From NCBI GenBank assembly GCA_905221615.1, contig CAJNDT010003112.1:221001-285000 (forward strand): a stretch of 64,000 bases of DNA. Direction: 5' to 3'. A model generated the notes under the pieces. It did not search any database. It worked only from the letters and a program-made list of their open reading frames with translations, and was not told where the DNA came from. Shown here in pieces: positions 1 to 64,000 of the stretch; within the stretch, counting starts at the first letter, position 1; each line of letters starts with the position of its first letter. Source of the DNA: Symbiodinium sp. CCMP2592. Lineage: Eukaryota > Sar > Dinophyceae > Suessiales > Symbiodiniaceae. The position numbers and the translations under genes were made by a program.

Positions 1-78
1 TTGGTAAGTCAGAGGCGTTCAAGACTGGTATGGTTGATCCTCCACTCGAACGTAACTACGTTAGCAACATGCTTACAG

Positions 79-171
79 CGACTGACTGACTGACTGACTG
101 ACTGACTGACTGACTGACTCACTCACTCACTCACTCACTCACTCACTCTCTCTCTCTCTCTATATATATAT
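79..171. repeat. Compound microsatellite
   Basis: Consecutive runs of GACT, then CACT, then CT, then TA dinucleotides. Simple sequence with no coding signal. Confidence 0.95.
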
Positions 172-568
172 ATACACACATACAGAAAGCGTCACACTGC
201 CGGCCCGAGTTCTTATCTCTTGTTATTATCTCTTGAGTTGTTCTTTTACAATGGACTTTTGGTTCACCTGCATCTTCAATTGCACCGGTTACTTCCAGGC
301 TTTATTCTAAAGGCATCTTACATCTGTCGTATGGTTAGAGAGAGTAATAGGTACGGAGGGGTGGGAGGAGAGGGGGTGTTTTTTTCTTTCTCCCCCACCC
401 CCTTCCCTATGCACTCCCTCCTCCTCCGTGCCTTCTCGCAGTAGCCAGTACATCGTGCCTACATCGATATTCTGTATATTCCGCCGGATTCTTATGTTAT
501 CTTAATCTTTACTCTATGTCTTTACGCTATTTTCAGGAATTCATGAACTAAGATTTCACGGTTACGAG

Positions 569-1393
569 ATGTGGGGAAAGTCCACAGAGGCCACGCGACG
601 CCGCATCTTCAACATTGACATCGACAATCCGCTCTCCAACAACTTCCTGGCAGACTATCAAGACTGGTGTCAGAAGCACCAACTTTCTACAGCAGAGTGG
701 CGCAAGGTCACTGAAGCTGTCATGGACGGCCATGAAAGGTCGCGGCAAAGTGTCCTGGAATTGCACGAGCCCGTGCCGGTCGACCGCGCAAAGACGGACA
801 AACCCCACAATGCCAGAACGGATGGTTCATGGCTATTGACCCAAGGAGTGGCCTCATCCTTTCTGTCAAAAACATGCCGGAGCCCGAGAACAACGAGGTC
901 ACGATGACAGTCCTGAACAAGGTTGTGTCCCGTGGCCTCAATTGGAATTGTGTCATCTACGACAAGATGTGTGTATGTCACAAAGCGTTCATCTCGGATC
1001 GGAACTTCGCGAAAGTGAAGTATTGGTGCGTGGATCGTTTTCATTCAAAAGCTCACGGTGATCGTTGCCCATGCTCGCCTCTGCTTCATCGCCGGCTCGA
1101 TCTTCGACTGCGTGATGTTAACTCACCGATTGCAGAACAGACGTTCTCGTGGTTTCGTGGATATGCCGCCAGTTTCAACACCAAGGACCAAGAACGCCGG
1201 CACCGACATCTTCTACATTCTGCTGTATGTGAAAAAGCACAATCTCCTCGTCCGCAAGGATTACATCCGCCACCTGACTCCCTTCAATGCTCGGGCCATT
1301 GCATCCAAATCCGGCCATGTTCTCACCTGTCCATCGTCCAAGACGTATCAGTGTCGTCGCCTTGCCGCATCCTCTCAGTCTGGTCTTGTCTAA
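569..1393 (+). pseudogene. Decayed transposase-like gene (KDZ/CxC-like)
   Basis: Three overlapping + strand frames read as one protein broken by frameshifts. Frame 2 (from 569) gives a region with NIDIDNPLSNNFLADYQDW. Around 805-811 it passes to frame 1, with NGWFMAIDPRSGLIL, MPEPENNEV and KYWCVDRFHSKAHGDRCPC. Near 1190 it passes back to frame 2 with FYILLYVKKHNLLVRKDY. The Cys/His-rich block and the later EQTFSWFRGYA motif resemble the carboxy-terminal part of KDZ/CxC-type eukaryotic transposases. That family assignment is from memory of motif style and is tentative. At least two single-base frameshifts mean it is probably dead. The ATG at 569 is only the first in-frame Met, and the true 5' end is unknown. 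Its lack of introns, unlike the gene that follows, also fits a mobile-element origin. Confidence 0.55.
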
Positions 1394-1470
1394 AGGAAGC
1401 CGTCCAAGAAAGTGATGAAGCATCACATCAAGCAGAAGTGAGAGAGACTAGGATGAGTGCAGCAGCATGA

Positions 1471-2017
1471 AACATGTGAGTCAGACAAAATTTGCAATAG
1501 ATGTTGTAGCTGCTTGGCCTAGTACATCTAAATTGTTGTGTCAGTCCAAGCTCTATGTCGAGGCACGCTACATGCAGCCCCCGCGGCAAACAGAGAGCTG
1601 TGTAGTATTCGTGTGAGTGTTAGTCGAATGTAGGAAGACAGCATATTTGTACCTTGTAAGACAGAGCACAAGATGATTTCTATGTAGCGACACCGTCTGA
1701 AGATCAGAGCTCGCTGAGTCCCACGCGTGACGAAAGCATAGCTGCAGCCAGTTGACTTGCATATTGTCTATGCTCGCTGTCATGTACTAACGAAAAAGTA
1801 TTTAGAAGACATGACACCTAGCTTTGTTCATCAAGGTCAGGTGCTCAGAGTGACACCGTCCTGACGTCAGTTGGTTGTAGGTGAAGATCAAAGATCGGTT
1901 TCATTTTAATGACTTGTGTTTCTATCCAAATACAAGTAATTAAGTCAAGTTCCATAAAAAACAAGCAAGTAGGTAGTTTAGCACAAAAAGCAAAGGCCTG
2001 TATTCCGACGCGATTTT

Positions 2018-2055
<38 letters not shown>

Positions 2056-2662
2056 TATATATATATATAATCCAATGTTTATATCAATCTAAATCGTCAT
2101 ATATCTGGTTATGTAGCCTTATCCGTGATGAAGTTTAGGGTTTGGTTATTTTTGTGTTTGGGGTTTGGGTGTCCTAATTTGTCGTTTGAAAGTTTGGGGT
2201 CAGCGGTAGGTGGTTTATGGATAGGGTGTTTCAGGGTTCAGAGTCGGGCTTGGAGAAGTTTAGGGCTTTCGGCTTAGGTGTCGAGAGCCTCCAATCCTGT
2301 GCGGCTGCTTGGGCATCATGGGTAGTTGCCAATAGGCTGCAGGCTGAGGAGGTATGGCGATGTACGTAGTTGCTACTGTAGCTACATTCGTCATGCCTGT
2401 ACTTGCTGAGTCATTTCGGTTGAGCAAAAACTCCACAGAAGCCCAACAAGCATCACACAAAATCTCCAACCCCCAAGCCCTGAGCCCTAACCCTTAAACC
2501 GCAGACTGTAATGTAGAAGTCCGTGCAATTAATACCGTTCCCCCTTTCGGTCCCTATAGTGTCATGCCAGAATATATCCTAGCACCCTTGTCAGATCCTC
2601 ATGACCCCATGGCCCCCGAACCCAAAACCCAAAACCCGGTTAAACCATAAACCCTAATCAAG
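1471..2662. other. Non-coding spacer with CT/TA microsatellite
   Basis: No convincing exon. A CT run followed by TA repeats sits at about 2022-2070. From about 2130 the sequence becomes degenerate TTTAGGG-like and then, from 2470, CCCTAAA-like, the texture typical of introns in this window. It may be the 5' intron of AAA module A. Confidence 0.5.
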
Positions 2663-2692
2663 GAGTTGGACGAGCTGATTGGCCTGCAGAGT
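2663..2692 (+). CDS. Module A exon: N-terminal helix
   Basis: Acceptor ATCAAG|GAG, then ELDELIGLQS, then a GT donor (GTGCC). Matches the conserved L(I/V)GL(Q/A)S start of CFXQ-type AAA domains. Module B has the equivalent LDKMVGLASVK at 41785. Confidence 0.6.
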
Positions 2693-5600
2693 GTGCCTTG
2701 GCGGAAGCATCAGTTCTATGTTGTCTCCAGCAGCCGACGTGCACGAATTGCTATCAAACCCTAAACCAATGAGCCCCTCGCACAGGGTTTGAATTGAGTT
2801 TGGGTGTTAAATTCGAGGCTATGGAAGCTTTTTGGCAATGTCAACTTCGCTCAAGTGCCCTTAAACCGAACCGTCAACGAGGAGAGGAGATTTGCCACTC
2901 CGTGAAAAAATCACGCTCGTTCATTACCGTGTAGACTTAGGAGTAGACTTGTCGCTTTCGGGCTGGAGATTTCTTTGTCTCTATCTGTCCAAGTGGCTGT
3001 GCGGCAATCACAGGAGATAGTCGAGAAACTTCCTGTACAACCCTTGAATATCAGACCCGCCCCAAAAGGACCACGGGACTCAGTAAGTGGACGGCAGTTT
3101 GAAATCTTGGTGTAAGGTTAGGATTTGTACAACACCCCTCAACCTGAAACCTTAATGCCCACGCGCAGTCCTTGATCTCGCAATTCTAGTCCGTAAACCT
3201 TAACCCCTAAACCCCAACCCTACAGACCACAATCCTTCATCCTCACACCCTTAAACTTGGGGGCCAATGTTGCATGTGGTTATGGGAAGGCTGAATAGAA
3301 AAAATGCACCTTTGCTGGTGCAAAAGGCTGGGCGAGGGTGCAAGGTCGCCCGTGCCCTTGCGATGACACCCCACACACAGTCGCACCCTTGCCGTTCTCT
3401 CGACGAAGGGTGTACGTACTGACAGGAACGCGGTGGGATCATTCAGAAGCGGGTGTAGTAGGAACTGCTTCACAGATCCTTGCATTGGTGTTTTTCCGGA
3501 AGCGGATGAATGAATCACGGGTCTACATTAGTCTGATGTCTTCGGTATGATGCGATTGTGACCATGGCGACTGCAAGGACCCGAATTTTTCGCCACATCA
3601 ACTTGGCCGGTGCTACTCTAACATTCAGAGATCCCCGAGGATCTTAGCCCGCAGTCGCGGCGAATAGTCTGCACGATTTTTTGAAGGTCCCAGCGGCCGT
3701 CTTGGACTTTCAGGAGACTTTTTATTTTACGAAAGTTGTATTTGTTGCACAAATAGGTGCGTTATAGTGAGCCAGGTTGTAATTTGGTAATAGGCATGGT
3801 TACTAACGGTTACAGTGTTACAGCATGACGAGCGTGTTTTGCGTTCTGTGAGAAAGTGCCGCATCAAGCAAACTTCTGACAGCCTGCGCTCGCTCATCCT
3901 GTTGCTTCATGCTTCCACGTTCTTAAATATGAGTCCAGTTGCCGACTCAGAAACCGAATGTGTTTCGTGATGAAACGTGGGCAGATGCCGACGTAGTACT
4001 CGAAGTGGTGTATACAACCACATTTCAAGCCGGGAGCTTCCGAACATAAACAGCCCCAGCCAAATGGAACCTCGGTATTGTCAAATGCCCCAAGTGTCGA
4101 CAGATATCCGCGGCAATTTGTCAGGCGCAGCCGAAGTCTGTTTGCTGAGGTTGTTAGTTCATGCTGAAGTCTTGAAAAAGCAATTGCCTTCAAAAGGAAC
4201 ATCAACGGGCCGGCTGTTAATCCCCCAGGAGATTACTTAGAAGAGGGAAGGGGGCAAGGACGGGTTTGATAGTACGGTGGTAACCTTGTGAGGTCAAGGC
4301 GGGCATGGCAGCACTTCGAGATGCCGTGGAGTTCGACATGTGGCGCAAGAGGCCTCGGGATGGGGCCAAAGACTACAATGTCCTTGAATTGAGGATCCCT
4401 TAGTCAGGATCCCTGCTGTATTTATACTAGTGATGTTTTTGATGTGCAGGTTTTTGGATACTCTGGTACCCGTGACATAGTGTGGCACCTCCTTGAACAT
4501 GGCCAATCGCCACAATGTGTTCCGAGGTGCCCGGTGCTGGATGCCTAAGCTTGCTGGGCTCAACCTCCATGAAGTTTTCGGGTTCGGACCTGAAGAAATG
4601 AAACCCGCAACCAAAAGCCCGCTGTTGAGCTTCTGAGTCGGGACACTTATTCAGCAAAGATCAGATTGTCGCGCACCTTCTAGCAGGAATCGAGAAGAGA
4701 AGGCATCAAAACACTCTACGACCTAAATCCCAAGAACCGGCTTTGTCGGGACCTTGATCCCTACGCCTTACACCCTCTCACCCTAAAAGCCCGAACCCTG
4801 AGCACACCCGATAGGCCTTATTGTCGCATTCTACCATAAATACATCCTACACCCTAGCTGTAAGATGGAAGGTTCCTCGGAAAGAAGGCGACGCTGCTCG
4901 GGCAGAGCTTCCACATGCGATTTCTTGGCAATCCTGGGACAGGCCAGGGATTCGAATCGGGGCTGTGGTGGGGTTGAGTTTAGGGCTTTAGGCTTTAGGG
5001 TTTTAGGGTTTTAGCGTTTTGGATTAGGGTGTAGGATTTAGGGTTTTGGGGTGAGAGTTTAAGTGATTGAACCCCAGCCCCAATTTAAATAGCTTAAATC
5101 CTAAACCTCCCAAAGCCCAAACTCCTAAGCCCTAAACCCCGTGCCCCAAGCCTAGCATTGAGCCGAGGGCCTTCGTCGATTCGTTTTGCATCTGATTTTT
5201 GTTGCGGGTTCTGGGCTGTGGAGTGATACAAAGAGGAGAAAAGCCAGAAAAGGGTGGCAGAGCATTTTTCCTACGTTACGCTAAGACTCTATTCCATTAA
5301 AGTATACGATAACCTACTCTAACAATGCTATTCAAAACGACGGTAGTCATATCACACACGTATGCCAGGGTTAATTAAGAAGCCATGGGCCAACTCAGCG
5401 ATGCGGTATAGGGCTGAGGGCGGTTTAGGGCTGATTAGGGGATGATTTTCCATCAAGCAAACGGGGACCCAGAAGGGTGCAGCCACGAACCAATTGGTTG
5501 CAGATAGGTGTGATCTCGATTGACGAGTCAGGGCTAAACTGTACAATAGATATGCTATCATGCAGTGTTTGGGATTTGGTGTCATGTGCCTGCTGATTAC

Positions 5601-8600
5601 TCACACCTCTATATCCTGAATGTTGAGCATACAGAGTCCCTCATCCCTGACACAAAACCCTACACCCTTCACCTCGAGTTGCCTGACTCCCCGATCTGCC
5701 TGACAACTATACACGAGGCTGTGTTTTTTGAAATGGGGGGCCGAGGGCGTGGCGGTAGGGTTATGTTTGTATTTGCTCGTTCCTAGAAGGAAAGTCGTTT
5801 GAGGTTTGCCTTCTCATTCAAGGCAAGACGGTGGTTGCACGGATTGTCGGCCAGATCCTTGTCCAGCTGGGCGTGGTCCAGGCGAGACACATTCCTGGAG
5901 ACTGTACAGTCCTGTAGTTGAGGAATATATGCGTTAAATTGCAGCAGGTAGAAATACGTGCTGGATATTCGTTCATTCCTTCCTGCTTACGCGGTCAAAA
6001 AGCACCCTGGAAAACTCGACAATGGGGTGGGCAAAGGAATCCTAACCTTTGTGTGAGATTTGAGGGCCTATAACCTACATATAGGAACTAGACAGTTTCA
6101 TATTGCCATGAAATCAGGCTTGGAATGGGAGTTTAGAGTTTAGGGATTGGGCTCGAGGTTCACAGGTTCATAGTAGCTTAGCAAGACTAGAGCTCACACC
6201 GCCCAAAAATACCCAAAGCCCCTACAACAAAAAGGCTTGACTGCTGCATGATCGTGCGCCGCAGGGTTCCCTAAACCCTATTCTGACGGTTCAGGCCTGT
6301 ATCTTCAGTTCAACTCAGTCTTAGAATATGCAAAGCCTACCTTGAGCAACACGGTATGGAAGACCAGACAGGTTTGATATCTCTGAGAGCCCCAGTATGC
6401 CTTCAGGGATATCGGTGAGAACCAAGCATATCAAGGCATGAGAACGCACATCACCCTTCGCAAGCTACTTATGTCTGTAAAGCACCGACAAAGACTGATA
6501 AGGCCCTATAGAGAACCCTGTCGCTCCTCCCCAATCATCACAAACCTTGCATCACTTAGCTTCAAACCTCAACCCGTAAGCGCGAGACCGAAAAACCCTC
6601 GACCCTGAACCCTGAACCCAAACCACCAAACCTCGAAAGTCCTACATAAACCTCAAGCCTTGCACACTAAAGGCCCGATGCCCACTCCACACCCTACTTT
6701 GGGACGTTAATAGTAGACGACATGTCTGGGATCATTTCTAGATATGAACCGTGAATCTGAGCCCTAAGCTGCAGAGCCAAACCCTTCAGCCCAAATCCGT
6801 GGATCCTACGTCCTGCACCCTGGAATTTCCAAACCCGTGGCCAGAACGGCAATACCGACAACTTCGTTTTCAAAGAGGCGGACCATATCCTCAGGGAGCG
6901 CTTGTGAGCTGTAGGTTTCGGGAGGGGCTTAAAGTTAGAGATCGGGTCTGGAAGTCATAGTTAGTTGTGTGTTTCCCGCCTTCAAAGACCCGCCCTTGAA
7001 TCTGACCAAACCCGTTTTTGAAGCCCTTCAGGCTTTTAATCCCTAAACCTCAAACCTAAACTTACCGAACTCTGCGTTCTAAACCTAAGCCCCAAACCTC
7101 GAAGGCCCGGAGTTGCCTAGTATCGGTGCCTACGAACTGAGCGTCCATAGATCTTACCTATAGTCTCCATTGTAGTTCCTGTTTTTGGTTAACCAAAATC
7201 TCTATTATAGGATCCTAACCATAAAATTGGTTAACAAAAAGAGGAACTGCAATGGAGACTATAGGTATACCCAAAACCCACAAGCCGAGTCCCGAAGAGC
7301 TAAACTTTAAGCCTTACTTGGAGGGTCGCGGGACTTTCAGTAGGGTTACAAGTAGGATTACCCCACTTAAGATCTCATTAAACAGGGGACTTGCAACTCT
7401 ACTTTCCTGCTAAACCCTAAACCCGAATTCCGAAACCCTGAGCCCTAAGCCCTGAACCCGAACCGTTAAGGGGACTTGGACTGCAAAAAAAATTACCCCA
7501 AGGGCTCATGTACCCTTTTGGTATACACTTCGGCCTTAGAACAGGGGTTCCTCTACAAGTACTTTAAGGCGTAAGATGGCCGAAGTATATACTCTACTTT
7601 ACAGGGGTGCAAACATGATACTTTAAGGCTCATGTATAAACTACATAGGTACATGACCCTTTAGGGTTGAGCCCTCGAAACCAAGCCCCACGACGGACTC
7701 TCTGCAAGGTGTCCCGGCCAGATCTCATTGCTCAATACACCGGGCAAACAGCCCCCAAGGCAGCGCTGGCGTCTGCACCTGCTAAAACCTTTTTTCGATG
7801 GGGTCTTTGATTAAAACCCGAATATTGAAATTTCCGGGACCCTACAACAAAGTAGACTGAACTGGTTGCTCCAGGTAAAGTCCACATGAGGTTCTACACA
7901 GGCTTGTACGGGTGGCATGCATAGGTTGTCGGCTCAGGTTTGGGTGTTCGGATTCAGATGTTAGTTCAGCATGATTCCACAGCTTCTACAGCAGCTTCGG
8001 TTAGATGTCGAGAATCTGTACGTGAGTCTGCACGAACCAGTATGTCCGCACACGGCGCAAGCGTGAAATTTTCCTGATCGTGCTTTGCTGCAACTTCATG
8101 TCCATAATCCATGCAGGTGATTGCATCTTGCTTTAATTTGTATAAGCTTTCAGTGTGACCCATGAACCCTGAGCCCCGAACAACCCTTAGAGCCCTAAGC
8201 GCCAGTAGACGGCCCTGCCCTCCCAAACGTTTTAAGCCCACCGATCAAACACAACCCCTAGCGCTCGCCCGTAGATCTTAAAACTGCAAAGCCTTCCATA
8301 AGCTTTACAGCCCCAGGATGGAGTCGATATTATACAATGCTACCATTCCTCGGAGGCTGGTAAAACTCGCCCCCAAGCCCAAGTCTAAACACGGTCGTAA
8401 ATGCCGTTACATTAAGCCTGAACCTCTGGAAGAGGTCATCGATGCAGTCAAGTCGGCCTTTGGCGGCGTGCTCTTCATCGATGAGGCTTCTGCTCTGTTT
8501 GTATTGTGCGGTTGATCCCCAAACTTATCCCCTAAACCTTTGTCCTCACGGTGTGGGTCTTGATTCTCCTGGCTTTGATCACGGCGCTGGCTTTTAGCAT

Positions 8601-11600
8601 GATTCTGGTGATCTCGAGGTTCTGGTGATCTCGAGGGTTCTTTGAGCTTCGTGCTAATTGAGCTTGAGTTGGTTTTGTCTGCTGAATGGGGGCTAGTCGC
8701 CTCGAGCTCGGCAGGAGCTCGGTAGTTTTGGACACAGTATGCTTTTCTAACTCATTGCCATTGTGCACGAAGTCTGCGGCTGTGACTGGAGGGCGCTGCC
8801 GCAGCAAGCGCTGTACATCAGTCCTCTTCAAGTCGCTGCATCACGACACGTGGCATGTGCCGACAGTGGCAGCACGCCCCGGGGACCGTGCCCGCATGAG
8901 TGCGCCTACATTTTGGGCAGAGACTCTTCCTCACACCATGGCTGCAAGGGGTATGTATCACTGCAAACCAAGCTGACGGACATCACAAGGGCATCCCTGT
9001 TTAGAGTCTTGCATTGGAGTTCGGCTTTGTACTAGTTACTAGGATTTGAAGGCAATTCCTTCTTCACATTACCTGAAGCCCGGAACCCCACTTAAAGCCA
9101 CAACCACTAACTACATCCTAACCCCCAGCCCTAAACCCAGAAATGAGGCCTACTCCATCGTCCTTGCCAAAGACGATCCGCTGCTTGCCATGCACCCCAG
9201 GGTCTGCCACCAGGCTCCCGAGGGTTTAGGGTTTAGGGTTTGGGGTTTAGGGCAGCTCCCCAGATATTCGTCCCTGATTTGTTGTGTTCAGAGGTGCTGC
9301 TATGCATCTTTGTGGGGACTTCTGGAGAGCAGCCTCCCTTAATTCAGGGTACCTCGCTCCGGGTCCTTGCTTTTGTGGAGAATTAGTCTGTAGCTCAATA
9401 CGTCTTGTGGTTTCAAGTAAAGATTCTTGTAGTAGAAGGTCTAGAGTCGAAAGGTCTTGCTTGTAGAACTTCATAGCTCCATGACCATGACAGAAGATGG
9501 CCGCAGTCTCGTTCCATAAATCTTCAGGCCTAAACCCTGTAAACCGAGACCTTCAGCACTACACCCCAATTGCACACCCTTAGCACGAGACTCTACATCC
9601 CACACCCTCCACCAAACACTCAGCCGGAAACCCCTGAGTCGATCTTGGAAGTTCTATACAGTGGTCGGTAAGGTTTCAAGAGACTCAGCCAACAACCTTG
9701 CACATGCGCGCTCATCAAGCCATGAGCTGACTCGAAAGAGGACGGAAGCAAGACGGAGTTCTGAATGATTAGCACTAGGTAGGCCTTTGGGACATTTGAT
9801 ATCTTCTTTTATTGGGCGCGAGAGGATCGTATGTACGAATGCTGTTCAGAGGCTTTCAAGAGGCCAACCTAGAGCAACTCTATGCCGTTGTGGTCTTCAT
9901 CTAGTTGTACTATGATGTACCCCAAACCTCATACGAATCATTACATAAAACTCCCCTGAATGTACGCTACGGTGCGTGTTACAGCATTTATGGTGCTGTG
10001 GGTATCCTGCTCTCCACTCCAAGACCCAGATTCCATATAGACGGGAAGCTCCAAACTATGTTATGACACAGTGTTTCCCGGCTGCTTCTGGAAGTCTTTT
10101 TTGGTATGTTCGCGTCTTTGCCTTTTCGGTCTTGCTTGTTATTCTTTGTTTGTTATGTGTCTTTACTCTTGAGATACTTGTTCAGGTTGGGGTTTAGGAG
10201 AGCCAAGTGATGCCCAACCCGTAGGCAAGATTATGCCCTAATTGTACGACAGGAAACTGGAGGACGTAGGACGCCTTGAACAAGAGCAGATTCCTCAAGA
10301 CCTCTTGCGAAGCCCCCTAAGTTGTCTGAACGTAAAAGCACACAAAATCCTTCAATCAATATTCCTGGAGCAAGATCACTAAGATACCCTAAAGTTAAAT
10401 TGCACTCCTTGATGACGGATTGTGGTGTCTATTGCAACGAGGTTTGGCAAAGAAGCCGTTGACACGCTCATCAAGGAAGCTCGGTTCAGCGTTCGGGGTT
10501 CAGGGGTTTATGGTTCAAGAGGGTTTGGCTTACTGCTTACAAAAAGTGTTTAGGCCCCGACAGGGTCTTGGGCATGAGGGTTCAAAAGGGTAAGTATAGG
10601 CCTCAAAATGGGCTTAGGCTTGAAAGGGGCGAGGGCTGAAGACGGTTAAGGCTCCAAACAGTAAGGCCGACCACTCCGAAGCTTTCCCCAAGTGTCCATG
10701 TTGTTATGTTTTATAAGATATATCTTATACAGATGTTCCTTGATAGTATATAACTTTAGGACTTTAGGCCTAAAGTGGAAAAATATGTAAAAATCTGATA
10801 GCCTTAGGCCCAAAGTACATACTGTATGGGTATGTGAACCCATGGAGCCGTTGGGGTTGAGTCCAAAAGACTCGAACCCGTGAGTTTTCCGTCTTTTTAG
10901 GAGTGTATAGGGTTTGCGCAGGGTTTAGGGTTCGAGCTTTCAGGGGTTTATAGATTCTGTTTGTATGTTTATCGTTTGCAGGGGCTTATATGGTCTATAG
11001 GGTTTAGGGTTGACATTTTAAGGTTTAGGGCTCACTCTGAACAGCCTTAGACCCTACCAACCTTCATAGTCATATCGCCTTCATGTCTCTGCGTAGTTTC
11101 TATGGTTTATATGTCCCTACGGTAAATCCTCTTCTAATCATGAACGGTCTTGTAATCAGCAGAATATTTCAGCCAGAGCCCGATCCAAAAATTGAACCTC
11201 AATACGGTTTGCCCAAGTGCCTGCGGTGAGTCCTCTCTTCTCGAGTTTAGGGCTTCGGGTCGAGGGGATCGACCGAGCATCTCAAGCCCAAGCTCTTGAC
11301 AGAGTATTGTTAAGAGTGCTATGGCTTGGATGGATCGACTCGACGTTCGCAAAGCAGGTCAGCGGTGTCGAGACAGCCGCGGAGGCATCACGGGAAATTA
11401 ACTCAAAGATGGGATGCTGCCTCGAAATGGAGGAGCTAGCCGGGCTTTGTCTGGGCGATTTTGAGGGGACGCCGAGACCAGAAGCCTTGCCGAATGCAGC
11501 AGAATTTACAAACTTTCCAACCGTTTCTTTAACAAGTTCCTGGGATGGAGCGAAGACAGAGGTGCACGCAGCCCTCTCTATTCTGGAGGAACGCTCGAAG

Positions 11601-14600
11601 CCCTGAGCCTCAAGTCCTAAGCTCTAAATCCCAACTCGCTTACAAAACTCCCGTAGAAGCCGTCACGAAACCTCCACCCCTGAAGCCCTAAACCCTGAGC
11701 CCGAAAAGCCCGATTGTGTATATCCCTTGAAGGAACTCCGAGGCTCCAAGTACCGAGCTTTGACCATCAGGAGATTGAAGACAACCGAGACAAGCTCATC
11801 GTCATCTTCGCCGGATACCAGAAGGACCACAGAAGCATGTTTGTGGCTTTCTCGGGTTTAGAGGGCTTTCAGAAGTTTGTGGAGTTTTAGTCGGGTTTGA
11901 GGTGCTTTTGGGGTTTGTGGGCTTGAGAGGGTGTGTGGATGCATACTGTCTTATGGTGTACCGAAGCCAAGCACAATCCTCGCTTTTCTGTCGGGCCCCC
12001 ATACTTTCATATTGAGACCCTCTAGAACGCGAGGTTGTGGTAAGTAACGCTGGATTTATTAGCTTTGGGGTTGCAGAGTTGAGGGCTTCACTGCCCCTCC
12101 CTGTACAGAAACCACAGCGGAGACGGACGTCCGTCCGAAGCCCAAAGCCTTGTATCCTGAGCCTTGAACCCTAAGGCCTGAAACAACCCCCAAGGCCTTT
12201 TCCCTAAGTTTAAGAGGGTGCAAGCTCCCCAAAAGCCCCAAACTGAGAACCAAGAGGTGGCTTCTATTTAAAGCGTACGTCCCGGACGCTCCGCACTAGC
12301 GGAAGGCCAGGAAAAAGACTGAAGTTTTCAAGCACGCAAGATGACTCCTTCTCTCGAAACTTTAAACATCCTCAAGAGGAGATACTAACACCCGTAAGCC
12401 CTACAGCCGAAGCCCCCAAATCAAAAATCCCGAAAATAGCCCTCCGAAAACCCTAAACCCACCTGAGCCAAGCCCTTCCTTGACAGCAGGAGATGGATGC
12501 TTTCTTTGAGACGAACCCCGGCTTCCAATCGCGGGTTCCCTTCCGGTTTGAGTTCGCGGACTACAGCTGCCAGGAGCGCAGCGGTTTTTGTCTGGAGTTT
12601 GTGAGGAAACTTCAGGGGTCGAGAGGTTTGGTAAGGGGGGCTGATCAGGATTTTACGGGTCTGGTTTACGATCTGTAGGGGTGGGCCTCGGGGCTTCAGG
12701 TCTCAGGTTTCAGCGGAGGCTCGGGGTTGGGAGCTGCAGAGTTGTTGAGCTTGGCAGTTTGAGAGTTGACGGCTTAGCCTAAGCTCTATATGAGAGTTTC
12801 CGAAAATAGGGGACCCTAATATAGTACCCTAGATCGTAGGGTCCTATGAGAAGGAACCCAAAATACAGTACCCCTAATTTTCGGAAACTCCCATATGTAC
12901 CAGAAGGCCCTGAACTGAAGCCCTCGTGAACACCAATTGTTCTGCATCAGCCCTGGTTTGGACTCCTTGAGGAGCTCGTGGGCATCAGCCGTTATTCAGC
13001 GAAGAAGAACGATGCCACCTGGTTGCAGATCTTGGGTCCAGCGATCCGTGCTTCGAGCATGTGGTTTGTTAAGGGTGTGGTCGTTTGCGGTTGTCTCTGT
13101 TTCTGTCAGATCGTCGCCCCACAGATTCTGCAAACCCACCTCCAAGAGCCCGTAGCACCGATGGAACTCTCGGCGTCCTCAGTTTAGGAATCCCAAAGCC
13201 AGCTCCGAAGCTAATGCAGGGGCCTGAATATTTAGTCATGCTTGTGGTGCAGTGTACCTCAACAGCCTACTCCAATCATTCAGGCCGCCCAGCTTGTGGG
13301 TTCCGATGCGCATCCCAACAAGATTCGATGCTGTCCAGCCTGCTTAATGAATAGGCTTCAAGAAGTCGTTCTGAGATGTAGTTTCATATGGCAAAGGACG
13401 AGATGTTTCAGGTTTTCAACAGCTCGGCGTAAACCCCAGGTGAAGCCAACGACTAGAGCAGTGGACTGGTTGCAGACACTCGGCATGCCTTCTGTTTGGC
13501 AACCGTCAAGCATGTAAATGATTTGCAGGCTCTGTCAATGCACGTTAGTACTGGTACGGGACTTCGATAAAGCCCGATGTGGTTTCGATTCCTGAAGTCA
13601 CTTAAGGAGGAGGCAAGTTGTAGCTGGAGCAGGGAGACTTTAAGACTAGTTTGTCCGACTTTACACATCAGGTGAAGGACTTTCGGGCGCAGACGTGTTT
13701 GTCTTTCTGTGCTTCACAGACAGATTCCTCACCAACTCTGGCTTCTAGAAGAATCTCCGAGCGGACATGCGCGGTCTGAGTTTGAATCGGTATACATAGG
13801 TCTTAGGACTATACATCGCCTGTGCGAGCATCTGCTTACCCAATCGGCATGTTGTCTTGAGCCGTATCCTCAAGCCTCTCACTCTCGCCCCTGCTCTCAA
13901 ACTCTTATTTCTCTTCTTCAAAGCCTGGTGAGCACCTTTGTACATGCTACGGCTTGAGGGAACAGAATACCTGTCAAAGTAGGTACATGTATATAAATAT
14001 ATAAATAAATATGTATGTATATATATATATATACATACACGCGCATACATTTTATATGTAGTTCTTTCATGTAGCTCAGGAAGATCATTTCTGCCAAGAC
14101 CGGCTGCTGCACGGAGGCGGCGTTACATCACGGGGAGCACTGGGGCCTCAACCCCAAACACTACACTATGAAATCATGAGCCTTCTTACATTCTCAAGTC
14201 ACGAATCCTGGACCCGTGAACCTAAGATTAAGCCTCAACCCAAAATCCACCGCCAAGATTAAAGCCGGCCCGAAGATCCTACAGCCCCAAGCTTAAGTCC
14301 AAAATCCCGCAGTGTTGTGGGCTGTATCCTCTTTCCGATCCGCAAGAAGAGCAGTTGTAGCCTGATATTTGGGTTGGTGGGTTTCGATTGCTCGGTGGAC
14401 CCAGCAGCCAGCTTTCAGTTTCTATCGGGCAACAAGCAGACCGTCTCTTGAGCCAAGCTGTTGCTGGATGCTGACGACATTCTTTTGTCAAGGTGATATA
14501 TTCACTGATTCCTGTAGCTTTTCGATTGCTGAGAACTTGGAAGCAGTGCCATCAGCTCAAATTTTGGAAGATCTACACCAACACCGTGGAATGTCAGCCG

Positions 14601-17600
14601 GCACCCGAAGCTCCAGCCCAATATGAAGTTCCGTGAAGTTCCGTCAGCTCCTGCTTAAGAGAACACGGGGTCAAGTAAGCTCGGTTGTCGTCAGGTAGCT
14701 ATGACTCTTCCTACATATGACCCTTGCAACAATACCTGCAGCCATTCTGCTGAGGACCTCAGGTAGCCTTCCGAACCCTCAGCCGTATGTCTCGAGCCCA
14801 AGTCCTAGGCATCATGGCCGAGCCGTACGCCCTGCACCATGAACAACAACTTGAATTCACAAACCCTGCACCACAATTCCCAAGGTCCCCAAACCTAAGA
14901 CCGCAAACCCTGAACCCAAAGTCATAGGCTGAAGCCCTAAATTTTAAACCCAAAACCCAAGCACACAACCTGGCGGCAAGGAGGACTTGGAACAGGGCAA
15001 ATGCGCTGGCGCTACGCGGGACAATGGTGCCTCAGCTGGTACAGAAGGGTCAAGCGAAGCCAGGGTTTATAGGCTACTTGCAACTTGGCCGACTGGTTAT
15101 GTGGGCCCTCAGCGACGAAGCCTGACATGCTTGATTGAATGCCGACTCTCCGTCATGCACTGTTACATAAGTCCCAAACAGGCATGACAACCCGAAGGTT
15201 GTTGGTATAGAGCATTCATGCCTGAACCCAGGCGATTGTGCGGCACAGCCGTAGCCTCTGGCTTCCAACCGTAGTGTGAGAGTTTGCAGCGCCATGAGAT
15301 CGCTGCGTGTGTGTTTTCTTCTGACATTCGCTCTTAGTCTTACCTCGATTTGGCTACGGCCGAGCTTCAGTGCTCCCCTCTCTGCATCGTCTCGCCAGCA
15401 GCGTTCGCTGAGCGTAGTTCGCGAGAGGAACGGTTTGAGCATTCATGTGAAGCTGCCTGAGGAAGAACTGAATGAGAGCATGACCTCTGCAGACAGGCGC
15501 CTGTGCAGCCATATCGCGCAACTCGGCAGGCAAGGGGACTGGCTAAATGCCAAGCGGCTTTGGAACAAGTACTCTGGCTTTTCAGTGCCCGTCATCAATG
15601 CAGCAATGCAAGCAGCCTATCGTTGTGGCCAATACCAAGAAGCAGGCGACATCTACGAGAGGCTCTGCCGCTTGCCTGTCGACGTACAAAAATTGAGCCT
15701 GATGCTTGGGATGAAGATCTTCGGCAAGTTGAACAAGACCGCGAAGGTGAATGAGATATGGACGGAGATCGAAGGCAAAAACTGGGTGGATAAGTTGACA
15801 TGTGGATCACGGATCGATGCTGCAGCGTATTTGGGTGATGTCGTTGGGGCGGCCAGTATGCTAGATAAGATGCAATCTTTGAATTTGACAGTCGATGTGT
15901 ATTCTTACAACTCTGCAATCTATGCATGCGGCTCTGCAAATCCTCCCAGCCACGCAGCGGCCATGTTCTTATTCCAATCCTTGGTAGACAACGGCCTGCA
16001 GCCAACAGTCGTCACCTGCACCAACCTGGCGCGGGCACACAAAAACACGTCCATCTCTAAACTTCGGCGCGTTCGATCTATCGTAAACGAATACGGCATC
16101 AAGTGCGATACAATCTTCGTGGAGGCTTATTTGGCCTCTGTGTTCTGCGGCCGGATTGCTGGCAATGCCTTCAGTGTAAGTGACACGCAACGTCTCCTTG
16201 AAGGCTTGTGGGATCTTCAGGACAGAGAAGAGGAAGCGAAAGTTGCTCTGCGCGAGTTTACCAAGGGCGACGTCAAGTTGACAGCTCTGAGTCGGATGAT
16301 AAAGGAGTACGTTCACAGAGGTGGTCGCAGACGCTGACAGGCAGTACTATCCACATCCTCGCAATCTCGGATGCTGCAAACGTGTGAGCTTGCTGCCCAT
16401 CGCGGACCCGTCCCTCAATCTTTTTTGAGTTCCGTTCTCATTTGTCGTACACGGCTTTGACCGCCGGGCCACAGCATGACGAAGCGGGTTCAAGCGGAGT
16501 GGGTTGCCACAACAACAGCGACAGAGTGCTGACATTCTACGCTTTTCCTTGGTGTTCAGACATTGTACGCAGGTCATTAGTTTCGGTTTGGAGCGTACAG
16601 TACAACTGAAGGCTTAATGTGGTGGCCCGTTTCATCGCCCCCCCCCCCCCCCCCACCCAAAAAGTAGTCTGGTGTCCGACCCAGACCGAGAGGTTCAGAT
16701 GGGTGGCTTTGATTAAGCTAGAAGGGAAAGGGGGGGTCCCAGGGTTTGCAGGCTTAAGTAGAAGGGTTTGGGAGGGTTTAGTACCAGGACCCTCCTTGTA
16801 CCTGTACCCTCAAATAGGGGTATATGGCCCCAAGTAAGGGGCATTTAGGGTCTAATAGAGGGTAGATGGAGGGTCTAGGTAGGTTTCGGTGTTTCGGTGC
16901 TTAAGTACTGGGGTTTCACAGGGTTTCCGGAGTTTAGGGCTTCAGGGCCAGGGCTTTAGGGTTTTCAGGGGGGTTTTAGCTGAGGTAGGGGTCGAGGGTT
17001 TGGGGTTAAGGGGGTGAGAAAAGGCTCAAGGGGGATTTAAGGTTGAGGTTTTAGTAGGTGGGGTTTCGGATTTAGGGGAGAGTTTCGGGCTTCAGGGTTG
17101 GGGTTTTGGGCTTTGGACGAGGTTTGTTGTTCAGGAGGGGTCGTTAAGTAGGGTGGGTTTTCGAGTTTAGGAGGGCGCCTTAAGTTTGTCCATCAGCAGA
17201 CAGGAGCAACCCCACCAAGAAACACCACAAACAAACCGCGTTAATTGGGCTTGCATGAAGCCATACTTTCAACCCTCTCCGGCCCCTGAACTTCCCTGAA
17301 ATATTAACCCTGCATGCATCATGTATGTCTGTCAGAAATCCTGAATCAAGCCTCTTTGTTTGGGGTCTCAGAAGTTTTAGTCTTGAGGGTCCCTAAGTAT
17401 CCGGACCGCAAGGTTGAACCCCAAACCCGAAGTCCTACGCTGTTGCACAGGCAACGGCCGGGCTGTGCGCAACGTCCTGGAATCGGCCATGAGGGCCATG
17501 TCCGTGCGCGTGGTTGCAGAGAACAAGGCACGTGGCTTTGAACACGCTAGAGGTTCATACACCCTGTTGGTTCCTTTAACACTTTAGCCCTTGCGCTTGA

Positions 17601-18086
17601 CAGGGCTGCCTGTAGCGTTTTATGGGGTCCCTGTACCTTCTTGCAGTAGAGTGACTTCCTGGTGCTACATCCTACATGGTCACGTGTGCATGGACCCTAA
17701 GGCCCTAAGGCAGGCCACAGTTGGGGGTTTGAGGTCTTCATAAGACGGTGGTTCTTCAGGTAAAGCACAAAGGGGCCCCCAAAGACTGCCACGTAAACAT
17801 GCGAGGGTCCCGCCATCAAGGTTGCCGGGCTTCGGCTTGCAGTGGCCTTCTGGCCCCAACTATAAGATTCCCATGTTTTGCATCGCCTTAGAACAAGCTT
17901 TTCAAGGAAGGAAACTTTTCCGACTTTCCCAAGTTTTTGCAGGTCGAAGACCCTACTGTCGAAGACTTGAACTCTTACCCCCAAATCGAAGGTTACAGTT
18001 ATCAAAGAATCAAACAGCATCCTCACGCAAGGAACGAGCCTGAGCTCGCGAAGCAGATCCTAATGAGCCTTGATGTTCGAGTTTAA
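2663..18086 (+). CDS. AAA+ module A, CbbX/SpoVK (CFXQ)-like ATPase, multi-exon
   Basis: Small + strand exons assemble into one AAA+ domain of the CbbX/SpoVK type. In order: an N-terminal ELDELIGLQS helix, DAVEFDMWRK, Walker A GNPGTGKT split over two exons, DLIAQYTGQTAPK, Walker B GGVLFIDE, FGKEAVDTLIK, the sensor-1 strand LIVIFAGY, the NPGFQSR arginine-finger region, and the sensor-2 helix GNGRAVRN. Relatives remodel substrates; red-type CbbX activates Rubisco and SpoVK-like proteins are common in multidomain eukaryotic proteins. The actual role here is unknown. Inferred exons: 2663-2692, 4299-4351, 4872-4942, 5823-5881, 7709-7759, 8435-8485, 9148-~9177, 10442-10475, 11771-11824, 12490-12573, 12972-~13034, 17451-17527, and a C-terminal exon ~17892-18086. 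Reading phases join at most junctions. A few exons, such as the one after sensor 1, are probably missed. The start lies upstream and was not found. Confidence 0.72.
4299..4351 (+). CDS. Module A exon: pre-Walker helix
   Basis: TCAAG|GCG acceptor; reads AGMAALRDAVEFDMWRK plus two bases of the next codon. GC donor (GCCTCGG) in phase 2, which the next exon's leading G completes. Module B carries the corresponding EDMWRRK. Confidence 0.72.
4352..4871. other. Module A intron (GC-AG)
   Basis: Starts GCCTCGG, ends GGAAG|G. A long minus-strand open frame (4294-4614) crosses it, but it shadows the exon and no homology is apparent. The last 130 bp are CCCTAAA-like. Confidence 0.5.
4872..4942 (+). CDS. 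Module A exon: Walker A, first part
   Basis: Reads FLGKKATLLGQSFHM followed by RFLGNPGTG. GNPGTG is the first part of the P-loop. The exon ends ACAG before a GC donor in phase 1. The intron splits the P-loop directly before GKT, a position that is intron-free in module B. Confidence 0.8.
4943..5822. other. Module A intron with opposed telomere-like halves
   Basis: Begins GCCAGGG. The first 120 bp are TTTAGGG-type; around 5080-5150 the sequence switches to CCCTAAA-type. Remaining sequence has no recognisable feature. Confidence 0.5.
5823..5881 (+). CDS. Module A exon: Walker A lysine and following helix
   Basis: Begins GC (completing Gly) then KTVVARIVGQILVQLGVVQ, so the catalytic Lys-Thr of the P-loop is present. 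Flanked by CAAG| and a CAG|GCGAGA donor. Confidence 0.82.
7155..7267. mobile_element. Fold-back element, family 1 copy a
   Basis: Arms TACCTATAGTCTCCATTG and its inverted copy CAATGGAGACTATAGGTA enclose a centre containing ATAGGATCCTAA. A second copy with the same arms lies at 53686-53792, so this is a dispersed MITE-like element rather than a chance palindrome. Confidence 0.8.
7500..7670. mobile_element. Nested fold-back elements
   Basis: Outer imperfect arms AGGGCTCATGTACCC and GGTACATGACCCTTTAGGG resemble the element at 54421-54522. An inner palindrome at 7521-7592 has arms GTATACACTTCGGCC and GGCCGAAGTATATAC. The arrangement suggests one element inserted into another. Confidence 0.55.
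7709..7759 (+). CDS. Module A exon: YTGQTAPK loop
   Basis: GCAAG|GTG acceptor, exactly 17 codons, VSRPDLIAQYTGQTAPK, then a GC donor directly after AAG. DL(I/V)xxYxGQTAPK is diagnostic of the CbbX/SpoVK family. Confidence 0.85.
8435..8485 (+). CDS. Module A exon: Walker B
   Basis: Exactly 17 codons, VIDAVKSAFGGVLFIDE; FIDE is Walker B with its catalytic Glu. The GC donor falls directly after the Glu codon. Module B has an intron at the identical position and phase (46631/46632), the only clearly shared intron site. Confidence 0.85.
8486..10441. other. Module A intron region, contains one small exon
   Basis: Mixed TTTAGGG- and CCCTAAA-like sequence with a clean short run at about 9221-9251. 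Several overlapping ORFs (8686-9342) show no family resemblance. The only supported coding piece is at 9148. Confidence 0.4.
9148..9177 (+). CDS. Module A exon: AYSIVLAKDD
   Basis: ATGAG|GCC acceptor followed by AYSIVLAKDD, the segment that follows FIDE in this family (module B: AYSLVNGERD). The phase to the next exon does not close with an obvious donor, so the 3' boundary is uncertain and may lie further downstream. Confidence 0.5.
10442..10475 (+). CDS. Module A exon: FGKEAVDTLIK
   Basis: ACGAG|G acceptor; FGKEAVDTLIK, matching FGKEAIDTLVK-type helices of SpoVK. Ends AAG before a GA donor (GAAGCTC). Phase 0 join to the next exon. Confidence 0.78.
10476..11770. other. Module A intron, with an unexplained open frame
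   Basis: G-rich telomere-like in its 5' third (about 10490-11000) and C-rich near 11680-11710. A 129-codon + strand open frame at 11217-11606 has protein-like composition (for example EMEELAGLCLGDFEG) but no recognised family. It may be a gene remnant. Confidence 0.4.
11771..11824 (+). CDS. Module A exon: sensor 1
   Basis: CAG|GAG acceptor; 18 codons, EIEDNRDKLIVIFAGYQK, holding the sensor-1 strand (VIFAGY). GA donor (GACCAC), phase 0. Confidence 0.85.
12490..12573 (+). CDS. Module A exon: arginine-finger region
   Basis: GCAG|GAG acceptor; 28 codons starting EMDAFFETNPGFQSRVPF and ending FADYSCQ. NPGF(Q/K)SR contains the conserved Arg of the second region of homology. GA donor (GAGCGC), phase 0. 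Confidence 0.88.
12788..12896. mobile_element. Fold-back element, family 2 copy a
   Basis: Arms around GAGTTTCCGAAAATAGGGG and its inverted copy. Near-identical copies lie at 45360-45468 and 47527-47628. It sits in the intron between the exons ending 12573 and starting about 12972. Confidence 0.85.
12972..13034 (+). CDS. Module A exon: post-AAA lid segment (tentative)
   Basis: TTGAG|GAG acceptor and a frame continuing DYSCQ with ELVGISRYSAKKNDATWLQ. The position matches module B's TCPQLTEIGLLSLKPK lid helix, although sequence similarity is weak. The 3' boundary is a guess. Confidence 0.4.
13985..14055. repeat. AT-rich microsatellite
   Basis: TATATAAATATATAAATAAATA-type sequence followed by TATG/TA repeats. 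The overlapping minus-strand open frames are low complexity. Confidence 0.85.
15249..15269 (+). other. Possible relict dinoflagellate spliced-leader sequence
   Basis: CCGTAGCC followed by TCTGGCTTCCAAC, 25-45 bp upstream of the PPR start codon. It matches the first eight conserved bases of the dinoflagellate spliced leader and, after a 2-base gap, TGGCT. A decayed leader here would mark retroposition of a processed mRNA. The match is short and may be chance. Confidence 0.25.
15294..16337 (+). CDS. Pentatricopeptide-repeat protein, probable organelle targeting
   Basis: Intronless ORF of 347 codons. I chose the ATG at 15294 because the longer open frame from 15276 opens on GTG. The N terminus has a basic start and a hydrophobic stretch (VCFLLTFALSLTSIWL, residues about 5-21), then a Ser/Arg-rich segment with SFSAPLSASS. 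That fits the bipartite signal plus transit peptide of secondary-plastid proteins; mitochondrial targeting is less likely but possible. From about residue 90 there are roughly four helical-hairpin repeats, for example INAAMQAAYRCGQYQEAGDI and VYSYNSAIYACGSA, typical of PPR proteins that bind organellar RNA. It lies on the same strand inside an intron of AAA module A. The lack of introns, beside a gene with dozens, suggests retroposition. The RNA target is unknown. Confidence 0.82.
   Translation: MRSLRVCFLLTFALSLTSIWLRPSFSAPLSASSRQQRSLSVVRERNGLSIHVKLPEEELNESMTSADRRLCSHIAQLGRQGDWLNAKRLWNKYSGFSVPVINAAMQAAYRCGQYQEAGDIYERLCRLPVDVQKLSLMLGMKIFGKLNKTAKVNEIWTEIEGKNWVDKLTCGSRIDAAAYLGDVVGAASMLDKMQSLNLTVDVYSYNSAIYACGSANPPSHAAAMFLFQSLVDNGLQPTVVTCTNLARAHKNTSISKLRRVRSIVNEYGIKCDTIFVEAYLASVFCGRIAGNAFSVSDTQRLLEGLWDLQDREEEAKVALREFTKGDVKLTALSRMIKEYVHRGGRRR
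16784..16879. mobile_element. Fold-back element, family 3 copy a
   Basis: Arms CCAGGACCCTCC and GGAGGGTCTAGG. Internal sequence (AAATAGGGGTATATGG, GGGGCATTTAGGGTC) is almost identical to the copy at 45083-45172. Confidence 0.85.
17451..17527 (+). CDS. Module A exon: sensor-2 helix
   Basis: GCACAG| acceptor; two bases complete Gly, then NGRAVRNVLESAMRAM and a basic tail ending AENK. NGR(A/F)VRN holds the sensor-2 Arg of SpoVK-like proteins. GC donor (GCACGTGG). Module B's counterpart is at 54169. Confidence 0.82.
17892..18086 (+). CDS. Probable C-terminal exon of module A gene
   Basis: Open frame after CTTAG| acceptor, starting NKLFKEGNFSDFPKF and continuing VEDPTVEDLNSYPQIEGY to a TAA at 18084. 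Composition is clearly protein-like and acidic, and the frame is intact for 64 codons. No family recognised. It could instead splice on near 18077 to the open frame at 18166. Confidence 0.5.
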   Translation, partial: NKLFKEGNFSDFPKFLQVEDPTVEDLNSYPQIEGYSYQRIKQHPHARNEPELAKQILMSLDVRV

Positions 18087-18165
18087 ACCATTTGAACCAA
18101 AGGTTGATCGTTTGATTGTTTGTTCTTGACATCACATGTTCCTGCTCTTTCACGCAGGGTACGAT

Positions 18166-18328
18166 GGATGCTGCAGCGGAGCTCACGGACATCGACGTGG
18201 CGGCAGTGGGCGGCGAGGAGCCTGGGCCCTGGGGAGGTCCGGAATCTGCTAAGAAGGGGCCTCGGGCCTCGTTGGGTCGCAAGTGTCCGCGTCTTGAGGA
18301 TCCCGTCACCACTCCAAGCTGTCTATAG
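18166..18328 (+). CDS. Possible exon or small ORF (MDAAAELTDIDVAAVGG)
   Basis: A pyrimidine-rich tract ending TTTCACGCAG| precedes GGTACG and an ATG at 18172. The frame runs MDAAAELTDIDVAAVGGEEP to a TAG at 18326. It could be the last exon of the module A gene or the first of an unrelated gene cut off by the mobile block. No homology recognised. Confidence 0.35.
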
Positions 18329-18364
18329 GCTTCATAGTGGCCGAGTGAGCAATCTTGAACCTCT

Positions 18365-18554
18365 TCTGGTACATATACATGTGTGTACATATAGTATATG
18401 TGCACACACATAAACAGGTTCATACAGAAGTACATAAAACAGAAGAAGTTAAGCAAACAATGATATGATATAAATATAAGCATAAATAAATATGTATGTA
18501 TATACATATATATATATATATTTATGTATATATATGTATATATGTATATATATA
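18365..18554. repeat. TA/TATG microsatellite at left edge of mobile block
   Basis: Alternating purine-pyrimidine sequence, mostly TA, TATG and CA, ending directly at the start of the 8-kb unit (18552). The matching right edge of the block (32291) also runs into (TA)n. Confidence 0.9.
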
Positions 18555-18753
18555 CTGCAGGGGCCCATCATGCTGAAGCCGGCTGGTTGGCCGGAAAGTG
18601 GGCTTGTTTCTGGAACCCGGAAACGGCATAACTTCAATCTGCGATGTGACAGGTTTCGTTGTCGATGTGTGTGCCTCACCATGCCATGATGACGCGAGCT
18701 TTTGTGGCTCTGAGACGGAAGTGTGGTCTGAAGTCCTCCTGCCTTCTTCGAGA

Positions 18754-19133
18754 ATGGCAGCCGCACCCCCGGCCGACCGTCGTGGTGAAGCCGAGCGCTT
18801 GGGAGACGGTGCAGTGGCTGAGGTGTGCTATCCGTGGCAGCATTTGGGGTCCTAGTTTCGTATATGCACGAATCCCACTGCGCGCAGGAGCGCGCACCAG
18901 ATCCCGTGCCTGCTGATCCAATTGCCCAGCTGAAAGCGCAGCGTGCCATCTTAAAGAAGGAGCTGAAGGATTGCACGAAACAGATGCGAAATGAGGTCGT
19001 CCCCTCAGTCATTTATTCAGTATATAGGGCATGCGGCTTCATGCATGCATTCAGCAGTGCACAGGCCCGTAGAAAGCGACGATTGCTCAAGAAAGCTGGC
19101 AACCTCACGGTCGAAGAGCTCAGCTGGCTGATG
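18754..19133 (+). CDS. Transposase-type N-terminal exons, unit 1
   Basis: Three exons with closed phase-0 junctions and canonical GT-AG introns of 65 and 69 bp: 18754-18822 (MAAAPPADRRGEAERLGDG...), 18888-18995 (23rd to 58th codon, with IAQLKAQRAILKKELKD) and 19065-19133 (ARRKRRLLKKAGNLTVEEL), then a GT donor. The basic coiled-coil segment resembles the start of the DDE transposase at 24707 (EDMKRQLKETAKGLR, then a basic run). No downstream catalytic exons are found before the Rep gene. It is therefore either a truncated transposase or the N terminus of a longer spliced product. The GT donors contrast with the GC/GA donors of the host AAA modules. Confidence 0.55.
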
Positions 19134-19819
19134 GTACGGCGCACTACACGTGCTGCCTAGGTCGTCAGCTCTATAGATCTAGTTACCACGTCGTGTGCCT
19201 CCGGTGCAGTTTACGCATTGGTGACACGCGCCGCTATGTAGGGACTAGATCGCATTTCGCATGCGGTCCTGCTTTGCTGGAATTTCAAGAATTCTCAAAG
19301 CAAGGTAGCTGGACTGCGGATGCTGTGTAAAGGCAGAGGCCCCGTGTGAAGGAAATAGAAAGCTTCCTCTAGCTTCTCTGTAGGTGCGTAGAGTGCCTGC
19401 AACAAAAGGTAGCCATGGACCTATCGGTTCCTCTCGGCACCACAAGCTCAAGAAGTGCTCGTTGTGAGTGTTGCTGGCATTGAATTGCTGGCCCCAGCAT
19501 AGAGACAAACACCATCAAACACTAAAAGCATCTTGCAAGCGCGTCTTTTGGCGCGCCCGTCTATGCAATGGTGGATCTGCGAGCATTGCTATACAGGCCT
19601 TGGGGGGGCAAACTATGCAAGCTGACATCCATGCCATGTTGCTTCGGGAAGCTTGCCATCTCTGCTTCCAGCCAAAGATCTGGAACCCCATGCCCTAACT
19701 CCCAGCCATAGATAAGCTGCCCATGTGGTGGCCCTGCAAGGACCAGTATGCGGAAGTGGTCAAGCTGATGATATCGCTGAGGCACAGCGCCCTAAACCTT
19801 CGCCTTAAACCCTGTAAGC

Positions 19820-20000
19820 CCGAAACTCTGGATGCATCGACTTACAGATACGCTTTTCGCAGGCATTCTCTGCATCTTAAATCCCGCTGAAGCTTTGGAT
19901 GCATCGATTTGCAGATACGTTTTTTCCAGGCTTTCTGGGCATCCTAGTAAATTCTGGATGCATCGATTTGCAGATACGGTTTCTGTGGGCGTGCTGGGCC
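19820..20000. repeat. Short tandem array of ~62-bp units, unit 1
   Basis: Three copies of a unit containing CTGGATGCATCGATTTGCAG followed by ATACG and a T-rich stretch. Repeated in unit 2 at about 27823-28003. Confidence 0.8.
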
Positions 20001-20154
20001 TCCGGGTCTCTGCCTAAATTCGAAGCCTTCTAAGGCATTCACCTGCAAACCCTCAACCCCTAAACGAAGCCTTAAAGCCAATACAAAACCAAGTCCCTGT
20101 GAGGACCATTGCATTCGCAACTGCTGGCGATGACTGACAGGCTGTCACTCCATC

Positions 20155-20995
20155 TTCCCTAATATAGTAATACAGTGGGCCTTGGCAACTAAAATACCTT
20201 TTATAGGTTATTCGTAGGGACCCCAAGAAATAACTTAGTGATTCCGGCCCCTGTATTACACCCTAAACCCTAAACGTTCAGAAAGTCACCAAAGGTGGCG
20301 AGGAGTGAGAGAGCGGCGTCAGCACCTCCGATTTCCCTAATATAGTAATACAGTGGGCCTTAGCTATTAGAGTACCCTTTTACACAGTATTGGTATGGAC
20401 CCCAAGAAATAACTTAGTGATTCCGGCCCCTGTATCACACCCTAAACCCTAAACGTTCTGAAAGTCACCAAAGGTGGCGAGGAGTGAAAGAGCGGCGTCA
20501 GCACCTCCGATTTCCCTAATATGGTAAGACAGTGGGCCTTAGCTATTAGAATACCCTTTTACAGACTATTGGTATGGACCCCAAGAAATAACTTAGAGAT
20601 TCCGGCCCCTGTATTACACCCTAAACCCTAAACGGTCAGAAAGTCACCAAAGGTGGCGAGGAGTGAGAGAGCGGCGTCAGCACCTCCGATTTCCCTAATC
20701 TAGTAATACAGTGGGCCTTAGCTATTAGAATACCCTTTACAGATTATTATATGGACCCAAGAAATAACTTAGTGATTCCGGCCCCTGTATTACACCCTAA
20801 ACCCTAAACCGTCAGACATGCAGTTTTTTCTCATGGTCACCAGAGGTGGCTATGTGTGAGAGAACACGAATTCAGCGGCGTCAACATTATACATTCAGTA
20901 GGCTTTATACTCGTAGGGAACCCGAAGAACTATAGTATTGTTTATGAGTCCGGCCCCTGAAGCCCCAAAGCCTCAGAGGTTTCTCTCACCATTCG
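20155..20995. repeat. Tandem array of ~180-bp units, unit 1
   Basis: Four clear units and a degenerate fifth. Each holds CCTAATATAGTAATACAGTG near its start and GGCCCCTGTATTACACCC near its end, so each unit is itself an imperfect fold-back (GTAATACAGTGGGCC against GGCCCCTGTATTAC). Each unit also carries CCCTAAACCCTAAACG. Confidence 0.9.
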
Positions 20996-21084
20996 TATGC
21001 CGATTTTGTCTGAAAGTCGCCAGTGGTGGTGGCGATGAGTAACGATTCTGTGAGAGTCGCGACTGCCAAGGCAGCTCCTTTTCC

Positions 21085-21345
21085 GTGCTCGGGCGCGAAT
21101 ATGCTCCCAACATGACAAGCCGCACGGAAACCATCAATGGCGCCCCGAACATGCTCCCGCTACGCTAGAGTATATTGCCTGTTCTCGGGCCAATCGTGCT
21201 CCCAATACAGTACATGTAGGCTCAAATGCGCTCCCGCCAAAATCGTGCTCCCAACACAGTCCGTGTAGGCTCAAGCGCGCTCTCTCCAGAGCGTTCCCGC
21301 CGCCAATCGTGATCCCACCACAGTCTCATCGTGATTCCACCACAG
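21085..21345. repeat. Degenerate direct repeats, unit 1
   Basis: Repeated phrases AATCGTGCTCCCAA, CACAGTC and GTAGGCTCAA at irregular spacing, leading up to the stem-loop at 21408. Function unknown. Confidence 0.6.
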
Positions 21346-21407
21346 TCTACCACAGCATGTGCTCTACCCGGAAAAGGCTTCACCCCGACAGGACGCACGT
21401 CCGGACT

Positions 21408-21471
21408 ACAATGCTAATTAGGCGGGAGGGTGGGGTCCAGCAGCCCCTCCCCTCCGCCTAATTAGCATTGT
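21408..21471. other. Stem-loop next to iteron-like array (candidate origin), unit 1
   Basis: ACAATGCTAATTAGGCGG (21408-21425) is perfectly inverted as 21454-21471, and the pairing extends imperfectly through GAGGG/CCCTC. The ~54-bp repeat array begins just downstream. A hairpin followed by iterons is the usual layout of rolling-circle origins recognised by HUH Rep proteins. Origin function is inference, and I see no canonical nonanucleotide in the loop. Confidence 0.45.
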
Positions 21472-21482
21472 AAAACCCAAAC

Positions 21483-22045
21483 GGGGTGTAGGGTCCCACG
21501 TAGAGGAGCGCTGGGACCCACCGGGTCCCACCGGGTCCCACCGAACCCGATGCGGGTCCCACGTAGAGGAGAGCTGGGACCCACCGGGTCCCACCGAACC
21601 CGATGCGGGTCCCACGTAGAGGAGAGCTGGGACCCACCGGGTCCCACCGAACCCGATGTGGGTCCCACGTAGAGAAGAGCTCGGACCCACCAGTTCCCAC
21701 CGAATTCGATGTGGGTCCTGCATAGAGTAGAGCTGGGACCCACCGCGTCCCACCGAATCCGCTTTGGACCCCACATAGAGAAGAGCTGGGACTCACCACG
21801 TCCCAGCAAACGCGATTTGGGGGTCCGCGTAGAGGAAGGCTAGGATTTGCCGGCTTTCATGGAATCCACTTCGCATTGTACCGTAGAGAAAGGCTGCGAT
21901 GCACCGCTTGCCACCGAACCCCGTCCTTGTGCCGCCGTAGAGAAAGGCTGGGACCCACGGCGTCCCACCAAATCCATTCTGCGTCCCGTCGTAGAGACAG
22001 GCTCGGATTCACAGGGTCCCATCAAAGCGGCTTCAGCCCCTGCGC
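21483..22045. repeat. Iteron-like ~54-bp tandem array, unit 1
   Basis: About ten units, the first five or six nearly identical. Each contains GTAGAGGAGAGCTGGGACCC and the inverted pair GGGACCC-ACC-GGGTCCC. Later units degenerate. A 13-bp deletion within one unit separates the second copy of the element from this one. Open frames crossing it on both strands are repeat artefacts. Confidence 0.88.
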
Positions 22046-22340
22046 AGAGCAGGCTGGAATTGAGCAGTTGGCACTGCATGGCATTTGGTTTTACAGTGAG
22101 ACCATGCCTGCAGCCGAACCAGATAATTTGCGTCCGAGCTCGAAAAGGGCGGCGACATCCCGACGCCCGCCGTAGAAACCAACTGTGCGCGTCCCCCCCG
22201 AACCCGCTGTGGCCGCATGTGAAAGTGTGCTTAGTTGACAGTGCGTACGAGGAAGTCTCCTATACTGTCAGCCCAACGAAAAACGTTAGGCAGAGAAAAA
22301 AATAGGTCAGAATCAATAATGCGAGGAGAAAGTAGCCTGT

Positions 22341-22541
22341 GTCTGGAGCCCTGGACGCAGGCAAAACACGCCGCCTGCAACACAGAAGCGGCAGACGCAG
22401 CTGCGCAAGAGGAATGCATGTGGCGAGCTACGCACCCTCATGCAGACGGTTGGAGTTGAGCTCGCTCCCGACCATCATGGCAGAGCTGATTACAATCAGC
22501 AGGAGTTTCAGGCTTTTGCCGACGAGGCCCAGGCCTCAGGC
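22341..22541 (+). CDS. Possible upstream exon of the Rep-like gene, unit 1
   Basis: A 67-codon open stretch with protein-like composition (QKRQTQLRKRNACGELRTLM, then ELAPDHHGRADYNQQEFQAF) ending just before an in-frame TAG; a GC donor is available at 22540-22541. Similar short open stretches follow at about 22645-22730 (QKLRDIVAAYTGTLPQADS) and 22768-22860. These could be N-terminal exons of Rep or a separate product. Confidence 0.35.
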
Positions 22542-22899
22542 TAGGAGGCTTCGTCTGCAATCCATGCTTGGCTTGCTCTGCACCCGCCCCCACAACAGAC
22601 CCATCCACGAGGTCAGGCCGCGACTGCAGACTCCCGAGCAGCAGCAGAAGCTCCGTGACATCGTAGCAGCATACACTGGTACGCTCCCGCAGGCGGACAG
22701 CTTAGGCTGCATGCCAGACGTTGCAAGGGCTGAAGGGTGTAGAGCAAAACTGTAATTCTGGCCCACTTGAGGTGCCGCCGCTGCCGGTTGTCGGGCAAGT
22801 GCAGGCTGAGCTGCCGTCGCAGCCAGTTCCTGCGAGCCACATTGTAGCACATATGTTCACATGGTTGGGAAGAGAAGGGTTCCTGCATAAAGCTCTCAG

Positions 22900-24135
22900 G
22901 CTCCGACGATGCAGCCGACACAGGCTACCGCCTGCGCGCAGCATCGTGCCTCTTCACGTACAATTCGGCCGAGTTGTCTGAAGACTGGTGGGAGCCGTTT
23001 GTGGCCTGGCTGCAGACCCTGGAGTTCGTCTTTCGCTGGACGGCTACACTGGAGACGTCTCTGCAATCTGGGCTTGAGGGCCGCCTCCACCTGCACGTCT
23101 TCATGGAATTCAACAAGGCAGTTGATTGGACGGGCCTTCGCGCCGTCACTTTCAACGGCATTCGACCGAATGCACAGGCCACAGCAGGTCGGGGGGCGAA
23201 GGTGAGGGAAATGAAGAACCACGGTCATTTCTACGTCTTCGCGGACAAGGCGTCGGCAGGTCTGTCCAATATACAGTGAAGTGTTTGGAGAGTACTGCAG
23301 CCTTGTTTGCCCGAGCCTCATCTTCAGGTCGGGACCTTGAAGGTAGCCACATCTGGCTATGAACCTTGGAAAGATTATCCAGTCAAAGGCTGGTGGCTGG
23401 ATTCTTTGTGGTCTGAGCACAAACTGGCACATGATGTCTACATCCGGTATGCGCTCGGGCCTTATCGTGCGTAGCTGATGCAGATCAGATTTTCTAGGCT
23501 TCCTTTTGCGTAGTGCTAGAACGTGGATCCCAGCAGAGAGGTGTCAAGTGCGCATTGGCTTCCTGGGACGATTGAAGCAAGTTGAGAGTGTTCGCTTTCA
23601 CGAGCGCCTCGGCGAATACCAGGCCGAGCAGATTGCCACGGAGCAAAGGCTCCAGGCGTTGAAACGACCTTTCCGGCCTGAAGTCTTGGCAGCTCTGCAG
23701 CCCTGGGCCGCGCAGTACACTGCGGACCAACTACGCTATAGGTTTCTCGTCTTGCGGGGTGGGTCTAGAACCGGGAAGAGCACATTGGCGAAGTCCCTTG
23801 GCAGCGTCTATGGCTGGGGCAACCCTTTCATCCAGACGGTGCAGGGCGCACCAGCCCCCGATCTAAAAGAGTTTGACAGAGACTCTCACGGCTACATTCT
23901 TTTCGACAATGTGAACGACATGCAGTTTGTGCTGGACCATCGAGCGTTGGTGCAGTCCAACAACTCTGTGCACACACTGGGCCAATCGCAAACAGGCATG
24001 TATGCGTATCGCGTGTGGATCTACAAAGTCCCGATAGTCATGACGGTGGATGACAGTGCTGTGTGGGATTCTTTGGAGCCATGGATCCACGAAAACATGG
24101 TTGAACTCATTTTGCATGGCCCGTGCTACCAGTGA
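22900..24135 (+). CDS. Rep-like protein: HUH endonuclease plus SF3 helicase, unit 1
   Basis: Three exons with matching phases: about 22900-23249 (GC donor), 23328-23446 (GT donor) and 23541-24135. The N-terminal domain has the rolling-circle Rep motifs in order: LFTYNS (motif I), HLHVFMEF (HUH motif II) and a Tyr/Lys pair in HFYVFADK across the first junction (motif III, with Y-x4-K spacing rather than the usual Y-x2-K). The C-terminal domain has Walker A GGSRTGKS, Walker B ILFDN and the motif-C strand IVMTVDD of superfamily 3 helicases. This architecture is that of CRESS-DNA virus and plasmid initiators, which nick a hairpin origin and unwind DNA. Here it is intron-bearing, so it is eukaryotically expressed or domesticated. 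It sits downstream of the stem-loop/iteron region and upstream of a DDE transposase. All exons are open in both copies. Confidence 0.75.
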
Positions 24136-24301
24136 AGCGTCGTGGTTCAACCGCCTTTGCTGCAAAATGCGAAAGGGGGCCGAGGTGATTGACTCATCTT
24201 TGGAGCAGTTGGAGGTTGCTTAAGAACACAGCTTCGCGGTTCGATTTTACGGCCTGGATTCCGGCCCCAGGGCAAGCTTCAACTTCATAAGCCCTGAATG
24301 T

Positions 24302-24706
24302 GTAGAGGCCCCAAAAAATGAGCCCTTGCAGAGGGCCGGCTTTTTGGATCGCTGCGCGGGCCGGATTTGGAGCCTTTAATTTGCTGCTGCCCCACGGACG
24401 TGATTGTCCCGCAGCAGCGCTTACAGCTGCCCGTTGCGCGCGCAGATACGGTAGTCCTGCCATGGGTGCCGCAGGTCTTTCCGGACTTGAGTCCAAGAGA
24501 ACCGACAGCACAAGCCTTCGGAATCTTCTGGCGGTGATGATGTTAAAGGCGCAGACCAGGGTCAAAAACCATGCCCATCTCAAGACTTGCTCGGTCTACA
24601 GTGTGCATGTCTGCGCAGCAATCCGGTCGTCTCGGACATGTTTGTTTCGGCTTGGTTGGCTCTGGGTGCATGAAGTAGGCTCCAGGTAGGCTGCTTTTGC
24701 CTGGGC
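24302..24706. other. Junction segment between Rep and DDE genes
   Basis: Unique to unit 1. Contains an open frame whose ATG at 24462 begins MGAAGLSGLESKRTDSTSL and may be a leader exon of the transposase. No splice pair could be fixed. Confidence 0.3.
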
Positions 24707-26438
24707 ATGGAGCAACTCATGTTGCCTCCGGCGCCGTGCCATGTCGAAGCTGCTGCACGGGTGGAGGACATGAAACGGCAGTTGAAGGAGACTGCCAAGG
24801 GACTCCGTACCACGTCGCAGCGACAGCGCCGTGTCAGAAAGCGGGACAGTTCCTGCGGACTGGGGCCGGCAGCTTGTAAACAAGTCCTTGCTGCCTACAT
24901 TCTCTCCGAGTACGATGTGGGCAAGGCGGCCACTCTGGCACAGCACCTTGCGTCTGCTGCAAGGTCCGGAGAGCCTTTGCAAGCAGGGGAACGCTTCGTT
25001 GAAGACCTTTTTCTAGCAGCTTCTCAAGAAGACATCCTGAGTGTCTCCTTTCCCACCAACCAAGCGTGGCAGTCGGCTGTCACGAAAGCTGGTAAGTTCC
25101 TCGCAGAGGAAGCAGCGCTGACCTGGGTGGGTGTGCAAAACTACCAGCATGGTTCGGCACCTACAGCTCGAGAGGTTTTCCTGCAGGTCAGGTTGAGCCA
25201 GACTGGAGGCATCAGTGACGAGGATGCCATGCCCCGTCCACGAAGCATCAACGCTTGGGCTGCCCGGTGGAGGCAGCGGTGGGGTGTCCAGCGCCGTGCC
25301 TTGAAATTTCAGGAGGACCTCGAGCCGAAGACCTTGCTGAAGAAGGCGGGTCAATAAAATTGCTGGTTTCTCGGGCCCAAATCTGCGCCCTCCTAGCGGG
25401 CCTGGAAATCGTTCCTCCCACTCTAAGCTTCCTTTAGTGGGCCCGTTTTGGGGACCATGCAGAGGGAGCAGAAGGTAGCCCATAAAGCGATGCGTTTGGC
25501 GTCTTATCCAGTGAATTTCTGCTTGCCTTCCCTTTGCACAGGTGTCTGTTTTCTGGCAGTGGTTGCGCTACCGTCAGCAGCAATGCTCGCCAAAGCAGAT
25601 CTTGATGCTGAACCTTGACGAGACATCCATCGGGTTTCTGGCTCGGCCATGTTCCGGCATGGTGGTCTCACGCAGGCACTGGAATGAGCGAGGCTTGGAG
25701 CCATGCATCCGGGTCAAGAAATCAGACACTCGTGGTGCAGCGACATATGTGGCCATCATTGCCGACAATGCTGGAATTCAAGCAGGCCTACCTCATTTCC
25801 TGATCATGAATGAGAGTAAGCTAACGAAGGCTTTAGAGCGACAGGTGGCCTCGCTACCTGCGAGTCATCTGCAAGTCTGGCGACGTAAGAGTGCATGGAA
25901 TACTGCAGATTGCATGGTAGAGATCATCCAACATCTGGCAACCCATCTGGCTCCATGGTTAGCCAGGTACACTCCCATACTCCTCCTCGACCAAGCTCCA
26001 TGTCACTTGCCGGCGAAGGTCATGGAAGCTGCCAGGGACGCCCATATCCACCTGGTCTATATTCCATCATCGCTCACTTCGGTACTGCAACCCCTTGACG
26101 TCGCCGCCTTCTCCACGTTGAAGATGTGGTGGGCTGCGAAATTTCAGGCGCTACGACAGGCATCTGACAACCACGAAGTTTCTGAGCTTGCATGGATGGA
26201 GTTGCTTCGGACGGTTCCTCGCAAGTTTTTCGCAGCAAGGTCCTGGTCACGAGCTTTCACTGCTGTAGGTACCGCAGGGGATGTAACCATCCTCAACCGA
26301 GCGCTGAAGCGGCAGCTCGGCGACACTGTGGTGATGAGTAGCTCAGACAAGCCCACGCCAGAGCAGCTAAGCTGCATTTGGCTTAAAAGGAGGCGTATGG
26401 AGTATGCCTATCCGTTGCTCATGCAACCTGGATCCTGA
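24707..26438 (+). CDS. DDE-superfamily transposase (pogo/Tc1-like fold), two exons
   Basis: Exon 1, 24707-25345, and exon 2, 25542-26438, join in phase 0 across a 196-bp intron with a GC donor (AAG|GCGGG) and CACAG|GTG acceptor. The product is about 512 residues. The N-terminal part has a basic coiled-coil (EDMKRQLKETAKGLR) and a likely helix-turn-helix DNA-binding region near RPRSINAWAARWRQRWG. Exon 2 carries the catalytic triad of DDE_1-type enzymes: first Asp in LNLDETS, second in ILLLDQAPCH, third in SVLQPLDVAAFS. The enzyme would cut and join DNA ends during transposition. The frame is intact with no internal stops, consistent with recent activity. It is present in unit 1 only. Stop is followed by an AATAAA-like motif at about 26453. 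Confidence 0.8.
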
Positions 26439-26554
26439 CAGCTCCCTTGCTCAAATAAAAACTACGCCGGAGCAGCTGAGCAAGGTGTCAGCCTGCACGG
26501 TAGGAGTGCTGACCAGGTGTAGGTGGCCCGGCAGCGCCGGGAACTAGGGCTCTA
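26439..26554. other. 3' end of unit 1
   Basis: GC-rich tail after the transposase stop, with short inverted repeats (GCTCCCTTGCTCA / TGAGCAAGG). Joins directly to the start of unit 2. I found no clean terminal inverted repeat pairing with 24302. Confidence 0.4.
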
Positions 26555-26756
26555 ATACTGCAGGGGCCCATCATGCTGAAGCCGGCTGGTTGGCCGGAAA
26601 GTGGGCTTGTTTCTGGAACCCGGAAACGGCATAACTTCAATCTGCGATGTGACAGGTTTCGTTGTCGATGTGTGTGCCTCACCATGCCATGATGACGCGA
26701 GCTTTTGTGGCTCTGAGACGGAAGTGTGGTCTGAAGTCCTCCTGCCTTCTTCGAGA

Positions 26757-27136
26757 ATGGCAGCCGCACCCCCGGCCGACCGTCGTGGTGAAGCCGAGCG
26801 CTTGGGAGACGGTGCAGTGGCTGAGGTGTGCTATCCGTGGCAGCATTTGGGGTCCTAGTTTCGTATATGCACGAATCCCACTGCGCGCAGGAGCGCGCAC
26901 CAGATCCCGTGCCTGCTGATCCAATTGCCCAGCTGAAAGCGCAGCGTGCCATCTTAAAGAAGGAGCTGAAGGATTGCACGAAACAGATGCGAAATGAGGT
27001 CGTCCCCTCAGTCATTTATTCAGTATATAGGGCATGCGGCTTCATGCATGCATTCAGCAGTGCACAGGCCCGTAGAAAGCGACGATTGCTCAAGAAAGCT
27101 GGCAACCTCACGGTCGAAGAGCTCAGCTGGCTGATG
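26757..27136 (+). CDS. Transposase-type N-terminal exons, unit 2
   Basis: Exact counterpart of the unit 1 exons: 26757-26825, 26891-26998 and 27068-27136, with the same GT-AG introns and no disabling change. No catalytic domain lies downstream in this copy. Confidence 0.55.
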
Positions 27137-27822
27137 GTACGGCGCACTACACGTGCTGCCTAGGTCGTCAGCTCTATAGATCTAGTTACCACGTCGTGTG
27201 CGTCCGGTGCAGTTTACGCATTGGTGACACGCGCCGCTATGTAGGGACTAGATCGCATTTCGCATGCGGTCCTGCTTTGCTGGAATTTCAAGAATTCTCA
27301 AAGCAAGGTAGCTGGACTGCGGATGCTGTGTAAAGGCAGAGGCCCCGTGTGAAGGAAATAGAAAGCTTCCTCTAGCTTCTCTGTAGGTGCGTAGAGTGCC
27401 TGCAACAAAAGGTAGCCATGGACCTATCGGTTCCTCTCGGCACCACAAGCTCAAGAAGTGCTCGTTGTGAGTGTTGCTGGCATTGAATTGCTGGCCCCAG
27501 CATAGAGACAAACACCATCAAACACTAAAAGCATCTTGCAAGCGCGTCTTTTGGCGCGCCCGTCTATGCAATGGTGGATCTGCGAGCATTGCTATACAGG
27601 CCTTGGGGGGGCAAACTATGCAAGCTGACATCCATGCCATGTTGCTTCGGGAAGCTTGCCATCTCTGCTTCCAGCCAAAGATCTGGAACCCCATGCCCTA
27701 ACTCCCAGCCATAGATAAGCTGCCCATGTGGTGGCCCTGCAAGGACCAGTATGCGGAAGTGGTCAAGCTGATGATATCGCTGAGGCACAGCGCCCTAAAC
27801 CTTCGCCTTAAACCCTGTAAGC

Positions 27823-28998
27823 CCGAAACTCTGGATGCATCGACTTACAGATACGCTTTTCGCAGGCATTCTCTGCATCTTAAATCCCGCTGAAGCTTTG
27901 GATGCATCGATTTGCAGATACGTTTTTTCCAGGCTTTCTGGGCATCCTAGTAAATTCTGGATGCATCGATTTGCAGATACGGTTTCTGTGGGCGTGCTGG
28001 GCCTCCGGGTCTCTGCCTAAATTCGAAGCCTTCTAAGGCATTCACCTGCAAACCCTCAACCCCTAAACGAAGCCTTAAAGCCAATACAAAACCAAGTCCC
28101 TGTGAGGACCATTGCATTCGCAACTGCTGGCGATGACTGACAGGCTGTCACTCCATCTTCCCTAATATAGTAATACAGTGGGCCTTGGCAACTAAAATAC
28201 CTTTTATAGGTTATTCGTAGGGACCCCAAGAAATAACTTAGTGATTCCGGCCCCTGTATTACACCCTAAACCCTAAACGTTCAGAAAGTCACCAAAGGTG
28301 GCGAGGAGTGAAAGAGCGGCGTCAGCACCTCCGATTTCCCTAATATAGTAATACAGTGGGCCTTAGCTATTAGAGTACCCTTTTACACAGTATTGGTATG
28401 GACCCCAAGAAATAGCTTAGTGATTCCGGCCCCTGTATCACACCCTAAACCCTAAACGTTCTGAAAGTCACCAAAGGTGGCGAGGAGTGAAAGAGCGGCG
28501 TCAGCACCTCCGATTTCCCTAATATGGTAAGACAGTGGGCCTTAGCTATTAGAATACCCTTTTACAGACTATTGGTATGGACCCCAAGAAATAACTTAGA
28601 GATTCCGGCCCCTGTATTACACCCTAAACCCTAAACGGTCAGAAAGTCACCAAAGGTGGCGAGGAGTGAGAGAGCGGCGTCAGCACCTCCGATTTCCCTA
28701 ATCTAGTAATACAGTGGGCCTTAGCTATTAGAATACCCTTTACAGATTATTATATGGACCCAAGAAATAACTTAGTGATTCCGGCCCCTGTATTACACCC
28801 TAAACCCTAAACCGTCAGACATGCAGTTTTTTCTCATGGGCACCAGAGGTGGCTATGTGTGAGAGAACACGAATTCAGCGGCGTCAACATTATACATTCA
28901 GTAGGCTTTATACTCGTAGGGAACCCGAAGAACTATAGTATTGTTTATGAGTCCGGCCCCTGAAGCCCCAAAGCCTCAGAGGTTTCTCTCACCATTCG
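27823..28998. repeat. Tandem arrays (62-bp and ~180-bp units), unit 2
   Basis: Counterparts of the unit 1 arrays at 19820-20995. Two of the substitutions separating the copies fall inside the ~180-bp units (about 28312 and 28415). Confidence 0.88.
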
Positions 28999-29410
28999 TA
29001 TGCCGATTTTGTCTGAAAGTCGCCAGTGGTGGTGGCGATGAGTAACGATTCTGTGAGAGTCGCGACTGCCAAGGCAGCTCCTTTTCCGTGCTCGGGCGCG
29101 AATATGCTCCCAACATGACAAGCCGCACGGAAACCATCAATGGCGCCCCGAACATGCTCCCGCTACGCTAGAGTATATTGCCTGTTCTCGGGCCAATCGT
29201 GCTCCCAATACAGTACATGTAGGCTCAAATGCGCTCCCGCCAAAATCGTGCTCCCAACACAGTCCGTGTAGGCTCAAGCGCGCTCTCTCCAGAGCGTTCC
29301 CGCCGCCAATCGTGATCCCACCACAGTCTCATCGTGATTCCACCACAGTCTACCACAGCATGTGCTCTACCCGGAAAAGGCTTCACCCCGACAGGACGCA
29401 CGTCCGGACT

Positions 29411-29474
29411 ACAATGCTAATTAGGCGGGAGGGTGGGGTCCAGCAGCCCCTCCCCTCCGCCTAATTAGCATTGT
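29411..29474. other. Stem-loop (candidate origin), unit 2
   Basis: Perfect counterpart of the hairpin at 21408-21471, with identical 18-bp arms. Confidence 0.45.
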
Positions 29475-29485
29475 AAAACCCAAAC

Positions 29486-30035
29486 GGGGTGTAGGGTCCC
29501 ACGTAGAGGAGCGCTGGGACCCACCGGGTCCCACCGGGTCCCACCGAACCCGATGCGGGTCAGCTGGGACCCACCGGGTCCCACCGAACCCGATGCGGGT
29601 CCCACGTAGAGGAGAGCTGGGACCCACCGGGTCCCACCGAACCCGATGTGGGTCCCACGTAGAGAAGAGCTCGGACCCACCAGTTCCCACCGAATTCGAT
29701 GTGGGTCCTGCATAGAGTAGAGCTGGGACCCACCGCGTCCCACCGAATCCGCTTTGGACCCCACATAGAGAAGAGCTGGGACTCACCACGTCCCAGCAAA
29801 CGCGATTTGGGGGTCCGCGTAGAGGAAGGCTAGGATTTGCCGGCTTTCATGGAATCCACTTCGCATTGTACCGTAGAGAAAGGCTGCGATGCACCGCTTG
29901 CCACCGAACCCCGTCCTTGTGCCGCCGTAGAGAAAGGCTGGGACCCACGGCGTCCCACCAAATCCATTCTGCGTCCCGTCGTAGAGACAGGCTCGGATTC
30001 ACAGGGTCCCATCAAAGCGGCTTCAGCCCCTGCGC
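29486..30035. repeat. Iteron-like ~54-bp array, unit 2
   Basis: Same array as 21483-22045 with a 13-bp deletion in its second unit (near 29561). Such a change is expected from slippage between adjacent repeats. Confidence 0.88.
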
Positions 30036-30330
30036 AGAGCAGGCTGGAATTGAGCAGTTGGCACTGCATGGCATTTGGTTTTACAGTGAGACCATGCCTG
30101 CAGCCGAACCAGATAATTTGCGTCCGAGCTCGAAAAGGGCGGCGACATCCCGACGCCCGCCGTAGAAACCAACTGTGCGCGTCCCCCCCGAACCCGCTGT
30201 GGCCGCATGTGAAAGTGTGCTTAGTTGACAGTGCGTACGAGGAAGTCTCCTATACTGTCAGCCCAACGAAAAACGTTAGGCAGAGAAAAAAATAGGTCAG
30301 AATCAATAATGCGAGGAGAAAGTAGCCTGT

Positions 30331-30531
30331 GTCTGGAGCCCTGGACGCAGGCAAAACACGCCGCCTGCAACACAGAAGCGGCAGACGCAGCTGCGCAAGA
30401 GGAATGCATGTGGCGAGCTACGCACCCTCATGCAGACGGTTGGAGTTGAGCTCGCTCCCGACCATCATGGCAGAGCTGATTACAATCAGCAGGAGTTTCA
30501 GGCTTTTGCCGACGAGGCCCAGGCCTCAGGC
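30331..30531 (+). CDS. Possible upstream exon of Rep-like gene, unit 2
   Basis: Identical counterpart of the open stretch at 22341-22541, with the same uncertainties. Confidence 0.33.
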
Positions 30532-30889
30532 TAGGAGGCTTCGTCTGCAATCCATGCTTGGCTTGCTCTGCACCCGCCCCCACAACAGACCCATCCACGA
30601 GGTCAGGCCGCGACTGCAGACTCCCGAGCAGCAGCAGAAGCTCCGTGACATCGTAGCAGCATACACTGGTACGCTCCCGCAGGCGGACAGCTTAGGCTGC
30701 ATGCCAGACGTTGCAAGGGCTGAAGGGTGTAGAGCAAAACTGTAATTCTGGCCCACTTGAGGTGCCGCCGCTGCCGGTTGTCGGGCAAGTGCAGGCTGAG
30801 CTGCCGTCGCAGCCAGTTCCTGCGAGCCACATTGTAGCACATATGTTCACATGGTTGGGAAGAGAAGGGTTCCTGCATAAAGCTCTCAG

Positions 30890-32125
30890 GCTCCGACGAT
30901 GCAGCCGACACAGGCTACCGCCTGCGCGCAGCATCGTGCCTCTTCACGTACAATTCGGCCGAGTTGTCTGAAGACTGGTGGGAGCCGTTTGTGGCCTGGC
31001 TGCAGACCCTGGAGTTCGTCTTTCGCTGGACGGCTACACTGGAGACGTCTCTGCAATCTGGGCTTGAGGGCCGCCTCCACCTGCACGTCTTCATGGAATT
31101 CAACAAGGCAGTTGATTGGACGGGCCTTCGCGCCGTCACTTTCAACGGCATTCGACCGAATGCACAGGCCACAGCAGGTCGGGGGGCGAAGGTGAGGGAA
31201 ATGAAGAACCACGGTCATTTCTACGTCTTCGCGGACAAGGCGTCGGCAGGTCTGTCCAATATACAGTGAAGTGTTTGGAGAGTACTGCAGCCTTGTTTGC
31301 CCGAGCCTCATCTTCAGGTCGGGACCTTGAAGGTAGCCACATCTGGCTATGAACCTTGGAAAGATTATCCAGTCAAAGGCTGGTGGCTGGATTCTTTGTG
31401 GTCTGAGCACAAACTGGCACATGATGTCTACATCCGGTATGCGCTCGGGCCTTATCGTGCGTAGCTGATGCAGATCAGATTTTCTAGGCTTCCTTTTGCG
31501 TAGTGCTAGAACGTGGATCCCAGCAGAGAGGTGTCAAGTGCGCATTGGCTTCCTGGGACGATTGAAGCAAGTTGAGAGTGTTCGCTTTCACGAGCGCCTC
31601 GGCGAATACCAGGCCGAGCAGATTGCCACGGAGCAAAGGCTCCAGGCGTTGAAACGACCTTTCCGGCCTGAAGTCTTGGCAGCTCTGCAGCCCTGGGCCG
31701 CGCAGTACACTGCGGACCAACTACGCTATAGGTTTCTCGTCTTGCGGGGTGGGTCTAGAACCGGGAAGAGCACATTGGCGAAGTCCCTTGGCAGCGTCTA
31801 TGGCTGGGGCAACCCTTTCATCCAGACGGTGCAGGGCGCACCAGCCCCCGATCTAAAAGAGTTTGACAGAGACTCTCACGGCTACATTCTTTTCGACAAT
31901 GTGAACGACATGCAGTTTGTGCTGGACCATCGAGCGTTGGTGCAGTCCAACAACTCTGTGCACACACTGGGCCAATCGCAAACAGGCATGTATGCGTATC
32001 GCGTGTGGATCTACAAAGTCCCGATAGTCATGACGGTGGATGACAGTGCTGTGTGGGATTCTTTGGAGCCATGGATCCACGAAAACATGGTTGAACTCAT
32101 TTTGCATGGCCCGTGCTACCAGTGA
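30890..32125 (+). CDS. Rep-like protein: HUH endonuclease plus SF3 helicase, unit 2
   Basis: Exons about 30890-31239, 31318-31436 and 31531-32125, matching the unit 1 gene at an offset of 7,990. All catalytic motifs (LFTYNS, HLHVFMEF, GGSRTGKS, ILFDN, IVMTVDD) and splice sites are retained. I saw no difference in the coding exons. This copy lacks the DDE transposase downstream and ends 166 bp before the (TA)n tract, so if it is expressed its 3' processing must differ from unit 1. Confidence 0.74.
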
Positions 32126-32287
32126 AGCGTCGTGGTTCAACCGCCTTTGCTGCAAAATGCGAAAGGGGGCCGAGGTGATTGACTCATCTTTGGAGCAGTT
32201 GGAGGTTGCTTAAGAACACAGCTTCGCGGTTCGATTTTACGGCCTGGATTCCGGCCCCAGGGCAAGCTTCAACTTCATAAGCCCTGA

Positions 32288-32290
<3 letters not shown>

Positions 32291-32329
<39 letters not shown>

Positions 32330-32334
32330 GTAAT

Positions 32335-32369
<35 letters not shown>

Positions 32370-32600
32370 ACATATATGTGTATATATATATATGTATATA
32401 ATTAAGAGTGTATGTATGTATGTATGCATGCATGCATGCATGTACGTAAGTAAGTACGTAAGTATGCACGCATTTAAGTATGTAAGTTTGCAAGTATGTA
32501 AGTATGCAAGTATGTAAGTATGTAAGTATATAGGTATGTAAGTATGTGTGTGGGTATGTATGCATGTATGTATAGTAAGTATGTATGTGCATATGTATAC

Positions 32601-32631
<31 letters not shown>

Positions 32632-32690
32632 TGTATGTATGTATGTATGTATGTATGCAATTAAGTATGTATGTACGTATGTACGTAAGG
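32291..32690. repeat. TA and GTAT microsatellite at right edge of mobile block
   Basis: About 110 bp of mainly TA followed by long TATG/AAGTATG repeats. Overlapping open frames on both strands are low-complexity Tyr/Met/Val/Cys strings and not genes. Confidence 0.95.
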
Positions 32691-32696
32691 CTCAGC

Positions 32697-32870
32697 AGCA
32701 TGGCGCCTCCTGTGTTGGGTCTGGTCCGTGTTCTTCGGGGTCCCTTGTTGGGGTCCTTGCTTGCTGGCTCCTGGACTTCAGTGTCTCGTTTTGGCGAACT
32801 GTTGCCGCCATGGACACCAAAGTACACGGCTCCAGCCGGCTCAACAAGATTCGTCCCGAAGAAGGTGGGA
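32697..32870 (+). other. Coding-like fragment, unassigned
   Basis: Two overlapping open frames. One has an ATG at 32700; another has ATG at 32811 reading MDTKVHGSSRLNKIRPEEGG, with base composition unlike the flanking microsatellite. No family recognised. It could be a repeat-element end. Confidence 0.25.
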
Positions 32871-32879
32871 TCCTGCTAA

Positions 32880-35227
32880 TGTTGATTGGTTCTGCGCACT
32901 CACTATTAATTCGCAGGTTTGACGAATGCTCCGCGGTCACACACCCACGATGCTAAAACTCTCTGGCAGGTTTTGACCCTCGTAGATGGTTACATGGAGT
33001 ACCGCGCAGGCTGGAATGGGCGTTCGATCTAGTCTGCTCAGGTTTGCAAGGCACCATCTGATTGGCAGCCCTCTGTAAGGGCTCTTCATTGCACAGGCGT
33101 GCGGCCACCGCTGTGTCTGCTGCATCCGAAGCTAAGAAGACCAAGACTGGCATCCGGCCACAATCCTTGAGCGTATGGCAGTGGAGCTCACAACTGCACC
33201 AATCTTGCACAGGAATGGGCAGACTGCGTAGTGAGTGATGTCAGCAGGCTGCATGCTTAGCAATTCGTCACCATGCAGACACATCCGGCTTCGGCCGATG
33301 CTTTGCGTGTTTCCCCTCACCTGACCTATGAGTGCACGGGCAACCGCTGTGCAGTCCCGTCCCAGCCGCACTCGTCCGACGCTGAGATGCGAGCACAACT
33401 CTTCCTGAATGCTTAGACAGGGTCTTGGCTCTGGAACCCACAGCTTGTTCAGGCGGCTCTGGAGACCATGGATTGAGCTATTACAAGCTTATAAGAACCT
33501 CGCTGGATTGCTTTAGTCAGGACTTCTGCTGCATTGCGACCTCCACCCTGCCGCGTGGAATCTATCCAGCTGCATACTCAGCCCACCTGCTTCTACCGCT
33601 TGAGCTCTTCGAGGAGTCCTCGCCCGGTGCTGTCTTCTCAGCATTCCGTCTGCAGATTCAGTCGGCTTTCGAAGTATTTCACCCTGGCACTGAGCTCTGT
33701 TCTGCCATTCCCTGGCCCAGGTTCGAGGTGGCCTCGCCTGGAGCTTACCTCTTCGACCGTCTTGAGGAGTCCTCGACGGCATCCTGGCCAACTCAGGTAG
33801 TCATCCCGAGTGTTGCACGTCCCAAACCACGGCGTTCTGGTCCTCAGGTCTGCTCAGTACCCTTTGCCGTAATGCTCGCCGCTTCTGTTCGATCGCTGCA
33901 GCTACAACACCGGCTCTTTTCTGCCCGTGCTCCACTCCGTGACTGGTACCGATGGCACAGAGTGAGTTTGAGGGAAGTGAGAACTGCTGCGACGGCAAAA
34001 GCCAAACTTGGAGGCACTCCCCTTTATGAAGAGGCAACAGATGGTTCCAGCGAAGACGGCGAGGCGGCAGTCTCGACAGCAATGGCTCCGAATCTTGCCT
34101 CCAACGCCGCCCGTACCAAGCCTCCTGGACCTCTCAGACATATCCCAGCGAAACCCAACGGCGGGCCAGCAGCTGGAGGCCGTGTGGACCTGGACGTGGA
34201 CTTGGGAGTTGAGGCGGCGCATGGGATGCTTTCTGTGCACTCTGGCCTTTATGCGCCTGCAGATGGTACACTGCTCTGTCGCCTTTGTGCGTAGGAGTGG
34301 CTTCCAACACTTCTTCCAATCTCTACCTGTCCTTGCCTGCCTGTGTGCAAGAATGCGGCCACATGAGCGCAGTGCTGAGCTGACCGTCCATGTTTGCATG
34401 TCTCTGCCCGCTCAGGTCCCCTACACGCAAACGACCTCCACGCTCCGTGCGAGACCCTGCTTCTTTCCTTGTTCTATGCAATATGTTCGAGTCCCCACCA
34501 ATCACAGCGCTGCTGCTCAAACATTGAGCTCGCTGCCTTCCCTACGCTCCCCTCTCGTGGCCTGTTACTCTCACCCTGGCTGCTTGCAACCATGTCAGAA
34601 CCGGCGCCCCTCCTCTTCTGTGGATGCCGTTCCTTCACATCAGGTCATCTGGACTCGGGTCATGCATCCAGTCATGGGGCGAATGTGCACAGGCGTGTAT
34701 TGCTGATCTATGAGACTGTCTTCCGTGGGCGTTGCTACATAGTTGTTGGTTGCAGCCACATCACCGGCACGATGCAGCAGAGATCAGCAGAGTATTTGGC
34801 TTTCCTTCGCAATTTTCTCATTTCTGATCTGATTCAAATCCATTTGCAGTGCAGGTTACTCAGGTAGAAGACTCACCCGCCAGTTGCTAGGTCTGGTGAC
34901 TGTGAACAAACATGGTCTTTGTGTTTAGCCCCGCCTCCCGTTCAGCTTACCTTCAACCCTGACAATCGCATCATCGTCCAACGTCTGATACATGCGTGGC
35001 AATCTCAGGCCGTTGATGGACTGGCAGTGCGACGGTGAGAGAAAGCCGACGTTAGGTACGCAGCTTCCTGATGTTGCCAACTGCACTGGATATCTCTAAC
35101 TTTACTGCCACATCCCCACAACGACATGGCCAGTTGTGCAACGGGTCATTCGTGACAGGCACAGCCCTCGAAGATCCATTCAATGAGCGGTGCGGCATGC
35201 TCTTTGTGCTAGCACGTTTTTTTCGAC
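32880..35227. other. Unassigned region with a 289-codon open frame
   Basis: A + strand open frame at 33425-34294 and a shorter one at 34394-34867 have mixed composition, no recognised motifs and competing frames. The sequence lacks the telomere-like texture of the AAA introns, so it may be a separate, decayed mobile element or a different gene. I cannot assign a product. Confidence 0.3.
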
Positions 35228-35370
35228 TTAGTTTGTATGTATGTATGTATGCATATATATATATATATATATAATCAATATGTATGTATGTATGTATGTA
35301 AGTATGTATGTATGTACCTGTATGTCTTGTTTATGTATGCATGTATGTATTTTTGTATGTATGCATGTGT
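35228..35370. repeat. GTAT microsatellite
   Basis: TATG/GTAT repeats with a short TA core, similar in type to the tract at 32291-32690. Confidence 0.9.
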
Positions 35371-37779
35371 AGAGTCCTACCTTGTCTGTTCCACCGTTAG
35401 CATCTTCTGGGGCGAGGGTCTCAAAGGAATTGAGTGTGTATGCACCAGTCAAACAGGGTGCGCTTTGACGCTCGTGCAGGGTGCAAAATTAACGCTACAG
35501 CGTAAACCCCCAAATTACCCGAAACATCGGTGTCTTGAGCGTCTCAACTCCTGGTGTTGGCACCCTAATCCCCTAGGTCCGACAGCTTTGAAACACCAAA
35601 CCCTCACATCTTCATTCCTTTTCCCGTAAATCCTTCAATCTCGGAACATGCCTTTCTCACAATGGATCGCCATATCATTTAGATTAAGAGTCTTTGGGGT
35701 CCTTTAGTTGAACGCTTTTTTCCCTATAATTTATAGGATCCTTCTTCCAAGAACCCTTACTTGGAAGGAATTTTGAAGGAACCTTTCTGAAACCTTTCTA
35801 GCGCCCTCTTCACCCTTATAAAAACCATTGAGCAGAGAAACAGAACCCAGTCTCCACACCCCTTTCTCTTCCCCCGCCTTGGAGGAGATCGGGGTTGCCA
35901 CCCGTGCTACCTGCAAGGCCTTGGGCTGGTACAAGGGCGGGCATTTATAGATTTTACTCAAGCCGTGAATCCCAAGCCCCAAACCCTAAACCCCAAAGCC
36001 AAAAGTCCTAAACGTCAAAAACCAAAGTTTGGGGTTTTTCATCCTGCACAACAACAGACGAATTTTTGCCTGCCCTGCCTCAGGCCGCCCACGAGGCGGT
36101 CCCAGACTTGGAGAACCTTACGACCGGAGCCCGCACCAGGGCGAGAGTTTCTTCTTTACGCGTAGGTTTTGTTGATAGATTTTCTAGTTCGAAGGCATCT
36201 CTTGCAGTATGTTTTTGGTTCATTTAGTGGTTTGATGATTTTCGAGGGCCTTAGTTCTAGGGCGTTTTGTGCAGTCTGTTTGTTGTTGCACCAGGCGTGT
36301 TTGTCGTAGTATTTTGGTGCCGTTGGATATGTTTACAATTTCGTCTAGCGCAAGTTAGTTCCGCATCAAATTCTGTAGGTTTCAAGACCTGGGACACCCG
36401 AGACCGTGAAATCCTCACAGCCCGCTGAACCCAAGCCGTACAGGAATGTTCTTTGAAGGCCACAGCAGGGATCCTTAATCGAAAGTCCGTAGTTGAGAAA
36501 TTGGGGAGTTAAAAAGGTAGCGCCCAAAGCCTTGCTTCCTAGATCCCATAGTTCCTAAGGTCCTAAACGCGACGGCGGCAATTCCATAGTTTTCCACATC
36601 CCGTAAACCTAAATGACCAAACCCCATAACGAACCTAATAGGATTCTGTACAGCATTGTAAAAGACCCCATAACACCTTATAATAGAACACTTTGCAACC
36701 AACGCCCCGAAGCCCTGGAAGAGCCTTTAACACCTGCACCCTGACAGGATCCCTTTTGGCAGGAACCCGGAAGAAAGCGAACCGAACCTAAAACCCTGCA
36801 CCCTAAACGACTCAACACCCAGACATTTACAGGAGCTTCCGCAAAGGAACCCTAAGGGAACTCGTTAAACCCAAAACCCATTCAAAGCACCCTTATAGTA
36901 ACTCGTGTACTAACAGTAACCCTTGCAGAACCCTCAGGAGAACCTTAAGTGATCCATGTGAACCCCTTAATTAAGGTAAGCGATCTATTCTGGCTCCTTT
37001 AAAGGCATCCTTCAAAAGGATCTATTCAGCTTCCCTTGAAGGCACACTGTAAGGGATCCCCCGAAGCTCAAGGCATCCTCGCTTTGCCGGACTTCAACGA
37101 AGGTCTGACCACGGCAAGGAGCAACTGTGGCCAGGCGCTCCCGGGTTCTGAAGCGAGGTTTTATGCGTGTTGTTCAGGGCTTCCTAAGTCCTAAGTTGCA
37201 GGGCTTCCTAAGTCCCAAGTTGCAGGGTTTCATAGGGTTTGGGTAGTGAAGAGAGGCTTTTAGGGCTTCCGAAGGTCTGTAGCGGTTTTCAAGGATTTGG
37301 GATCTAAGGTTTTCTGTCAAGACCCTAATTCCAGAGCCCTGGTTCAAACTCCTTCCTTCCAAAGCCTTCTAAAGCACCCCCTTTCAAGTCCCATTAATTT
37401 CGCAGGTAGCTCACACCCCAGATCCCCACTTCCAATTCGAACTCCAACTACTACGACTAGTGTTCTTGTCCTTTCTCATCTCCCTGTTATTCGCGGTAGT
37501 ACTTGCACTGAAAGTAGTAGCGGTATGATGGTGATTATTATCATTAGTAGTGGTGGTAGTCGTAGTGGCATAGTTGAAGTCATATGTCAGACCATCTCTT
37601 CGTTCTCCAGATCTCCCAGCTGCTTTTGGCCGCTGTGCCAGCAAGCACAACCGTGACGAGCGCTGCGGACATCGTGGCCTTCGCTGCAGGGGTATAGGGT
37701 TTACGGTTCAAGTGCTTGAAGAGTTTAAGGTGTGGGTTTTGGGGATTTAGGGTTCCGCGGCGGTTGAGGGCTTGGCGTT
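35371..37779. other. Intron-like region with candidate exons upstream of module B
   Basis: Mostly CCCTAAA/TTTAGGG-type sequence. Two short stretches obey the window's junction rule: 35885-35917 (AG|GAG ... AAG|GCC, EIGVATRATCK) and 37073-37133 (CAAG|GC ... CAG|GCG, LALPDFNEGLTTARSNCGQ). They may be N-terminal exons of the module B gene. A weak fold-back with an ATAGGATCCTT core lies at about 35690-35800. Confidence 0.35.
37073..37133 (+). CDS. Candidate exon upstream of module B
   Basis: CAAG|GC acceptor, an open frame reading LALPDFNEGLTTARSNCGQ, and a CAG|GCG donor, following the same junction rule as the confirmed AAA exons. No domain recognised. Confidence 0.4.
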
Positions 37780-37784
37780 CAGCG

Positions 37785-40230
37785 TTCATGTTTCCAATCG
37801 AACTTGTCTGTTTTGTCGTAAGGTCTTGAGCCCAAGTAATGACCCATTCGCTTTGGTCCGTGTTCCGGAGCTGCGGCCTTGATGGCAAAAGTGTTTCAAG
37901 ACGGGACTGACTGGCTTGGGGCTGTCGTATGCAGTTTTGTGATTGCATGCAACTGTATGCATGGAGCTTGTGATGCGTTGTCTTGGGTCATTTCCGACAG
38001 CCTGACCAGATGTGATGACACACTCACCTTGGTCCGTGTTCCGGAGCTGCGGCCTTGATGGCAAAAGTGTTTCAAGACGGGACTGACTGGCTTGGGGCTG
38101 TCGTATGCAGCTTAGTGATTGCGTGCTACTGATATGCATTGAGCTTGTGGTGCGTTGTCTTGGGTCGTTTTCGCCAGCCTGACCAGATGTGATGACACAC
38201 TCACCTTGGTCCGTGTTCCGGAGCTGCGGCCTTGATGGCAAAAGTGTTTCAAGACGGGACTGACTGGCTTGGGGCTGTCGTATGCAGCTTGGTGATTGCG
38301 TGCTACTGATATGCGTGGAGCTTGTGGTGCGTTGTCTTGGGTCATTTTGGCAAGCCTGCTGACCAGATGTGATGACACACTCACCTCGGTCCGTGTTCCG
38401 GAGCTGCGGCCTTGATGGCGAAAGTGCGTCAACAGCTTAGTAATTTCATGCAACTGGTATGCATGGAGCTTGTGGTGCGTTGTCTTGGGTCATTTTCGAC
38501 AGCCTGACCAGTGTGATGACACTTACCTTGGTCCGTGTTCCGGAGCTGCGGCCTTGATGGCAAAAGTGTTTCAAGACGGGACTGACTGGCTTGGGGCTGT
38601 CGTATGCAGTTTTGTGTTTGCGTGCAACTGGTATGCATGGAGCTTGTGGTGCGTTGTCTTGGGTCATCTTGGACAGCCTGACCAAATGTGATGGCACACT
38701 CACCTTGGTCCGTGTTCCGGAGCTGCGGCCTTGATGGCGAAAGTGTTTCAACAGCTTAGTAATTGCATGCAACTGGTATGCATGGAGCTTGTGGTGCGTT
38801 GTCTCGGGTCATGTTTGACAGCCTGACCAGATGTGATGACACACTCACCTTGGTCCGTGTTCCGGAGCTGCGGCCTTGATGGCAAAAGTGTTTCAAGACG
38901 GGACTGACTGGCTTGGGGCTGTCGTATGCAACTTAGTGATTGCGTGCAACTGGTATGCATTGAGCTTGTGGTGCGTTGTCTTGGGTCATGTTCGACAGCC
39001 TGACCAGATGTGATGACACACTCACCTTGGTCCGTGTTCCGGAGCTGCGGCCTTGATGGCAAAAGTGTTTCAAGACGGGACTGACTGGCTTGGGGCTGTC
39101 GTATGCAGTTTTGTGTTTGCGTGCAACTGGTATGCATGGAGCTTGTGGTGCGTTGTCTTGGGTCATGTTCGCCAGCCTGACCAGATGTGATGACACACTC
39201 ACCTGGTACGCATTGAGCTTGTGGTGCGTTGTCTCGGGTCATGTTCGACAGCCTGACCAGATGTGATGACACACTCACCTTGGTCCGTGTACCGGAGCTG
39301 CGGCCTTGACTGGCTTGGGGTTGTTCTCAGCTTAGTGATTGCATGCAGCATGTACGCATGGAGCTTGTGGTGCGTTGTCTCGGGTCATGTTCGACAGCCT
39401 GACCAGATGTGATGACACACTCACCTTGGTCCGTGTTCCGGAGCTGCGGCCTTGATGGCAAAAGTGTTTCAAGACGGGACTGACTGGCTTGGAGCTGTCG
39501 TATGCAGCTTAGTGATTGCATGCAACTGATATGCATTGAGCTTGTGGTGCTTTGTCTTGGGTCATTTCCGACAGCCTGACCAGATGTGATGACACACTCA
39601 CCTTGGTCCGTGTTCCGGAGCTGCGGCCTTGATGGCAAAAGTGTTTCAAGACGGGACTGACTGGCTTGGAGCTGTCGTATGCAGCTTAGTGATTGCGTGC
39701 TACTGATATGCATTGAGCTTGTGGTGCTTTGTCTTGTGTCGTTTTCGCCAGCCTGACCAGAGGTGATGACACACTCACCTTGGTCCGTGTTCCGGAGCTG
39801 CGGCCTTGATGGCAAAAGTGTTTCAAGAGGGGACTGCTTGGCTTGGAGCTGTCAGATGCAGCTTAGTCAGCTTAGTGATTGCCTGCAACTGATATTGATT
39901 GAGCTTGTGGTGCGTTGTCTTGGGTCATGTTTGACAGCCTGACCAGATGTGATGACACACTCACCTTGGTCCGTGTTCCGGAGCTGCGGCCTTGATGGCA
40001 AAAGTGTTTCAAGACGGGACTGACTGGCTTGGGGCTGTCGTATGCAGCTTAGTGATTGCCTGCAACTGATATTGATTGAGCTTGTGGTGCGTTGTCTTGG
40101 GTCATGTTCGCCAGCCTGACCAGATGTGATGACACACTCACCTTGGTCCGTGTTCCGGAGCTGCGGCCTTGATGGCAAAAGTGTTTCAAGACGGGACTGA
40201 CTGGCTTGGGGCAATGGTATGCAGTTTTTT
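37785..40230. repeat. ~177-bp satellite array
   Basis: About 14 units, several shortened to 141-145 bp. The best-conserved core is GGTCCGTGTTCCGGAGCTGC followed by GGCCTTGATGGC. Typical spacing is 176-179 bp, a multiple of 3 when 177, which explains the long minus-strand open frames crossing it. One unit near 39200-39310 is rearranged. It ends near 40230 in diverged sequence. Confidence 0.93.
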
Positions 40231-40724
40231 TGCGTTTGAGCATTGGTTGACCCTGTGCCTTGTTTTGCGTCATCGTGGGCAGCTCCAGCCAAAGAGTGAA
40301 TGGTCCCCGTTCCGGCTATGGCTTTGACCACAAAAGTGTGCTTTGTTGCACTGTTCCACAAATGTGTCTCGCTTCTCGATTTTTTGACATTATGTAGCCT
40401 ATTGCCTCCTGAATTTCCTGTTATCCTGTTCGTTTAATTAGCAGTTGATTGACCATTCTCGACGTTGGCTCCACTGAGATGGATGTTTAGAGTAGAACCC
40501 GTTGATCACTAGACTACACAATTTTGTAGCAAACGATTAGCTTGATGGGATCTGACTAGCAACTCAGTTCCTGGAGGTTTACTAGGGCTTTTGTTTGTCC
40601 TCAACCGTCCCTGATAATGTGTACTCAGTGTTTTCTGTTCCTAAAGGACTCAGAACAGCCCCAGTGTACGTCCAGCAATTGGATTGACTTAAACCCTTAA
40701 GCAAGTGCCCCTTCTCTGCCCAAG

Positions 40725-40763
40725 GAGATCACAGACACAAAGCTGGCGGCAGTCTTTGCGGAG
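40725..40763 (+). CDS. Candidate exon upstream of module B
   Basis: CCAAG|GAG acceptor; EITDTKLAAVFAE, ending GAG. Junction context fits the acceptor rule, but the donor (CCTCTA) does not. Weak. Confidence 0.28.
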
Positions 40764-40912
40764 CCTCTATGCCGAAACTGTTTGCGACTCTGACTTAGGC
40801 CCCCCGTTGACAAGTAACATCTGCTCGGTAAGCAGAAATCCTAAGAACTTCACCGCTAAACCAGCATGCGAACCTCCAAGTGGGGATCTGCTATATACTG
40901 CCCAGAATCCTA

Positions 40913-41018
40913 AACCCTACCTTAAAACGGGATACTGTAACCTACCCTTTTAGGGACTTATATGATGAAATCATAATAAGGAACCCGTAAAAGGTAGGTT
41001 ACTCAGGGTTAAGGTAAA
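40913..41018. mobile_element. Fold-back element
   Basis: Imperfect arms around GTAACCTACCCTTTTA (40937-40952) and TAAAAGGTAGGTTAC (40988-41002) with further pairing outside. Centre contains ATCATAATAAGGAACC. Confidence 0.65.
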
Positions 41019-41109
41019 CCTTAATAAACCCGAAGCCCTGAACCCGAAAAGCGCCCGAGAGCCCGGCGCGTCTCCCTGCTGCTTAGTCCTGAACCCCGGA
41101 GCCCCAAAT

Positions 41110-41241
41110 CATAGGGATCCTTAGGGGTGTAGGGGGAGGGGTGTAGGGGGCTATATTTCCTTAAATAGGCCTTATTAGTCCTTATTATGGGCCTTCAGGC
41201 CCCCTACCCCCCCTCCCCCTACACCCCTAAGGATCCCTATG
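41110..41241. mobile_element. Fold-back element with ~40-bp near-perfect arms
   Basis: CATAGGGATCCTTAGGGGTG at the left end is exactly inverted at the right end, and pairing continues through a G-rich/C-rich segment. One of the cleanest palindromic elements in the window. Confidence 0.8.
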
Positions 41242-41783
41242 ACCAAAGCAACCCTCAAGCCTAGACCCTAAACGAGCACTGAACCCTAAACTCCTGTGAA
41301 CCCTAAGCCCTAAACCCTAAACTCCTGTGAGCCCTAAACCCTCAACCTATACAGGCCCCATAAACTTCACCTCTGGCACCCAACTCCGACGTTTTGGAGT
41401 TATGTAAGGGAGCCTGCAAGAAGGTGTCCTACAGTTGTGCATAGCTATGGGTGGGTGGGGGGGCTGCAGGTAAAACCTAAGCCCCAAAGTTCAGGGTTTC
41501 GGGATCAGTGTAAAGGACCTCTAAACTTCAACACCATAATATGCTAAACCCCCACACTCACACACAGCCCTTGACTACCATAGCTGCCGAAACGATGAGT
41601 TAAGCTTATCGTTCGGGTTTCCTGTCTATGACGTTAATAAATTTCATATGTCTAATTATCACCAAATCCGAGAGCCCTTAAGGTAACCGCTCTTAGAATC
41701 CTTTTGCCGAAGCCCTGAAAGGAAGCGCTCTCTAATCTTGAAGGCCCCTATGTTACTCTGAACCTTGAGTCCCGTCTTGTGAG

Positions 41784-41860
41784 GTTGGATAAGATGGTCG
41801 GTTTGGCTTCCGTCAAGCGGGCCATGCGCGAGTTCTACGCCACCGTCGCTGCCCGGCTAT
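41784..41860 (+). CDS. Module B exon: N-terminal helices
   Basis: GTGAG|G acceptor; LDKMVGLASVKRAMREFYAT then VAARL. GT donor (GTAACGG) is the likeliest end. Homologous to module A's ELDELIGLQS plus AGMAALRD. Confidence 0.75.
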
Positions 41861-43236
41861 GTAACGGAAAAGCTCCTGACAGCAGAGTACGTCACTTAGT
41901 CTTGCGTCTTAACTCTTGCAGTCCCCTAAACCCTAAACCCTAAACCCCTAAACCCTAAACCCTAAACCCTAAACTGCAACAGCTAGCACTTTGCTACAAA
42001 ATCCGGACGCCCTGCTCAGAGAGATCCGGTTTCTGCCGAGGAGTTTGCCAAAGTTCGTGCCTTGGCAGGAAGCTTTTTTTTTTAATATCGATTTTCAAAA
42101 CGGCACGATGAACCTTCCTGCTCTCAAAACCTTTATAAACCTTAAACCCATGACTATCCCTGAAACCCAAAATGCCTGAACTCCTACCGTTTTCAGGGTC
42201 AGACCCTCTCAGAAAGGGGTCATAACCTACTATTTTGTAGGGTTTGGGGATACAGGTGAAGCCCAACATGCCTGAACTCAAAACCCCCCTAATAAGGCAA
42301 GCGTGCTGGGCTGAAAGCCTTGAGCAGCCACTTGGCTGTTTTCCGATTGGGCTTTAGGGTTTAGGGTTTTAGGGTTTAGGGTTTAGGGGTTTTAGGGACT
42401 TTAACCTTGTAGGGCCTTTGGTTGGGTTCAGGGTGTTTGGACCCAATTACGGGGGGCCAAGAGCTTTGCTTGTGTTGCAGGAGGACATGTGGAGGCGAAA
42501 GCCTGTCGCTGTTAAACCCCGCCCCCAAAATTCTTGGAACCCTGAAACCCTCAAGCCCTAATCCCACAAACCCTGAAGCCCGAAACCCTCGAACCGCCAA
42601 GCCCTGAAACCCTCAAGCCTTAACGCCTTCAACCTCTAGTCTAGGCCGTAGAGCCCTCAAGCGCTAAACCTTCAAACCCCAAACCTTCTAAGTCTTCAGC
42701 AAAGGTCAGAGTTTCCACATGCGTTTCCTCGGTAACCCGGGCACTGGCAAAACCGTCGTGGCCCGCATCGTTGGATCCTCGCAGCATTGTTTTGTTTTTC
42801 AAGTTTGTTGCTTTAGGGTTTCGGGCTTTCTTAAAGGTCTCAGAGAGTTTAGCATTTTGGACAGTCGGCCGGAAGCCTGCTTGCAAAGGCTTGGTATGAG
42901 ATGGTTTATGGAGGGTTTCAATCTTGCTAGCTTGTTGTGGGGCGTGGCGTTCAAGGCTGAAGGACCCTAAACCGCTTGAATTGACACCTCAGCCTGAGAC
43001 TGTGTCTCGATGCCGATGGCTTTGCTACTTCCAGCTGCTGGGGTTGGGGTTTAGCTTAGCTTAGCATTGAAGCTTATATGCTGTCGTTGCTAATTAGTCT
43101 CCCTCTCGGTGTCAGGATGTAACTATCACGGCTACCAGGCTACCTCCCTGTGTTGCCGTATACCGTGTGGTAATGGCGGCAGTAACGGTGGTCGCGGAGG
43201 TCGTGGTGCTGTTGGTGATGGTGGTGGTGGTGGTGG

Positions 43237-43267
<31 letters not shown>

Positions 43268-46200
43268 GGTGGTGGTGGTGGTGGTGGCGGTGGTGGTGGT
43301 GGTGGCGGTTGTGGCGGTTGTGGCGGCGGCGGTGGTGGTGGTGGCGGCGGCAGAGGTGGTGGTGTAGTTTCAGCAGAGACAACGGGTCGCAGTGGTCATC
43401 GTCGTGTCAGTGGTTGTTGCTGTTGCGATTAATTATTCTTGTCGTTGTCATTCCAAAACTATTCTTGCTTAAAACTTGCAGCCTGTTCCACAGACGTCCA
43501 AGGAAAGCTGCTGATTGCTCTTGGGGCCATCTCGTACCCAGAGCGTGTTGCGATTGAGGTTGCCAGTGTCGGGCTTCAGAACAGCGGGCTCTGTAGGCAC
43601 TTTCCGTCGAAACCCTAAACCCTATCGCCGATCCAGGCCATATAGCTAAGAGGTCGGGATGTAGACGCAAGCCCCAAACCCTCAATGTCAGCCCTAAGCC
43701 CTACGCCCGATCTTGGGAGGCAAGGGTGGGGTCTTGCGGGGTGGAGTTGCACCTTCGAAGAGCTAAGAGCGGCAAGAGTAAGAGTGGCACCCGAGACTTC
43801 GATTTGTACAGTTCTGATATCTCCAGCACTCGAGCTTCAAACGTTTTGGGATTCGGAAAACTACACTGGGGAGAGAGTTTCCGCCATCCAGCAGTTCGCA
43901 TCAGCCGTTTTCAGCCCGCTTGGTTTCACGTCCCGAATCCAAATCCCAAACACCAAATCCCCATGCACGCAGGCTTGGGAGGCGTCAAAATCTGTGTTCA
44001 CACATACATGGGAGAGACGAGACAGAAGAAGTCAGCCATTTCGGTGGAGAGCCCTTGGGTCGTGTTGGGTGTCGGATGGTGAACTGGGCCGGTTGCTAGC
44101 AGTAGTGCATGTCAGCTTTTGGGGGAACATCCGAATCTCAGGAGCATGCCAAATTTAATCCCTGAAACACCTAGGCACCCGAACAACCGATGGGATACGG
44201 AGCCTGCGTTGGGCTCAGCGACACAGTGTCGAGCGGGATTTTTTGGGATTTGTAAGTGGGGGGTTCTTCTACAGGTTTTGTCAAGGCTCCAAAATATAGG
44301 GGCCTTAATAATGAGAATAGGGTTTTGGGGCCCATTAGACTCTAATCATAGTAAGGAACCCCCGAAATAGAATAGATCATATTTTTTTAATTAAGGCCCC
44401 CTATATTAGAAGGGTTCTTTTGGGGTTTCATGGTTGTTGGGTGCTAGGGCTCTTTCAAGCTTCTTTCCGGGTCCGGCAACGGTTCTTCTAGCTGTTTTGG
44501 CTTGCAGGGACCAGGCTCCAGGCGAGAAAGGTTTTCTGTAGGAGTTCCGGGTTCAGGGTTGTGGTTTACGGCTTGAGGTTAGCGTTTACGGTTTGAGGTT
44601 GGCGGATTTGAACTTACTGGGTTCGGGATCTACCTTTGTGGTGTTGAGGCTTTAGAGGTGGCGCTGCAAGTGCTATTTCGGTACTTGGCTGCGCTGTGGC
44701 ACTAAGGCAAAATGTCGCGACCTATGATTTTCTTCGAGCTAAAACCCCAAACCTTTACCACAAAGGTAGGCTTCAAGTTTGGGAATTCGGCTCTACGGCG
44801 TTTTCATTTGTCGCCCGGAGCCGAGGAGCTTCAAGTCTAAGAAATCTTTCTTCTACCTCTAAGCAGGACGATGTGTGTCTGTTTTGTCCACCAGGAGTTT
44901 CAGGAGTCTTGCTTTATCGATTTTAGTTGTGTCTCTTCGAGTTCTACTTCGTCTTCCGGGGTCCGCCCAGGACTGGTTCTGTGTGCTTAAATCCCTAAAC
45001 CCCTAAACCCTAAACCCTAAACCCGAGAAAGAGCCCTAAACCCTCCCAGGGCCAAAGCATTCCAGGACGAAAGGATCCTTTGCCAGGACCCTCCTTGTAC
45101 CCTCAAATAGGGGTATATGGTCCCAAATAAGGGGCATTTAGGGTCTAATAGAGGGTAGATGGAGGGTCTAGGTGCTATGAAGCACCCCTTGAATCTTGAA
45201 GCTTTAAATTCAGGCACCTGTTAGGATGAGAAGAGGCCTAGGGGCCAGTGTTTCATGCTTGGGACCCTGTCTTCCATGCTTGGAACAGCAATCCTCCCGT
45301 TTGGGCCGTTCCTGAACTGGGCACTTTGTTTAGGTTCTTGTCAATGATTCACAAGGAGCATATGGGGGTTTCCGAAAATAGGGGACCCAAATATAGTACC
45401 CTAAATAATAGGCTCCTTATTATAAGGACCCCAAAATAAGGTACCCCTATTTTCGGAAACTCCCATATCGCTTTGGCGGCTTGGGCCCTCATGGCCAGTC
45501 TGGCCCGAAAAGCCTATTAAGGCACCTTTTTCGATCCCTTATAGTAGCCCTTGTAGTCCCTAAACCCTAAACCCTAAACCCTTTAAAGCAACCATGTTTT
45601 AATTACTCCACACCCCTCAACTCTTCACCCTGAGCCCGAAACCCCTGAGCTGACGCAACTGGGCAGACGAAAACGAGGGGCTTCAACAACAAACAGCCCT
45701 GAGCCCCAAACCCTCAAACCTCAAACCCTACTAATCCCCCTAAACCCTCAACCCTAAACCCTAAACCCCTAGACCCTAAACCCTATACCCTAAATTCTAA
45801 ACCCCTAGACTCCTAGACCCCTAGACCCCTAAACCCCAAGCACCTCGGGCTGTAGGTGTTCAACGAAGTCGCCCGGAGCGACCTGGTCGCCCAGTACGTT
45901 GGGCAGACGGCTCCAAAGGTTCAGAAGGAGGCCGCCAAAGGAAACAGGGTGCTATATTGGGGGTTTAGGGTTTAAGGTTTAGGGTTTAGGATCCTATTAC
46001 TATTATTTAGGGTACTATATTAGGGGTCCCGCCACCAAAAGGTCGCTGAAGTGAAGGACTTCTGGTTCATGCTTTAGTTTGGGGCTTGGACTTCAGGTTA
46101 GGATCAGAACTTGTTCGAGGGTCTCTGAAGGGAAGGCTTGAGGGGAGTAGGTTTAGATTTTTCAAGTGTCCTCAAATTGAAGGCTTGGGGGTGTGGGGTT

Positions 46201-49200
46201 TAGATCTTTGGTTGAGATCTGTAGGACCCTCTGAGGCTGATTATCTTGCCTTGTCTGTGTGGCGGCTAAAGCTTCAGCAGGATCCAGGGGTCAGAGTTTA
46301 GGTCTGGAAGCTTGCGACTTAGGTTTTGGAGCACGGGTCAGGGTCTGGAGCCAGAAGTGTAGTTTTCACGGTGAGGTAATTTCTTGTGACCTCGTGGAGG
46401 GCAGGGCTTTCAGGTCAAGTCTCTGATTCTAGATTAGAAATTACTTTAGGCGCTGAACTAATTGCCTATACTAGTTTGGGGGTTCATTTACACGATTTTG
46501 GGGCTCCATTATACAATAACCATAGTACAATGCCCCAGCACCCGATTCTAGTGATTCAGGCCCCGGCGCGTTATACCACTCCAGCTTGCGAGGTGAAAAA
46601 GAGCCTCGGGGGCGTTTTCTTCCTGGACGAGGCCTGTGGCACCCCCTTTGTTGCGAGTTTTGGTAGTTTCGGATTTAAGTGTCTTCTGTAGGGTCAGGTT
46701 TTTGTGTGGGTTTAACATTTTTTTGTGTTTTGTGGTCTGGAGCCAGTAGCCGTAGCGAAACGACATGCACCGTTTGATCGAGTCCTGATGCTGAGAGCAT
46801 ACCGGAGACGCATCATGACGAAACGAGGCCCAAAGGCGCACGGATACGCTAAGACAATATGGCGGCCTAAATAATTACCGTTACTATTTTGGGGGCTCCT
46901 TGCTGTAATTATAGTAGAATGGGCCCCAAACCCAACTCTAATATTGAGGCCCCTATATTTAAGCTAGGACATGCAGTGTTTTCGAAATGCTTACAGTGGC
47001 ACGAGATTTGGGTTCGGCGCTCTACCTTTGGATCCAAACCAACTCTTTACAGGGCTATCCTAGACTCAAGAGATCATCACCTACTGTTTTGTAGGATTTG
47101 GGTCTGAAGGCTCTGGCGCTTGGTACACGCAGGCTTTAAGGTTTAGGGTTTAGGGCCATATCCCCTGCCACGGCTTCCCAAGAGTTTAACATTTCCCCTA
47201 AACCCTGGAAGCCCTGAGCCTTAGACTCTATAAACCCTAAGCCCTAAACGCTCAATCCTAAAGAGTCAGGGATGTGTTTCCAGGCTTATTCGCTGGTGAA
47301 CGGGGAGCGCGACCAGTTTGGCCACGAGGCGGTTGCCACCTGGCGCTGACGAGGCTTAAGATTCAGGTTTAGGGTTTAGGGTTTAGGGTTTAGGGTTTAG
47401 GGCTTAGGGCTTAGGGTTTAGGGTTTAGGGTTTAGGGCTTAGGGCTTAGGGTTTAGGGTTTAGGGTTTGCAGGTGCGGGACTCCAACACCAAAGCTACCC
47501 GACACCCTACTCAACTGTGATCAACTCGGAGTTTCCGAAAATTGGGGGTACCTTGTTTTGGGGTCCTCATAATAAGGATCCTACTATTCAGGGTATTATA
47601 CTAGGGTCCCTTATTTTCGGAAACTCCGAACTGTGTATACAGCCCCGTAAAAACTCCAGAGCAGTCTGGTTCAGAGTTTCTGGTGGCTGGATCGTTTACC
47701 TACCCTAAACCCTAAACCCCTAAGCTTTGGGAAAAAGGAGCTCAAAAACAACAACACTTAAACTTTCAGGGGAGCCCTCCGAGGTCCTAGCTAGCCTTGT
47801 GCCCTGTTTGTGCCAACGGCCATGCGGGCTTCGTGGCAATATCAGTCGAGACATCTGTTGAGCTCCATTGAACAATTAAGGTGAGCCGTACATCCTGCCA
47901 GACTGCACGCAGCATGCTAACCTGTAGCACAGGAAGAAGAGCTGAGCGTTTTGAACTTCCTTAAGGACACCCTCATCAAGGAGATGGAGGACAAACGTGC
48001 AAACTTCGTGGTGGCTCGGCTGCTGTCAGAGCTTATATAGGTAGAGATATGATGAAATAGGGCTATATAGGGCTCCATTTGGCAATTGTTGATCGGATGT
48101 TTGGGGTTCGGATACCAGCAATGAAGACACCCCATGTCGTACATTGAGGTAGGGCTTGCTTGAGTTCAGGCTTTCGGGTTCAGTGTAGTCAAACAATGCT
48201 TGGGGCGTGAGGGTTTTTGTTTTGGCTTTACAGCTTGGATATCATATAGTTAATTGCCAAACAGCGGGGCATACTTGAGGTTTTCTTTATCATGTTGAAA
48301 CCAGTAACAAATATCCTGCATCATTGGTCCCATGCAATACTCAATAAGATAGTGACCCTGTTTTGAGGTGAACTCCCATCCGAACTTGCGAACTCAAGAC
48401 GGTAAACTATGCAATCGAGTAATTAATCTACTTCATGAATGTTGTATGTCTTGAAGAAGGTGCCTTTCGCCTCACAAACAGGTTCATGCGCCTTTGAAGT
48501 ACATCATGCAATGAACCCTGTAAAGACCACACACACAAAACCTTTGGCAATCCTAAGCCTTACCGCGATGTTTTCTGCAGAGTTTCAGGTGATCTGCGCC
48601 GGCTACGAGGATGAGATGGATGCCTTCTTCGACAGCAATCCTGGGTTCAAGCTCGAAACTCAGAGCTCTTTCTGGTGGTTTTCCAGTTCTGTTTGGTGTT
48701 TTTGCTAAGGTTTGGTTTGTTGATGGCTTTGTGTTTTGGTAAGGCTTTGTTGTTTTGGTCTCGCGTTTTCTGGGGTATGTGGTTGCTGTTAGGTCTAGAG
48801 ATTAGCCGTGGAGGGTGTTGAGACTTGTTGGCGTGAAGTCTTTGGGGTCTTTGGGCTATGGTGAAGGGAATCGCTGCCGTCAGCCTAGCTACCCTAAAGA
48901 CAGGTTCCTCAGCCCATAGTAGCACGGGGAGTGGTTAGAGGGTCCATGCACCCAAGTAGTACTACCAGACACAAATGGCTTGTTGCCATTTGAACCCTCT
49001 GAAAGGTAGACTTTGGGGGCAACAATGCGATACTCAAGATGGCATTTTGATGCCTGTAATATCCCTACTCTTCGGGCACGTGGACCTGTAGGACATGATG
49101 ATACAGTACAGGAAAATTATAGCCACAAGGGCCTGCTCAACCAGTTCTTCAAACACCGGCTTCAGGTTATTGGGCCGTGTTCTCAGAAAACCCAGAGGCT

Positions 49201-52200
49201 TTCATCATCTGTGGTATACTACCGGTTTTTGCCAAGAAGCGTTTTCAGACAAGCCCCAAGCCCCAAGCCCCAAGCTGTAAAGCGGGCAACCTCAAAGCAC
49301 AAGCAACACTTGACACCGAAAGTCTCGGACCCTCATCCCTAAACCAGGACCCAAATCAACTCCGTAAACCTTTGTAGACGCCCTGAACCCCCGGAACCGC
49401 CAAAAGATCCGGGAACCCCTTAAGCCTCAAAACTCTTAGACCCAAGACCCTGACCGTGTGAAGGTCCCGGGTGCCTTTCACCTTCTTCTTCGAGGACACT
49501 GCGTACACGGCTTCACCCAAAGAGAAGAGAGTCAGGGGCCAAAAACACACATAAGCATAAGCATTTTATAGGGATAGCCCTACCTTGATGGGCTTCATTA
49601 CAAGGGGGTTTATATGGGATATCCCTATCCAATTTTTTTCTTCTGTGCTTTTTTGGGGTCCTAGAGTGTCCAGAGTCTCTAAACCCTTACATACATCGAT
49701 CTGAAGGTCTAGGAGTTAGCTTTTGTGGTAATTGCAGCTCTGGATTTATATTTAAGAGGTTCCTGTTTAGGGTTCGTTTAAAACCTGAGATGCTTGCTGA
49801 CGAGGTTTTGGCAGCTCAAGAGGTTTCGACCTTCGGGGTTGTATGAGGTTGAGCGTATGTTTACCGTTTAGGGTTTTTTTTGGGGTTTAGGGTTTAGGGG
49901 TTTAGGGTTTATGAGGGTTTAGGGTTTATGAGGGTTTAGGGTTTAGGGTTTCTAAGGGTTTGGGGTTTAGGGTTTCTCGAAGCCATGGAGTTGAGGGTGT
50001 GGGCGTGTTGAGGGGGTGCTCTGGTGCTGGCGTCTTTAACGCTTCAAGAGCCCCATTATAGGGGCCTTAATAATTGTCAATACTATTGTGGGCTTCCCCC
50101 TTAGGGAAAGCCCCTTACCCTTATGAACGCATCCCGGAACTCTGACGGCCAGTTTGTTCTAGCAGTTTCGCAGATGCCTAAGCCCTGCCGAAAATCCCCT
50201 ACATCTCAATCCGTACACCCCAACATCCTTGTGGACCTTACTTAAAGGATCATGGGACTTAGTAACTACAGTAGAAGCCTAAAAGTTGGAAAACCAATAG
50301 CCTCAATCCTTAAGTGTAATGTATAGGGAATCCCAGCACTATTTGGCCTTAATCCGGTTTCCAACTTTATGGGGTTTGCTATAAATAAGGTAACTGTACT
50401 TATAATTACTTATAACCTCAAGGAGGGGACTTATAACCTTACTTACTAAGTCCCCTGATCCTCCAAGTAGACCCTTGCAAGCCCGGAACCCCTCAGTCTC
50501 GAAATCCCATGTCCCTAAATCCTAAGTATCGAAATCCCAAGTTCAAGTAAGTCCCGAGCCCTAATGTGGGACCCTGATTAAGAAACCTTGGGCCTTTATT
50601 AGGGTTCTGAATATGGATCTTCATAAATATATTGGGGTTATAGGGCCAGGGTTTCTTCATCAGGTTCCTACACTATGCTCCTAACTTCCCTGTTCTGTCT
50701 GATTCTTAGTAGGGAATGGGGGAATGAGCTATGGGGACCTACTAAAAGGGGACCTTAAGGGACTATCATGGGGATCCATTCCCCCTTTCCCTTCTAAGAA
50801 CCAGATACCGTAGAAGCCAGAAAGTTGGAATATGATTATCCTAACCCTTCTATGGTAAATTATAGGGTATCCTACCATGAAACCATATTCCAACTTTCTG
50901 GAGTTCCCTTTAATGTTTCAGGACTACACCTGTCCACAGCTCACGGAGATTGGACTGCTGTCGCTCAAGCCCAAGGCCCTTGAGTCTTCTGCTCGATTTT
51001 TTGGGTTTAGGTTTAGGTTTTAGGGTTTAGGGCTTAGGGTTTAGGGTTTAGGGTTTAGGGTTTAGGGTTTAGGGGTTTAGGGTAGGGTTCAGGGTTTAAG
51101 GTTTAGGGTTTAGGGTTTAGGGTTCAGGGTTTAGGCTTCAGGGGTCTAGTGGTTTAGGGGTTTTGGGGTTTCTGGGATCTTCAGAACTTTTTTATGCTTG
51201 AGTCGAGGGTTACGGTTAATTCTTTAGAGGGTTTGGGGAACCCTAAACCCTAAAACCCTAAACCCTGAACCCTAAACCGTTTGGATTTTTTTGGGGTTCA
51301 GGGCCATGTCGGAACCAAATGCACTCCCCCTGTGGAGACCCGGGAGCCCCGAAAGCCATTCCTGTTTGTGGCTTGAGGGCTTAGGGGTTTAGGGGTTTAG
51401 GGTTTAGGGGTTTAGGGGTTTAGGGTTTAGGGTTTAGGGTTTAGGGGTTTAGGGGTTTAGGGTTTAGGGTTTAGGGGTTTAGGGTTTAGGGTTTAGGGTT
51501 GAGGGTTGAGGGTTTAGGGTTCAGGGGCCCGCGACAAGCTTTCAGAGTAAATCCGCAATGGTTGCGGCAGAAGTGGAGCAACCCCAGCAGGCGATTAGAC
51601 ATAGATTCAGACCACACATGTCGTGGGATCGTGGAAAGATTCAGCAGGGTTTAGTATCCCTATGGTCCAAGTACCCAACAGTCCTATACTCTCCAAAATC
51701 CTAACCTACATAACTACTATCCGAAAACCGAGTACCCAAGTATTGGGTCCTTTGGACCCTTGGGGTATAAGCTTCAGATGGAAAGTCAGATTGTTTGGAT
51801 AATGGCTGCCGCGTGGGAATGAACATGAGGCTGCATCGGGAAGATGTTCGCATCGGACGTGGCTGAACCAAGACATGCCCTTGCAGAGAGATGCTGGTCG
51901 AAGCAGCGCAAAACATTTCGAAGGTGCTGCTGGTCCTTGCAACAGGCCAGGGAAACGACACCAGCATGAAGCGAAGTGCAGCACCTCAGAGACTTGGTGG
52001 CTGTTGCTGCCATGTCCTTCCGCGGCTCAGCTGGCTCAGCTCTTCACGATCTCAGTGACAACCGAACATAACAAAGGCGCGGCTCCTGGCATGTCTCAAG
52101 CCTGTCCCGGAATGCGGAAAGGGTTCAGACTCACGTTTGGGATTTAGCGGATTTAGAGTTCAGGATCAGGGGGGCACTGGCGAACCTAGTCTCAGAGGTG

Positions 52201-54907
52201 ACTCCGCCAAAATGTCAATGTGTCCTCTTCTCTTTTGGAGGTTTGATAAGAGACATATAAGGCCAGTCACAAGACGAGGGTGTAGGTTAAAAACAAAGCC
52301 CAACTCCTCTAGACTAAGCCCTGACCGGTGAGGCTCTGACACCCCCGGCAGACTTGGGCACCTACAACGATGCCATCACTTTGTCCACGGGATGTGCACC
52401 GGCGGCGCAAAGGGTGCTTATAGAGGTTAAGATAGCTGATAGAAAACAAATGCGATACCGAGAGCACCCGAAGCTGTGGATCGCATTATGGTATGAGCTT
52501 GACTCCGCTTTATTACTGGCAAGTGCTTTGACCATAAGCAGCAGGGTTTACGCTTAGGATTCTGTGTGGCAGCCGAAGGGTTCGAGCGGTTTTAGCTTCT
52601 GGGAGTGTGGGGCTTAGTTTTCTCAAACCTTGAACCCCCAAAACCACTCCAACCGTAAACCGCGAAGCCCAACTCCGAAATGGAGTGATTAATGACAGCT
52701 GGGACCCCAATCGTAGGGTAGAAGCTTGAGTTGTTTCTATACAAAGTTATGCTTCAGGGTATGGAATCGTATCATATCTGTAGTAGAATATACCCCAACA
52801 CCCTGTTCCATGTATTAGGGATACTATGTTTCAGATGCTATCCGTATAAAGTGAGGATGCCACAGTAGGGGTCTGCCGCCTCGGCTCCCATGAACTTGGG
52901 CGGGCAAGACATACATGTACATGCTTTTGAGTGCTTGTCAAATTTTTGGGGTCCTTATTATAATACGCACAACTAGTCTCCTTTTGTGGCTAGCTTCAGG
53001 GTTTCGGGTTCCTTATTGCTAGCGGCATATTTGGTGACGCAGAAAACAAACGACATTCAAGAGCATATGCAACCCTAAACCCTAAACCCTTACGAGAATC
53101 TTTCTGGTTTCTCTGAGAACCGAGGCTGCAAGACCCCAGACCCTAAGCCGTTAACCTCGGAGGCCTCACAAGGTGGGATGAAGGTACGTGGGATTAAGGA
53201 TCCCTTACAGTAGAAGCCAGAAAGTTGGAACATGGATTTAGGAGGATTTGTGCTAGGATCCCGTATACTTTACTTTAGGGGCATGAGGATACTAATGTTC
53301 CAACTTTCTGGCTTCTACCATATATGAGGACTCTTATTTGGGAATATCCCACCTACCTTCATCCTACCTTTTGAGGCCCCCGGTAACCCTCAACCCGATC
53401 CCTCAAACAACCCCCCAAACCAATCCAAGGTTGCGAGAAGTTGGAAGACTGTCCCCCGGACAAGGCTCCTCCAAAAATAGTTTTGGGGCTTCAAACAGGG
53501 GTACCCAGACCTTCCAAAACCCCTTAATTAAGGAATATACTAGTAGGATCCTTAATATGATTTAAGGTATATTCCTTAAGGCATTTTGGAAGGTCTGGGT
53601 TCGGGTTCAGGCTTTAGGGCCTTGTCCAGATTGCTCTTCTGTGTAGCCAGTTTTCCGAATTCAGCCCCTGCAAGAAACCAAATTCTACCTATAGTATCCA
53701 TTGTAGTTCCTTTTTGGGGTTACCTTGTAGGATCCTTAATAATATAAAATTGGTTAAACCAAAAAAAGGAAGTACAATGGAGACTATAGGTAAGCCCTGA
53801 AGCTCACGAACCGGTTTTCCCTAGACCCTAGGCCTCAAACGATCGGATTCGCGGGATTGCAATGGTGTCGCTTCTCCGGAGTTTCAGACAACAGCGGATT
53901 CTCTAGAACCCGAAGTAATAGGATCCGGGTTTCTAGGGTTTAGTTTTGTCGTCATAAAAAGGAGCCCCGTTTCTGCGGAATATGGGCCGTTTTAGGGGAG
54001 GGCCTTCTTGGAGGATCAGGGGACTTAGTAAGTCAGGTTATAAGTCCCCTAACTGGGGTTGTAAGTAATTTTAAGTATAGTTGCCTGATTTATAACCCTA
54101 GCTACTAAGTCCCATGATCCTTTAATTAAGTTGGTGCACCTGCGCAAACCCCCCAACCTGTCCACTAGGCGCGGGGCAACGGCCGCGCCGTACGGAACGT
54201 AGTGGAGGCGGGCGAAGAACAGGTGGATTCTGGCATGCCTACGTTGCGATCGACAACCCTACACCCTAAACCCGAGACTCAAAACCCTAATTTCATGGCT
54301 CAGGGCGTAGAGGCTTTTGTGGGGTTTCGGGGTTTAGGCTTCAGAGTTCTGCGCCCTAGACCAAAGCAGAAAGGCGGTAGCGCTCGGTGCTGTATACTTG
54401 TAGCCTCAACGGCGAACCCCTAAGGGTCCATGTGCCCATATAGTATATACGTTGGCCTTAATGTAGTCCCTATATAGGTACTTTGGGGCCCATGTATCTC
54501 TATATGGGTACATGGACCCTTAGGGAACATGAGACCCTCAAAACAAACTTTGGGGTAAAGCGACGCTTTCAACCTCGTCAAGACAGAGACTCCCCACAGC
54601 TCTAAACTCTAGATCCGTAACGGGTAATGAAATCATACCCCTGTGTCCTGATATTCTATACAACGCTTAAGATTTCAAAGCGCCGAACATCCCTGTCCCC
54701 GTGTAGAGATCCCCCATATTTATAGAGCCCTCTAAAGAAAACCTTATCGAACCCTTAACGACATCTTAGCCACAGAGACTCTTAAACCCTAAACCCTAAA
54801 CACTGCAAAGAAACCCCCTTACAGAGAGCCCTGAACGACATCTGCTTGTTTCGAAGGCGGCCATTCGGCAGATGGCTCGCCGGCTGCAGGGAACCCGGGC
54901 GTCCAAG
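41784..54907 (+). CDS. AAA+ module B, CbbX/SpoVK (CFXQ)-like ATPase, multi-exon
   Basis: Second AAA+ domain of the same family as module A, on the same strand. Inferred exons: 41784-~41860, 42481-42500, 42700-42773, 43503-43558, 45856-45930, 46593-46631, 47284-47334, 47966-48013, 48589-48650, 49464-49494, 50922-50975, ~52352-52412, 54169-54207 and 54857-54907. Order of motifs: LDKMVGLASVK, EDMWRRK, Walker A GNPGTGKT in a single exon, DLVAQYVGQTAPK, Walker B GGVFFLDE, AYSLVNGERDQFGHEAV, sensor-1 VVVICAGY, NPGFKSR, the DYTCPQLTEIGLLSLK lid, and GNGRAVRN. Phases agree at nearly all joins, and motifs are intact. It may be a second domain of one huge gene with module A or a separate paralogue. The PPR gene and mobile block in between do not decide this. 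Substrate unknown. Confidence 0.75.
41923..41974. repeat. Interstitial telomere-like run (CCCTAAA)
   Basis: Seven to eight near-perfect CCCTAAA heptamers with occasional CCCCTAAA. Confidence 0.95.
42352..42397. repeat. Interstitial telomere-like run (TTTAGGG)
   Basis: Six TTTAGGG/TTTTAGGG units, opposite in orientation to the run at 41923. Confidence 0.9.
42481..42500 (+). CDS. Module B micro-exon EDMWRRK
   Basis: TTGCAG|GAG acceptor and a 20-bp exon reading EDMWRR plus two bases, then a GC donor (GCCTGTC). Matches DMWRK in module A. Boundaries are inferred from phase. Confidence 0.55.
42700..42773 (+). CDS. Module B exon: Walker A
   Basis: Reads KGQSFHMRFLGNPGTGKT then VVARIV, so the whole P-loop is in one exon, unlike module A. 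Ends in phase 1 before a GA donor (GATCCTC). Confidence 0.85.
43191..43370. repeat. GGT trinucleotide repeat
   Basis: Long (GGT)n/(GGC)n tract in the intron between the exons at 42700 and 43503. It gives poly-Gly, poly-Val and poly-His open frames depending on frame and strand. None is a gene. Confidence 0.95.
43503..43558 (+). CDS. Module B exon: GKLLIALGAI
   Basis: CCAAG|GA acceptor completes Gly, then KLLIALGAISYPERVAIE, followed by a GT donor (GTTGCC). Continues ARIV-G in phase 1. Confidence 0.7.
44288..44410. mobile_element. Fold-back element
   Basis: Arms AAAATATAGGGGCCTTAATA and TTAAGGCCCCCTATATTA. A related half (GCCCCATTATAGGGGCCTTA) occurs at about 50051-50070. Confidence 0.65.
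45083..45172. mobile_element. Fold-back element, family 3 copy b
   Basis: Nearly identical to 16784-16879, differing mainly by a short insertion and a few substitutions. Confidence 0.85.
45360..45468. mobile_element. Fold-back element, family 2 copy b
   Basis: Same arms (GTTTCCGAAAATAGGGG and its inverse) and length (109 bp) as 12788-12896. Central AATAATAGGCTCCTTATTAT. Confidence 0.88.
45856..45930 (+). CDS. Module B exon: YVGQTAPK loop
   Basis: CTGTAG|GTG acceptor; 25 codons, VFNEVARSDLVAQYVGQTAP then KVQKE, and a GC donor. Strong family match. Confidence 0.88.
46593..46631 (+). CDS. Module B exon: Walker B
   Basis: GCGAG|GTG acceptor; VKKSLGGVFFLDE. Walker B FLDE with catalytic Glu, GC donor immediately after, at the same place as module A's intron. 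Confidence 0.85.
46632..47283. other. Module B intron
   Basis: G-rich at its 5' side, CCCTAAA-rich at its 3' side (about 47196-47255). Fold-back-like sequence near 46470-46560 (upstream) and 46887-46970. Confidence 0.45.
47284..47334 (+). CDS. Module B exon: AYSLVNGERDQFGHEAV
   Basis: TTCCAG|GCT acceptor, exactly 17 codons, GC donor (GCCACC). Follows LDE in phase 0. Confidence 0.85.
47367..47468. repeat. Interstitial telomere-like run (TTTAGGG)
   Basis: About 14 heptamers TTTAGGG with some CTTAGGG, near the 5' end of the intron that begins at 47335. Confidence 0.97.
47527..47628. mobile_element. Fold-back element, family 2 copy c
   Basis: CGGAGTTTCCGAAAAT arms with inverted counterpart ATTTTCGGAAACTCCG. 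Core contains ATAAGGATCCTACTATT. Confidence 0.88.
47966..48013 (+). CDS. Module B exon: DTLIKEMEDKRANFVV
   Basis: CTTAAG|GAC acceptor, 16 codons, GC donor (GCTCGG). Continues FGHEAV-DTLIK in phase 0. Confidence 0.85.
48589..48650 (+). CDS. Module B exon: sensor 1 and NPGF
   Basis: TTTCAG|GTG acceptor; VICAGYEDEMDAFF then DSNPGF and two bases of Lys. GC donor (GCTCGA) in phase 2, completed by the next exon's G. Confidence 0.88.
49464..49494 (+). CDS. Module B micro-exon SRVPFTFFFE
   Basis: GTGAAG|G acceptor, 31 bp, completes Lys then SRVPFTFFFE with the conserved Arg. GA donor (GACACT). The split NPGFK|SR is intron-free in module A. Confidence 0.82.
50241..50467. mobile_element. Fold-back element, family 6 copy a, with nested element
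   Basis: Outer arms AGGATCATGGGACTTAGTAA and TTACTAAGTCCCCTGATCCT. Its right half, read in reverse complement, matches the uninterrupted copy at 54010-54122. A family 5 element (50272-50373) interrupts it. Confidence 0.8.
50272..50373. mobile_element. Fold-back element, family 5 copy c (nested)
   Basis: Arms TAGAAGCCTAAAAGTTGGAA and the inverse around TTCCAACTTTAT. Inserted in the family 6 element. Confidence 0.75.
50566..50673. mobile_element. Fold-back element
   Basis: Imperfect arms GGGACCCTGATTAAGAAACC and GGGTTTCTTCATCAGGTTCC; centre ATGGATCTTCATAAATA. Confidence 0.7.
50697..50807. mobile_element. Fold-back element
   Basis: Arms CTGATTCTTAGTAGGGAATG and CCCTTCTAAGAACCAGA. Immediately followed by the family 5 element at 50811. 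Confidence 0.68.
50811..50904. mobile_element. Fold-back element, family 5 copy a
   Basis: Arms TAGAAGCCAGAAAGTTGGAA and TTCCAACTTTCTGGAG. Sits against the acceptor of the exon at 50922. Confidence 0.8.
50922..50975 (+). CDS. Module B exon: lid helix
   Basis: TTTCAG|GAC acceptor; 18 codons, DYTCPQLTEIGLLSLKPK, GC donor. Continues FFFE-DYTC in phase 0. Confidence 0.85.
51003..51526. repeat. Cluster of interstitial telomere-like runs
   Basis: Near-perfect TTTAGGG runs at 51003-51142 and 51374-51526, with CCCTAAA orientation at 51240-51276, so local orientation flips twice. Confidence 0.95.
52352..52412 (+). CDS. Module B exon: TYNDAITLSTGC (tentative)
   Basis: GGCAG| acceptor; DLGTYNDAITLSTGC, resembling the helix-STTGC segment that follows the lid in related proteins. 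GT donor near 52412 is the likeliest end. Start phase not proven. Confidence 0.45.
53211..53320. mobile_element. Fold-back element, family 5 copy b
   Basis: Arms TAGAAGCCAGAAAGTTGGAA and TTCCAACTTTCTGGCTTCTA; centre TGCTAGGATCCCGTATAC. Confidence 0.85.
53504..53599. mobile_element. Fold-back element
   Basis: Arms CCCAGACCTTCCAAAA and TTTTGGAAGGTCTGGG, perfect over 16 bp, with further pairing; core GTAGGATCCTTAATATGATT. Confidence 0.82.
53686..53792. mobile_element. Fold-back element, family 1 copy b
   Basis: Arms TACCTATAGTATCCATTG and CAATGGAGACTATAGGTA; core GTAGGATCCTTAATAATATA. Pair of 7155-7267. Confidence 0.85.
54010..54122. mobile_element. Fold-back element, family 6 copy b
   Basis: GGATCAGGGGACTTAGTAAG left arm and CTACTAAGTCCCATGATCC right arm, uninterrupted. 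Shows what 50241-50467 looked like before insertion. Confidence 0.82.
54169..54207 (+). CDS. Module B exon: sensor-2 helix
   Basis: CACTAG|GCG acceptor; 13 codons, ARGNGRAVRNVVE, GC donor. Equivalent to 17451 in module A but with a different start phase. Confidence 0.83.
54421..54522. mobile_element. Fold-back element
   Basis: Arms TAAGGGTCCATGTGCCCATA and TATGGGTACATGGACCCTTA. Related arms occur at 7500-7670. Confidence 0.8.
54857..54907 (+). CDS. Module B exon: basic C-terminal helix
   Basis: CGAAG|GCG acceptor; 17 codons, AAIRQMARRLQGTRASK, GC donor. Continues RNVVE-AAIRQ in phase 0. Further exons probably follow but were not identified. Confidence 0.75.
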
Positions 54908-55658
54908 GCGGCCGAAGATTCTCTGAGGTCGCATGGTATAGGGTTTAGGCTCGTTCCGTTTCGGTCTAAATTCAGCTTTGCAAGGCTTTGTATAGGGTTT
55001 TAGAAAGGTTCCTCAGATTATTCAAGCTCTGTTTTTGGGCTTTGAGGTTGCAGGGGTCTCAGAGACGGTTTTCAAGTTTTCGGTCCGTTTTTTTAGTTTT
55101 CCAAATAGCCTGACAGAGCATTGTGGGAGGGTTCTGGGGGTTTTAGAGGGTTTACGGGTCCAAGAGTTCTTTTTCTTAGCAAAGGGAAGACACAGAACAC
55201 ACGAGACAACAGACCCAGAGACCGCAGACCACCGTGGCACCACAGGTCACCGTGACAGGAGCACGATTTTGTGAGGCGATTTTCACGGCGTAGCACAAGG
55301 ATGGTAGAGTACACGAGCACGGGATTGTGGCAGGAGCATCCCCTTGTACTTTACCATGCTTACGGCGACGCGGCAGGACTTTCCCCGTGCAGGATTCTGG
55401 CTAGAACGCGATGTCATTCGAACATGTGCATGTGGTGCAGCGGGAGCCGCGGAAGTGACGCATTCCCGCCAAATTCGGGCCCATTCCCCCGGCCCTTGAG
55501 GTTTCACGTAAGATTCCCAGTTTAGGCTACCGCGCAGCTTGGGCAACAAAGATGCAGTCATAGTCGGAACATTGTCGGGAAACAAGCGTCCGGACCACTG
55601 ACACAATTTGGTCTTGAGGATGGCAAAATATGGCGCCCCAGCCTGCCATGCCCTCTGA
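54908..55658. other. Intron or 3' region of module B
   Basis: G-rich telomere-like sequence to about 55000, then mixed sequence with short open frames on both strands. No recognisable exon. Confidence 0.35.
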
Positions 55659-55952
55659 CTGGGTGTTTTTCTTCGGCATGCTGCTTGGCACGAGGATGTG
55701 CCAGAGGCGTGGACCGACTTGGTGGTGGACCTGGCCTTGTGCTGTACCCAAGACCAGCCCGGGTCTTTGCCCTGGTTTCGGTCAGACGGCCTGCAGGCCC
55801 GCCGTATTCGCCAGGCGCTGGAGTTGGTGGGGCGGTTAGCTGCCTGCAGCTGCCCCAGGTGTCTTACCCGCGGAGTGCGCCACAGCGAGGAAGCGCGGAA
55901 TGCCGCTCATGCGAGCGCATTTCTGAAGCGGGCGTGGCCTGCAAGCGGATGA
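55659..55952 (+). CDS. Unassigned 97-codon open frame
   Basis: Open from just after a TGA to a TGA at 55950, GC-rich, with protein-like composition: HEDVPEAWTDLVVDLALCC near the start and LVGRLAACSCPRCLTRG in the middle. The Cys cluster (CSCPRC) could bind metal. No clear start codon, so this may be an exon rather than a complete gene. No family recognised. Confidence 0.35.
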   Translation: MGVFLRHAAWHEDVPEAWTDLVVDLALCCTQDQPGSLPWFRSDGLQARRIRQALELVGRLAACSCPRCLTRGVRHSEEARNAAHASAFLKRAWPASG

Positions 55953-56480
55953 GGGTTGGGTCGGGGCTTCGTTGGGGTAAGCTTACCTATATCAGCCGGT
56001 GAACTTTCAAGAAGATTTGCCAGCTGCAATCCGAGTAATTCCGAATCAACATGAATCAACCACAAGCTCTAATTAGAAAACCCCTATCTCTATATCGAAA
56101 CGCACTGCCACGTCATGTGGGCTCGTCCTTGCGAAGCAGGAGGCGAAAGTAACCCAGACGCTCTAAACCCTGAATGACCCAAAGCTTCACATGAGACCAG
56201 AAGTGATGCGAAGCCCAAATCTGAAACATCCCAAGAACGGAAACGACAAATGAGCCCAAAGCGGCACCGACAAGCCAGAAATCCAACCCCTGAAGGCTAA
56301 ACCCCTAAACCCGGCAAGAGCTATGGGTACAACTTGAGCACACATGAGCGTTAGCCGCCTCCGAACCCGATGTCCAAAATGTGTAAGCTAATACCGCTGC
56401 GGGATGCTTCGGGGCTGTTCACTGTTTCGCTTGCTGCAGTGTCAGGCGTCTACAGCTCTAGGAGAAACTGAAACCGAAGC

Positions 56481-57006
56481 ATGAGTGTTGGTCAAGCGTC
56501 AAAGAACATTGCGTCTTTGCGTGACGCAGCGACGGAATGTTTTAAAAACAAGCTGAAGTTGAATCTGTCGGAAAGGAAGTTTATTGCACACAATGTCTTA
56601 AACGGAGGCTCGCCGTCCGATACACTCGCGAAAAACGCCTTCATATAGGAGCTGCCGCGAGCATCTCCTTTTTGTCGCCGGGTAGTTGCGACAAGGTTGA
56701 AAGACAAAGCTTGGTCTTCTTTGGTGCAACTGATGAAAGAAATGCCGGATGTGTCGGTCTTGACATACTTCAGGAATACGTATTCCTGAAGATCTAGTGG
56801 TTGACTCCTTGGATTCGAAAGCTGAAGCATAGGGCTTCGACCTTACGGCTTCGGCGTCGGCCAAAGCCAAACATTTGTCGGCCAAGGCTAAAACTTCGTC
56901 GGCCGTGGCCAAGAATATTGAAATAGTAGTCCGAACCCTAGATCCGAACTCAAAAATAGAGAAATTTTTTTTGGTAGAAACTTTCGAACGGAGCAAGGGG
57001 GTTTAG
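56481..57006 (+). pseudogene. Decayed coding region, unknown family
   Basis: Three protein-like stretches. From ATG 56481: MSVGQASKNIASLRDAATEC and ERKFIAHNVLNGGSPSDTLA, up to an in-frame TAG at 56646. The same frame continues ELPRASPFCRRVVATRLKDK and MKEMPDVSVLTYFRNT to a TGA at 56787. After a frame change, 56848-57006 reads ASASAKAKHLSAKAKTSS and VVRTLDPNSKIEKFFL to TAG. Composition is less GC-rich than the nearby genes. One in-frame stop plus a frameshift suggests a pseudogene. Alternatives are introns removing the stop, or stop readthrough. A 24-bp perfect palindrome overlaps the end of the second stretch (56768-56791). No family recognised. Confidence 0.4.
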
Positions 57007-58782
57007 TGATAGTTTCTTTGGGTGGGTGAGTGCTATATCAAGACTGTAAACTGCAAATACAACTTTACTTAATACTGCTCGGTCCGGAGCTGCTGAACCC
57101 TAAACCTTCAATCCTAAACCCTAAAGTCTAAACTGGTTTTAAAGCATGAGGTAGAGGATTTATTTTTTCTGTCTATAGGGTGGCAATCCAGTCCAAACAA
57201 GAGAAGCCTGCTGTTTTAATGTACGTCGCAAACCTATGTAGGCAGGGTGGCTGCACGGAAAAGGCCCAATGCACCTAATCAAAACCCTAAATCCGAAACC
57301 CCGGCGCGGGAGTTCCTGCCTTGATGCTGCCAGGAGGAGTACAGCAAACTCCAACCGGAAGATTTCGCTGCACGGAGCTCAGGTCAGGGAAAGCCCTCTC
57401 CCGAAAAGGGTCCAGGGAATATGAGTCAATATTATAAGGGTTCAGAGGTGTTCAAGTGGGTTTTAGTGTAAGGGTTTAGGGATGACGTTGGACCCAGAGG
57501 GACTTAGGCAATTACTGAGGCGTCCCCAAAGTTGATCGGACGAACCCAAGATCGTCGCAAGCCCGGCCCTAAACCCTAAACGCCCCTAAACCGTAAGCCC
57601 TATAAATAAACCCTAAACCTTAAACAGAAAGTGAAACTTAAATTTTTCGAATGTGGACCACTCTCGTTTGGATCAGTCTAGGGGTTTGGCTCAAAACGGG
57701 CCTCAAGCGCCTTGCATAAACTCTGAACCCCACAAATTACCAAACCGCAACCTCTACGCCGCATACCAATCCTGGAACCATCCTCATATATAAACCATGA
57801 GCACGGGTTCAACCCAAAAAGCAAGAGATGCCAGATAATCATGCCAGAAATTTTTTGGTGCCTGAAGTCCCAAACGCGAGGCTCTAAACATAGGGTTTCC
57901 GACTTAAAGCTCCCGAAGCAGTCCCAGGCCGTCCTCGCCAGCAGCCTCCAGACGCTCTTTGCCGTGCCTTGCGGCCCTCGAGGATCCCTGGCGACAAGGG
58001 GTCTGTCAGATAGGGTTTGGGGTTTAGGGTTTGCAAAACATAGGGTTTAGAGATTGCGACTTAATTAGGGTTTAGGGCTTTCGGTTTATCAAGCGAGGCT
58101 TCAAAAGGGTTTAGAGACTCGGGATTGAGAGGTTGGGGTGTGCGGAGTTTAGTGCTTAGGGTAAATCGGGATGCAGGGTTCAGTTCAGGGATCGCGAGTG
58201 GAGAAGCTTTCTGCAAATCATGGTTATTCGATCTAGTAGCCCTAGGCCAGCCCGAAGCCTAAACTGCAAGAGCCTAACACTCATGAATGATACACTCTAA
58301 ACTTAAACCCTGTCATTTTCAGATTTCAGGGTCCACGCATTCGAGTTTCGGATCCTCAACTGAAAAAGAACATGCAGTATTCGAGAGAGGAGTGACGCCA
58401 TGATAGTTTGCTCAGCTAAGAACGCAGTCCTCACCCCAAAACCGCAAGTCGTATCTATAATCTATTGAATCTCACTTAAGCCATGAACCCTTTGAAACCT
58501 TGTGTGGGGGGGTTCTGTAAACGATATCGCTTTTATCATTTGCGAAGCTGTATTTCAGGGTCTCGTCTCTGCAAGAAGAAGATTGATCCCGACTGGCGCT
58601 GAGGATGCAGCTATAATTCAGTAAAGCTTACGGTCACTTCAATTTTGGACTACTACACTTTAGCTTTGTAGTTAGTTAGCAGGAAAAAAGACTGTCCAAT
58701 CGGGATTTCGTGCATCCCTGAAGCCACACAAAACCTCAACACCCTTATCCGCAACGCACGGACCCATGGGAAACACGCAGCG
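57007..58782. other. Intron-like spacer with one candidate exon
   Basis: CCCTAAA/TTTAGGG-type sequence. A stretch from 57928 after CCCAG| reads AVLASSLQTLFAVPCGPRG and could be an exon of an intron-rich gene (see gene C), end uncertain. Confidence 0.3.
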
Positions 58783-58830
58783 TGCAGCATGTCGTTCACT
58801 GTGCAAGCTGGACTGCCCAGAGGCAAGTGA
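58783..58830 (+). pseudogene. Relic 5' end of a Ub-RCC1 gene
   Basis: GCGTGCAGCATGTC followed by codons reading MSFTVQAGLPRGK and a TGA. It aligns base for base with GCGTGGAGCATGTC and MSITVEVSLLSGK at 59017-59064. A decayed partial duplicate of the downstream gene's start, 237 bp upstream. Confidence 0.6.
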
Positions 58831-59025
58831 ACATACGTAGGTGCGACACTTCGATATTCCCAGGGATCAAAACCTGTATGGCTCCCCATCAAGATTTTAC
58901 GGATTAGGGTTCAGGGTCGAGGACCCTTCTAACATATGTAACGGGGTGTAGGTAAACTTCAAATTTCAGGTTCCAAACCCGTGAATTAGCAGCAGCAGGG
59001 TTTCGGACATGTCCCCGCGTGGAGC

Positions 59026-60498
59026 ATGTCAATTACCGTGGAAGTTTCACTGCTCAGTGGCAAGACAGCTACTGTGCAAGCAGGCCTGGACGAAACTGTG
59101 GAGACATTGACACAAAGGGCGCAGATCGCACTCGGAGTCGGAAGAGGGCGGCTACTGGACTCGTTTGGAAGCGTGCTTGATGGGTCTGCCCTGATCACGG
59201 ATGTTAGCGTTCAGAATCGCGATTCACTGACATTTCACACAAGCAAAGTTCAAATTCAAAAAGCTGGCTGCGCTTTCGCTGCGATTGTTGGCGACGGATC
59301 TGTGGTGACCTGGGGTCTTGCTGGCTATGGTGGCGATAGTTGTGCAGTGCAGGGTCAGCTGAAGAATGTGCAGCAGATCCAAGCATCTTACGGCGCTCTT
59401 GCTGCCATTCTGGGTGATGGATCGGTGGTGACCTGGGGTTCTGCTGCTTATGGTGGTGACAGTAATGCTGTGCAGGGTCAGTTGACTCATGTGCAGCAGA
59501 TCCAAGCCTCTGGCGGCGCTTATGCAGCCATTCTCGATGATGGATCCGTGGTGACGTGGGGATCCGCGGCATATGGTGCCGACAGTAGTGCCGTGCAGGG
59601 TCAGTTGAAGAATGTGCAACAGATCCAAGCCTCGGGTGGTGCTTATGCAGCCATTCTCGGCGATGGATCCGTGGTGACGTGGGGCTTCAGGGTGTATGGA
59701 AGCGACAGTAGTGCTGTGCAAGGGCAGCTGAAAAATGTGCAGCAGATCCAAGCCTCTCCAAGTGGGGCTTTCGCTGCCATTCTGGGCGATGGATCAGTTG
59801 TGTCCTGGGGCGCTGCTGACTGCGGTGGCGACAGTAGTGCTGTGCAAGGGCAGCTGAAAAATGTGCAGCAGATCCAAGCGTCCGAGTGCGCTTTTGCTGC
59901 CATTCTTGGCGATGGATCAGTTGCGACCTGGGGCGCTGCTGACTGCGGTGGCGACAGTAGTGCTGTGCAGGGGCAGCTGAAGGCTGTGCAGCAGATCCAA
60001 GCCTCTACTTGCGCTTTTGCTGCCATTCTGGGTGATGGATCGGTGGTGACCTGGGGTCATGTTGGCTATGGTGGCAAAAGTACTGCGGTGCAGGGTCAGC
60101 TGAAGAACGTGCAGCAGATCCAAGCCTCTACGCGCGCTTTTGCTGCCATTCTTGGCAATGGATCGGTTGTAACCTGGGGTCCTGCTGGCTACGGTGGCGA
60201 CAGTTGTGCCGTGCAGGGGCAGCTGAAAAATGTGCTGCAGATCCAAGCCTCCATGCGCGCTTTTGCTGCCATTCTGGGTGATGGATCGGTGGTGACCTGG
60301 GGTCCTGCTGGCTTTGGTGGTGACAGTTGTGCTGTGCAGGGGCAGCTGAAGAATGTGCAGCAGATCCAAGCCTCTAACGGCTCTTTTGCTGCCATTCTTG
60401 CCAATGGATCGGTTGTGACCTGGGGCGATGCCGACCGTGGTGGCGACAGTAGCTATGTGCAGACTTCTAAAGCGAGCATACAGCAGATGAGCGTTTAA
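59026..60498 (+). CDS. Ubiquitin-like domain plus RCC1-type repeat protein
   Basis: Intact single-exon ORF of 490 codons. Residues 1-75 form a ubiquitin-like beta-grasp segment, with MSITVEVSLLSGKTATVQ at the start and RLLDSFGSVLDGSALITD later. From about residue 79 come ten tandem RCC1-like repeats of about 41 residues, built on AFAAILGDGSVVTWG, then GGDSSAVQGQLKNVQQIQAS. The repeats are almost identical at DNA level (about 123-bp units), so the array is young or homogenised. A beta-propeller is expected; seven blades are usual, so ten repeats is unusual. No HECT or other catalytic domain is present. Proteins of this design are, to my knowledge, numerous in symbiodiniacean genomes and often annotated as RCC1- or HERC-like. 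The function is unknown. ATG 59026 is chosen because the upstream sequence matches the relic start and the window-edge paralogue begins with MSIHVEVG. Confidence 0.85.
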   Translation: MSITVEVSLLSGKTATVQAGLDETVETLTQRAQIALGVGRGRLLDSFGSVLDGSALITDVSVQNRDSLTFHTSKVQIQKAGCAFAAIVGDGSVVTWGLAGYGGDSCAVQGQLKNVQQIQASYGALAAILGDGSVVTWGSAAYGGDSNAVQGQLTHVQQIQASGGAYAAILDDGSVVTWGSAAYGADSSAVQGQLKNVQQIQASGGAYAAILGDGSVVTWGFRVYGSDSSAVQGQLKNVQQIQASPSGAFAAILGDGSVVSWGAADCGGDSSAVQGQLKNVQQIQASECAFAAILGDGSVATWGAADCGGDSSAVQGQLKAVQQIQASTCAFAAILGDGSVVTWGHVGYGGKSTAVQGQLKNVQQIQASTRAFAAILGNGSVVTWGPAGYGGDSCAVQGQLKNVLQIQASMRAFAAILGDGSVVTWGPAGFGGDSCAVQGQLKNVQQIQASNGSFAAILANGSVVTWGDADRGGDSSYVQTSKASIQQMSV

Positions 60499-60812
60499 CT
60501 CCGAAGGCCCATCTTAGAAAGGAGCTGTCGCACCCTGAATTACTGAACCACAGATGCCAGGCTCTGACAGAGAGCTTTTCAGACAGTTAGTCACACCTAA
60601 ACAGCCCGAAAGGAGTTATATCCTTAAAATTGACCCTTAATAAGTAAAGCCTGAGAAGCCTTCAAACCCTATAAATTTCCTGTCTAAAACACGTATGAGG
60701 CACGATCGAGACTCCCAACCAACTCCAGGCCAACCACCCTAAACCTTGAACCCTAAACCCTATACCTTAAACCCTGAACCCTAAACCCCAAAACCCGTCA
60801 GAGTACTCTGAG
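60499..60812. other. Spacer with telomere-like run
   Basis: Non-coding; CCCTAAA-type run at 60741-60789. Confidence 0.5.
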
Positions 60813-61019
60813 ATGGAAGTTCTGAATGCTGCAGTGTCTGATGCCTCTACGACAATCGTAGCTGATGCGTCTGTCTTTCCACTTGGGGAGTCAAGTACTG
60901 TCGTTGATGATAGTGTGCCTATTGTCGAAGCTGAGGGCTCTGTACTCAGTCCTGAAAGGGATGGTGGTCAGTCCGCTTCTGATGTGAATGCCGAGGTTCT
61001 TGAGTCACAGGGCAACTGA
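60813..61019 (+). CDS. Small acidic open frame, unassigned
   Basis: 68 codons from ATG 60813: MEVLNAAVSDASTTIVADAS, then an acidic Ser/Val-rich tail (VPIVEAEGSVLSPE). Preceded by CTCTGAG|ATGG, so it could be an exon. Low complexity, no family. Confidence 0.3.
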   Translation: MEVLNAAVSDASTTIVADASVFPLGESSTVVDDSVPIVEAEGSVLSPERDGGQSASDVNAEVLESQGN

Positions 61020-61480
61020 TAATGTTTTCTGATGCGCACAACATGTGTGCTTTGTGCAAGCCTCGTACCGAGGCGGACCCTTGGACGCAAGGAAAAGGGC
61101 AGTGCATTTTAAAAAAACACCAAAACCCTAAACCCTGAACCTTGAATCCTAAACACGTAAAAATGGAGGCCCTCAACTCTCAGCCTCAGAATCTTCGCTA
61201 CGCGAACCCAGAACCCTACAAGATCGTCGGAGGCTGTTCAGGGCTGAAGGCTTGAGGCCTGAATTTAGCATTCAAGGTTTCAGAGGTCGATGCAGGATTC
61301 AGGGGTTTCGGGTTGAGGGTATACCGTTTAGCATCTTTGGGCTGCGGTTGGAGAACCCTAAACCGTAAACCCCAAACCCTGCGCCGTGACCCCTGAGGCA
61401 TGCTTAGAGCCTTTCCTACAGTAGGCATGTGTAGCCATACGTTCACCTCAACCCTCAACCCCAGTCTGCGATGGTTAAAG

Positions 61481-61588
61481 ATGTGGGTGGTTGTCAAAAT
61501 CATGGTCCCCTTTTCAGTACCGATTATAATACGGCACCTAATATTTATGGTACCCAAAAAGGGACCCTAATTTTGACCACCACCCATG
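61481..61588. mobile_element. Fold-back element
   Basis: Arms GGGTGGTTGTCAAAAT and ATTTTGACCACCACCC; further pairing GGTCCCCTTTT/AAAAAGGGACC. Confidence 0.8.
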
Positions 61589-61739
61589 GTAGTTGGGATG
61601 AAGATGTATAGGGCTTGGGGTTTCCTGAGCCCTGAAGATGAGTTCCAAACAGCCCTACACGAAACCTTGAACCTAGAATCACCAGAGTCTCGGTGTGGGC
61701 TTTCGAACGGCGAGCTCTGAAGGATGCGCTTTTTGGGGC

Positions 61740-61804
61740 CCTAAACCCTAAACCCCTAAACCCTAAACCCTAAACCCCTAAACCCCTAAACCCTAAACAC
61801 TAAA
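61740..61804. repeat. Interstitial telomere-like run (CCCTAAA)
   Basis: Nine CCCTAAA/CCCCTAAA units in series. Confidence 0.95.
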
Positions 61805-61939
61805 AGGGGGTGTTCCAAGAAGCTTGAGTTTAGAGTTCAGAGCCGAATTGCAGGTTGAGGGGGTCGGGATTTCGTTAAAGGGATCTTCGAGTTTAGGCAT
61901 TTAGGGCGATGCAGGCTTTAGGGTTTAGGATCTTGGAGT

Positions 61940-62033
61940 TACCCAAAGGCCCCAAAGTAGTTCCTTTTTGGGGTTCATATATAGAATCCTATAAGGTAAT
62001 CCCCAAAAGGAGCTACTTTGGGGCCTCTGGGTA
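61940..62033. mobile_element. Fold-back element
   Basis: Arms TACCCAAAGGCCCCAAAGTA and TACTTTGGGGCCTCTGGGTA; core TAGAATCCTATAAGG. Confidence 0.85.
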
Positions 62034-62335
62034 GGCATGTAGGGTGAAGGGCTTGTGGGCGAAGGGATTCAGATCTTTAGGCTTTTGGGAGCTGGTTGAC
62101 TTGATTTTGGGGTTTGTTTAGCGGCTAAACCCCTAAAGCCTGTATACCCTTTAAGGCACAATCACCGGTTTAAAGAAAAGTGCTGTGCCCACTCCCACTG
62201 GTGAAGATCATCCTCAACTACCAGTTATCATACCCTCAAAAACTGTTGTAAGTTATACACACGCACTATATGAGTATTAGGGACCACAAGAGATCTAGTA
62301 GCCCAAGCCCGAAACCCTAAACGCCCACCGATAAG

Positions 62336-63510
62336 GCGCGCTGGCGAAGATCATTTCCCTGTCGGAGCTGGACCCAAAGAAGCTTAGGGGTACTTAGAAA
62401 CATTTTTCATTTTTGGTTAGTATAATCCCTAAGAAACAGCTAAAATTATGCTAGGGTTCTAAGTTCAGTATAGTCCTATGAACCCTATAAGCCCTCAACC
62501 GAGTTTAGAGTTTATTATGCCCTACCTTAAACTACCAAACCCCACTTTTTTGAAGGAAGTTCCAGTTCTTCCTTCAGCTTGAGAAGGACGCGGAGCATGA
62601 GCGGCTAGTGCTTGGGTTGGAACGGGTTCCCTAAATCCTAAACCCTAAACCCTGAACCCTAAACTCTCTATCCTATTATGAGGTTGGGGTTCCACATTGC
62701 CGTATGATTATGGCATTCTGTGATTTCAATGACAGGCTGTTAGATCATCTCTGTTTGGGTGCTTTAGTGTCCCCAGGGATTCCAGATATCTGCTTGCGAG
62801 GGTCCGGCGTCTCCATGTAAGAAGAGCCCTTAGGTTTCTTTGCCTCAGGGTCAAGACAATATTCATACAGGTTCTTTCGCTTTCGTAGTCACAGGGTGTC
62901 TCTGTCTCCTTCTCTAAAGGGTCACATTACTTGCAGGATATCTTTCATTTACGATAATAAGAGTGCACAGAACTGCGAAAGATCTGCTGCAGAAGCATGT
63001 CCTGCCGGGGAGTTCTGCCCGGATTGCGCGTGCGCTCTCGTTACGGCCTTGCTCGGTCCGGCAGCAGTGCGAAGATGCCTTGTCTTAGGGGTACTTAGAA
63101 ATATTCTTTAATTTTTGGTTATTATAATCCCCAAGAAACAGCTAAAATTGTAATTTTTGCTAGGGTTCTAAGTTCAGTATAGTTGTGTTTTCCGGCGGGA
63201 CCCCAGTTTCTGGGTGGTGCAAGGTTTGCAAGCACGAGGATTGCAGTGTAATGGAGGATCGCGGGTGGTCCCGCATCTCTTTGTACCACCCAGCTACTTC
63301 GTGCTTTTCCTTCCTATCAAGTAACTATAGACCGAGAGTATTCGTATTCCCCTCAAACCCTAAATAACCCTGAACTTTAAACCCTAAACCCTTAACCCTT
63401 AACCCTAAAAACCCAAGCAAGCCATTGTCTTCTGTAGGTTCAGACCAGACTACGGTCTGCAAGACTCCTTAACCTCGAAGCGTTCAGCTTTCTTCAACAT
63501 TGACATGGCA
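62336..63510 (+). CDS. Gene C: exons of an intron-rich gene (tentative)
   Basis: Exon 62336-62381 (ATAAG|GC, ALAKIISLSELDPK plus two bases) ends at a GC donor (GCTTAGG). Exon 62556-62603 (GAAG|G, KFQFFLQLEKDAEHE plus two bases) joins in phase 2 across a 174-bp intron and ends at a GC donor. A later exon from about 63438 (TGTAG|G, FRPDYGLQDSLTSK) fits the phase left open. The 5' half of the 174-bp intron is the fold-back element at 62383-62473. No domain recognised. The junction rule and phase matches are the evidence. Confidence 0.45.
62383..62473. mobile_element. Fold-back element, family 4 copy a, forming an intron 5' half
   Basis: CTTAGGGGTACTTAGAAA left end and TTCTAAGTTCAGTATAG right end; AAGAAACAGCTAAAATT inside. 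Copy b at 63084-63182 shares almost the whole sequence. With the preceding G it starts the 174-bp intron of gene C. Confidence 0.75.
62604..63437. other. Gene C intron with open frames and a fold-back
   Basis: Contains the family 4 copy b element (63084-63182), a CCCTAAA run (63376-63412) and a Cys-rich open frame around 62995-63080 (ACPAGEFCPDCACALV) that might be another exon. Confidence 0.3.
63084..63182. mobile_element. Fold-back element, family 4 copy b
   Basis: Starts CTTAGGGGTACTTAGAAA, ends TTCTAAGTTCAGTATAG. Has a short AT-rich insertion relative to copy a. Confidence 0.8.
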
Positions 63511-63974
63511 AGTTTTTTTGGTTTGAGGGGACTGCTTCGGTGGAGGTTGTAGGATGTAGTGTGTACTTGGAGAGTTCTCTGGATCTTCAGCTGTTCCTCT
63601 ACTTCGTGACCACATGATGATTGAGTCTTGCAGGCCGTGCATCCGGGTTCAGGGGTTCGGGTCGTTCGATTATCAAACTTGACTTGAGAACAGTCTGGGC
63701 TTCCCTCTGTATCATTCAGAAGGGGAGGAGGAGTGTACCTAATGTACGTGTTGCTTTGGCATGCCAAACGACGTGTAGACAGTAGTCAGTAGGCTATGAC
63801 TTCCATGCATCCTGGGTACACGAGGGTTGTCAAGTCAGCACTTAATTAGTGAAGGCAAGCGTCATGGAAGGGTCGGAGTGCCCAGCCGAACTTTCAGTAG
63901 ATTGAATCCTTTTTTTCAATTCCTGAACCTTGAGCGTAAAAAGGTGAGGGATCAGATATTGCCGGGTTCGCAAC
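63511..63974. other. Spacer upstream of the window-edge RCC1-type gene
   Basis: No telomere-like runs and no recognised element. Probable 5' flank of the next gene. Confidence 0.35.
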
Positions 63975-64000
63975 ATGTCGATTCACGTGGAAGTTGGGCT
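63975..64000 (+). CDS. 5' end of a second Ub-RCC1-type gene (cut by window)
   Basis: ATG then MSIHVEVG, in frame and aligned with MSITVEVS at 59026. Only eight complete codons are visible. Indicates a tandem cluster of these genes continuing to the right. Confidence 0.5.

Follow-up and report, generated by a model that had tools for sequence, protein, structure and literature searches.

A candidate integrative element pairing a CRESS-type Rep with a mariner-type transposase in Symbiodinium sp. CCMP2592

Layout and genes of the element

The window, a 64,000-nucleotide stretch of the Symbiodinium sp. CCMP2592 genome, contains at 18555-32290 a tandem arrangement in which two direct 5.7-kb cassettes, each running from a left end (L) to a right end (R), flank a single arc, giving the layout [L..R]-arc-[L..R] (Table 1). 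The two cassette copies differ by 4 mismatches and 13 gap columns. Within 21461-21792 the copy-to-copy offset drops from 8003 to 7990, which places the 13-base difference in cassette length at the 53-bp repeat. The possibility that the arc is a transposon with inverted ends of its own was rejected, as no convincing repeat was found. In the array of 179-bp repeats, GTAATACAG / CTGTATTAC inverted pairs were spotted by eye.

A sequence-only reading of this DNA had described an 8,003-bp element repeated between 18552 and about 32291. We reproduced the repetition, but 8,003 bp is its period and not the extent of an element. As that reading had it, both copies have open Rep-like exons, and the DDE gene lies downstream of Rep on the same strand. 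Its description of reading frames as open in all copies is inapplicable to the DDE gene, which is present once.

Table 1. Features of the element and of its immediate flanks (window coordinates)
Feature	Position	Strand	Remarks
TA	18553..18554	.	Directly outside left end, at edge of (TA)n microsatellite; putative left target-site duplication
Cassette [L..R], copy 1	18555..24300	+	5,746 bp, Rep gene inside; starts CTGCAGGGGCCC, ends AGCCCTGAATG; termini shared at C3146, left terminus at C5151
Candidate 5' coding stretches	18754..19109	+	Homologous to N-terminus of P0026 (S. microadriaticum); gene model only
179-bp repeat, 3.7 copies	20155..20816	+	In cassette; fold no better than shuffles
53-bp repeat, 5.9 copies	21523..21836	+	
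N-terminal Rep coding stretches	22377..22674	+	Homologous to residues 4-45 of P0001 and 3-68 of P0023
Rep exon, HUH nuclease motifs	22895..23249	+	LFTYNS; HLHVF; HFYVFADK; 5' edge approximate
Rep exon joining nuclease and helicase parts	23328..23446	+	3' edge may be slightly off
Rep exon, SF3-type helicase	23541..24135	+	Walker A GGSRTGKST, Walker B ILFDN
Arc	24301..26557	+	2,257 bp, between cassettes; carries transposase gene; itself without convincing inverted repeats
Transposase exon 1, N-terminal region	24674..25345	+	
Transposase exon 2, DDE_1 (PF03184)	25542..26438	+	Predicted fold nearest Mos1 mariner
Cassette [L..R], copy 2	26558..32290	+	5,733 bp
Copy 2 Rep HUH exon	30885..31239	+	Placed by offset 7990
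Copy 2 Rep middle exon	31318..31436	+	Placed by offset 7990
Copy 2 Rep helicase exon	31531..32125	+	
TA	32291..32292	.	Directly outside right end, at start of (TA)n microsatellite; putative right target-site duplication

The cassette gene appears to encode a CRESS-type protein, with HUH nuclease motifs I-III and a C-terminal SF3 helicase bearing Walker A and B motifs. This architecture, already proposed from the sequence, is supported by 82 relatives and by the predicted structure of one of them, P0001 (not of the window protein itself), for which Foldseek returned Vientovirus Rep, papillomavirus E1 and AAV Rep40; the VIA-align rows for the same structure are chiefly other AAA+ proteins. Pfam, in turn, fails to recognise the window Rep, which had zero matches among Pfam and PDB sequences. 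A profile search of PDB with Rep gave 4 matches (the top one a P-loop protein), and Pfam searches of 41 Rep relatives gave ATPase matches, mostly weak. Four stretches were folded as single-stranded DNA; their folds did not surpass those of shuffled sequences (z = 0.59, -1.17, 0.01 and -0.83), so that no origin hairpin was found. To judge from upstream homology at 22377-22674 and 18754-19109, the Rep gene is probably longer than first modelled.

All three introns predicted earlier have splice-like ends (23250-23327, GC..AG/G; 23447-23540, GT..AG/G; 25346-25541 in the transposase gene, GC..AG/G), and each is flanked on either side by stretches that align with relatives. The first is absent from P0026, P0002 and P0001, whose alignments skip the stretch, and the alignments to P0001 and P0083 break at the second and third, respectively. 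The donor of the second intron may be slightly misplaced, because at this joint the spliced window Rep is 2 residues shorter than P0001 and P0003.

The enzyme encoded in the arc is, from its sequence and predicted fold, a DDE/D transposase of the Tc1/mariner-pogo superfamily. It matches PF03184 (E = 6.5e-11), and its D, D and D residues are invariant across 7 aligned sequences. At the DNA level its gene has a copy number of 1 in the genome, and the nearest protein relative is 34 per cent identical.

Ends, flanks and excision joints

A solo cassette at C3146 of the same genome has termini identical to those of the window cassette, with TA on either side; these termini are hosted by a (TA)n microsatellite in the window and by a (TAG)n microsatellite at C3146. 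The left terminus is also shared at C5151, where TA directly precedes CTG. In the stretches fetched around the other window-family copies (C3146, C5151, C5365 and C435) we found no DDE gene, so that within the window's own family the pairing of Rep and DDE was seen once. A DDE match is likewise absent at C2190 and C5023, which carry close relatives of this Rep.

Ends were examined at 14 places, with C1156 and C1285 counted as one event because their left flank is common to both. Array copies are non-independent events. Where both ends could be read (nine loci), TA lies on both sides at eight and on neither side at C4965; at C5374, TA is missing on the left. The cleanest four TA cases are the DDE_3 loci C558, C1424, C3890 and C2846, with TA outside; at the first three, the inner edges are non-TA, in contrast to the outer ones. 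The ends of this family are direct repeats of 247-256 bp, which contain CTCCGC repeats and a conserved TAGTATAA. TA is a partly non-independent test, because the element's own letters and (TA)n targets both supply it: the inner L of the window is also preceded by TA, the inner R of a family with 9.3-kb units is also followed by TAA, and (TA)n target microsatellites contain TA regardless. Inverted ends are clear at C558 and in the 9.3-kb family, where L and R form an 18-bp inverted repeat with 16 matches. They are weak in the window, where 7 of 2000 random 50-base pairs score equally high.

The boundaries compared support transposition ends. If the cut at CTG...GAG is staggered by 3 bases, the expected joint has the form [C/G][T/A]G, and three-base joints were found as arc/CTG/arc (C2622 and C3594), as arc/CAG/arc (C2376 and C4901) and, at C779, as arc/CTG/TA-host. 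Since CTG and CAG both match the prediction, these joints are compatible with cut-and-paste excision of [L..R]. Because L starts with CTGTA, the CTG joints, C779 included, could alternatively result from small deletions at a shared TA, a reading under which one further change would be needed for the CAG joints. In the window, 9.3-kb and DDE_3 families alike, the transposase gene lies outside [L..R], in the arc, and not between its own inverted repeats.

Recurrence of the Rep and DDE pairing

Mobility by HUH rolling-circle initiators and mobility by DDE transposases are regarded as separate strategies in eukaryotes. Across the sequences compared here, the pairing of Rep and DDE is real and recurrent. 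In the 9.3-kb family, whose Rep has no Pfam match, a DDE lies no more than 8 kb from 38 of the 41 Rep copies (0.03 expected at random placement), and 55 of 57 DDE copies are near a Rep. A different Rep is paired with a DDE in a unit of about 12.4 kb, and units of 2.4-3.6 kb pair a Rep with a Tc1-like DDE_3 (E = 2.5e-11). A DDE lies within 8 kb at 58 of 84 typed Rep places, a DDE match near the Rep being missing at 26; DDE_3 has a Rep within 8 kb at 7 of 19 places, and the remaining 12 include short fragments. In an arrayed DDE family (C2056, C534, C2006 and others), no Rep was found with two queries, except at C2057, where one lies 9.3 kb away. Rep frames of 550 aa and of roughly 500-524 aa adjoin DDE genes that are 97-98 per cent identical. 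Beyond this genome, Rep and DDE are joined in gene models of S. necroappetens and Polarella glacialis, and 9 of the 35 protein models checked from other sources contain portions of both. The Rep frame at C558 is interrupted. A 683-aa Rep-DDE_3 frame at C1424 was considered as an ancestral fusion and rejected; we read it as an in-frame deletion, because the Walker A region abuts DDE_3 and the unit is ~1.1 kb shorter than that at C558.

The sequence-only reading had proposed an unnamed class of element and had held that Rep and DDE segments occurring independently elsewhere, with termini of their own, would make the pairing accidental. The outcome of this check is mixed: in the window family the pairing is single and the other copies are without a DDE, but units with other Rep and DDE sequences share the [L..R]-arc-[L..R] layout, and we therefore doubt that the pairing is accidental. 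The proposed class gains from the other families of this genome and from the gene models in 2 further species, but its composition is changed, as the defined ends enclose the Rep cassette and leave the transposase outside in the arc. Neither a Rep and DDE element in dinoflagellates, nor a description of such a pairing in eukaryotes, nor a named class of this kind was found in the open-access literature; preprints and most subscription journals lay outside the scope of this search, and novelty is therefore provisional.

Proposed mechanism and relation to known systems

The architecture, the flanks, the joints and the recurrence, both across several families and through gene models in 2 more species, are established by sequence comparison. 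We consider it probable that the window holds one insertion of an integrative element in which Rep serves to copy a replicon and a mariner-type transposase to insert it. Its unit would be a circle or concatemer of cassette [L..R] plus arc, with Rep, in the window, in the cassette and the transposase in the arc. Rep would make multimers or circles via rolling-circle replication, and the transposase (mariner/pogo type) would recognise the inverted ends L and R and insert at TA; from a head-to-tail multimer, it could take L of one unit through R of a later unit. The product would be TA-[L..R]-(arc-[L..R])n-TA, with n equal to 0 at C3146, 1 in the window and 3 at C2846. Single cassettes would later be cut out with three bases left behind, and two direct cassettes around an arc would permit re-release of the unit circle. 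What we infer here are the circles, their copying by Rep, the origin and the sequence in which the events took place. The n = 3 array and the solo cassettes could arise by unequal crossing-over without Rep.

In Tn3-like elements, replicative transposition leaves the donor between two direct copies (a cointegrate), and [L..R]-rest-[L..R] inside one target-duplication pair is the classic picture of such a product. The DDE enzyme could likewise have moved [L..R] replicatively from a circular donor that was caught between direct cassettes, with Rep merely maintaining the circle. We regard this route as unlikely: mariner/pogo enzymes are cut-and-paste, which argues against it, the three-base joints resemble excision and the n = 3 array would require an additional step. 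Slightly less plausible again is an endogenous CRESS-like virus that gained a transposase with which to integrate and whose capsid gene is unrecognised or on another segment. The Rep architecture and closest folds are those of CRESS viruses, but the Rep profile found no relative in IMG/VR, where it returned 13 pattern stretches. Pfam searches for a capsid gene in eight other ORFs (6 of the window unit and 2 of the 9.3-kb unit, a subset) gave zero matches, a weak counterargument, as capsid genes are divergent. It seems to us quite improbable that a Rep transposon lies beside an unrelated DDE gene and that both were co-amplified through unequal crossing-over: solo Rep cassettes, the single-copy window DDE, the Rep places without a DDE match and the arrayed DDE family without a detected Rep all fit this account, but the plan repeats with different Reps, whether the transposase is DDE_1 or DDE_3, and other species have gene models that join the two. 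A single 8,003-bp element enclosing both genes, with one full and one truncated tandem copy, would explain the period and the near-identity of the copies but can hardly be right, as the supposed truncation point (24300/32290) is a terminus at C3146 as well and the equivalent point is a terminus in the 9.3-kb and DDE_3 families.

Extending the reading of a Rep-copied, transposase-inserted replicon beyond the window, we lean somewhat toward an unnamed and diverse group of dinoflagellate integrative replicons, whose circles would each depend on a CRESS-type Rep of their own for copying and, for insertion, on a mariner-type transposase of their own that acts on a cassette with both ends. Each insertion would leave 2 direct copies, from which the circle could be released, and cassettes with different Reps would swap on one transposase arc. 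With both enzymes recurring together across Rep and DDE types, the insertion structure suggests a division of labour in which one copies and the other inserts. The mobile elements in the DNA of this coral-symbiont alga combine a DNA-copying protein of viral type with a cut-and-paste transposase, which could offer CRESS-type replicons a route to persist in a nuclear genome and could be an origin of young tandem arrays in dinoflagellates.

The element resembles Tc1/mariner-pogo transposons (Mos1, Sleeping Beauty, pogo) in its DDE_1 or DDE_3 transposase, TA flanks, inverted ends and the three-base joints left by apparent excision, but differs from them in that its transposase gene is not within the L-R cassette, a direct cassette copy stands at each end of the insertion and a Rep gene belongs to the unit. 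Teratorn of fish, a herpesvirus joined to piggyBac, is likewise a viral replicon fused to a cut-and-paste transposase in a eukaryote; there a large dsDNA virus is combined with piggyBac, here a Rep with a mariner enzyme. Replitrons, reportedly HUH transposons (PNAS, 2023), are similar in being mobile elements of eukaryotes and in having an HUH nuclease of Rep type. The Helitron protein RepHel carries a Pif1-type helicase. We know of no [L..R]-arc-[L..R] structure in inoviruses and similar bacterial systems.

With CRESS-DNA viruses and Rep plasmids (geminivirus, circovirus, Vientovirus), the element shares an HUH nuclease and an SF3 helicase in one protein and head-to-tail copies; it differs in its introns (in the window family), in its proposed chromosomal insertion by a DDE enzyme and in the Y-x4-K spacing of motif III, where a passage of PMC6668415 gives YxxK. 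Replitrons, in the description given by a passage of a review (PMC10741241), carry no inverted repeats, end in direct repeats of 5-11 bp and measure 0.9-4 kb, and by that description are set apart from the present element with its inverted ends, SF3 helicase and DDE transposase. The same passage gives Helitrons as without inverted repeats or target duplication, unlike the inverted ends and TA flanks seen here, where the helicase is moreover of SF3 type. Inovirus-like bacterial rolling-circle phages and plasmids, for which a passage of PMC6668415 mentions IS3 and IS30 transposases, also join a Rep-type replication module to a DDE enzyme, but those systems are bacterial and use other Rep and DDE families.

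Cassettes and arc of the window element

The sequence-only reading had described the window element as a single 8-kb unit. Its period of 8,003 across 18552–32291 is upheld by repeat analysis, but the element is not an 8-kb one with internal ends, and the repeated part is a cassette, the Rep-bearing stretch between ends L and R. The stretch between cassettes (the arc) carries the DDE transposase. When aligned, the two cassette copies show 4 mismatches and 13 gap columns, and TA flanks the insertion at both outer ends, within (TA)n microsatellites.

Positions of the element's parts and of other features observed in the window
Feature	Position	Remarks
Cassette copy 1	18555–24300	5,746 bp
Arc between cassettes	24301–26557	one two-exon DDE gene
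Cassette copy 2	26558–32290	5,733 bp
Open frame (+ strand)	15255–16337	PPR-type appearance, by eye
177-bp repeat array	37839–40224	many copies (repeat analysis)
Telomere-like TTTAGGG runs	47366–47468, 50999–51159, 51376–51526 and others	interspersed
123-bp repeat	59270–60452	approximately 9.6 copies; RCC1-type appearance, by eye

A solo cassette on C3146 (C-numbers denote contigs of the same genome) is shorter than the window's (approximately 4.76 kb; 97 per cent identity over aligned bases), has both window termini, and lies in a (TAG)n microsatellite with TA on either side. On C5151, the left terminus is the same as the window's, preceded by TA, and homology extends to window position 22190; the copies on C5365 and C435 are incomplete or diverged. 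A DDE search of 9.9-kb stretches around these four copies gave no match.

The window Rep exons had no match in Pfam. A homology search returned 82 relatives, including proteins from Effrenium, Symbiodinium, Cladocopium, and environmental contigs, and HUH and Walker motifs are common to the aligned relatives. The predicted structure of one of them (P0001, not the window protein; pLDDT 90.3) matches, in a structure search, Vientovirus Rep, the nuclease domains of geminivirus Reps, and SF3 helicases. The window DDE exon matches PF03184 (E = 1.8e-11; spliced, 6.5e-11), and its residues D35, D159, and D195 are unchanged in 7 aligned sequences. Its model (pLDDT 80.6) is closest to Mos1 and Sleeping Beauty, with E <0.001 for the first hit only. 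At the DNA level this DDE is present in one copy in the genome, and its closest protein relatives there share 34 per cent identity (129 match rows in total).

Pairing of Rep and DDE across the genome and in other species

Searched with P0001, the genome gave 111 match rows, many within tandem arrays. From these, 84 Rep places were typed, the remaining 27 rows being taken as pieces of the same copies; DDE lies within 8 kb in 58 of the 84 and is absent from that distance in 26, among them two close relatives of the window Rep (C2190 and C5023). Rep and DDE are also close together on C4223.

The pairing that the sequence-only reading had singled out recurs with other Rep and DDE types. In a 9.3-kb family, the array unit on C2707 carries a DDE of the window kind (28 per cent identical), with gene order and strand as in the window. 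Among 41 Rep copies of this family, drawn from 97 rows, 38 lie no more than 8 kb from the family DDE, against an expectation of 0.03 that assumes copies placed singly at random, although array copies are not independent. Conversely, the family DDE gave 133 rows in the genome, and 55 of 57 copies (the first rows, at least 85 per cent identity, with a short C4901 row omitted) have Rep within 8 kb. One DDE-Rep-DDE-Rep array of this family lies near the start of the window's own contig, C3112 (contig positions 1575–17440), outside the window. Units of approximately 12.4 kb (C1197, C1344, C20, C192, C633, and C5186) carry a different Rep, with a 550-aa frame, and a DDE 97–98 per cent identical to that of the 9.3-kb family; two different Reps thus go with one transposase type. 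Two queries found no Rep in DDE_1 arrays on C2056, C534, C2006, C2643, C3590, C3607, C3142, and others, whose DDE is approximately 46 per cent identical to that of the 9.3-kb family and occurs in many copies at spacings of approximately 2.1 and 10 kb.

In a third type (C2846, C558, C1424, and C3890), the Rep is of DnaJ-HUH-SF3 build and its partner is a Tc1-like DDE_3. The Rep frame is uninterrupted on C2846, interrupted on C558, without most of the helicase on C1424, and matched only in part on C3890. Of 19 DDE_3 places, for which 25 match rows were typed, 7 have Rep within 8 kb, and short fragments are among the remaining 12. On C1424, a 683-aa open frame (locus L057:1236–3287) fuses HUH and the Walker A region to DDE_3, probably through an in-frame deletion, in a copy that keeps both terminal repeats and TA flanks.

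In other sources, 35 of 120 listed hits were checked, and 9 have Rep and DDE parts in one annotators' gene model, including five from Polarella glacialis (P0088 reads DDE-Rep-DDE) and two from S. necroappetens (P0091 reads Rep-DDE-Rep). The Rep portion is only the first 84 residues (DnaJ-like) in P0096 and P0113, and the first 184 in P0146. The gene model P0200 has Rep and DDE_3 parts plus PF13621, PF02373, and PF08007. An N-terminal DnaJ-like domain is present on Reps at locus L030:1408–2826 and in relatives P0075, P0082, and P0119 (Karenia brevis). P0101, from Symbiodinium sp. CCMP2592 (a strain named S. tridacnidorum in the available text of PMC8045281), begins like the C2846 Rep and is not letter-identical to the compared copy.

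Array ends, TA flanks, and arc-arc joints

The 9.3-kb family has the window plan: a cassette of approximately 7.2 kb with Rep, an arc of 2,073 bp with DDE, and array termini L (CTGTACAGGAACGACTTG) and R (CAAGTCGTGCCTGTAGAG). Where both outer ends were read, TA stands on both sides in the window and on C3146, C558, C1424, C3890, C2846, C1285, and C5195, and on neither side on C4965. Left ends alone were read on C5151 (TA), C4223 (TA), and C5374 (TT). The left flank of C1156 is that of C1285 and was not counted again; no outer end was obtained for the right end of C5374 or the upstream side of C779, both of which continue towards the end of the contig. TAA also follows inner R in the 9.3-kb family and TA also precedes inner L in the window, so in these two the TA flanks do not count as independent evidence at both ends.

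For TA flanks, the clean test comes from the DDE_3 loci. These insertions start with CTAC(G/C)G(T/C)AGGACGAAAGTT, finish with its rough inverse, and have direct repeats of 247–256 bp at either end with TA outside. The inner repeat edges on C558, C1424, and C3890 lack TA, with CG on the preceding side and CC or AT on the following side. On C2846, L to R spans approximately 10.95 kb (by arithmetic, three units and one extra repeat), with TA at both sides.

In several arrays, arc directly follows arc without a cassette between them. A cassette-filled joint reads GCAA-[CTG...GAG]-TAAAAG; the arc-arc joint reads GCAA-CTG-TAAAAG on C2622 and C3594 and GCAA-CAG-TAAAAG on C2376 and C4901, and on C779 the final arc finishes GCAA-CTG-TA before other DNA. 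These are three joint types rather than five events, as copies within one array may share an event. Cleavage by mariner-type enzymes falls three bases inside each end. With ends CTG and GAG, the triplet rejoined after excision would be expected to have C or G first, T or A second, and G last, a pattern that CTG and CAG both match. Since L begins CTGTA, CTG joints could instead be short deletions at the shared TA, an explanation that is harder to apply to CAG.

Proposed mode of working and relation to known elements

As read from the sequences, the families share a plan in which a unit consists of a cassette bearing both ends and an arc bearing the transposase; the inserted form is [L..R]-(arc-[L..R])n. 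In the simplest account, the transposase would take the stretch between one L and a later R out of a multimer, of which Rep would be the natural maker. Rep or recombination could free a unit circle from two cassettes around an arc; crossing-over between cassettes can also alter n. A DNA fold test demonstrated no origin.

Helitrons are ruled out by the SF3 helicase and inverted ends, and Replitrons by the definition in the available text of a review (PMC10741241). The transposase and ends look like those of mariner/pogo elements, yet the standard form does not have the transposase lying outside its own cassette, and we therefore do not file the Rep and DDE element as an ordinary mariner/pogo member.
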